A DNA stretch of 36,595 nucleotides from an uncultured Lachnospiraceae bacterium. Its GTDB lineage: Bacteria > Bacillota > Clostridia > Lachnospirales > Lachnospiraceae. The translations under genes were made by a program, and so were the position numbers. Each line of letters opens with the position of its first letter. Positions within the stretch are counted from its first letter, which is position 1. A model generated the notes under the pieces. The model was not told where the DNA came from. It ran no database searches and worked only from the letters and a program-made list of their open reading frames with translations. The stretch lies in NCBI GenBank assembly GCA_944380185.1, contig CALWGV010000088.1, positions 1 to 36,595 of the forward strand. Reading direction: 5' to 3'. Positions 1-36,595 of this stretch are shown in pieces.

Positions 1-2
1 GC

Positions 3-260
3 ATTCTGGCCTTTACCCTGCCGATTGCCCTGACCCGGTACGTCTCCCTGGGCTCCCTGACGGTGGAAACGGTGCTTCTCATTCTCTGGCTGCTGTGGGG
101 GAGGGAGCTGGTTCCCACCCTGTCCGGCCCCTGCTATACCGAGGCCACCGTGATCATGATTCTCATTGTCCTCCAGGCCTTCTGGAGGCATCGCTCCAAT
201 ATCGGGCGGCTGATTCACGGCAATGAAAATAAGCTGGGAGAGAAAAAGAAGGAGGGCTGA
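3..260 (+). CDS. plsY: Glycerol-3-phosphate acyltransferase PlsY, C-terminal part
   Basis: Only the last 85 codons are present; the gene begins before the window and is open in frame from base 3. PlsY is a membrane enzyme that acylates glycerol-3-phosphate with acyl-phosphate, the first step of phospholipid synthesis. The fragment has hydrophobic stretches, a TRYVSLGSL segment and the family's typical ending HRSNIGRLIHGNENKLG. It stops 2 bases before gpsA, which makes the substrate of PlsY, and this pairing is common in Firmicutes. The gpsA ribosome binding site lies inside the end of plsY, so the two are very likely co-transcribed and translationally coupled. Confidence 0.88.
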   Translation: MLAFTLPIALTRYVSLGSLTVETVLLILWLLWGRELVPTLSGPCYTEATVIMILIVLQAFWRHRSNIGRLIHGNENKLGEKKKEG

Positions 261-262
261 CG

Positions 263-1273
263 ATGGCGGATGTGAGTGTGCTGGGAGCCGGCTCCTTCGG
301 TGTGGCCCTGGCCGTTCTTCTCAGTAAAAATGGACATCGGGTGACGATTCGCTCCACCTCGCCGGAAAAGGCGGAGCGCCTGGGGCGGGAGCGGTCGATT
401 CCCACCCTGCCGGAGGTGGCTTTGCCGGAGGGCGTGGAGGTGACGGCAGATCTGGAATATGCCTGCCGGGACCGGGATCTGATCGTCCTGGCTCCCGCCT
501 CCGTCTATATCCGTTCCCTCTCCCGGTCCATGTCCCCCTTTGTTGAAAAGGGGCAGATTTTGGTCAATGTGGCCAAGGGAATCGAGGCGGACAGCCTGAA
601 GCTGCTCAGCGAGCAGATCGAGGAGGAGATTCCTCAGGCGGAGGTGGCGGTGCTCTCCGGGCCCAGCCACGCCGAGGAGGTGGGCCGCGGCATTCCCACT
701 ACCTGCGTAGTCGGGGCGCACAGCCGGCGGGTGGCGGAGACGGTGCAGAATATATTTATGAGCGATTCCTTCCGCGTCTATACGAATCCGGATATCCGGG
801 GCATCGAGCTGGGCGGGGCCCTGAAAAACGTCATTGCCCTGGCGGCGGGCATCGCCGACGGCCTGGGCTATGGGGACAATACCAAGGCGGCCCTGATCAC
901 CCGCGGCATGGCGGAGATGTCCCGCCTGTTCACCGCCATGGGGGCCAGGACGGAGACCCTCTACGGCCTGGCAGGGATCGGCGACCTGGTGGTCACCTGT
1001 GCCAGCATGCACAGCCGCAATCGCCGGGCCGGCATCCTGATCGGCCAGGGTATGTCCATGAAAGAGGCCATGAAAGAGGTCAATATGGTGGTGGAGGGCG
1101 TCTATGCGGCCGGAGCGGGCAGAGAGCTGGCTCGCCGCTATGGGGTGACGATGCCCATTATCGAGCAGGTATGCGAGGTTCTCTTCGCAGGAAAGGCCCC
1201 TGCCGAGGCCATGCGGGAGCTGATGCTGCGGGACAGGTGCGTGGAAAACCCGAAGCTTTGCTGGGAGGAATGA
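263..1273 (+). CDS. gpsA: NAD(P)-dependent glycerol-3-phosphate dehydrogenase
   Basis: Cytosolic enzyme that reduces dihydroxyacetone phosphate to sn-glycerol-3-phosphate for phospholipid synthesis. The 336-aa protein has the normal family length. It opens with a Rossmann nucleotide-binding motif (VLGAGSFGVALA, GxGxxG type), has the conserved GPSHAEEV segment near residue 133, and the helical C-terminal domain with ELGGALKNVIALAAG, which carries the catalytic lysine, followed by GLGYGDNTKAALITRG. The ATG is preceded by AAGGAGGG at a suitable distance. It follows plsY directly and is followed by a TTG-started gene whose ribosome binding site lies in the last codons of gpsA. Confidence 0.95.
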   Translation: MADVSVLGAGSFGVALAVLLSKNGHRVTIRSTSPEKAERLGRERSIPTLPEVALPEGVEVTADLEYACRDRDLIVLAPASVYIRSLSRSMSPFVEKGQILVNVAKGIEADSLKLLSEQIEEEIPQAEVAVLSGPSHAEEVGRGIPTTCVVGAHSRRVAETVQNIFMSDSFRVYTNPDIRGIELGGALKNVIALAAGIADGLGYGDNTKAALITRGMAEMSRLFTAMGARTETLYGLAGIGDLVVTCASMHSRNRRAGILIGQGMSMKEAMKEVNMVVEGVYAAGAGRELARRYGVTMPIIEQVCEVLFAGKAPAEAMRELMLRDRCVENPKLCWEE

Positions 1274-1277
1274 GAGA

Positions 1278-2546
1278 TTGAACTATGAGCAGATTTTCCG
1301 GGACGTGGTAGACGCAGTGATCCAGGATTATGCCGGCTTTGCGGAAAAAGAGAGTCTGCATGATCCCCTCTTTTTTTATACGGCGCTTCAGGCTGCCGTG
1401 AAAGGAGGGCAGGCGGACGACCGTTTTTTCGCCCAGCTGATGGGACAGTATCTGGCGGTTATGCAGGATGCAAATCTCTCCTTTCTGCGGATTGACAGAC
1501 GAAATCCTGCCGGAGAGACAGCAGGATTTTCCGTCAGAAGCCATAAGGGGAAGCTTTATGTGGTTTTTGCCGGACAGGAAAAGAGAGTGAGACCGGGCGA
1601 TCAGATCTTGACTCTGGGCAAACTTCCGCCGGCATTGTACCGACAGAGAATGGGACGCAATATTTTGGGCGATGAGGTGGAAGAGCGTGAGGACTGGGGC
1701 CTGGTGCTTCAGGCTGCCGGCACCTGTCTGGTCAAGCACCGCAGCGGCATTGATGAAAATCTGTTGCTGGGCAGCTATCCGGTCAAAAGAAAACTGCCGG
1801 CGCTTAGCGGCCGCAAAATCGGAACGGATACCCTGTATCTGAATCTGCCGCATTTTGCAAGACCAGAGGAGGTTGCGCGTCTCTTGACTTCCAAGAAAAA
1901 ATCCCTGGAACAGTGCAGCCGTCTGATTCTTGACCTGCGCCTGTGTGCAGGCGGCGATGAGGAGGCTTTTATTCCTCTCTTGGACTATGTGTTTCCTGAA
2001 CCTGTTCCTCTGGCGTCTCTGTATGATGAGCCGGGACTTTATACCAATTACACGGAAAATAACTGCCGCCGCAAAGGGCAGATGCTCGAAATATGGAAGG
2101 AGTCCGCCGGAGAGGAGATGGCGGCCGCTCTCCAGGCACTGTCGGCGGAGCTGAGGGAAAAGTCCGGGAGCGGTTTTATCTGGGAGGCCGATGAGGAGAT
2201 GGCGGAGGATGACACGGTGGTGGGAGGAAGGGGCAGCTTCAAAAAAGTGATTCTGCTCACGGATGTGTCTTGCGGGTACGCCGGGGAGACTTTTGTCTCC
2301 CTATGCCGGAAATCGTCCCGGGCAGAGGTGATCGGACGACCTACCAGGGGAACCATCGATTATTGCAATCCGGTTTCGGTGAACTTTGACAATCGTTTTG
2401 TCTTTACGTATCCCATGAGCAAGACGCGGGCGGCCGCAAAAGGCCGCGGGGTCAGCGGACGCGGCATTCAGCCGGATATATACATTCCCTGGAGTGAAGA
2501 AGAATGCCTGGAGGACAGGCTTTTGCAGGAAGCCTTGGCACGCTAG
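1278..2546 (+). CDS. S41-family peptidase-like protein, probably without the catalytic serine
   Basis: 422-aa protein resembling the tail-specific protease (S41) fold in its second half. There is a core strand LILDLRLCAGG near residues 216-226, a segment ILLTDVSCGYAGETF near 325-339, and the IGRPTRGT turn near 352-359. In S41 peptidases the serine stands three residues before the Glu of the (S)AxE motif; here that position is Tyr334. The CtpA-type lysine 25 residues later falls on Thr359. No signal peptide or membrane segment is visible, so it should be cytosolic, which is unusual for the family. It starts at TTG, with GGAGG 9 bases upstream inside the end of gpsA, so it is the third gene of the plsY-gpsA operon. 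The substrate is unknown. The family assignment is fairly secure; loss of activity is inferred. Confidence 0.7.
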   Translation: MNYEQIFRDVVDAVIQDYAGFAEKESLHDPLFFYTALQAAVKGGQADDRFFAQLMGQYLAVMQDANLSFLRIDRRNPAGETAGFSVRSHKGKLYVVFAGQEKRVRPGDQILTLGKLPPALYRQRMGRNILGDEVEEREDWGLVLQAAGTCLVKHRSGIDENLLLGSYPVKRKLPALSGRKIGTDTLYLNLPHFARPEEVARLLTSKKKSLEQCSRLILDLRLCAGGDEEAFIPLLDYVFPEPVPLASLYDEPGLYTNYTENNCRRKGQMLEIWKESAGEEMAAALQALSAELREKSGSGFIWEADEEMAEDDTVVGGRGSFKKVILLTDVSCGYAGETFVSLCRKSSRAEVIGRPTRGTIDYCNPVSVNFDNRFVFTYPMSKTRAAAKGRGVSGRGIQPDIYIPWSEEECLEDRLLQEALAR

Positions 2547-2604
2547 CGGGAAAATCAGGGAATCGCATCGGAGTGTGCCTGACGGCTAGGGGGAGGTGAT
2601 AAAC

Positions 2605-3099
2605 ATGGAGGAGGATATTCGTCCGGAGCTTTTTGCGGTGGGGATGAAGGCAGATTGTGCGCAGGAGGCTCTTGACTGCCTGGCAGAGCTTTTATATCGG
2701 CAGGGGCTGGTGCGGGAGAGTTTTGCTGAAGCGGTGAAAGCACGGGAGAGACGCTACAGCACAGGGCTGGCTTTTCCGGAGATGGGGATTGCGATTCCCC
2801 ATGCGGATGCAGAGCATGTGATCCGACCGGGCCTGGCCGTCGGCATTTTAAAGGAGCCGGTAGAGTTTCGTCACATGGGGATGCCGGAGGTTTCGGTGGA
2901 GGCGGGACTTATCTTTATGCTGGCAATCCGGGATGAGGAAGAGCAGCCGGAGTATCTGGCCAATCTGCTGGATGTATTTCAAACGGAAGGAAACCTGACA
3001 AAACTGGCCTCCTGCCGGTCGGCGGAGGAGGCGGCCGGCTGTCTGAAAAGACTGCTGCAGACAACTGGCCAGTGTGACAAAGGAGGGGGAGAAGAATGA
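2605..3099 (+). CDS. PTS sugar transporter subunit IIA (fructose/galactitol type)
   Basis: 164-aa cytosolic phosphocarrier that would pass phosphate from HPr to a IIB subunit. The family motif around the phosphorylated histidine is GIAIPHADAEHV, with the active His near residue 66. A GTG lies 9 bases upstream, but it overlaps the ribosome binding site GGGGGAGG at 2589-2596. That site sits 8 bases before the ATG at 2605, so the ATG is chosen. It overlaps the next gene, a IIB subunit, by 4 bases (ATGA). No membrane IIC subunit is encoded nearby, so the sugar cannot be named. A regulatory role, or use with a distant IIC, is possible. Confidence 0.88.
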   Translation: MEEDIRPELFAVGMKADCAQEALDCLAELLYRQGLVRESFAEAVKARERRYSTGLAFPEMGIAIPHADAEHVIRPGLAVGILKEPVEFRHMGMPEVSVEAGLIFMLAIRDEEEQPEYLANLLDVFQTEGNLTKLASCRSAEEAAGCLKRLLQTTGQCDKGGGEE

Positions 3100-3455
3100 A
3101 GAAAATATTGCTGGTGTGCGGTTCCGGGCTGTATACGTCCAGAGCCTTGAGTCAGAGGGTCAGTAAGGCCCTGGATGACAGGGGGCTTCGGGGTACCTAT
3201 GAGATCACTCTGGGAAAGGCGGCGGATGCCGGGGAAGAATCCGGTGATTTTGATCTGTGTATCACCACCACAACGCTGGACGGAGAATGTGCCTGTCCGG
3301 TGGTAAACGGAGCCAGCTTCCTGTTGGGGCGAGATATTCGGCAGACGATGGACCGGATCGTGGAGATCCTGATGGGAGACGGGGAGAACCTCCAAGATAC
3401 GGAAGAATCGCCGGAAAAGAATGCGCAGTACAGTCAGAATGACAGCGATGAATAA
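3096..3455 (+). CDS. PTS sugar transporter subunit IIB (galactitol-like)
   Basis: 119-aa protein starting MKKILLVCGSGLYTS, the IIB fold with the phosphorylated cysteine at residue 8 in the P-loop-like CGSG segment. IIB subunits take phosphate from IIA and pass it to sugar bound by IIC. The gene is translationally coupled to the IIA gene by an ATGA overlap, with GGAGG upstream. The last 25 residues are acidic and polar, an extension after the expected domain end. A G+C-rich hairpin with a short T run follows at 3478-3519. The lack of a IIC gene leaves its sugar unknown. Confidence 0.85.
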   Translation: MKKILLVCGSGLYTSRALSQRVSKALDDRGLRGTYEITLGKAADAGEESGDFDLCITTTTLDGECACPVVNGASFLLGRDIRQTMDRIVEILMGDGENLQDTEESPEKNAQYSQNDSDE

Positions 3456-3477
3456 TGACCTGTCAATGACCCGTTGG

Positions 3478-3519
3478 CCCGGGCAGCAGCGCCAAGGCGG
3501 CGCTGTCAGCCCGGGTTTT
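3478..3519 (+). terminator. Intrinsic terminator after the PTS genes
   Basis: CCCGGGC at 3478-3484 pairs with GCCCGGG at 3509-3515, and CAGCGCC at 3487-3493 pairs with GGCGCTG at 3499-3505, with a small internal bulge. TTTT follows at 3516-3519. It lies between convergent genes and may also end the minus-strand transcript, although no T run is seen in that direction. Confidence 0.65.
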
Positions 3520-3797
3520 CAGCCTCTTAAGCACTGTATTGCGCCGAGAAGGATAAGCAGCAGTCCCAGTATTCGGTCGCTGTAACGCTCGCAGAAGGCG
3601 GAGGCTGTCTGAGGAAGAATACGCATGACTGTCTGACCTGCGCCAAGGGCGATGAAAGTGAAGGCTGCGGCCGATACGGCGATCAGTGCCTGCTGCCACA
3701 AGGGTATGCGGATACCCCTGGCGGCATAGGCAAAGCCCAGAGAGAGTGTATCCAGGTTGGAGGCCAGTATGAGCACAAAAGCAGAAAATAATTCCAT
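3519..3797 (-). CDS. Half-length YtaF/MntP-like membrane protein
   Basis: 92-aa hydrophobic protein with about three membrane segments (residues 1-20, about 33-55 and 73-90) and the motif SNLDTLSLGFAYAARGIRIP. This is like the first repeat of the sporulation membrane protein YtaF and the manganese exporter MntP, in which an Asp in the first helix is conserved. Those proteins are about 180-210 aa and contain two such repeats; here the frame stops after one. The ATG used has AGGAG seven bases upstream; a longer frame begins 14 codons earlier without such a site. It could work as a homodimer or be a remnant. No second repeat is found in the bases that follow, which hold only the terminator. Confidence 0.6.
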   Translation of the reverse strand: MELFSAFVLILASNLDTLSLGFAYAARGIRIPLWQQALIAVSAAAFTFIALGAGQTVMRILPQTASAFCERYSDRILGLLLILLGAIQCLRG

Positions 3798-3935
3798 GAG
3801 TGACTCCTGGTGTGCATCGTATATAAATAGGGTATACAAAAATGGGCCTCGGGGTGATTGCCGGCTGAAAACCGGACGGCGAGGCTGATTTTGGCAGGAG
3901 GGGAATTTTCCTTCTGTTTTTTTTGTTTTACCCCA

Positions 3936-3964
3936 TTGACATTGATGAGGGTTTTTGCTATTTT
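3936..3964 (+). promoter_or_regulatory. SigmaA-type promoter for the FAD oxidoreductase
   Basis: TTGACA at 3936-3941, a 17-base spacer, then TATTTT at 3959-3964. Transcription would start near 3972 and give a leader of about 170 bases. The rest of the gap 3798-3935 holds a T-rich run but nothing else I recognise. Confidence 0.7.
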
Positions 3965-3971
3965 AATGGTC

Positions 3972-4100
3972 GTGAGCTTGTTTATATAAATTCAAATAAT
4001 GGTTGAATGTATCTACCAACTACCGATAGTTGACTATAAAAGGCTTCCCGCTTGTCAGGGGGGACCTATACCAAAACTGGGTCAGGCGGTAGTTTTTTAT
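3972..4100 (+). promoter_or_regulatory. Structured leader with possible attenuator upstream of the FAD oxidoreductase
   Basis: AACTACCG at 4018-4025 can pair with CGGTAGTT at 4087-4094, which runs into six T residues (4093-4098), as in a terminator. Inside it, CCGCTT at 4048-4053 can pair with AGGCGG at 4084-4089, and GACCT at 4063-4067 with GGGTC at 4079-4083. Competing local hairpins exist: AACTA-CCGA-TAGTT at 4018-4031 and ATAGT-TG-ACTAT at 4026-4037. A terminator-like element between promoter and gene with competing pairings suggests transcription attenuation. It matches no riboswitch class that I know. The pairings were found by eye. Confidence 0.4.
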
Positions 4101-4141
4101 TGGGAAAGTCCAGGGAGCAAAAAAATAAGGAGGCAAAAGCA

Positions 4142-5542
4142 ATGACGAAGTATGATGTGATTATTGTGGGAGCCGGTCCGGCCGGCATTTTTACTGCTTT
4201 GGAGATGCTTAGGCGGGGCAGCAGGAAGAAGATACTGATTGTAGAAAAAGGCAAGGCTATCGAGAGCCGGCGCTGTCCCAAGAATATCACGCAGAAATGT
4301 GTAAACTGCAAGCCGTACTGCCATATTACCACCGGTTTTTCCGGGGCAGGAGCATTTTCGGACGGGAAGCTGTCGCTGAGCTATGAAGTGGGCGGCGAAC
4401 TGCCCGAGCTGATCGGAGAGGAGTATGCGCAGGAACTCATAGACTATACGGATGGCATCTATCTGGAATTTGGAGCCGATCCCAAGGTGGAGGGCGTTGC
4501 CGAGACAGACAAGATCAAGGAGATCCGCAAACGGGCCATCCAGGCCGGCCTTAAACTGGTGGATTGCCCGATTCGCCATCTGGGCACGGAGAAGGCTCAG
4601 GAAATATATTATTCCATTGAGAAGTACCTGTTAGATAAAGGTGTGGAGATTCTGTTTGAGTCGAATTGCACGGATCTGATCATCGAGGATGGCAAATGTC
4701 AGGGGGTGTATGTAAGCCCCGCTTCGGGGAAGGGAGAGACACAGACCATCCGGGCGGATCACACGGTGGTGGCTACCGGGCGCAGAGGGGCCGACTGGCT
4801 GGAGACTCTCTGTGAGGAGCATGGCATCGCCCATCAGCCGGGGACCGTGGATATCGGCGTACGAGTGGAGGTTCGCAATGAAATCATGGAAGATGTCAAC
4901 AATGTTCTCTATGAATCCAAGCTGATTGGATACCCTCAGCCCTTCAAGAACAAGGTACGTACCTTCTGCCAGAACCCCGGAGGTTTTGTTAGCCAGGAAA
5001 ATTATGACAATGACCTGGCTGTGGTCAACGGGCATTCCTATAAGGAGAGAAAGTCAGGCAACACCAATCTGGCGATTCTGTGCTCCCACAATTTTAACGA
5101 ACCCTTCAATCAGCCTATTGCATACGCCCAGAAGGTGGGAGAGCTGACCAACATGCTGGGGGCAGGACACATTTTGGTACAGCGCTTTGGAGATATCTTA
5201 GACGGAAAAAGGACCTGGCAGAAGGAGCTTAGCCGTTCCAATGTGCGGCCGACTCTGCCCGATGCGGTGGCCGGGGACATCACGGCGGCCATGCCCTACA
5301 GAGCCATGGTAAATATTATAGGCTTCATCCAGGCGGTAGAGCATGTTGTGCCGGGCTTTGCCAGCCCGGAGACACTGCTTTACTCTCCGGAGCTCAAATT
5401 TTACAGCAACAGAGTGAAGATGGATCAGAATTTTACCACCAATATCCCTGGCCTGCACTGTCTGGGAGATTCCAGCGGCTGGACCAGAGGATTGATGATG
5501 GCCTCCGTCATGGGCGTGAGAATGGGCCAGCAGCTGGTCTGA
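4142..5542 (+). CDS. FAD-dependent oxidoreductase, COG2509-like
   Basis: 466-aa cytosolic flavoprotein. The N-terminus has the FAD-binding dinucleotide motif VIIVGAGPAGIFTAL, followed by a Cys-rich segment (RRCPKNITQKCVNCKPYC, about residues 44-61) and GFSGAGAFSDGKLSL, which are hallmarks of this uncharacterised dehydrogenase family. A second FAD-contact motif (VVATGRRGADWL) and the C-terminal GLHCLGDSSGWTRGLMMAS are present. The frame extends 30 codons further upstream to a TTG inside the leader hairpin. The ATG at 4142 has AAGGAGG eight bases before it and starts at the conserved N-terminus, so it is used. The reaction is unknown. A long leader with a possible attenuator suggests control by a small molecule or other signal. 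Confidence 0.85.
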   Translation: MTKYDVIIVGAGPAGIFTALEMLRRGSRKKILIVEKGKAIESRRCPKNITQKCVNCKPYCHITTGFSGAGAFSDGKLSLSYEVGGELPELIGEEYAQELIDYTDGIYLEFGADPKVEGVAETDKIKEIRKRAIQAGLKLVDCPIRHLGTEKAQEIYYSIEKYLLDKGVEILFESNCTDLIIEDGKCQGVYVSPASGKGETQTIRADHTVVATGRRGADWLETLCEEHGIAHQPGTVDIGVRVEVRNEIMEDVNNVLYESKLIGYPQPFKNKVRTFCQNPGGFVSQENYDNDLAVVNGHSYKERKSGNTNLAILCSHNFNEPFNQPIAYAQKVGELTNMLGAGHILVQRFGDILDGKRTWQKELSRSNVRPTLPDAVAGDITAAMPYRAMVNIIGFIQAVEHVVPGFASPETLLYSPELKFYSNRVKMDQNFTTNIPGLHCLGDSSGWTRGLMMASVMGVRMGQQLV

Positions 5543-5560
5543 GATGGATGGGGTATCGGC

Positions 5561-6187
5561 TCACTGCATTCTGGGAAAGGTGATCATCTCGGAAGCATAG
5601 GGAAGGCCTTCGATGGCATGGCAGAAGGTGTGCCATTCCTCCAGCTTGTGATCCCGGCGGGCGTGATAGATATTGATCAGGTTTTCGTAGTTCAGTGTGC
5701 AGGTCCGCAGCTGATTGTAGCTGGAGGGGAGCAGCTGGATCATATCGTACCACAGCGCTTTGTCTTTAGTCTCCAGGTAGCTGAGGCGTACCTGTTCGAG
5801 ATAGGCTATATAATCTTTAAAATGGTCCAGGGCTTCCGGCGTCATGTGGTCGTGGCTGAAATCCTCCAGCGAAAACGGCCGGCTGTGGATCTTGTGCATG
5901 GTGGAACAGGAGTTGGCTACGGTGCCCACTTTGTAGGTGTCATACTCCTTCCACCAGTACAGGGGGGCCGTTACATCCATAGACACAAAGATCATCCGCA
6001 CAAATTTGCGGTGATCGCTGCCGGCCCGGCACAGGCGGGAAGCCAGACCGAGATCCTTTTCTCCCAGTATATAATTTCCGTCATCGTCGTAATGACTGTC
6101 GCTGAGATGCCAGCTGTTCATGGGATTGCGCGCGCCGCGGACGGCGTTCTCCAGATTCATCACAGATATCCGTTCTATTTTCAGCAT
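5561..6187 (-). CDS. ThyX-like protein (divergent flavin-dependent thymidylate synthase fold)
   Basis: 208-aa protein, convergent with the oxidoreductase gene and only 18 bases from it. The pattern HRKFVRMIFVSMDV, then WWKEYDTY, then KVGTVANSCSTMHK (residues 86-99), and later LLPSSYNQLRTCTLNYENLINIYHARR (152-178), follows the order of ThyX elements. The ThyX signature RHRxxSxNxxSxR is only partly kept: NxxS is present, but the arginines and first serine are not in place. It may therefore bind flavin or nucleotide without making dTMP, or do something else. AAGGAGG lies six bases before the ATG. The fold assignment is from memory of motif order and is uncertain. Confidence 0.5.
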   Translation of the reverse strand: MLKIERISVMNLENAVRGARNPMNSWHLSDSHYDDDGNYILGEKDLGLASRLCRAGSDHRKFVRMIFVSMDVTAPLYWWKEYDTYKVGTVANSCSTMHKIHSRPFSLEDFSHDHMTPEALDHFKDYIAYLEQVRLSYLETKDKALWYDMIQLLPSSYNQLRTCTLNYENLINIYHARRDHKLEEWHTFCHAIEGLPYASEMITFPRMQ

Positions 6188-6334
6188 GTGTATCCTCCTT
6201 GTCTGCTCCCTGTGGGAAGCGCACCGATTACTTGGATATTTTTTTTTATGTTAGCATGTCTTTCACCGTATCGCAAGATAAAAATTTCCGTCGGCCAAGA
6301 GACAATAAAATTTCCGGGATGAACAAGGTTTATG

Positions 6335-6363
6335 TTGAATTCTTCCTGTTCCTGTGGTAAATT
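6335..6363 (+). promoter_or_regulatory. Promoter for the BMP lipoprotein gene
   Basis: TTGAAT at 6335-6340, a 17-base spacer, then TAAATT at 6358-6363, about 60 bases ahead of the ATG at 6422. Moderate match to the consensus. Nothing else is recognised in the gap from 6188. Confidence 0.45.
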
Positions 6364-6421
6364 AGTAGTACAAGAATTTTTACATTCCTTTTACTTTCCA
6401 AAATCAATGAGGAGGAAAAGC

Positions 6422-7507
6422 ATGAAAAGAAGAGTTTTTGCTTTACTGATGGCTGCCGTTATGGTTTTTGCCATGACTGCCTGCTCCGGCGGTGGAGATA
6501 CCACCACACCTGCAGCTGAGGGAACAGAGGCTGCCGGCGGTGAGACTGCTGGCGGCGAGACGACCGGCACCATCAAGGTCGGCATGGTTACTGACGTAGG
6601 CGGTATCAACGACCAGTCCTTTAACCAGCTGTCCTGGGAAGGCCTGCAGCGTGCACATGATGAGCTGGGGGTAGAGGTTACCTATCTGGAGTCTCATCAG
6701 GATTCCGAGTATGCGACCAATATTCAGACTCTGATAGATGATGAATGTGATCTGATTATCTGTGTGGGCTATATGCTGGCAGACGCAGTAAATCAGGCTG
6801 CACAGGATAACCCTGACCAGCTGTTTGCTATCATCGATGACCAGACTTACAGTGAGCTGCCCAATCTGGCCTGCCTGATGTTTGAGCAGGAGCAGGCTTC
6901 CTACCTGGTGGGAATCGTGGCCGGCATGATGACCGAGACGAACACCGTAGGCTTTGTGATTGGTCAGTCCACCGGCCCGATGAATGAGTTCGGCTACGGC
7001 TATGTGGATGGTGTGCTGTCCACCAATCCGGACGCTACGGTTCTGCAGTACAATGCCAATAACTTTGGCGATTCCGGCCTGGGCAAGACCGCTGCCAAGG
7101 ATATGGCTACCAATGGCGCCGATGTGATCTATCATGCTGCCGGCGGTACCGGACAGGGCGTTATTGAGGCCTGCCAGGAGGATGGCATCTGGGCGATCGG
7201 CGTAGACAGTGACCAGAACCATCTGGCCCCCGACACGGTTGTGACCTCCGCCATGAAGAGAGTAGATAATGCCAGCTATGACATTACCAAGGCTGTGCTG
7301 GAGGGCACTTACACCCCTGGCATACATGTTTACAGCCTGGCTGATGGCGGCGTAGACATCGCTCCCACCACGACACTTCTGCCCGATGACGTTCTGGCTG
7401 CCGTAGAGGAAGCAAAACAGGCGATTATTGACGGCGAGATCGTTGTGCCGGCTACCCAGGAAGAATTTGAGAATAAATACGGTCCCGATGTTTACCAGCT
7501 GGACTAA
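6422..7507 (+). CDS. BMP-family nucleoside-binding lipoprotein of an ABC transporter
   Basis: 361-aa extracytoplasmic substrate-binding protein. It has a lipoprotein signal (MKRRVFALLMAAVMVFAMTAC) with the lipidated cysteine at residue 21, then a Gly/Thr/Glu-rich linker to about residue 50. The Bmp/PnrA/Med-type periplasmic-binding fold follows: IKVGMVTDVGGINDQSFNQLSWEG, then GVDSDQNHLAPDTVVTSAMKRVD. PnrA of Treponema and NupN of Bacillus-type systems bind purine or pyrimidine nucleosides, and the neighbours here (cdd, pdp) support nucleosides as ligand. GGAGG lies six bases before the ATG. A strong terminator follows, separating it from the rest of the transporter, perhaps to give extra binding protein. 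Confidence 0.92.
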   Translation: MKRRVFALLMAAVMVFAMTACSGGGDTTTPAAEGTEAAGGETAGGETTGTIKVGMVTDVGGINDQSFNQLSWEGLQRAHDELGVEVTYLESHQDSEYATNIQTLIDDECDLIICVGYMLADAVNQAAQDNPDQLFAIIDDQTYSELPNLACLMFEQEQASYLVGIVAGMMTETNTVGFVIGQSTGPMNEFGYGYVDGVLSTNPDATVLQYNANNFGDSGLGKTAAKDMATNGADVIYHAAGGTGQGVIEACQEDGIWAIGVDSDQNHLAPDTVVTSAMKRVDNASYDITKAVLEGTYTPGIHVYSLADGGVDIAPTTTLLPDDVLAAVEEAKQAIIDGEIVVPATQEEFENKYGPDVYQLD

Positions 7508-7551
7508 AGATTAAAGATCATTCATTATTAAAAGAGATGTAAAATTCTTAA

Positions 7552-7577
7552 AAGCCGCCGGGGCCCGGCGGCTTTTT
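7552..7577 (+). terminator. Intrinsic terminator after the BMP lipoprotein gene
   Basis: AAGCCGCCG at 7552-7560 pairs perfectly with CGGCGGCTT at 7566-7574 around a 5-base loop. A run of five T follows (7573-7577). Confidence 0.9.
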
Positions 7578-7647
7578 CGTGAGATCTTTTAGGTGACAAA
7601 ATCACATTTTTTGAAAAGTTACGGTAGAATTTTTTGAATGCAACAGT

Positions 7648-7653
7648 TATAAT
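7648..7653 (+). promoter_or_regulatory. Probable -10 box for yjjI
   Basis: TATAAT lies 84 bases before the yjjI ATG and downstream of the lipoprotein terminator. The expected -35 position (TAGAAT at 7625-7630) is a weak match, so an activator may be needed. Confidence 0.35.
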
Positions 7654-7736
7654 AGAGTTGGATATTATCATACAGTTTGCAGCCGGCCCGATGGCTGTGG
7701 CTGCCTATAGAAAATAAATAGAAAGGAGACTGCTGT

Positions 7737-9281
7737 ATGAGACCAATCAGCATGGACAGGGTGGAGACTGTCCGTCAGGAGATTTATAATACGATCACGA
7801 GCCTGACCATGACCCATGAGCAGAAGCTGACTGCTCTAGCCAATCATGCCGACTCTTTGATGGAGGTGCTGGATGTCCCGGAGGGACTGGATGAGCTGTT
7901 GAATGTCCCCATCGAGAAAAAATGTATCTGTGATCTGAATGAGGGTCATGCTCCGGTGCGCCCCCGCTACATAGTTCCGGATTATGCCAAATTCATGCGC
8001 GAGGGATGCAAGTTCTTGAGACTGGATCCGCCCAAGGATCTGGCCGAAGCACTGAATTCTCTGCTGATTTTCTACAAGCATGTGCCTAGCGTTACCAACT
8101 ATCCGGTGTTTATCGGTAATCTGGATCAGTTGATCGAGCCTTTCCTGGATGGGGTGGATGATGAGACGGCGCTGAAAGCCATTCGGATGTTCCTGATGCA
8201 TGTGGACCGCACCATTGTGGATTCCTTCTGCCATGCGGATATCGGGCCGGTTCCGACCCGCGCGGGCATGCTGATTATGAAGGCGGAGTCCGAACTGGAG
8301 GATGCCACGCCCAATCTGACCATGCGCTATGATCCCGATGTTACCAGCGATGAGTATGCGCTGGCAGGCGTGGACTGTGCCCTGCACTGCGCAAAGCCCA
8401 GCTTTGCCAATGACAAGATGTTCCGCTCTGAGCTTGGCGATAATTATGCCATTGCCAGCTGCTATAATGGACTGCTGATTGGCGGAGGGTCCTTTACGCT
8501 GTGCCGCCTGCTGCTAAACCATATTGCAGATCGGGCAGACAGCATCGAGCAGTTCAAGAATGAGACGCTTCCCTATGTGCTGGATATCATGGCTCGCTAT
8601 ATGGATGCCAGAATCAAGTTTATTGTGGAGGAGAGCAATTTCTTCGAATACAATTTCCTGGCCAAGGAGGGCTTTATCGACAAGGATAAGTTCACGGCCA
8701 TGTACGGCCTGGTCGGTCTTGCCGAGTGCGTCAATACTCTCTTTGCGAAGGAGGGCAAGGAAGGACGGTTCGGCCACAGCGAGGAGGCTGTCCAGCTGGG
8801 CGTGGAGATCATGGACATTATTGATAACTTCAATAAAAATCATGTAAATCCTTACTGCAAGGGGACAAACGGTCACTTCCTGCTTCACGCGCAGGTAGGT
8901 CTGGCGGATGACATTCAGACCAGCCCCGGCACCCGCATCCCGATCGGTGAGGAACCAGCCGAGCTGATCGATCATCTGCGGGTCCTGGAGAGATTCCATA
9001 AATATTTTCCTTCGGGCACGGGAGATATCTTCCCCATTGATCTGACGGTGCACAACAACCCTCAGTATGTCCTGGATATCGTCAAGGGTAGCTTCAAGGA
9101 GGGTATCCGCTATCTGTCCTTCTACCGCAGTGACAGCGATGTAATTCGCGTCACCGGCTATCTGGTGAAGAGATCGGAGATGGAGAAGCTGGACCGTGGA
9201 GAGGCAGTGCTTCAGAATACTACGGGTCTGGGCCTGGGTGCGTCGAAGAACTGCAAGATTTTGGAGCGGAAGGTACGCTGA
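7737..9281 (+). CDS. yjjI: YjjI-family glycyl radical enzyme
   Basis: 514-aa cytosolic radical enzyme, the usual family length. The C-terminal glycyl radical motif is RVTGY, with the radical Gly at residue 474 (codon 9156-9158). The likely thiyl-radical cysteine is Cys242 in ASCYNGLLIGGGSF. The next gene, two bases on, encodes the matching activase YjjW, as expected for a glycyl radical pair. The substrate of YjjI is not known to me. In E. coli yjjI-yjjW lies next to deoCABD, and here it precedes a nucleoside transporter, cytidine deaminase and pyrimidine-nucleoside phosphorylase, so a role in (deoxy)nucleoside or pentose breakdown is inferred. AAGGAG lies upstream of the ATG. Oxygen-sensitive by class, in keeping with an anaerobe. 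Confidence 0.9.
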   Translation: MRPISMDRVETVRQEIYNTITSLTMTHEQKLTALANHADSLMEVLDVPEGLDELLNVPIEKKCICDLNEGHAPVRPRYIVPDYAKFMREGCKFLRLDPPKDLAEALNSLLIFYKHVPSVTNYPVFIGNLDQLIEPFLDGVDDETALKAIRMFLMHVDRTIVDSFCHADIGPVPTRAGMLIMKAESELEDATPNLTMRYDPDVTSDEYALAGVDCALHCAKPSFANDKMFRSELGDNYAIASCYNGLLIGGGSFTLCRLLLNHIADRADSIEQFKNETLPYVLDIMARYMDARIKFIVEESNFFEYNFLAKEGFIDKDKFTAMYGLVGLAECVNTLFAKEGKEGRFGHSEEAVQLGVEIMDIIDNFNKNHVNPYCKGTNGHFLLHAQVGLADDIQTSPGTRIPIGEEPAELIDHLRVLERFHKYFPSGTGDIFPIDLTVHNNPQYVLDIVKGSFKEGIRYLSFYRSDSDVIRVTGYLVKRSEMEKLDRGEAVLQNTTGLGLGASKNCKILERKVR

Positions 9282-9282
9282 G

Positions 9283-10194
9283 ATGGCAACGGAAGCACTG
9301 GTGAATAAAATTATTCCCTTCAGTTCGGTGGACGGTCCGGGTAACCGGACCGCCATCTTCCTGCAAGGCTGTAATTTTGACTGCCTGTATTGCCATAACC
9401 CGGAGACGATCAATCTGTGCATCAGCTGCGGAGCCTGCGTAAAGGTTTGCCCCGTTCAGGCCCTTTCCTGGGTGGACAAGCCGGAGGATATGAGTCGTGT
9501 TCATCACAGTGACGGAGACTGGCAGGCGAAGAATCGTCTTCACCAGGGGTACGTGGCCTATGATGTTGAGAAATGTGTCCTTTGCGATGCCTGTATTAAG
9601 ACCTGCCCCCATGGCAGTTCTCCCCGCATCCGTCATATGACGGCGGAGCAGGTGATGGAGGCGGTGCGCCGTCAGATTCCTTATATTCGGGGAATTACCG
9701 TTTCCGGAGGGGAATGTACGAGGCAGAGAGATTTTCTGGCAGAGCTCTTCAGCCTGGCGAGGAAGGAGGGACTTGATTGTCTGCTGGACAGCAACGGTAC
9801 TCTTGATTTCTCACAGGATCCGGAGCTTATGGAGGTGACCGACGGGGTTATGCTCGACATCAAGGCCTTTGGAGCACAGGATCACCGGATGATCACAGGC
9901 AGGGATAATACCCGGGTATTGGCCCAGGCGAGATATCTGGCAGGCATAGGGAAGCTTCCGGAGGTGCGCACAGTGATTGTGCCGGGACTTTTCAATGGTG
10001 AGGAGACAGTGAGGCGGACGGCGCAGATGCTGGAGCCGTATCTGGAGATCGCGCCGATCCGCTATAAGCTGATCAAATACCGGCCCATGGGCGTGCGCAG
10101 ACAATATGCCCTGTATCAGACACCGGATGATGCATACATGGGAAAGCTAAAGGAGATGGTTATCGCTCTGGGATTTGACGCAGTTATCGCTTAG
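9283..10194 (+). CDS. yjjW: YjjW-family glycyl radical enzyme activase (radical SAM)
   Basis: 303-aa radical SAM protein that would use S-adenosylmethionine and a [4Fe-4S] cluster to make the glycyl radical on YjjI. The N-terminus has the activase motif CNFDCLYC (Cys30, 34, 37). A ferredoxin-like insert with two cluster motifs follows: CISCGACVKVC (46-56) and CVLCDACIKTC (98-108). Then comes the SAM-contact segment GITVSGGE. The frame extends upstream into yjjI, but the ATG at 9283, one base after the yjjI stop, starts at the conserved N-terminus and is preceded by a purine-rich GGAAGG. The tight spacing points to co-translation with yjjI. Confidence 0.92.
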   Translation: MATEALVNKIIPFSSVDGPGNRTAIFLQGCNFDCLYCHNPETINLCISCGACVKVCPVQALSWVDKPEDMSRVHHSDGDWQAKNRLHQGYVAYDVEKCVLCDACIKTCPHGSSPRIRHMTAEQVMEAVRRQIPYIRGITVSGGECTRQRDFLAELFSLARKEGLDCLLDSNGTLDFSQDPELMEVTDGVMLDIKAFGAQDHRMITGRDNTRVLAQARYLAGIGKLPEVRTVIVPGLFNGEETVRRTAQMLEPYLEIAPIRYKLIKYRPMGVRRQYALYQTPDDAYMGKLKEMVIALGFDAVIA

Positions 10195-10241
10195 AGGTGT
10201 ACGGCAGCATGTCTGCCGGAAAATAATAGGAGGAAGGTTTA

Positions 10242-11786
10242 TTGGCAAGAGAACGGTCAGTGGACTTAGATACGAAAGTCATTGAGATGAAGGATATCGT
10301 CAAAAAGTTTGGCGATTTCGTGGCCAATGATCACATCAATCTAACCGTCCATAAAGGAGAAATCCACGCAATTCTGGGAGAGAACGGAGCAGGAAAAAGT
10401 ACACTGATGAACGTGTTGTATGGTCTGTATCGTCCCACTTCAGGTGAGATTTATGTAAACGGAAAACGGGAGGACATCGATGGTCCCAGCAAGGCCATCC
10501 AGTGCGGAATTGGCATGGTTCATCAGCACTTTATGCTGGTACAGCCCTTTACCGTCACGGAGAACATTGTGCTGGGGATGGAGCCGATGAAGGGCATTAC
10601 TCTCGACATGGCCAAGGCCAGACAGGATGTGGTTGAGCTGTCCCAGCGCTACGGCATGGCAGTGGACCCGGACGCCCGGATTGAAGATATTTCCGTGGGT
10701 ATGCAGCAGAGAGTGGAGATTCTGAAGGTATTGTTCCGCGGCGCTCAGACTTTAATTCTGGATGAGCCGACGGCTTCGCTGACGCCTCAGGAAATCACAG
10801 AATTGATTCACATCATGGAAAAGCTGACGGCGGATGGCAAGTCCATTATTCTGATTACGCACAAGCTGAAGGAGATCAAGGCTGCCGCCGACTACTGCAC
10901 GATCATTCGTCTGGGCAAATACATTGACACCGTAAAGGTGTCCGATGTGACGGAGCAGGATCTGGCCAGCATGATGGTAGGACGAAATGTCACCTTCACA
11001 GTGGAGAAGGAAGAAAAAGAGCCCGGCGAGGTGGTTTTGGAGGTAAAGAATCTGCGCGGCAGAGATTACCGCAAGGTAGAGATCCTGAAAGGTCTGAATC
11101 TCAATGTGCGCCGGGGAGAAATCCTGGGCATAGCCGGTATCGACGGCAATGGTCAAACCGAGCTGGTGGAGATCATTACCGGTCTGCGCAAGGCGGAGGG
11201 CGGTTCCATTATGATCAACGGTGAGAATATCTTCAATGCAAAGCCCCGCACCATCTTTGAAAGGGGTGTATCCAGCATCCCGGCTGACCGGCAGAAGCAT
11301 GGACTGGTTTTGGATTTTACGGTAGCAGAAAACATGGTGCTTCAGAATTACCGCAGCCCTCAGTTCCAGCAGTATGGATTCCTGAAAAAAGACGCTATTC
11401 GCAAGTATGCGCAGGATGCGGTGAAAAAATATGATATTCGTCCGGCGGATGCGGCAGACCGGCCGGCGGGAACCCTTTCCGGCGGCAATCAGCAGAAAGT
11501 TATTGTTGCCCGGGAGGTGAATAACGACAAGGATTTGCTGATCGCGGTAAATCCCACCCGAGGGCTGGATGTGGGGGCGATTGAGTATGTACATCGCTAT
11601 ATAGTGGAACAGAGAAACAAGGGCAAGGCGGTTTTGTTAGTTTCCTTTGAGCTGGACGAAATTATGAGTCTTTCCGATCGGATTGATGTAATCTATGACG
11701 GCAAGATCGTGGGTTCTATGGCGGGCAAGGATGCCGATGAGAACACTCTTGGCTTGATGATGGCAGGAGGTACGCACCATGAGTAA
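10242..11786 (+). CDS. Nucleoside ABC transporter ATPase with two ABC domains (NupO/YufO-like)
   Basis: 514-aa cytosolic ATPase that would power nucleoside import through the two following permeases. The first ABC domain is canonical: Walker A GENGAGKST at 46-54, signature region ISVGMQQRVEI, and Walker B LILDEPTASLTP. The second domain has the degenerate features usual in this family: GIDGNGQTE in place of Walker A, and AVNPTRGLD without the catalytic Glu, but an intact LSGGNQQK signature. The start is TTG, with AGGAGG at 10228-10233, eight bases upstream. The 3' end overlaps the first permease by 8 bases. It follows yjjW by 47 bases with no terminator, so yjjI-yjjW and the transporter are probably one operon. 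Confidence 0.93.
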   Translation: MARERSVDLDTKVIEMKDIVKKFGDFVANDHINLTVHKGEIHAILGENGAGKSTLMNVLYGLYRPTSGEIYVNGKREDIDGPSKAIQCGIGMVHQHFMLVQPFTVTENIVLGMEPMKGITLDMAKARQDVVELSQRYGMAVDPDARIEDISVGMQQRVEILKVLFRGAQTLILDEPTASLTPQEITELIHIMEKLTADGKSIILITHKLKEIKAAADYCTIIRLGKYIDTVKVSDVTEQDLASMMVGRNVTFTVEKEEKEPGEVVLEVKNLRGRDYRKVEILKGLNLNVRRGEILGIAGIDGNGQTELVEIITGLRKAEGGSIMINGENIFNAKPRTIFERGVSSIPADRQKHGLVLDFTVAENMVLQNYRSPQFQQYGFLKKDAIRKYAQDAVKKYDIRPADAADRPAGTLSGGNQQKVIVAREVNNDKDLLIAVNPTRGLDVGAIEYVHRYIVEQRNKGKAVLLVSFELDEIMSLSDRIDVIYDGKIVGSMAGKDADENTLGLMMAGGTHHE

Positions 11787-12837
11787 AAATAAGAGCATTT
11801 TTCAGAGCCATATATTTCTCACCGTGGTGGCTGTTATCGTAGCATTTTTGGTGGGAGCCATATTCTTGGGCATCATGGGCTATAATCCCATCACGGTATA
11901 TACCACTCTGATCACCGGTATTTTCAGCCGCCCCCGGTATATAGCTTATTCGGTCGTATATGCCACTCCCCTGATTTTTGTGGGACTGTCCGTTGCCTTC
12001 TCTTTTAAAACGGGTGTCTTCAACATTGGCGCGGAGGGACAGTTTGTCGTGGGCAGCATGGCGGCATGTCTGGTTGGCATTTTTGTAGATGCTCCGCCGA
12101 TTATTCATGTGCCGCTGTGTTTTCTGGCTGCAGCGGTGGCTGGCGCCGTATGGGGAATTATTGTCGGTTTCCTGAAGGTAAAGTGGGGAATCAACGAAGT
12201 GCTGTCCATGATCATGTTTAACTGGATTGCATTCTACCTTTCCAACTATATTGTAGAGTTTCCTGCCGTTCACAGCGAAGGCACTGCGGAAGCGACGAAA
12301 AATGTCGCGGATACGGCAAGAATTCTTCTGCCGGCTGGCCTTAGAGACGTGCTGGCGCCTACCTCCAACTATGGTATTCTGATTGCCCTTGTATTTGTGG
12401 TGATTGTCTATTTAATCATCGAGAAAACTACTCTGGGCTATGAAATGAAGGCGGTGGGCTACAACAAAAATGCGGCGGAATATGCCGGTATCGGAGTGAA
12501 CAAAGCGATCCTTACGGCAATGGCCATATCCGGGGCGCTGGCCGGAATGGGAGGCGCAGTGCAGCTTTTGGGAATGGGACAGCGTATCAGTCTGTTCTCC
12601 GGTCAGGAAGGGTTTGGCTTTGAGGGAATCAGCGTGGCGCTGATCGGCGCTTCCAACCCCATCGGCGTATTCTTCAGCGGTCTGTTCTATGGGGCGCTGA
12701 AGTACGGCGGCAGTAAGTTAAACCTGATACAGGCGCCGTCGGAGATTGTGGATGTAATCACGGGTACTATCGTGTTCTTTATCGCCATCTCCCATGTATT
12801 CAAAGTGGTGCGCAGGAAAAAGAAGGAGGTTAGCTGA
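11779..12837 (+). CDS. Nucleoside ABC transporter permease, subunit 1 (NupP/YufP-like)
   Basis: 352-aa integral membrane protein of the BPD type-2 permease family, with about eight to ten hydrophobic helices. The family segment FKTGVFNIGAEGQFVVGS near residues 77-94 and the later GYEMKAVGYNKNAAEYAGI coupling region are present, as in RbsC-like and YufP-like subunits. It overlaps the ATPase gene by 8 bases and has GCAGGAGG upstream. It pairs with the next permease as a heterodimer. Substrate inferred from the BMP lipoprotein and salvage genes. Confidence 0.92.
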   Translation: MSKNKSIFQSHIFLTVVAVIVAFLVGAIFLGIMGYNPITVYTTLITGIFSRPRYIAYSVVYATPLIFVGLSVAFSFKTGVFNIGAEGQFVVGSMAACLVGIFVDAPPIIHVPLCFLAAAVAGAVWGIIVGFLKVKWGINEVLSMIMFNWIAFYLSNYIVEFPAVHSEGTAEATKNVADTARILLPAGLRDVLAPTSNYGILIALVFVVIVYLIIEKTTLGYEMKAVGYNKNAAEYAGIGVNKAILTAMAISGALAGMGGAVQLLGMGQRISLFSGQEGFGFEGISVALIGASNPIGVFFSGLFYGALKYGGSKLNLIQAPSEIVDVITGTIVFFIAISHVFKVVRRKKKEVS

Positions 12838-12839
12838 TT

Positions 12840-13781
12840 ATGGATTCAATTATTAACAGTCTGGGGACATTGATCTATGCAACCCTGATTTACACGCCTC
12901 CGCTTGTATTTGCGGCCATGGGTTCCTGTTTTTCGGAAAATAGCGGTGTTGTCAACATCGGCATCGAAGGAACAATGACGATCGGAGCTTTTACAGGAGC
13001 GGCTGTAGCTTATTTTACCGGAAACGCCTGGGTGGGCTTTTTGTGCGCAGGTCTTGCGGGAGCAGCTTTTGGTCTGCTTCACGCGATAGCCACGGTATCG
13101 CTGAATGCCGACCAGACGATCACCGGCACAGCCATTAATTTCCTGGCTCCTGGCGTTGCCCTTTTGATTTCCAAGGCATTATTTAATTCGTCGGATACAC
13201 CGGCATTGATTGACAGCAAGCTGCCGATGCTTTTTAATGGTGTTTTTGACGGGAATTCCGCGTGGTCACGGTTCTTCCGCAATATTTTTAACAACTACGC
13301 AACGTCGTTTCTGATGTTTGCCCTAGTTCTGCTGGTATGGTTTATTTTCTACAAGACGCGATTTGGGCTGCGGCTGCGTGCCGTGGGCGAACATCCGCGT
13401 GCCTGCGATACCCTGGGCATCAATGTGCAGAGAACACGTTATATTGCGGTAATTATTTCTGATTTTCTGGCTGGTCTGGGCGGCGCCTGCGTGACCATGG
13501 CGATTATGAACCAGTTCCGTCCGATCTCTATCGTAGGTCAGGGCTTTATCGCCATCGCGGCGGTTATCTTTGGCAAGTTTCGTCCTCAGGGAGCGCTGGT
13601 TGCCTGCCTGCTGTTTGGCTTCTGCACCGGGCTGAAGGTGGTTATGGGTTCCAACAATGTGATTTCGGCGCAGCTGATTTCCATGATTCCTTACGTGGTG
13701 ACGGTGATTGTGCTGATCCTCTTTGTGGGACGCTCCCGTACTCCTTCCGCCAACGGCAAGCCTTATGTGAAATCCAGATAA
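12840..13781 (+). CDS. Nucleoside ABC transporter permease, subunit 2 (NupQ/YufQ-like)
   Basis: 313-aa membrane protein, second half of the permease heterodimer. The segment SENSGVVNIGIEGTMTIGAF is the same loop as in the partner subunit, and RFGLRLRAVGEHPRACDTLGI is the coupling region that contacts the ATPase. It starts two bases after the previous stop, with AAGGAGG upstream. A perfect hairpin follows in the gap before cdd. Confidence 0.92.
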   Translation: MDSIINSLGTLIYATLIYTPPLVFAAMGSCFSENSGVVNIGIEGTMTIGAFTGAAVAYFTGNAWVGFLCAGLAGAAFGLLHAIATVSLNADQTITGTAINFLAPGVALLISKALFNSSDTPALIDSKLPMLFNGVFDGNSAWSRFFRNIFNNYATSFLMFALVLLVWFIFYKTRFGLRLRAVGEHPRACDTLGINVQRTRYIAVIISDFLAGLGGACVTMAIMNQFRPISIVGQGFIAIAAVIFGKFRPQGALVACLLFGFCTGLKVVMGSNNVISAQLISMIPYVVTVIVLILFVGRSRTPSANGKPYVKSR

Positions 13782-13810
13782 TACAGTGGAAATATAGTCA
13801 ATGGCAATAT

Positions 13811-13835
13811 GACCGCCGGCCATCGTCCGGCGGTC
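13811..13835 (+). repeat. Perfect inverted repeat between permease and cdd
   Basis: GACCGCCGG at 13811-13819 and CCGGCGGTC at 13827-13835 form a 9-bp stem with a 7-base loop. No T run follows, so it is more likely an mRNA-stabilising, partial-stop or binding element than a standard terminator. The rest of the gap holds the cdd ribosome binding site. Confidence 0.5.
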
Positions 13836-13896
13836 GGCCTGTCTAAAGAGGCAGAATCGCGAAAACGATCTGTCTGAGATAAGGAGGTTTTTATTT

Positions 13897-14319
13897 ATGG
13901 AAAAAAGAGCAGGAGACAGCGCATTGATCCGTGAGGCGATACAGGCGCGGGAGAATGCCTATACGCCCTATTCCCATTTCCGTGTGGGAGCGGCCCTGCG
14001 CACCGCAGAGGGAAAGGTTTACCGCGGTTGCAATATTGAAAACGCCGGCTACACGCCCAGCAACTGCGCGGAACGGACGGCTATTTTCAAGGCGGTCAGC
14101 GAGGGGGAGAGAAACTTTGATACCATAGCCATCGTGGCCGGCAAGGAGGGGGAGGAGCTGGTGCCCCCGACTCCCTGCGGGGTCTGCGGCCAGGTGATGA
14201 TGGAATTCTGCGACCCGGAGACCTTCCGTATTCTTCTGGCCACCTCGCCGGAGGAGTACGAGGTGTGGACGCTGGCAAAAATTCTTCCTCTTGGCTTTGG
14301 CCCCAAGGATCTTCTGTGA
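13897..14319 (+). CDS. cdd: Cytidine deaminase
   Basis: 140-aa zinc enzyme that deaminates cytidine and deoxycytidine to uridine and deoxyuridine. The zinc and catalytic motif CAE (Cys57-Ala-Glu59, in NCAERTAIF) and PCGVC (Cys94, Cys97) are intact. The length fits the small tetrameric bacterial type. AAGGAGG lies upstream of the ATG. It stops 17 bases before pdp, so imported cytidine can flow straight into phosphorolysis as uridine. Confidence 0.96.
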   Translation: MEKRAGDSALIREAIQARENAYTPYSHFRVGAALRTAEGKVYRGCNIENAGYTPSNCAERTAIFKAVSEGERNFDTIAIVAGKEGEELVPPTPCGVCGQVMMEFCDPETFRILLATSPEEYEVWTLAKILPLGFGPKDLL

Positions 14320-14336
14320 GCGGGAGGTGACAGAAT

Positions 14337-15668
14337 ATGCGCATGTATGATCTGATTATGAAGAAACGGGACGGAGGGGTTCTGTCGGCCGAGGAAATCC
14401 GTTTTATGATTGACGGCTATGTAAAGGGAGAGATTCCGGATTATCAGATGTCCGCCATGTGCATGGCCATATGGTTTCGCGGGATGACCGATGAAGAGAC
14501 CGGAGAGATGACCCTGTGCATGGCGGCCTCCGGCGATCAGATGGATTTGTCCGGTATAGAGGGGGTCAAGGTGGATAAGCATAGCACCGGCGGGGTAGGC
14601 GACAAGACAACGCTGGTGCTGGGACCCATTGTGGCGGCCTGCGGCGGCAAGGTAGCCAAGATGTCGGGGCGCGGTTTAGGCCATACCGGAGGCACTCTGG
14701 ATAAGCTGGAATCCATCCCGGGCCTGTCGGTGGCCATAGAACCGGAGAAATTTATTAAGCAGGTCAATGAAATTGGTCTGTGTGTGGCAGGGCAGACCGG
14801 AAATCTGGTGCCGGCGGACAAAAAACTGTATGCCCTGCGGGACGTGACGGCCACAGTGGACAGTATTCCGCTGATTGCCGCTTCGATTATGAGCAAGAAG
14901 CTGGCGTCGGGCAGCGACGCCATCGTGCTGGATGTGAAGACCGGCAGCGGCGCTTTCATGAAGACGCTGGAGGATTCCATCCTGCTGGCGCAGAAAATGG
15001 TGGCCATCGGCACCCATGCAGGACGGCGGACGATAGCCCTGATTACCGATATGGATACGCCGTTAGGCCACTACGTGGGCAATGCACTGGAGGTGCAGGA
15101 GGCAGCGGCTACGCTGAAGGGAGAGGGGCCGGAGGACCTGACGGAGGTCTGTCTGATTCTGGCGGCCAATATGCTGGAACTGTCAGGCAAGGGAAGTTAT
15201 GAGGAATGCCTGGCCATGGCAAAACAGGCAATCGCCGACGGCAGCGCCTTCAAAAAACTCCATGCTATGGTAAAGGCCCAGGGCGGAGACGACCGCGTCC
15301 TGGACGATCCTGCGCTTTTTGGAACGGCCGCCTATGTGGAAGAACTGAAAGCCCCGGCCTCCGGTTATGTGCAGCACATCGATACCGAGGGCTGCGGCAT
15401 CGCTGCGGCTATGCTGGGAGCCGGCCGTGAAAAGAAGGAGGATTCCATCGATATGCTGGCGGGGCTTTATCTGGCAAAGAAAGAGGGGGATCCGGTGCAG
15501 GAAGGAGAAACCCTCGCCCGGCTCTACACCAATGAAAAAGAAAAGATGGGGGACGCGATGGAAAAGCTTCTGTCCTGCTATCGGATCGGAGCAGAGAGGC
15601 CGCACACACTTCCTCTGATTCTGGCGAAGGTGACCAAGAATGGCGCAGAGCGCTACGACGGCAAATAA
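14337..15668 (+). CDS. pdp: Pyrimidine-nucleoside phosphorylase
   Basis: 443-aa cytosolic enzyme that splits uridine, deoxyuridine or thymidine with phosphate to the base and (deoxy)ribose-1-phosphate. The family signature SGRGLGHTGGTLDKLESIPG and the phosphate-binding KHSTGGVGDK are intact, followed by the C-terminal PYNP domain. Length and sequence fit the Firmicute Pdp type rather than a thymidine-only enzyme. GGGAGG lies nine bases before the ATG; a second ATG two codons later is possible. No deoB, deoC or deoD is seen in the window. The operon appears to end at the large hairpin at 15705-15752. Confidence 0.94.
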   Translation: MRMYDLIMKKRDGGVLSAEEIRFMIDGYVKGEIPDYQMSAMCMAIWFRGMTDEETGEMTLCMAASGDQMDLSGIEGVKVDKHSTGGVGDKTTLVLGPIVAACGGKVAKMSGRGLGHTGGTLDKLESIPGLSVAIEPEKFIKQVNEIGLCVAGQTGNLVPADKKLYALRDVTATVDSIPLIAASIMSKKLASGSDAIVLDVKTGSGAFMKTLEDSILLAQKMVAIGTHAGRRTIALITDMDTPLGHYVGNALEVQEAAATLKGEGPEDLTEVCLILAANMLELSGKGSYEECLAMAKQAIADGSAFKKLHAMVKAQGGDDRVLDDPALFGTAAYVEELKAPASGYVQHIDTEGCGIAAAMLGAGREKKEDSIDMLAGLYLAKKEGDPVQEGETLARLYTNEKEKMGDAMEKLLSCYRIGAERPHTLPLILAKVTKNGAERYDGK

Positions 15669-15704
15669 AAAATAAAAATAGCAAGCTGGGCTGAACAGGA
15701 TAAG

Positions 15705-15752
15705 CTCCTCTCTCATAGTCTGTAGTATCGGACTGTGAGAGAGGAGTTTTTT
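15705..15752 (+). terminator. Large intrinsic terminator whose stem contains the next gene's ribosome binding site
   Basis: Bases 15705-15720 pair with 15731-15746 along 16 bp with one U-G wobble, around a 10-base loop. TTTTTT follows at 15747-15752, and the amidase ATG is the very next base. The right arm carries GAGAGGAG, the only ribosome binding site for that gene. Confidence 0.88.
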
Positions 15753-16568
15753 ATGGCTTATAAAATTGCGATTGATCCGGGACATGGCGGCAGGGATCCG
15801 GGGGCTGTCTATGAGGGACGTCAGGAGAAGGACGATGTGCTGGAGCTGGCGTTGGCAGTGGGACAGATCCTGGAGGACAGCGGAGCGGATGTGGTTTACA
15901 CCAGAGTGGACGATGTGTACAACACCCCTTTTGAAAAAGCAACAATGGGCAATAATTCAGGAGCGGATCTCTTTGTCTCCTTTCACCGCAATGCTACGCC
16001 TACCCCGGGAAGTGCAAATGGAGCAGAGGTGCTGGTCTATTCCGATGAGGGGCTGCCTGCCCAGGTGGCACGCAATGTGCTGGCGGAGCTGTCGGAGGCC
16101 GGTTTTGCCAATCGCGGCGTGATCGAGAGAAAGAATCTGGTAGTGCTGAGACGGACACAGATGCCGGCAGTGCTTCTGGAAGTGGGGTTTATCGATAATC
16201 CGGAGGATAATCAGACATTCGACAGTGAATTTGAACAGATTGCCCAGGGCATAGCTGATGGCATTCTGGAGAGCGTGGGAATAACCTCCGCTCCTTCGCA
16301 GGGGATGGAAAATCCGGATGAAGAGATGCCTGTGCCCGATGGCTCTGAGCCGGAGGTTTTGTATCGGGTGCAGGTGGGAGCTTACCGGGAGAGGAATTAT
16401 GCCTACGATATGCTCAATCAGCTGCTGGCTGACGGCTTTCCTGCCTTTATTCTGTACGATGATAATCTGTACCGGGTACAGGTGGGGGCTTTTGCCAATC
16501 TGGAGAATGCTATACGCATGGAGAGATCTCTGCGAGAATACGGATATAATACCTATATCACAACATAA
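15753..16568 (+). CDS. N-acetylmuramoyl-L-alanine amidase with SPOR domain, CwlC-like
   Basis: 271-aa wall hydrolase. The Amidase_3 domain (1-178) has zinc ligands His11 (DPGHGG), Glu25 (RQEK) and His78 (SFHRN), and the catalytic Glu143 (LLEVGF). After an acidic linker, a SPOR domain (about 197-271) contains two repeats, LYRVQVGAY and LYRVQVGAF. There is no signal peptide. The same plan is seen in Bacillus CwlC, a mother-cell lysis amidase made late in sporulation, so that role is inferred. A GTG six codons upstream is in frame, but the ATG at 15753 has GAGAGGAG six bases before it. That site is locked in the terminator stem, so expression may need a transcript starting inside the hairpin. 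I see no clear promoter for it. Confidence 0.85.
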   Translation: MAYKIAIDPGHGGRDPGAVYEGRQEKDDVLELALAVGQILEDSGADVVYTRVDDVYNTPFEKATMGNNSGADLFVSFHRNATPTPGSANGAEVLVYSDEGLPAQVARNVLAELSEAGFANRGVIERKNLVVLRRTQMPAVLLEVGFIDNPEDNQTFDSEFEQIAQGIADGILESVGITSAPSQGMENPDEEMPVPDGSEPEVLYRVQVGAYRERNYAYDMLNQLLADGFPAFILYDDNLYRVQVGAFANLENAIRMERSLREYGYNTYITT

Positions 16569-16596
16569 ACTGATGGCGAAACGAAAGAAGGTCTGC

Positions 16597-17025
16597 TCAC
16601 TGCTCAGATTTGGAGGGAGCGTGTGCCTCGGGAGGTTCTGAATTTTGCTCTGCGCCGTGCTCCAGCACAAGCTGCTCCAGTCGGTCCAGCTCCTTGGCCA
16701 CGGCTTTGGGGCTTTTGCGGGAGGCGATGGAGATAAGCCTCGCCAGTGTCTGGAGCATGACTTTAGCGTCATCGGGGAAATCCTTGGCCAGATAGATGCA
16801 GTTGAGAGGCTTGGCGTAGGAATTCGGTGAGTCGGTCAGGCCAAGCAGGTAATCTACGGACACGTCAAAAAACTGGGCAATGGCGATTTTGACATTGTCA
16901 GGAGCCTCGTTGTACTCGCGCTCATAGGCAGATATATTATCCTTGGTCAAATGCAGGGCATCAGCCAGTTCCTTTTGGGTCAGCCCCCTGTCCTTGCGCA
17001 GGTCGCTCAAACGTTCACCGATCAT
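16597..17025 (-). CDS. XRE-family transcriptional regulator
   Basis: 142-aa protein with an N-terminal Cro/C1-type helix-turn-helix (residues 1-62): LSDLRKDRGLTQKELADALHLTKDNISAYERE, then FFDVSVDYLLGLTD. The rest is a helical region with no domain I recognise, and it ends in a polar tail. GAGG lies upstream of the ATG. It is transcribed away from mraZ, and its promoter faces a strong plus-strand promoter across an inverted repeat (17138-17157), a natural site for its own binding. Its wider targets are unknown. Confidence 0.88.
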   Translation of the reverse strand: MIGERLSDLRKDRGLTQKELADALHLTKDNISAYEREYNEAPDNVKIAIAQFFDVSVDYLLGLTDSPNSYAKPLNCIYLAKDFPDDAKVMLQTLARLISIASRKSPKAVAKELDRLEQLVLEHGAEQNSEPPEAHAPSKSEQ

Positions 17026-17113
17026 AGTATATCCTCGTTATGTGGTCTTTGCACTTGTCATGCTGATTTGTCTGTTGGTGTCAGAGGGCAAGATGACTTT
17101 GCTCCCTGGCACC

Positions 17114-17142
17114 ATTATAATATAGAAAGAATTTTTATTATT
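17114..17142 (-). promoter_or_regulatory. Promoter for the XRE regulator
   Basis: On the minus strand TATAAT (17114-17119) is a perfect -10 box. The -35 position (AATAAT, 17137-17142) is weak and overlaps the inverted repeat at 17138-17157. Confidence 0.5.
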
Positions 17143-17157
17143 GATAGTTGACAATAA
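17138..17157. promoter_or_regulatory. Inverted-repeat operator candidate shared by divergent promoters
   Basis: TTATTG at 17138-17143 and CAATAA at 17152-17157 form a perfect 6-bp inverted repeat with an 8-base centre. It covers the -35 boxes of both the minus-strand regulator promoter and the plus-strand promoter at 17148-17176. A further CAATAA half-site lies at 17198-17203. Binding by the adjacent XRE regulator is inferred. Confidence 0.5.
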
Positions 17158-17176
17158 CACGATTTTTTATTATAAT
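17148..17176 (+). promoter_or_regulatory. Consensus sigmaA promoter
   Basis: TTGACA at 17148-17153, exactly 17 bases, then TATAAT at 17171-17176. Both boxes are perfect, making this the strongest promoter by sequence in the window. Start expected near 17183. Confidence 0.8.
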
Positions 17177-17186
17177 TGATTTAAAG

Positions 17187-17215
17187 TTGACAATTTGCAA
17201 TAAGTGTGATAAAAG
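17187..17215 (+). promoter_or_regulatory. Second, tandem promoter
   Basis: TTGACA at 17187-17192, a 17-base spacer, then TAAAAG at 17210-17215. The -35 is perfect and the -10 poorer. It repeats the GTTGACAAT core of the promoter 39 bases upstream. Confidence 0.4.
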
Positions 17216-17227
17216 AGCCCCTAGTCT

Positions 17228-17271
17228 CACCGGCTTGTCGATGCGTAATGCAGAGATGAGCCGGTGTTTTT
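17228..17271 (+). terminator. Intrinsic terminator between the regulator and mraZ
   Basis: CACCGGCT at 17228-17235 pairs with AGCCGGTG at 17259-17266. TTTTT follows (17267-17271). The 23-base loop is long for a terminator. Confidence 0.6.
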
Positions 17272-17279
17272 ATTTGCAT

Positions 17280-17300
17280 GAATCCTGCGGGGCAGGATTC
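17280..17300. repeat. Perfect 9-bp inverted repeat upstream of the mraZ promoter
   Basis: GAATCCTGC at 17280-17288 and GCAGGATTC at 17292-17300 with a 3-base GGG loop. It lies 33 bases before the mraZ -35 box. No clear T run follows. It may be a hairpin or a protein site. Confidence 0.45.
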
Positions 17301-17332
17301 TGTTTATGCGCGGAAAAACCTGAAAATACCTC

Positions 17333-17361
17333 TTGCCATTTGCGAAAATATCCGATACAAT
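17333..17361 (+). promoter_or_regulatory. mraZ / division cluster promoter
   Basis: TTGCCA at 17333-17338, a 17-base spacer, then TACAAT at 17356-17361. Start expected near 17368, two bases before the MraZ-type repeats. Confidence 0.75.
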
Positions 17362-17369
17362 GGTATTAT

Positions 17370-17409
17370 GTGGTGGGAAGTGGAGTAAAGTAGAGTAAAG
17401 TGGTGCCAG
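17370..17409 (+). promoter_or_regulatory. MraZ operator: four 10-bp direct repeats
   Basis: Units at 17370 (GTGGTGGGAA), 17380 (GTGGAGTAAA), 17390 (GTAGAGTAAA) and 17400 (GTGGTGCCAG) repeat with exact 10-bp spacing. MraZ is known to bind GTGG/TGGG-type direct repeats in its own promoter, so autorepression of the cluster is expected. Confidence 0.7.
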
Positions 17410-17445
17410 ATAGGCGCTAGATGGAACGAAAGGGCGGTGATGGAG

Positions 17446-17871
17446 ATGTTCGTAGGCGAATACAATCATTCCCTTGACAGCAAAGGACGCCTGATCATTC
17501 CGTCCCGGTTCCGTGAGGCGCTGGGGGACACTTTTATGGTGACAAAGGGCCTGGATGGCTGTCTCTCCATCTATGATATGGAGGGATGGAAAAATCTGGA
17601 GTCCAAGCTTCAGGCTCTGCCTCTTACCAATGCCAATGCCCGTAAGTTCACCCGTTTCATGCTGGGCGGGGCCATCGAGTGTGAGGTGGACAAGCAGGGG
17701 AGAATTTTGATACCCGCCAATCTTCGGGAGTTTGCCCATCTGACCAAGGATGTCGCCCTGGTAGGCGTAGGCGGCCGGATAGAAATCTGGGATAAGGAGA
17801 CCTGGGTACAGGTCAGCGCTTACGACGATATGGAAGAGATCGCAGAAAACATGGAAGGACTGGGAATCTGA
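17446..17871 (+). CDS. mraZ: Transcriptional regulator MraZ
   Basis: 141-aa DNA-binding protein with two AbrB-like repeats: [21 protein letters not shown] at the start, and a second with [22 protein letters not shown]. The DxKGR and DxQGR motifs are intact. In-frame GTG and ATG codons lie 9 and 6 bases upstream. The ATG at 17446 is chosen because MraZ proteins begin MFxGEY and the AAGGGCGGTGAT ribosome binding site ends five bases before it. It is the first gene of the division/wall cluster, just behind its own presumed operator, and it overlaps rsmH by one base. Confidence 0.93.
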
Positions 17872-18806
17872 TGGAATTTGTACACAAGCCGGTATTGCTG
17901 AAAGAAGCCATAGATGCGCTGGCGGTCCGGGAGGATGGAATCTATGTGGACGGCACTCTGGGCGGCGGCGGACATTCCTATGAGATTGCCAGCAGACTGG
18001 GCTCAAATGGACGCCTGATCGGTATCGATCAGGATGAAGCGGCGATCAGAGCTGCGGGAGAACGGCTGTCCTGCTTTGAGGGACGGGTCACGATCATCCG
18101 TGACAATTATGTGAATTTTCCTCAGATAATGGACAGGCTGGGCATAGAGAAAGTGGATGGAATACTTCTGGATATCGGGGTTTCCTCCTATCAGATCGAC
18201 ACGGCAGACAGGGGCTTTTCTTACATGGAGGATGCTCCTCTGGACATGAGAATGGACCAGAGAAATACTCTGACAGCCAAGAAAATTGTAAATGAATATA
18301 CACAAGAAGCTCTCTATCGCCTGATTCACAATTACGGCGAAGATCCCTTTGCCAAGAGCATTGCCGCCCATATTGTGCGGGCCAGGCAGAAAGAGCCGAT
18401 CGAGACCACAGGCCAGCTGGCGGACATTATCCGCGGCTCCGTTCCGGCCAAGGTCAGAAACGGTGGCAGCAACCCCGCAAAGAGAACGTTTCAGGCCCTG
18501 CGCATCGAGTGCAACAGAGAGCTGGCGGTGCTTGAGGAGTCCATCGACGGGATGATCGCCCGTTTAAACAGCGGCGGAAGGCTGGCCATCATCACATTCC
18601 ATTCTCTGGAGGATCGGATTGTAAAGAATAAGTTCCGCGAGAATGAGAATCCGTGCATCTGCCCGCCGAATTTTCCGGTGTGTGTCTGCGGCAGGAAAAG
18701 TCGGGGTCATGTAGTTACGCGCAAGCCGGTGATCCCATCGCCGCAAGAACAGAGAGATAATAAGAGAGCAACCAGCGCAAAGCTTCGAGTATTCGAACAT
18801 ATCTGA
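17871..18806 (+). CDS. rsmH: 16S rRNA (cytosine(1402)-N(4))-methyltransferase
   Basis: 311-aa SAM-dependent methyltransferase acting on C1402 in the decoding centre of 16S rRNA. It begins [13 protein letters not shown], has the SAM-binding motif [28 protein letters not shown], and the conserved [16 protein letters not shown] and [12 protein letters not shown] segments. Length is typical. The ATG shares its first base with the mraZ stop codon (TGATG), so translation is coupled. Confidence 0.97.
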
Positions 18807-18843
18807 CCGCCGCAGGCGGCCGGAGGGAAGGAGAGGTGACGTC

Positions 18844-19353
18844 ATGGCAGGAAGAGAGAATCGCTACGATGATTCACGGCAAAACAGAAGAAGAGCGACG
18901 GAAGCCTATACAGAAGGAAATACGGTCCGGGTAATGCGGCCTGAGGAAATGCCCTCCCGAAGAGAAAAGACCTACAGGGATGAGCAGGAAGAGCAGAGGC
19001 GGAAGGCGCGTATACGCCGGAACAGGGACAAAGCTCTGCAGATGAGTCCTTCCTTTGTCCTGTTTGTATCGCTGGCGGCAGTCTGCGTTCTGTTTGTCTG
19101 CGTTCGCTATATGAGGGTGCAGACATCCATCGTCTCTACGATGAACGCCATAGAAGAGGCGGAGGCGCAGCTGGAGGAGATCAAGGCGGACAACGACCTT
19201 TTGGCGGCTCAGATCCGCACCAATGTGGACCTGGATGAGATTTACCGGGTGGCCACAGAGGAACTCGGCATGGTGCGCCCCAATGACGATCAGATCCTTT
19301 ATTATGACAAGACGGAAAGTGAGTACGTGAGACAATATGAGAGCATCCCGTGA
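18844..19353 (+). CDS. ftsL: Cell division protein FtsL-like
   Basis: 169-aa single-pass membrane protein: a basic, disordered cytoplasmic region (1-66), one membrane helix (about 69-89), then a heptad-like coiled coil (about 96-130) followed by a short tail with the ELGMVRPND segment common to Firmicute FtsL/DivIC-type proteins. It would bind DivIB and DivIC and activate the septal synthase. The cytoplasmic part is long for the family. Identity rests on architecture and position between rsmH and a PBP gene. It overlaps the next gene by 17 bases. AGGAGAGGTGA lies upstream of the ATG. Confidence 0.82.
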   Translation: MAGRENRYDDSRQNRRRATEAYTEGNTVRVMRPEEMPSRREKTYRDEQEEQRRKARIRRNRDKALQMSPSFVLFVSLAAVCVLFVCVRYMRVQTSIVSTMNAIEEAEAQLEEIKADNDLLAAQIRTNVDLDEIYRVATEELGMVRPNDDQILYYDKTESEYVRQYESIP

Positions 19354-21448
19354 GAAAAACGGCGGGAGGCCCGCCGCAAAGAAGAATGACAATCAAAAGA
19401 AGAGGCCCTTTGCCCGGTATATGCGCAAGAAACTGGCATTCACCGCAGGGATTGTGGCCCTTCTTTTATTTGTATTGATGATAAGACTGCAGGCCATTGG
19501 CCGGGAAAACAACGAAGAATATCAGAGAATCGTCTATTCGCAGCAGAACTATGAGAGCAGAACCATTGCCTTTCGCCGCGGAGATATTCTGGATCGAAAC
19601 GGAACGGTCCTGGCAACTACGACCAAACTCTACAATCTGATTTTGGATCCCTATATTATGACCACCGAAGATGACGGAGCGCATGTGGAGGCTACTCTCA
19701 ATGCTCTGGCCGAGTGCTACGGATATGATGTGGACGACTTGACTGAACGGATCTATGCCAATACGGAGAGCCGCTATGTGATCTATGCCAGAGAACTGAC
19801 GGAAGAGGAGATGAACCTTTTCCTGGACAAGAAGTCGGAGCTGGCAGAAGAGGGCAGTGAGGTGGTCGGCGTCTGGTTTGAGACAAAATACAAGAGAATC
19901 TATCCTTACAATGACCTGGCCTGCTGGGTTTTAGGTTTTTCCCGGGATGACAGCTCGGTGGGCAGCTATGGCATAGAACAGTATTATAACGATGAGCTGG
20001 TGGGAGTTAATGGCAGAGAATACGGTTATTTAAACGATGAAAGCAATATGGAGCGGGTGATCAAATCGGCTCAGGACGGCAATACCATCGTGACCACCAT
20101 CGACGTGACGATCCAGCAGATCGTTCAGGAGAAGATCGCCGAGGCGCAGCAGGAGCTTCAGGCTGCCAACATCGGTGTGATTGCCATGGACCCGGATAAC
20201 GGCGAAATATTGGCCATGGCGGGAGACGCAGCATTTGACTGTAATAATCCTTCTGACACATCTGCACTCCTGTCCCGCTATACGCAGGAACAGCTCGATG
20301 CCATGAGCCAGGAGGAGCAGACGACAGCTCTGGCGGAGCTGTGGAAGAATTTCTGCATCTCCTACACCTATGAGCCCGGATCCACGGCAAAGGTATTTAC
20401 GGTGGCGGCTGCTCTGGAAGAGGCGAAGGTTACGTCGGCGGATACCTTTGACTGTGATGGCGGAGAGTATGTGGGGGGCTGGCGCATCAACTGCAATGAT
20501 GTCCACGGCCATCAGACGCTGACGGAGACGCTGATGAACTCCTGCAACGATGCGCTGATGAATATCGCCGCCAGATTAGGAGCGGAGGAGATTCTGCACT
20601 ATCAGTCGGTTTTTGGCTTCGGCAGCAGAACCGGAGTGGATTTGCCGGGTGAGGAGAGCGGACTTTTGCAGACCATGGATACCATGGATGTGTCGGCTGT
20701 GGCCACCAACGGCTTCGGCCAAAACTATAATATAACAATGATTCAGCAGATCGCCGCCTATTGTTCTGTTGTAAATGGCGGGACTTATTATGAGCCTCAT
20801 GTGGTACGGCAGATCAAGAACAGTGATGGAGCTGTGGTGAAAGAGGGCGATTCCGTGGAAGTGCGTCAGACGGTCAGCGCCGATACTTCCGAATATCTGA
20901 AGGAAGCTCTGTTCGATGTGGTGGACATCGGCACCGGCGGCAATGCCCGCATCGCCGGCTATGAGGTGGGCGGCAAGACCGGCACGGCGGAGAAACAGCC
21001 CCGCGATAAGGAGAATTATCTGCTGTCCTTCATCGGCGGCGTACCGGCATCGGACCCGGAGATTGTTCTCTATGTGGTGGTGGACTCTCCGGCGGGAGTG
21101 GAGAATCAGGCGCAGAGCCGTCATGCCTCAACCCTGTGGAGAAATATTATGGAAGAAATCCTTCCCTATCTTAATATCTACCCCACCAGAGAGGTGGAGA
21201 GTGAGACTGAGCCGGAGACTGCGACAGATAATACGGGGACTGAGCCGGAGACGGACGCTGCCGGAAATCCGGTGGCGACTGAGCCGGAAACCGAACCGGA
21301 AACGGCTAACAACGTATCCGACGACTCCTATGAGAATGGTATATTCGGGGATCCCAATGCGGAGAGCACGGAATCTCAGGAGAACACAGAAGAAAGCAGT
21401 GAGGAAGGTGCCCCGTCCGAAGGGGATGCGCCGGAGAACGCAGGCTGA
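19337..21448 (+). CDS. Class B penicillin-binding protein (FtsI/SpoVD-like) with acidic C-terminal tail
   Basis: 703-aa peptidoglycan transpeptidase. Short cytoplasmic part, one membrane helix (about 33-50), the PBP dimerisation domain with RRGDILDRNGTVLA, then the transpeptidase domain with intact motifs SxxK (Ser349-Lys352, in EPGSTAK), SxN (Ser402-Cys-Asn404) and KTG (547-549). No PASTA domain is seen. Residues about 621-703 form an outside tail rich in Glu, Thr, Pro and Ser, with repeated TEPET units. The first 17 bases overlap ftsL. It is one of two tandem class B PBPs; in Bacillus the pair is pbpB and spoVD, but I cannot say which this is. Confidence 0.9.
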   Translation: MRASREKNGGRPAAKKNDNQKKRPFARYMRKKLAFTAGIVALLLFVLMIRLQAIGRENNEEYQRIVYSQQNYESRTIAFRRGDILDRNGTVLATTTKLYNLILDPYIMTTEDDGAHVEATLNALAECYGYDVDDLTERIYANTESRYVIYARELTEEEMNLFLDKKSELAEEGSEVVGVWFETKYKRIYPYNDLACWVLGFSRDDSSVGSYGIEQYYNDELVGVNGREYGYLNDESNMERVIKSAQDGNTIVTTIDVTIQQIVQEKIAEAQQELQAANIGVIAMDPDNGEILAMAGDAAFDCNNPSDTSALLSRYTQEQLDAMSQEEQTTALAELWKNFCISYTYEPGSTAKVFTVAAALEEAKVTSADTFDCDGGEYVGGWRINCNDVHGHQTLTETLMNSCNDALMNIAARLGAEEILHYQSVFGFGSRTGVDLPGEESGLLQTMDTMDVSAVATNGFGQNYNITMIQQIAAYCSVVNGGTYYEPHVVRQIKNSDGAVVKEGDSVEVRQTVSADTSEYLKEALFDVVDIGTGGNARIAGYEVGGKTGTAEKQPRDKENYLLSFIGGVPASDPEIVLYVVVDSPAGVENQAQSRHASTLWRNIMEEILPYLNIYPTREVESETEPETATDNTGTEPETDAAGNPVATEPETEPETANNVSDDSYENGIFGDPNAESTESQENTEESSEEGAPSEGDAPENAG

Positions 21449-21470
21449 TCTTGCGCTCATATTTTTCCGA

Positions 21471-21504
21471 GCCTGACCATATACTGTAAGGATAACAGTC
21501 AGGC
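21471..21504 (+). repeat. Intercistronic hairpin next to the second PBP ribosome binding site
   Basis: GCCTGAC at 21471-21477 pairs with GTCAGGC at 21498-21504. The right arm runs into AGGCGGTGGG, the ribosome binding site of the gene starting at 21513, so folding could lower its translation. No T run follows. Confidence 0.4.
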
Positions 21505-21512
21505 GGTGGGCA

Positions 21513-23273
21513 ATGGGGGAGAAGAAGCCTCAGTGGAAACGCAATCAGATCTTTCACCGAAAAGGCATAGTTTTTTTCTTCTTAGCGGCAGCAGTTCTTC
21601 TGCTGGTCATGGGAGGACGACTGGCCTACCTGATGATTTTTCAATCGGAATACTACATGGAAAAGGCGGAGGATCTGCATGAGCGGGAGCGGACGATCAA
21701 GGCGGCCAGGGGCGAGATCTACGATGCCAACGGAACGCTGATTGCAGCCAATCGTACAGTTTGTACGGTTTCGGTGATACACAATCAGATCACAGATCCG
21801 GATCTGGTGGTGGAGGTGCTGGCCGAGCAGCTGGATATGGATCCCGAGAAGATACGGGAAAGTGTGGAAAAATATACTTCCCGGGAGGTGATCCGCACCA
21901 ATGTGGACAAGGAGATAGGCGATGCAATCCGAGCCTACCACCTGGACGGGGTCAAGGTGGATGAGGATTATAAGCGTTATTATCCCTTCGGCAGTCTGGC
22001 TTCCAAGGTTCTGGGCTTTACCGGCAGCGATAATCAGGGGATTATCGGACTGGAAGTCCAGTATGAATCCACACTGAAGGGAATCGACGGCAAAATCCTT
22101 ACCATGACGGATGCCACCGGCGTGGAGCTGGATGCCATGGCGGAGGAGCGGATCGAACCCATACCGGGGAATAATCTGGTGCTGAGCCTGGACATGAATA
22201 TACAGCAGTACGCACAGCAGGCGGCTGAGACGGTGATGGAGGAAAAAAATGCCAGGGCTGTCTCCATCACCATTATGAATCCCAATAATGGGGAGATTAT
22301 GGCGATGGTAAGCGTGCCGGAGTTCGACCTAAACGATCCGTTTACGCTGAATACGGAGACACAGGGAGAACTTACAAACGAGGAGACCCAGGAGCTGTTA
22401 AACCAGATGTGGAGAAATCCCTGCATAAGCGATACCTATGAACCAGGGTCCATTTTTAAGATTGTGACGGCTACGGCAGCTCTGGAAGAGGGGACGGTGT
22501 CCCTGGATGATACCTTCTACTGCCCCGGCTATAAGCTGGTGGGCGACCGGAGGATCCGCTGTCACAAGACCACAGGTCATGGCAGCGAAACCTTTATCCA
22601 GGGCGTGATGAATTCCTGCAATCCCGTTTTCATCGAGGTGGGGCAGTCTCTGGGAGCCGAACGCTTTTACGGATATTTTCAGACCATGGGATTGATGGAG
22701 AAGACCGGAGTAGATCTGCCGGGAGAGGCCTCCGGCATCATGCATGAGCTGGACAATATCGGAGAGGTCGAGCTGGCGACCATGTCTTTTGGCCAGTCCT
22801 TTCAGGTTACCCCGCTGCAGCTTTTGACGGCGGCCAGCATGGTGGTAAACGGCGGGACAAAGGTGACGCCGCATTTTGGGGTGGAGGTGGTGAGTGCCGA
22901 TGGAAGCGCGGTGCGGCGCCTGGAATATGAGACCCAGGAAAATGTGATCTCCGAGGCTACCTGTGAGAATATGAAGATGATTCTGGAAAAGGTGGTGTCC
23001 GAGGGCGGAGGAAGCAACGCTTACATCGAGGGGTATCGGATCGGCGGCAAGACGGCCACATCGGAGACCTTGCCCCGGGGTACCGGCAAATATATCGCCG
23101 CTTTTCTCGGTTTTGCCCCAGCGGACGATCCCCAGGTTATCGCTCTGATTACGATTTCGGAGCCGGAGGGAGTCTACTATGGCGGCACCATTGCAGCACC
23201 GGTGATTCGGGATATTTTTGAGAATATTTTGCCCTATTTGGGAATTTATCCTGAATATTCCGGGGAGGGTTGA
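21513..23273 (+). CDS. Second class B penicillin-binding protein, with KTA in place of KTG
   Basis: 586-aa transpeptidase. Basic N-terminus, one membrane helix (about 19-42), dimerisation domain with ARGEIYDANGTLIAAN, then the transpeptidase domain. SxxK is Ser313-Lys316 (PGSIFK) and SxN is Ser368-Cys-Asn370. The third motif reads Lys513-Thr514-Ala515, so the usual Gly of KTG is Ala (codon gcc, 23055-23057). The surrounding GG and TS residues fit, so the alignment is clear. No PASTA domain or acidic tail. Likely either the septal FtsI or a sporulation SpoVD type. AGGCGGTGG precedes the ATG. Confidence 0.9.
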   Translation: MGEKKPQWKRNQIFHRKGIVFFFLAAAVLLLVMGGRLAYLMIFQSEYYMEKAEDLHERERTIKAARGEIYDANGTLIAANRTVCTVSVIHNQITDPDLVVEVLAEQLDMDPEKIRESVEKYTSREVIRTNVDKEIGDAIRAYHLDGVKVDEDYKRYYPFGSLASKVLGFTGSDNQGIIGLEVQYESTLKGIDGKILTMTDATGVELDAMAEERIEPIPGNNLVLSLDMNIQQYAQQAAETVMEEKNARAVSITIMNPNNGEIMAMVSVPEFDLNDPFTLNTETQGELTNEETQELLNQMWRNPCISDTYEPGSIFKIVTATAALEEGTVSLDDTFYCPGYKLVGDRRIRCHKTTGHGSETFIQGVMNSCNPVFIEVGQSLGAERFYGYFQTMGLMEKTGVDLPGEASGIMHELDNIGEVELATMSFGQSFQVTPLQLLTAASMVVNGGTKVTPHFGVEVVSADGSAVRRLEYETQENVISEATCENMKMILEKVVSEGGGSNAYIEGYRIGGKTATSETLPRGTGKYIAAFLGFAPADDPQVIALITISEPEGVYYGGTIAAPVIRDIFENILPYLGIYPEYSGEG

Positions 23274-23333
23274 TTCTTCCGGGGGAAGAGCGTATACTTT
23301 GTGAAGACAAAAGAGTGTGGGAGGTATTCTCTT

Positions 23334-24290
23334 ATGATACGGGAAACGATTTTTGCCATTCTGGCCGCTTTTGTGATCAGCGCCGTGCTTTGCCCGGTGG
23401 TTATTCCTTTTCTTCGCCGGCTGAAGTTTGGCCAGCAGGTGCGGGAGGATGGCCCGCAGGCTCACCTGAAAAAATCCGGGACGCCTACCATGGGCGGAAT
23501 TGTCTTTCTGATCAGCGCACTGTGCACATCTGCTTTTTTTGTAAGAGATTTTCCGGAGATTATTCCGGTGCTTTTTGCTATGGTCGGTTTTGGGCTGGTG
23601 GGTTTCCTTGACGACTATCTGAAGATTATCATGAAGCGTTCTGAAGGGTTAAATCCCAAGCAAAAGCTTTTGGGACAGCTGATCGTATCGGGTATTCTCT
23701 GCTATTATTTCCTGGAGATAGTACCGGGGGGCAACGTAATGCGGATTCCCTTTACGGATATTACGCTGACTCTGCCCTGGTATATCTTTGTGCCCTTCTT
23801 CCTCTTTGTGCTTTTGGCTACGGACAATGGGGTGAATCTGACCGATGGCCTGGACGGCCTGTGCTCCAGTGTCACCGTGCTGGTGGCCACGTTCTTTACG
23901 GTGGTGGCCCTGGGGGAGGGCAGCGGCATTGCGCCGGTGACCGGTGCTGTGGCGGGCAGTCTGCTGGGATTTCTGCTGTTCAATGTCTATCCTGCCAAGG
24001 TGTTTATGGGAGACACCGGTTCTCTTGCACTGGGAGGATTCGTGGCAGTATCGGCTTTTTCTCTCCACATTCCCTTCATTATATTGATTGTAGGTCTGAT
24101 CTATGTGGTGGAGGTCTGCTCGGTGATCCTGCAGGTTACTTATTTCAAGGCGACCGGAGGAAAGCGGCTGTTCAAGATGGCTCCGATTCATCACCATTTT
24201 GAGCTGTGCGGATGGTCGGAAACCCGGGTGGTCACCGCTTTTGCTATCGTGACAGCTCTTTTGTGCCTGGTGGCTTTCCTGGGACTGTAA
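23334..24290 (+). CDS. mraY: Phospho-N-acetylmuramoyl-pentapeptide transferase
   Basis: 318-aa polytopic membrane enzyme with about ten helices. It transfers phospho-MurNAc-pentapeptide from UDP to undecaprenyl phosphate, making lipid I. Conserved cytoplasmic motifs are present: KKSGTPTMGG, the Asp pair in GFLDDYLK, NLTDGLDGL, and the MAPIHHHFE histidine cluster. The frame extends 11 codons upstream to a GTG, but GGGAGG at 23319-23324 lies nine bases before the ATG at 23334, and the protein then starts like other MraY enzymes. murF, often just upstream in other bacteria, is absent. Confidence 0.96.
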   Translation: MIRETIFAILAAFVISAVLCPVVIPFLRRLKFGQQVREDGPQAHLKKSGTPTMGGIVFLISALCTSAFFVRDFPEIIPVLFAMVGFGLVGFLDDYLKIIMKRSEGLNPKQKLLGQLIVSGILCYYFLEIVPGGNVMRIPFTDITLTLPWYIFVPFFLFVLLATDNGVNLTDGLDGLCSSVTVLVATFFTVVALGEGSGIAPVTGAVAGSLLGFLLFNVYPAKVFMGDTGSLALGGFVAVSAFSLHIPFIILIVGLIYVVEVCSVILQVTYFKATGGKRLFKMAPIHHHFELCGWSETRVVTAFAIVTALLCLVAFLGL

Positions 24291-24347
24291 ACAGACACAG
24301 GCGCAGTGCCTATGGGCAGGCGAGCTTTTTCGCCGGGGAGGATGAAG

Positions 24348-25706
24348 ATGAGAGATCAAAAGAAAAAATATCTGGTGGCCGGCCTTGGCGCCAGCGGAAT
24401 GGCGGCGGCCAGGCTTTTGATAGAAGCCGGAGAGGAAATGATCCTCTATGACAGCAATGGGGAGCTGAAGGTAAGCGAGATACGCAAGAATCTTCCCCAG
24501 GATTGTGATGCGCCTATTGTGCTGGGCGAGCTGGCGGAGAGTGTGGTCGGCGAGACTGGTGTCTGCGTTATCAGCCCGGGTATTCCGCTGACAGCTTCTT
24601 TTGTGAAGACACTGCGGGAGGCCGATGTCCCGATCTGGAGCGAGATTGAACTGGCATATCGCTATGGAGCCGGGCGCATTGCTGCTATCACCGGCACCAA
24701 CGGCAAGACTACCACCACAGCTCTGGTGGGAGATATCCTGCGCCGGAAGTATAATCAGGTCAATGTAGTGGGCAATATTGGAGTGCCCTACACTTCGAAA
24801 GCATTGTCTTTGACGCCGGACAGCGTAACGGCGGTGGAGGTCAGCAGTTTTCAGCTGGAGAGCATCGACCGCTTTCATCCCGATGTCAGCGCGATTTTGA
24901 ATATTACGCCGGATCATCTGAACCGTCACGGGACCATGGAGGAATATACCCGGGTGAAGGAGAGCATCACGGCCAACCAGACCGGAGAGGATTATTGCGT
25001 TCTCAATTATGACGATGAACGTCTGCGCGCTTTCGGCGAAGAAAAATGTTCCGCGAAGGTTATCTTTTTCTCCAGCCGTACGGTTATTCCGGGAGGCCTC
25101 TATCTGGAGGGTGATGCTATTGTCAGTGAGCTGGACGGCCGCAAGGAAATGGTCTGCCGGACGGGTGAGCTGAATATCCTGGGAAGGCATAATTACGAGA
25201 ATGTAATGGCTGCCGTGGCCATCGGCCGTGCGCTGGATGTTTCGCTGGACGATATTCATGAGGCACTTGTCCAATTCAAGGCTGTGGAACACCGGATCGA
25301 GTTTGTCCGGGAGGTGGATGGGGTGGCCTATTACAATGATTCCAAGGGGACAAACCCCGATGCGGCCATTCAGGCGGTGCAGGCCATGACCCGGCCTACG
25401 ATCCTGATCGGGGGAGGGTATGACAAGGGGGGCAGCTTCGGAGAGTGGATTGCATCCTTTGCCGGCCGGGTACGGCTTCTGATCCTTCTGGGACAGACGG
25501 CAGAGCGGATTGAGCAGGAGGCGAAAGCCATGGGCTTTGACCAGATTGTCTATGTGGAGGATATGGAGGAGGCTGTAGCGGTTGCTGCCGACCGGGCCAG
25601 AAAAGGTGATGCCGTGCTTCTGTCGCCGGCCTGCGCCAGCTGGGGAATGTTCAAAAATTACGAGGAGAGAGGGAGAATCTTTAAGGAGCTGGTGAGGGCT
25701 CTGTAA
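24348..25706 (+). CDS. murD: UDP-N-acetylmuramoylalanine--D-glutamate ligase
   Basis: 452-aa cytosolic Mur ligase that adds D-glutamate to UDP-MurNAc-L-Ala with ATP. The N-terminal Rossmann-like domain has VAGLGASGMAAARLL. The ATP-binding motif is ITGTNGKTTTTALVG, and EVSSFQLESI, NITPDHLNRH and YYNDSKGTNPDA follow in the family's order. Upstream in-frame ATGs lie in or against the ribosome binding site GGGGAGG (24335-24341). The ATG at 24348, six bases beyond it, is therefore chosen. It sits 57 bases after mraY. Confidence 0.96.
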   Translation: MRDQKKKYLVAGLGASGMAAARLLIEAGEEMILYDSNGELKVSEIRKNLPQDCDAPIVLGELAESVVGETGVCVISPGIPLTASFVKTLREADVPIWSEIELAYRYGAGRIAAITGTNGKTTTTALVGDILRRKYNQVNVVGNIGVPYTSKALSLTPDSVTAVEVSSFQLESIDRFHPDVSAILNITPDHLNRHGTMEEYTRVKESITANQTGEDYCVLNYDDERLRAFGEEKCSAKVIFFSSRTVIPGGLYLEGDAIVSELDGRKEMVCRTGELNILGRHNYENVMAAVAIGRALDVSLDDIHEALVQFKAVEHRIEFVREVDGVAYYNDSKGTNPDAAIQAVQAMTRPTILIGGGYDKGGSFGEWIASFAGRVRLLILLGQTAERIEQEAKAMGFDQIVYVEDMEEAVAVAADRARKGDAVLLSPACASWGMFKNYEERGRIFKELVRAL

Positions 25707-25736
25707 CTGACAGGATATATGTTGAAGGAGACTGAT

Positions 25737-26891
25737 GTGGGAGAGAACAGAACGAAGAAGCGAAAAGAAAAACGCTTTTACGATTACAGCCTGCTGGCCG
25801 TCATTATCTTTCTGTGCGTGTTTGGCCTGATTATGATATACAGCAGCAGCTCCTACTCGGCGGAGCTGACTACCGGCAATTCCATGTATTACATGACCAG
25901 ACAGGGCATGATTTTGTGCGGCGGTTTTGTGGCGATGATTGTGGTCTCAAAGATGGATTATCATTGGTATGCAAAGCTGGCCTGGCTGGCTTATATAGCG
26001 GCCATAGTCATGATGATACTGACCAATTTTACTCCTCTGGGCCGTGCATTCAATGGGCAGAAGCGGTGGCTGGGCGTGACAGAGACACTGTCCTTTCAGC
26101 CGGCGGAATTTGTAAAGATAGCGCTGATTCTGACTCTGGCTACTTTTATCAATCGGATCGGCCGCGGAATAGATACCTTCCGTGGTCTGGCTCTGGCGGT
26201 AATTCTGACTCTTCCTCCCTTTATCCTGGTGGGAATGAACAACCTAAGCTCCGGTATTATTATTGCCGGCATTGCTTTCCTGATGTGTTTTGTGGGAAGC
26301 AAGAAAAAAGGGATCTATATTTTTGCGGTAGGTCTCGTGCTGGCGGCCGCTTTCTTCGTCGTCCAGTACGGCGACAAGCTGGTGGAGTGGAATATATTAG
26401 AACCCTATCAGCTGGAGCGCATTTATGTCTGGCAGGATCCTGAGGCCTATTCCCAGTACGGCGGCTATCAGGTGCTGCAGGGGCTCTACGCCATCGGGTC
26501 CGGCGGCCTGTTTGGCCGAGGCTTAGGCGAGAGCATCCAGAAGCTGGGATTTTTGCCTGAGGCCGAAAACGACATGGTTTTTTCGGTGATTTGCGAGGAG
26601 CTGGGACTCTTTGGAGCGGTCTGTGTAATTTTGCTTTTCTTGTTTATGATATGGCGCTTTATGATTATCGCCAACAATGCCCCGGATCTCCTGGGTGCAT
26701 TGATCGTGGTGGGGGTTATGGCCCACATCTCGATTCAGGTGATTTTGAATATAGCGGTGGTGACGAATTCGATTCCCAACACTGGCATTACCCTTCCGTT
26801 TATCAGCTACGGCGGAACGTCGATTCTCTTTCTGATGGCGGAGATGGGGATGGTCCTGGGCGTATCGAACCGTATCACACTGGAACACTGA
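25737..26891 (+). CDS. ftsW: FtsW/SpoVE-family peptidoglycan glycosyltransferase
   Basis: 384-aa SEDS membrane protein with about ten helices, polymerising lipid II with its class B PBP partner at the septum. Family motifs present: MIYSSSSYSA, NGQKRWLG and SFQPAEFVKIAL, the catalytic-loop region, LPEAENDMVFSVICEELG, and the end TGITLPFISYGGTS. An ATG six codons upstream lacks a good ribosome binding site, while GTG at 25737 has AAGGAG six bases before it, so GTG is used. It could serve vegetative division or, as SpoVE, sporulation; its place before divIB and ftsZ favours division. Confidence 0.92.
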   Translation: MGENRTKKRKEKRFYDYSLLAVIIFLCVFGLIMIYSSSSYSAELTTGNSMYYMTRQGMILCGGFVAMIVVSKMDYHWYAKLAWLAYIAAIVMMILTNFTPLGRAFNGQKRWLGVTETLSFQPAEFVKIALILTLATFINRIGRGIDTFRGLALAVILTLPPFILVGMNNLSSGIIIAGIAFLMCFVGSKKKGIYIFAVGLVLAAAFFVVQYGDKLVEWNILEPYQLERIYVWQDPEAYSQYGGYQVLQGLYAIGSGGLFGRGLGESIQKLGFLPEAENDMVFSVICEELGLFGAVCVILLFLFMIWRFMIIANNAPDLLGALIVVGVMAHISIQVILNIAVVTNSIPNTGITLPFISYGGTSILFLMAEMGMVLGVSNRITLEH

Positions 26892-26941
26892 CAATCCGTC
26901 ATACATAGGATAATAGTAGAATACAGTATGGAGGGAATGAA

Positions 26942-28222
26942 GTGAACGACATACAAATCCTGGGCGAGATTCCTCTATATGGTGAGCTTTGCACCCAGGG
27001 CTCCAAAAATGCGGTGCTGCCGGTGATGGCGGCTTCGCTTCTGCATAAAGGTATTACTGTAATTGAAAATGTGCCTCGCATTCAGGACGTGCGCTGCATG
27101 GTGAAAATTTTGGAAAAGCTGGGCGCAGTCGTGTCCTGGCAGGACCACCACATGGAGATTGATGCAGCTCATCTCACCTGTTCGGAAATCCCCCTGGATT
27201 ATGTCAAGCAGATGCGTTCCTCCATCATGGTACTGGGACCTTTGGTTGCCCGGATGGGTCAGGCTGTGACCTATTACCCCGGCGGCTGTTCCATTGGCAA
27301 GCGGCCGGTGGACTATCATGTGAAGCTTCTTCGTGACCTGGGAATTACGGTAGAGGAATGTGACGGCCGCATTGAGGCCAAGGCGGAAAAGTACCGGGGC
27401 ACGGGACTTTATCTGGATTTTCCCAGTGTGGGGGCTACGGAGAACGCTATTATGGCTGCTGTGGGAGCCGAAGGAGAGACGGTGATCCATGGATGTGCCA
27501 AAGAACCGGAAATCGTAGAGCTCTGCCTGTTCCTTGACGAGATGGGCGCCCAGACAAAGGGGGCGGGGACCGACACTATACACGTCCGCGGAATGGAGGG
27601 AAAAAGAGACCCGCATTACCATGTCTGCGGCGACCGTATTGTGGCCGGGACTTATCTGGCTGCCGCAGCGGCGACCGGCGGTGAAATCTGCCTCACGGAT
27701 GCTCCGGTATCCTATATGAAGTCTACGCTGAGGGCGCTGGCGTCCTGCGGCTGCCAGCTGCGGACAGAGGAAAAGAAGGTTTGGCTCAAGGCCCCGGACA
27801 GATTGAAGCCACTGCCTTTTCTGGAGACGGAGGTATACCCTGGTTTCCCCACCGATATGCAGTCAGTTTTTTTGGCTCTTTTATGTATGGCCAAGGGCGA
27901 CAGCGTTATCCGGGAGAATATTTTTGAGGGCCGCTTTGAGACCGCAGGTGAGCTGCGCCGCATGGGCGCCGATATCGAGGTCGAAGGACGGCAGGCCAGA
28001 ATTCATGCGGGCGGACGTCTGCGGGGCGCCAATGTTACAGCCAGAGATCTGCGCGGCGGAGCGGCGCTTATTGTGGCAGGACTGGCGGCCGAGGGGGAGA
28101 CGGTGGTCTGCCACTGTGAGCATGTGGATCGGGGATATGAGCGGATCACCGAGGATCTGTCTTTACTGGGCGCCAGAATCAGAAGGAGGAAAAATCAGGA
28201 GGAAGAACATCCTGTTTTGTGA
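26942..28222 (+). CDS. murA: UDP-N-acetylglucosamine 1-carboxyvinyltransferase
   Basis: 426-aa cytosolic enzyme that transfers enolpyruvate from PEP to UDP-GlcNAc, the committed step of peptidoglycan synthesis. The active-site cysteine, fosfomycin's target, is present as Cys116 in PGGCSIGKRPVD. The catalytic Asp motif GFPTDMQ and the N-terminal SKNAVLP motif are intact. The start is GTG, with GGAGGG six bases upstream. Firmicutes often carry two murA genes, and which copy this is cannot be told here. Its place between ftsW and divIB, where murG often lies, is notable. Confidence 0.95.
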   Translation: MNDIQILGEIPLYGELCTQGSKNAVLPVMAASLLHKGITVIENVPRIQDVRCMVKILEKLGAVVSWQDHHMEIDAAHLTCSEIPLDYVKQMRSSIMVLGPLVARMGQAVTYYPGGCSIGKRPVDYHVKLLRDLGITVEECDGRIEAKAEKYRGTGLYLDFPSVGATENAIMAAVGAEGETVIHGCAKEPEIVELCLFLDEMGAQTKGAGTDTIHVRGMEGKRDPHYHVCGDRIVAGTYLAAAAATGGEICLTDAPVSYMKSTLRALASCGCQLRTEEKKVWLKAPDRLKPLPFLETEVYPGFPTDMQSVFLALLCMAKGDSVIRENIFEGRFETAGELRRMGADIEVEGRQARIHAGGRLRGANVTARDLRGGAALIVAGLAAEGETVVCHCEHVDRGYERITEDLSLLGARIRRRKNQEEEHPVL

Positions 28223-28236
28223 TATAAGGAGGACGT

Positions 28237-29067
28237 ATGGCGAAGAAAGCGCGGTCGAGAAAAGGGAAAAGAATACGGAATATTTTTCTGTGTCTTTTTG
28301 CTCTGACGGCGCTTTTCCTGATTTTTTTGTGGAATATGCGAATCGACGTGATCTCCGTTACAGGCAGCGAGTTTTATACAGAGGAAGAGATCGTCGACTT
28401 TATCTTTGAGACGCCGGCGGACCGAAACTTTCTCTATGCCTGGCTGAAGGACCGTTTCGGCGAAAAAAAAAGCATTCCCTTTGTGGCAGGCTACACCTTG
28501 ACGTTTGCCGGTGTTCATGAAGTGGAAGTCACCGTCTATGAAAAGAAGGTGATCGGCTGCATCGAATATATGGGAAGCAATATGTACTTCGATCAGGATG
28601 GCACCATAGTGGAAAGCTCCGCCGAAAAGAGGGAGGGCGTGCCCCTTATCAGCGGCCTTCACTTTGACTATATTGTGCTGTACAAGCCTCTGCCGGTGGA
28701 GAACGAGACGACGTTTACTCAGATTTTGAATCTGACTCAGCTGATTGCCAGATATGCTATAGACGTAGACCGGATCTATTTTGATTCCCGGATGAACGCG
28801 ACTCTCCATATCGGGAATATACGCGTGCTTTTGGGGAGCAATGAAAATATGGAGTACAAGATCGCGGAGCTGGACGGCATGCTGCCGCAGCTGGAAGGGT
28901 TGTCCGGCGTTCTTCATCTGGAGAATTACGATCTGACTGCCATGAATCCTTCTTATTCCTTTATCCAGGACGAGACAGAAGAGGAGACGGACGAAGCCGG
29001 AGAGACACAGGCGGATACCGAAGAGACGGAGGGTACTTCGACGGAGGCACAGCAGGGCGCCGACTGA
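28237..29067 (+). CDS. Cell division protein DivIB/FtsQ
   Basis: 276-aa bitopic membrane protein: basic cytoplasmic N-terminus (1-14), one membrane helix (about 15-33), an outside POTRA domain starting MRIDVISVTGSEFYTEEEI, then the beta domain with YFDQDGTIVESS. The last 32 residues (about 245-276) are an acidic Glu/Thr-rich tail. DivIB joins FtsL and DivIC to steer the septal PBP/FtsW pair. AAGGAGG lies four bases before the ATG, a little close but strong. It follows murA by 14 bases and ends the co-directional run before the ftsZ promoter. Confidence 0.88.
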   Translation: MAKKARSRKGKRIRNIFLCLFALTALFLIFLWNMRIDVISVTGSEFYTEEEIVDFIFETPADRNFLYAWLKDRFGEKKSIPFVAGYTLTFAGVHEVEVTVYEKKVIGCIEYMGSNMYFDQDGTIVESSAEKREGVPLISGLHFDYIVLYKPLPVENETTFTQILNLTQLIARYAIDVDRIYFDSRMNATLHIGNIRVLLGSNENMEYKIAELDGMLPQLEGLSGVLHLENYDLTAMNPSYSFIQDETEEETDEAGETQADTEETEGTSTEAQQGAD

Positions 29068-29138
29068 CAGGAATAAAGGACCGATTTCCAAAAAAGGCAT
29101 TAAATGGAAGACTGCAGGGAAAAAGTAAAAACTTTGTC

Positions 29139-29167
29139 TTGCACTTTTCCCGAAAATAGAATATGAT
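29139..29167 (+). promoter_or_regulatory. Internal promoter for ftsZ
   Basis: TTGCAC at 29139-29144, a 17-base spacer, then TATGAT at 29162-29167. Start expected near 29174, giving a leader of about 107 bases. Confidence 0.65.
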
Positions 29168-29222
29168 TGTATCGTGCATCCAAAGATAAAATAGAGGGAA
29201 CTAGGACGAGACGGACGGGATT

Positions 29223-29251
29223 TACTGATTCGTCTAATCGTTTTATCAGTA
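29223..29251 (+). repeat. Inverted repeat in the ftsZ leader
   Basis: TACTGAT at 29223-29229 and ATCAGTA at 29245-29251 form a 7-bp stem with a 15-base loop, ending 11 bases before the AGGAGG ribosome binding site of ftsZ. Confidence 0.4.
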
Positions 29252-29280
29252 GGATAGATGGCAGGAGGAGAATTATTGGT

Positions 29281-30423
29281 ATGTTGGAGATTAAAGTAGC
29301 GGAATCAGACAGCTCGGCGAAAATTATCGTGATCGGAGTAGGCGGAGCTGGCAACAATGCGGTAAACCGAATGATCGATGAGAATATCGGAGGCGTTGAG
29401 TTTATCGGAATCAACACCGATAAGCAGGCGCTCTCCCTCTGCAAAGCGCCGACGACGATCCAGATCGGTGAAAAGCTGACCAAGGGATTGGGCGCGGGAG
29501 CCAAGCCCGAGGTGGGGCAGAAGGCCGCCGAGGAGAGCACGGAGGAGCTGTCCAATGCCATGAAGGGGGCAGACATGGTTTTTGTCACCTGCGGCATGGG
29601 CGGGGGCACCGGCACTGGTGCGGCTCCGGTGATCGCCGGTCTGGCCAAGAGCATGGGTATTCTGACGGTGGGCGTGGTTACCAAGCCTTTCCGCTTTGAG
29701 GCCAGGACGCGCATGAGCAATGCTCTGGCCGGCATCGACCGTCTGAAAGAAAATGTGGACACGCTGATTGTGATCCCCAACGACCGCCTTCTGGAGATTG
29801 TGGACCGCCGCACGACTATGCCGGATGCGCTGAAAAAGGCCGATGAAGTGCTGCAGCAGGCGGTCCAGGGAATTACCGACCTGATTAATGTGCCCGGCCT
29901 CATCAATCTGGACTTTGCCGATGTGCAGACCGTGATGACGGACAAGGGTATCGCCCACATTGGCATCGGCCGGGCCAGAGGCGATGATAAGGCCATCGAG
30001 GCAGTCAAGCAGGCTGTGTCCAGTCCTCTTTTGGAGACGACCATTGAGGGAGCCAGCCATGTCATCATCAATATTTCCGGTGATATCGGCCTGATGGAGG
30101 CCAATGAAGCTGCCAGCTATGTGCAGGAGCTGGCCGGTGATTCCGCCAATATTATCTTCGGCGCCATGTATGACGAGAATGTTCAGGATGAGGCGACGAT
30201 CACCGTCATTGCCACCGGCCTGGAGCAGCATGAGGCTGAGAGTGATATCGCGTCGGCCATGGCCAGGTTCAACAACAAGCCCAGGACGGATTCTTCGGAG
30301 GAGAATCGCTATTCTTTCGGCACAAATACGGGAAACACCTCAGGCACCGGTATTCCTTCCTGGAAAGGGACCATCCAGGAGAAGAGCATTGACGTTCCGA
30401 AATTCCTGCAGAAAAAGAGATAA
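29281..30423 (+). CDS. ftsZ: Cell division protein FtsZ
   Basis: 380-aa tubulin-like GTPase that forms the division ring. It begins [28 protein letters not shown], with the GTP tubulin signature GGGTGTG in [13 protein letters not shown] and the T7-loop region [12 protein letters not shown] flexible linker leads to the C-terminal peptide [10 protein letters not shown], which binds FtsA/SepF-type partners. An upstream in-frame TTG exists but lies at the presumed promoter. The ATG at 29281 fits the family's start, although AGGAGG at 29263-29268 is 12 bases away, longer than usual. No ftsA is seen beside it, as is common in Clostridia. A strong terminator follows. Confidence 0.97.
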
Positions 30424-30439
30424 ACAGCTGTTATCTATT

Positions 30440-30488
30440 GAGGAAGGACTTAGGCGAAAGCAAATGCTTTCGCAGCCCTTCCTCTTTT
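30440..30488 (+). terminator. Terminator after ftsZ
   Basis: The outer stem is GAGGAAGG at 30440-30447 with CCTTCCTC at 30477-30484. An inner hairpin is GCGAAAGCA at 30454-30462 with TGCTTTCGC at 30465-30473. TTTT follows. It lies between convergent genes and may act on both strands. Confidence 0.8.
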
Positions 30489-30529
30489 GCGGTAAAAGAA
30501 GCGAAGAGGTCCCGGCGGAAGAACTCTAT

Positions 30530-31789
30530 TCAGGTCAGCTCGGCGATTCGGGTGACAGCCACAAAAATTTCCGAGATTTTGTACCAGGTTCTGTAGTCTA
30601 CCACGCCGGTCTGAGGCAGACCAAAGACAGACTGAAAGGTGCGTACAGCCTCTGCGGTGGCCGGACCGTATATCCCGTCGACGGCAATGGTGGGGATGGC
30701 CGTGTAGATGGAGGCGACGGCGTTTAACTGTTCCTGCATCTGCCGCACCTTGTCACCCCGGGAGCCCTGGGTCAGATTTTCCCCGGGCCAGGAAGCCGGT
30801 ATGCCGGAGATGATCTCTGCGGAATTTATATACATGTCTTCGCCGTAGAAGTGACGGATAATCTCGATGGGGGAGTAGCCCTGATCGCCCAGGGCTTTGG
30901 AGCCCCACTGACTCATCCAGTTCGGGCAGGTGACTCTCTTGCCGTCGCAATACTGGGTCAGTATAGGCTGCTTGACATCGGGGCGAGACAGATAGTCGGT
31001 GAAAATGTCATCCACCACCTGAGAGATTTCTTCATAGATATTGCGGCCGTAGATCCATTTGTGATCGTAGGCGGTGGAGGAAGTGATGGTAAAGTCATAG
31101 CCTCGGTTGCGGTACCATTCGGTATACACCCGGTTCAGTGTAAAGGAAAGGATGGCCAGCACATTGGCCGTAATGGTGGCCTGAGGCCAGGTGGCATAGA
31201 TTTCACTGGAAGCTACATTTTTGATATAATCCCGGTAGGGCACATAGTAATTGGGGGCTGAGGCATTGGATGGTGTTCCGTCGTGGACGACGATGGTCTC
31301 CGGCACGACCACACGGCTCAGCACGATTTCTCCGCTGTCACCTACGGGCTTGATCTCGTCCTCAGCAATCTTGGGCGGATATTCCCCATAGAGTGTGTGA
31401 TCGGGAATCAGCACGTCGTCGGATGGAGACGGTCCCATATCCAGGGGACGCATCTCTACCGGCTGGAGGGCCAGAACGCCGGGCAGAATCTCCGTTCCGG
31501 TCACAGTCACCGGCTCATAGCCGTCGGCGGTGATATGGAGGGTATACTCGGTATAGGGGCGAGGTTCGTCAGGCTCCATGCTATATTCCAGAGGAGGCGA
31601 CGGCAGGGAGATCTGCTGGGTCTGTCCCGAGGCGTCGGTGTCGATTTCCTCTATAGTTCGGTCCGGCTCGTCGGTCTCAGCGATGGATACGGTGGCGTGA
31701 TTGATGGGAAAATGGTTGACAGCAGACACGACGCTTACTTTCAGCTGTCCTTCGCTTCCGCCATCTGTCGCGGTTTTTCTTATTTTCAT
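30530..31789 (-). CDS. SpoIID-like peptidoglycan-binding protein
   Basis: 419-aa protein in three parts. Residues about 15-110 look like a beta-sandwich (carboxypeptidase-regulatory type, with YTLHITADGYEPVTVTG). About 180-330 resembles the SpoIID/LytB domain: VPYRDYIKNVASSEI, WPQATITANVLA, and TQYCDGKRVTC. About 338-407 is a PG_binding_1 domain (LTQGSRGDKVRQMQEQLN, then VDGIYGPATAEAVRTFQ). No signal peptide or membrane helix is visible. It may thus act in the mother cell or spore coat, or leave by another route. A TTG three codons earlier abuts the ribosome binding site; the ATG at 31789 has AAGGA nine bases upstream. Wall or cortex remodelling is likely, but the reaction is unknown. Confidence 0.7.
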   Translation of the reverse strand: MKIRKTATDGGSEGQLKVSVVSAVNHFPINHATVSIAETDEPDRTIEEIDTDASGQTQQISLPSPPLEYSMEPDEPRPYTEYTLHITADGYEPVTVTGTEILPGVLALQPVEMRPLDMGPSPSDDVLIPDHTLYGEYPPKIAEDEIKPVGDSGEIVLSRVVVPETIVVHDGTPSNASAPNYYVPYRDYIKNVASSEIYATWPQATITANVLAILSFTLNRVYTEWYRNRGYDFTITSSTAYDHKWIYGRNIYEEISQVVDDIFTDYLSRPDVKQPILTQYCDGKRVTCPNWMSQWGSKALGDQGYSPIEIIRHFYGEDMYINSAEIISGIPASWPGENLTQGSRGDKVRQMQEQLNAVASIYTAIPTIAVDGIYGPATAEAVRTFQSVFGLPQTGVVDYRTWYKISEIFVAVTRIAELT

Positions 31790-31869
31790 GAGATACAATC
31801 CTTCGGATCTGTGTCAATAACATCTTATGGAGTTTGTGAGCGAAAAATTCGAGAGAGGAAGGTGATTTT

Positions 31870-32586
31870 ATGAAGACTTATCTGTGTTTTGCCCTGGTCG
31901 GAGCTCTGCTTCTGGTGCTGTTTGTCCGCGAAAAGCTCAAAAGCTATTCCGTGAGAGCTTTGTTTTGGAAGACGGCGGTTTCCGTCATGTTTATGGGGGC
32001 GGGAATGGCGGCCGCACAGGCGATTCCGACACTGTCGCCGGTGCGGGATTTTGCCTGGTTTATTCTGGGAGGATTGCTCTTCGGACTGCTGGGTGATATC
32101 TGGCTGGACCTGAAATACATCTATCCCAAGGATGACGCGAGATACACCTATGCCGGCTTTACCGTTTTCTCCATCGGACACATTCTGTTTATCTGCGGAA
32201 TGCTTCGGTATTATGCCGATTTTTCGCGCCCTCTTACGATCCTCATTCCTCTGGTGGCGGGATTTATCTTGGGGGTGGGAAACGGTTTTCTGGGCCCGGT
32301 GATGAAACTGGATTTCGGTCGGTTTAAAGGCATCGTCATGTTTTACGGGGGAATCCTGTTTGCCATGACGCTGTTGGCCGGCAGTCTGGCTCTCGGCCAG
32401 AACTTCCGCAGCGGAACGCTCAACTGGATGTTCGCCGGAGGTATCCTTTTTGCTGTCTCCGATCTGATTTTGAGCCGCACCTATTTCGGTCAGGGCTATG
32501 AACGGCCGGTGGACATTATCACGAATTATATTTTCTACTATGGCGCCCAGTTTGCCATCGCCGCAGCCCTGCTCTTCGTCCGCTAA
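31870..32586 (+). CDS. YhhN/TMEM86-family membrane protein (lysoplasmalogenase-like)
   Basis: 238-aa membrane protein with about eight helices. The motifs GLLFGLLGDIWLDL (helix with conserved Asp residues) and GGILFAVSDLILS near the end are typical of the YhhN family, some of whose animal members hydrolyse lysoplasmalogens. Plasmalogens occur in anaerobic Clostridia, so this activity is plausible but not shown. GGAAGGTGA precedes the ATG. It stands alone between a divergent wall-protein gene and the carA promoter. Confidence 0.82.
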   Translation: MKTYLCFALVGALLLVLFVREKLKSYSVRALFWKTAVSVMFMGAGMAAAQAIPTLSPVRDFAWFILGGLLFGLLGDIWLDLKYIYPKDDARYTYAGFTVFSIGHILFICGMLRYYADFSRPLTILIPLVAGFILGVGNGFLGPVMKLDFGRFKGIVMFYGGILFAMTLLAGSLALGQNFRSGTLNWMFAGGILFAVSDLILSRTYFGQGYERPVDIITNYIFYYGAQFAIAAALLFVR

Positions 32587-32615
32587 ACCATCTCCGGATA
32601 ACGAAAGGCAGCTTA

Positions 32616-32644
32616 TTGACAGAAAAGTCATTTTGCGGTAGAAT
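32616..32644 (+). promoter_or_regulatory. Promoter for carAB
   Basis: TTGACA at 32616-32621, a 17-base spacer, then TAGAAT at 32639-32644. Start expected near 32651, with an 88-base leader. I see no PyrR-type terminator/antiterminator in it. Confidence 0.75.
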
Positions 32645-32738
32645 CTTTACAATTTGAGCTGTGAAAGCCTGGACGGCGGGCGGCGCTTGGAAGGCTAGAT
32701 GGGAAAATAAAACAGCAGGGAAAGGAAACGGTGGAAGG

Positions 32739-33884
32739 ATGAAAGCATATCTGATACTGGAGGACGGGACGGTTTTTGCGGGGACTAGTATAGGCTCGCC
32801 CAGAGAGATGATCAGTGAGATCGTCTTCAACACATCGATGACAGGTTATCTGGAGGTGCTTACAGATCCTTCTTATGCCGGACAGGCTGTGGTGATGACC
32901 TATCCGCTGATTGGCAACTACGGCGTTTGCCGGGAGGACATGGAGTCTCGGCAGGCCTGGCCTGACGGCTTTATCGTGAGAGAGCTGTCCCGTATGCCCA
33001 GCAATTTTCGTTCCCGGGAGACGATACAGGATTTTCTTATAAGTCAGGATATTCCGGGGATCTGCGGGATTGATACGAGAGCTTTGACTAAGATCCTCCG
33101 GGAGAAGGGCACGATGAACGGCATGATTACCACCGATGAAAATTTTAATATCGAGGAAGTTCGGGCCCGTCTGCGGACATATGCGCCTTCAGGCGTAGTG
33201 ATGCGCACCAGCTGCCGTGAAAAATATCAGGTCCATCCCCCTGCGCGGACAGAAGACTCGGGCGAACCTGATTATCGCAGACTGCGTCATGCTCAGACTG
33301 GCGCTGGTAAGAAAGTAGCCCTTTTGGATGTGGGAGCCAAGAATAATATTGCGAGAAGCCTGGCCGCCAGAGGCTGTGAGGTGACGGTCTATCCGGCCTG
33401 GACGAAGGCGGAGGAGATTCTGGGGGACGGTCCTGACGGGATTATGCTAAGCAACGGCCCCGGCGACCCCAAGGAGTGTACGGACATCATTCGGGAGGTG
33501 CGCAAACTCTATGAGTCGGATGTGCCGATTTTTGCTATCTGCCTGGGGCATCAGCTGATGGCCCTGGCTACGGGAGCAGATACCTATAAGCTGAAATACG
33601 GACATCGGGGAGGAAATCACCCGGTGCGGGATGTGGAGACCGGAAGAGTATATATCTCCTCCCAGAATCACGGCTACGCTGTGGATGTGAAAACTCTGGA
33701 TCCGGCCGTGGCCAAGGAGGCCTTTGTCAATGTCAACGATGGCACTAACGAGGGGCTTTCCTATGTGGGCAAAAATATTTTTACCGTGCAGTTTCATCCG
33801 GAGGCCTGCCCTGGACCGCAGGATTCCGGCGTGTTGTTTGATCGTTTTATCAAGATGATGGAGGAGGGAAAGAAAGATGCCTAA
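32739..33884 (+). CDS. carA: Carbamoyl-phosphate synthase small subunit
   Basis: 381-aa glutaminase subunit that feeds ammonia to CarB for carbamoyl phosphate, used for pyrimidines and arginine. The N-terminal CarA domain starts [19 protein letters not shown]. The C-terminal class I amidotransferase has [22 protein letters not shown], the nucleophile Cys in [12 protein letters not shown], and the His-Glu pair in [14 protein letters not shown]. An upstream in-frame GTG lies in the leader. The ATG at 32739 fits the family's start, with AAAGGA 12 bases upstream, a little far. It overlaps carB by 8 bases. Confidence 0.96.
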
Positions 33885-36595
33885 AAACCCTGAAATCAAG
33901 AAGGTACTGGTAATCGGTTCCGGCCCCATCGTCATTGGGCAGGCTGCTGAGTTTGACTATGCCGGCACCCAGGCCTGCCGCGCTCTGAAGGAGGAAGGCA
34001 TAGAGGTGGTGTTGGTCAATTCCAATCCCGCCACCATTATGACCGACAAGGATATTGCCGATATGGTCTATATCGAGCCGTTGACTGTAGAGGTGTTAAA
34101 GGAGCTGATTGTAAAAGAACGGCCTGACAGCGTTCTGCCCACTCTGGGCGGTCAGGCGGCGCTCAACCTGGCCATGGAGCTGGAAGAGAGCGGTTTCCTT
34201 CGGGAACAGCAGGTGCGTCTGATCGGCACCACCTCCCAGACCATCCGTAAGGCGGAGGATCGCCAGGAATTCAAAAATACGATGGAAAAAATCGGCGAGC
34301 CCTGCGCCCCTTCCCAGGTGGTGACCGACGTCCCTTCCGGCCTGGCCTTTGCTGCCAAGATCGGCTATCCGGTCGTGCTGCGGCCTGCCTATACCCTGGG
34401 CGGAAGCGGCGGAGGCATTGCCCACAATCCGGTGGAGATGGCGGAGATTTTGGAGAACGGCCTGCGCCTTTCTCGCGTCGGCCAGGTGCTGGTGGAGCGC
34501 TGCATCGCCGGCTGGAAGGAGATCGAATACGAGGTGATGCGGGATGCCGCGGGCAGCTGCATTACCATCTGTAATATGGAAAACATCGACCCGGTGGGCG
34601 TGCACACCGGCGACAGTATCGTGGTGGCTCCTTCGCAGACGCTGAGCGATAAAGAATACCAGATGCTCAGGAGTGCGGCGCTGAACATCATCAATGAGCT
34701 GGAAATTACCGGCGGCTGCAATGTGCAGTTTGCCCTGCATCCGGAGAGCTTTGAATACTGCGTGATCGAGGTCAATCCCCGTGTCAGCCGGTCGTCGGCC
34801 CTGGCCAGCAAGGCTACCGGCTATCCTATTGCAAAAGTGGCGGCCAAGATTGCCCTGGGCTATACTTTGGACGAGATTCCCAACGCTGTCACCGGCAAGA
34901 CTTTTGCCAGCTTTGAGCCTGCGCTGGACTACTGCGTGGTAAAGATGCCCAGGCTGCCTTTTGATAAGTTTATCTATGCTAAGCGTACCCTTACTACCCA
35001 GATGAAGGCTACCGGCGAGGTCATGAGTATCTGCACCAATTTTGAGGGTGCTCTGATGAAGGCCCTGCGCTCCCTGGAACAGCATGTGGACAGTCTGGTC
35101 ACCGGAGATTACGACGGTATGGATGACGAGAAGCTGTGGAAGGCTCTGGGCCAGGTGGATGATCGCCGGATTTTTGCCATCGCCGAGGGGCTGCGCCGCG
35201 GCTTTGCCCCGGAGGCCATCCATGAGATCACCAAGATCGATTGCTGGTTCATCGATAAGATTGCTGTTCTGGTGGAGATGGAGGAGAGACTGCGCAGTGA
35301 GGAGCTGACGCCGGAGCTTCTCAAAGAGGCAAAGAGGATCGAATTCCCGGACGGGGTGATTGCCGGGCTTGCCGGAAAAGAGGAGGCCGAGGTCAAGGCG
35401 CTGCGCAGAGAGTGGGATATCCATGCCGTCTTCAAGATGGTGGATACTTGTGCGGCTGAGTTTGCGGCCCATACGCCCTATTATTATTCCTGCTTCGATG
35501 GGGTGAACGAGGTGGAAGCCACCGGCGGCCGCAAAAAGGTGCTGGTATTGGGCTCCGGCCCGATTCGTATCGGCCAGGGCATCGAGTTTGACTTCTGCTC
35601 AGTCCATGCCACCTGGGCTTTTTCCGAGGAAGGCTATGAGACGATTATCGTAAACAACAATCCGGAGACAGTCAGCACTGATTTTGATATTGCGGACAAA
35701 CTGTATTTTGAGCCGCTGACGCCGGAGGATGTGGCGAGCATTGTAGAGTTGGAGAAGCCGGATGGGGCGATCGTCCAGTTCGGCGGGCAGACGGCCATCA
35801 AGCTGACGGAAAGTCTGATGAAGATGGGTGTGCCGATTCTGGGCACGGCGGCCGAGGATGTGGACGCCGCCGAGGACAGGGAACTCTTTGATCGGATCCT
35901 GGAGCAGTGCGGGATTCCCAGACCCAAGGGCAAAACGGTTTTCACCTGCGACGAGGCTCTGGAGGCAGCCCATGAGCTGGGATACCCGGTGCTGGTGCGC
36001 CCTTCTTATGTGCTGGGCGGCCAGGGAATGCAGATTGCCATTAACGACGAGGATATCGTGCAGTTTATCGGTGTCATCAACCGGATCGCCCAGGAGCACC
36101 CGATCCTGGTGGACAAATATCTGATGGGCAAGGAAGTGGAGGTGGATGCAGTCTGCGACGGCACCGATATCCTGATTCCCGGCATTATGGAGCATATCGA
36201 GAGGGCAGGCGTCCATTCCGGCGACAGCATCTCGGTATACCCTGCCCAGAGCCTGTCCGGCGAGGTAAAGAAAACCATCGGCCTTTATACGGAAAAGTTG
36301 GCCAGGGCTCTCCATGTGAAGGGGATGATCAATATCCAGTTTATCGTGGCAGACGGGGAAGTCTATGTGATTGAAGTGAATCCTCGCTCCAGCCGCACCG
36401 TCCCCTATATCAGCAAGGTGACGGGAATTCCCATTGTGAAGCTGGCCTGCCAGGTTATCATGGGGAAAACCATCCGGGAGCTGGGCTATGAGCCGGGCGT
36501 GCAGCCGGAGGCGGATTACATTGCCATCAAGATGCCGGTGTTCTCTTTTGAAAAGCTGCGGGGGGCCGATATTGCCCTGGGGCCGGAGATGAAGT
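33877..36595 (+). CDS. carB: Carbamoyl-phosphate synthase large subunit, 3' end missing
   Basis: 906 codons of an expected 1060-1070 are present; the gene runs off the window end. CarB joins bicarbonate, ammonia from CarA, and two ATP to make carbamoyl phosphate. The two homologous halves are visible. The first begins [23 protein letters not shown], with ATP-grasp segments including [17 protein letters not shown]. The second begins near residue 548, [22 protein letters not shown], with [14 protein letters not shown]. The missing part would hold the end of the second ATP-grasp domain and the allosteric domain that binds UMP/IMP or ornithine. GGAGGG lies upstream of the ATG, which overlaps the carA stop region. 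Confidence 0.97.

What the first reader, a model, noticed from the sequence alone, without database searches (positions are those of the whole stretch)
6422..15668. Orphan glycyl radical enzyme YjjI/YjjW embedded in a nucleoside uptake and cleavage operon
Seen: yjjI (radical Gly474, Cys242) and yjjW are followed, with no terminator, by a two-domain ABC ATPase, two permeases, cdd and pdp, and preceded by a BMP nucleoside-binding lipoprotein. Known: in E. coli yjjI-yjjW adjoins deoCABD, also nucleoside catabolism. The same association in two distant phyla with different neighbour genes suggests that YjjI acts on a (deoxy)nucleoside, a pentose or deoxyribose derivative, or a pyrimidine product. 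No deoB/deoC is seen here, so a radical route for (deoxy)ribose-phosphate or base handling is conceivable. This is the best candidate for an undescribed pathway in the window.
Basis: partly seen in the sequence, partly recalled or inferred. Interest (0 to 1): 0.85.

Follow-up and report, generated by a model that had tools for sequence, protein, structure and literature searches.

The report
Radical enzyme inside nucleoside-uptake operon
A gut-type bacterium carries YjjI, a presumably oxygen-sensitive radical enzyme of unknown function, and its activating partner YjjW in the middle of an operon for taking up and breaking down nucleosides (DNA and RNA building blocks), and related genomes suggest, without proving it, that the enzyme works on nucleosides or their sugars.

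The parts
6422..7507 (+). BMP/PnrA-type substrate-binding lipoprotein of a probable nucleoside ABC importer
   Evidence: PF02608 247.7 bits; best PDB chain 7x0r 'Lbp' 434.7 bits, then PnrA-type chains; guanosine fitted in Lbp density (PMC9601137 passages)
7550..7577 (+). terminator-like hairpin between the BMP gene and yjjI (8-bp GC stem, T-run)
   Evidence: read; fold and comparison of 45 loci
7737..9281 (+). yjjI, glycyl radical enzyme (Gly474 radical site, Cys242 thiyl site, by family and alignment)
   Evidence: TIGR04040 689 bits, PF11230 735.4 bits; both residues invariant in 70 of 70; model pLDDT 94.9
9283..10194 (+). yjjW, radical SAM activase with ferredoxin-type 4Fe-4S matches
   Evidence: TIGR04041 350.3 bits, cut-off 250.2; Radical_SAM and Fer4; CNFDCLYC
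10242..11786 (+). two-domain ABC ATPase of the importer
   Evidence: PF00005, 2 stretches; NF047930 458.9 bits, below its cut-off of 670
11779..12837 (+). importer permease 1
   Evidence: PF02653 147.8 bits
12840..13781 (+). importer permease 2
   Evidence: PF02653 148.8 bits
13897..14319 (+). cdd, cytidine deaminase
   Evidence: TIGR01354 135.7 bits, cut-off 113.65
14337..15668 (+). pdp, pyrimidine-nucleoside phosphorylase
   Evidence: NF004747 589.6 bits, cut-off 559
15703..15748 (+). terminator-like site after pdp (it overlaps the first bases of the next ORF as listed, 15735)
   Evidence: 20-pair stem with T tail

Best explanation
The operon is an anaerobic nucleoside scavenging unit. The BMP lipoprotein and its ABC transporter import nucleosides (inferred from family and neighbours); Cdd and Pdp turn pyrimidine nucleosides into bases and (deoxy)ribose-1-phosphate (established activities of these families). 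YjjW, using SAM and its iron-sulfur clusters, makes a radical on Gly474 of YjjI; this moves to Cys242, whose thiyl radical takes a hydrogen from the substrate (inferred from invariant residues, family and fold). The substrate is most likely the sugar part of an imported nucleoside: the nucleoside itself, or the (deoxy)ribose phosphate released from it, with an elimination or bond cleavage that yields a compound usable in fermentation. The companion enzymes vary (cytidine deaminase, adenosine deaminase, purine or uridine phosphorylase, DeoC, DeoB, uridine kinase) while importer and YjjIW mostly stay together, which points to something common to all nucleosides, the sugar, rather than to one base. 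The reaction itself is not determined.
For: Operon BMP-yjjI-yjjW-ABC-perm-perm in the window's clade. Within 10 kb of yjjI in 102 non-redundant loci: BMP 38, Cdd 21, PNP/Udp 20, DeoC 17, ADA 13, DeoB 11, PDP 7, UDK 5. BMP beside yjjI in 4 of 20 families outside the own one in two even draws (P 6e-4, or 6e-3 with every genome as a chance); without the family whose YjjI fall in the window's clade, 3 of 19 (P 6e-3, or 0.036). Different arrangements in L077/L078/L080, L070/L072/L171/L216 and L088. Two genomes of the window's genus carry two YjjI (about 47% identical), each copy with a BMP importer within 10 kb. E. coli and Salmonella yjjI is divergent from deoCABD. Fold nearest to NrdD, which attacks the ribose of nucleotides. 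20 polar or reactive residues are invariant in 70 YjjI, including E. coli and Chloroflexota, suggesting one substrate for the family. E. coli yjjI is marked FNR-activated in PMC2634741 and listed in the FNR table of PMC3688515 (passages).
Against: 52 of 63 non-redundant loci outside the window's clade show none of the scored genes within 10 kb, though 14 have a short flank and 3 carry importer-type permeases. In a clade of 17 Clostridium-type rows one has a scored gene, a uridine kinase. None of the six spirochaete loci has BMP or a scored enzyme; one has importer-type permeases. No deo genes beside yjjI in Proteus, Vibrio or Aeromonas; none annotated in the Haliovirga or Chloroflexota stretches, the latter having a ribokinase about 9 kb away. 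An earlier family count was not significant (2 of 22, P 0.07). An ordinary route (Pdp, DeoB, DeoC) exists in the genome, so no gap needs filling. A bicluster study placed yjjI with nitrate genes and proposed a nitrogen role (PMC3228777 passages). Gene neighbourhood does not name a reaction.
Confidence: 0.48

Rival explanations
1. YjjI is a general anaerobic enzyme whose substrate has nothing to do with nucleosides; in some clades its two-gene unit was inserted into nucleoside operons and kept there by descent.
For: yjjIW without nucleoside genes in many families; Crp/FNR-type regulator genes beside yjjI in L081, L083, L155, L171, L176, L189; association concentrated in one clade; bicluster with nitrate genes (PMC3228777 passages); with every genome as a chance the family count is only moderately unlikely (P 6e-3 and 0.036).
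Against: The same importer type beside yjjI in several different arrangements and beside both paralogues of two genomes.
Confidence: 0.29
2. YjjI acts downstream of the aldolase step, for example on acetaldehyde or another product of deoxyribose-phosphate cleavage.
For: DeoC is within 10 kb in 17 of 102 loci; in L088 yjjIW is followed by an MtnA-type isomerase and a class II aldolase, which resembles the recalled 5-deoxyribose salvage route that also gives acetaldehyde.
Against: In the window DeoC is not in the operon; no acetaldehyde dehydrogenase was seen among the neighbour proteins scanned, although an aldo/keto reductase and a 2-hydroxyacid dehydrogenase-type gene occur near yjjI in a few loci.
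Confidence: 0.1
3. YjjI is a compact reductase of ribonucleosides or ribose phosphates that makes the 2-deoxy form, feeding the deo pathway or DNA synthesis.
For: NrdD-like fold and glycyl loop RxTGYL; link to nucleoside import, phosphorylases and DeoC.
Against: No ATP-cone match and no counterpart of NrdD's C-terminal cysteine site; the thiyl loop SCYN aligns with PFL's CCVS, while the NrdD profile gave no clean match there; no thioredoxin or formate gene was recognised among the neighbours scanned.
Confidence: 0.08
4. YjjI acts on the nucleobase, for example in purine or pyrimidine ring breakdown.
For: A gene cluster member identified in L093 as xanthine phosphoribosyltransferase follows yjjW in L090, L092 and L093; Cdd and ADA among neighbours.
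Against: Purine and pyrimidine companions alternate freely, which a base-specific enzyme would not predict; DeoC and DeoB are sugar enzymes.
Confidence: 0.05

Closest known systems
YjjI family glycine radical enzyme (TIGR04040, PF11230; DUF3029 in RefSeq's E. coli product name) with activase YjjW (TIGR04041)
   Same: Full-length matches above curated cut-offs; same invariant residues
   Different: The family model carries no reaction; here it sits inside a nucleoside ABC operon, not divergent from deo as in E. coli
[quoted passage not shown]
   Different: YjjI has 514 aa against 670-803 in the NrdD ORFs compared (some cut at locus ends); no ATP-cone match, no C-terminal cysteine site
Pyruvate formate-lyase and GRE dehydratases/lyases (PFL, PflD, YbiW, CutC)
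   Different: SCYN in place of PFL's CCVS; no glutamate two residues after the cysteine (GCxE motif, recalled); weaker profile match, E 1e-6
PnrA/BMP nucleoside ABC importers (Lbp 7x0r, PnrA 2fqx)
   Same: Lipoprotein, two-domain ATPase, two permeases; 434.7 bits to Lbp
   Different: Genes for a radical enzyme and its activase stand between lipoprotein and ATPase genes
E. coli yjjI-yjjW / deoCABD region
   Same: yjjI-yjjW adjacent to nucleoside catabolism genes
   Different: Divergent orientation, no transporter in the stretch read; not kept in the Proteus, Vibrio and Aeromonas stretches

Membership tests
YjjI (TIGR04040/PF11230) | Full-length match above curated cut-off | tested here: met
   689 bits against 498.3; 735.4 against 23
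YjjI (TIGR04040/PF11230) | Paired YjjW activase | tested here: met
   TIGR04041 350.3 against 250.2; a yjjW-cluster gene within 8 genes in 98 of 102 non-redundant loci
Glycyl radical enzymes | Radical glycine in a C-terminal loop and a central cysteine | tested here: met
   Gly474 and Cys242 invariant in 70 of 70
Glycyl radical enzymes | Radical formed by the activase under anoxia | not testable with these tools
   needs EPR
Class III ribonucleotide reductase NrdD | Overall fold | tested here: met
Class III ribonucleotide reductase NrdD | Cysteine (zinc, recalled) site shortly before the glycyl loop | tested here: not met
   three cysteines there (C736, C746, C749) are invariant in the 10 NrdD of A4; YjjI has no residues opposite them in the profile alignment
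Class III ribonucleotide reductase NrdD | ATP-cone N-terminal domain | tested here: not met
   Pfam scan of YjjI at E 0.001 gives only YjjI-like, NRDD and PFL-like; not every NrdD has a cone (recalled)
Class III ribonucleotide reductase NrdD | Second active-site cysteine for reduction (recalled) | tested here: inconclusive
   this part of YjjI lies outside the profile alignment; Cys65 is present in 66 of 70
Pyruvate formate-lyase | Cys-Cys pair | tested here: not met
   Ser241-Cys242 in 70 of 70, aligned with PFL Cys-Cys
GRE eliminases (GCxE motif, recalled) | Glutamate two residues after the cysteine | tested here: not met
   Asn244 in 70 of 70
BMP/PnrA nucleoside importers | PF02608 lipoprotein with ATPase and two permeases | tested here: met
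BMP/PnrA nucleoside importers | Nucleoside binding by this protein | not testable with these tools
   only for the relative Lbp was guanosine fitted in density (PMC9601137 passages); 7x0r is tied to that paper by the name Lbp alone
Putative B6 ABC transporter (NF047927-NF047930) | Scores above curated cut-offs | tested here: not met
   105.9/400, 458.9/670, 144.7/400, 168.1/465

The most novel reading that the evidence does not exclude
YjjI is a compact, NrdD-related glycyl radical enzyme that opens or deoxygenates the sugar of free nucleosides or pentose phosphates: an undescribed anaerobic radical route of nucleoside catabolism shared by gut Firmicutes and enteric bacteria.
Probability: 0.39. 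Interest if true: 0.88.

Novelty: new variant of a known kind. Interest (0 to 1): 0.6.

Why it matters
In the papers seen here YjjI is an E. coli glycyl radical enzyme without an assigned reaction. Finding it built into nucleoside importers of gut bacteria, with an NrdD-like fold, narrows the substrate to a short list that one anaerobic assay could test. If true, it adds a radical step to nucleoside breakdown, an ordinary carbon source for gut bacteria.

Tried and rejected
Rejected: the argument that deoB/deoC are missing. Rejected: that the deo adjacency is general in Gammaproteobacteria. Rejected: a vitamin B6 transporter, since all four components score far below the B6 models. Not pursued, too few lineages: endonuclease III-type genes beside or near yjjI in L077, L078, L080 and L152, and pseudouridine-type genes downstream in L150, L153 and L158.

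Statistics. The first family count was not significant (2 of 22 families, P 0.07). The larger one (4 of 20) gives 6e-4 with one chance of 2% per family, but a family was scored positive if any of its genomes was, so that value is too small; with each of the 43 genomes as a separate chance it is 6e-3, and 0.036 for 3 of 19. On first drafting I gave only the smaller values; the odds of the best reading were lowered from 0.50 to 0.48 and of the novel case from 0.40 to 0.39, and the first rival was raised from 0.27 to 0.29. All these values ignore contig ends, use a mean BMP density from 42 genomes, and count f28, whose YjjI groups in the tree with L171 of another collection.

Sampling limits. The 80 loci are the best of 581 confirmed ones, so they lean to the window's kin. 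Of 15 plasmid-collection records with YjjI 5 were fetched, of 4 phage-collection records 1. 132 loci were reduced to 102 by 90% YjjI identity; L098 and L188 (short YjjI ORFs) were left out of the tree. Gene calling was my own ORF selection, so some neighbours may be missed or false; permease and ATPase labels may include related sugar importers. f1, f52 and so on are unnamed families.

Papers. Searches showed no assigned reaction for YjjI; lists were capped (40 of 66 shown), and most subscription journals are not held. Nine papers were looked at, passages only. The paper on radical-mediated glycolysis was seen only in another paper's reference list; its content is recalled, while PDB titles tie YbiW and PflD to anhydrohexitol phosphates.

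Recalled, from no call: the GCxE motif, NrdD's second cysteine and zinc, 5-deoxyribose salvage. A recalled Haemophilus neighbourhood was not used.
Full report
What is there. The window belongs to an incomplete genome (2.91 Mb, 112 contigs, 84% complete); the closest YjjI in named records are in Lachnospiraceae-titled MAGs. Between 6422 and 15668 on the + strand lie a BMP lipoprotein, yjjI, yjjW, a two-domain ABC ATPase, two permeases, cytidine deaminase and pyrimidine-nucleoside phosphorylase. One base separates the yjjI stop from the yjjW start; ATPase and first permease overlap by 8 bases; a strong terminator-like site follows pdp. A hairpin with a T-run separates the BMP gene from yjjI; of 45 loci with BMP upstream on the same strand, 17 have such a hairpin, and in the 10 closest pairs the gap is 5-54 nt with none. 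So yjjIW is built into the importer operon, and the hairpin may set a higher level of the binding protein (inference).

What the importer carries. The BMP protein's best solved relative is Lbp, 7x0r (434.7 bits), followed by PnrA-type lipoproteins. The paper on Clostridium thermocellum Lbp states that guanosine fitted its electron density and that its contacts resemble PnrA's (PMC9601137, passages only); that 7x0r is this Lbp rests on the name. The NCBIfam models for a putative B6 transporter are matched far below cut-off. A nucleoside importer is the likely reading.

Survey. 132 loci from relatives and phylum draw, genome contigs (the best 80 of 581, so leaning to the window's kin), a spirochaete draw and annotated records were reduced to 102 by 90% identity. 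Within 10 kb: BMP 38, ATPase 41, permeases 41 each, Cdd 21, PNP/Udp 20, DeoC 17, ADA 13, DeoB 11, PDP 7, UDK 5. By YjjI identity to the window: at 60% or more 33 of 39 loci have BMP or a scored nucleoside enzyme; at 50-60%, 6 of 35; below 50%, 5 of 28. The 39 are one supported clade in the tree (99*). The label BMP needs 13 changes on a tree of 117 rows, against 28-40 in 200 shuffles, so it is inherited within clades, with repeated gains or losses. Other arrangements: L077, L078, L080 (one unnamed family); L070, L072, L171, L216, which group in the tree (PNP, a YczE-like gene, BMP, ABC, permeases in the first two; BMP, ABC, permeases downstream in the others); L088, with an MtnA-type isomerase and class II aldolase; E. 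coli and Salmonella with deoCABD. G004 and G006 carry two YjjI about 47% identical, each with a BMP importer within 10 kb; the second copy of G003 lies on a contig too short to tell.

Chance. In 42 YjjI genomes there are 120 BMP matches, so a BMP within 10 kb of yjjI is expected in about 2% of loci. Outside the own family the first count gave 2 of 22 families (P 0.07). A second even draw of 391 genomes of the class gave 19 new stretches, 4 with BMP. The two draws together give 4 of 20 families outside the own one: P 6e-4 with one chance per family, 6e-3 with each of 43 genomes as a chance. Without f209, whose YjjI fall in the window's clade, it is 3 of 19: P 6e-3 or 0.036. The enrichment outside the window's clade is therefore real but moderate.

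Results against. Of 63 loci outside the window's clade 52 have no scored gene within 10 kb; 14 of the 52 have under 8 kb on one side and 3 (L068, L152, L192) carry importer-type permeases. Of 17 Clostridium-type rows one has a scored gene (uridine kinase). The six spirochaete loci, Haliovirga, a Chloroflexota plasmid, Proteus, Vibrio and Aeromonas show neither BMP nor deo genes nearby; the Chloroflexota stretch has a ribokinase about 9 kb away. In Proteus yjjI stands beside ytjB and serB without deo genes, so the E. coli adjacency was gained or has been lost. A bicluster study tied yjjI to nitrate metabolism (PMC3228777 passages). E. coli yjjI is marked FNR-activated in PMC2634741 and listed in the FNR table of PMC3688515 (passages), and yjjI and yjjW appear in a table of an anaerobic transcriptome of Yersinia intermedia (PMC3792023 passage); this fits an anaerobic enzyme of any substrate.

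DeoC (221 aa; 75.7 bits) and DeoB (485.5 bits over a cut-off of 341.2) are on other contigs. The ordinary route from pyrimidine nucleosides to glyceraldehyde phosphate is thus present, and YjjI need not replace it.

Judgement. The link to nucleosides is real but patchy. Because many residues are invariant from Chloroflexota to E. coli, one substrate for the whole family is plausible, and then the linked clades inform on all. Companion enzymes alternate between purine and pyrimidine, deoxy and ribo, so the shared item is the sugar. I put 0.48 on a radical step on the sugar part of nucleosides, 0.29 on an unrelated anaerobic function, and the rest on downstream, reductase or base variants.

Noticed in passing
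window 5561-6187 (-): A gene conserved in the genus (79-89% identity in kin), opposite in strand to the + ORF 5618-6322, matches phage family phrog_6721 (unknown function, E 5.6e-70); the + ORF is less conserved and probably a shadow.
   Followed up: partly
window 17437-33884: Downstream lies a division and cell-wall cluster (mraZ, rsmH, ftsL, two SpoVD-like penicillin-binding proteins, a Mur ligase, an ftsW-type gene, a weak ftsQ match), then a carbamoyl-phosphate synthase small chain; ordinary.
   Followed up: partly
window 34096-35472 (-) and 35599-36315 (-): Two minus-strand ORFs without a Pfam match at E 0.01; whether they are genes was not tested.
   Followed up: no
L077:11008-11676, L080:11125-11766, L152:6318-7079: Genes of one cluster (the L080 member matches endonuclease III, TIGR01083) lie next to yjjI or yjjW in two distant lineages, overlapping by 4 bases in L080 and L152.
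   Followed up: partly
L090:11890-12462, L092:6818-7390, L093:7977-8552: A gene of one cluster (xanthine phosphoribosyltransferase by the L093 member) follows yjjW within 3-14 bases.
   Followed up: partly
L088:5437-8331: yjjIW is followed by an MtnA-type isomerase, a class II aldolase and a sugar-binding regulator, then a BMP importer; possibly a 5-deoxyribose salvage cluster.
   Followed up: partly
L104:15963-16595: A YczE-like membrane protein (71.3 bits, cut-off 205) recurs in nucleoside clusters of two YjjI clades.
   Followed up: no
L188:10001-11551: The Aeromonas YjjI match spans about 510 aa, but the ORF called there has 363 aa; a break in the gene or an error in that record was not examined.
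   Followed up: no
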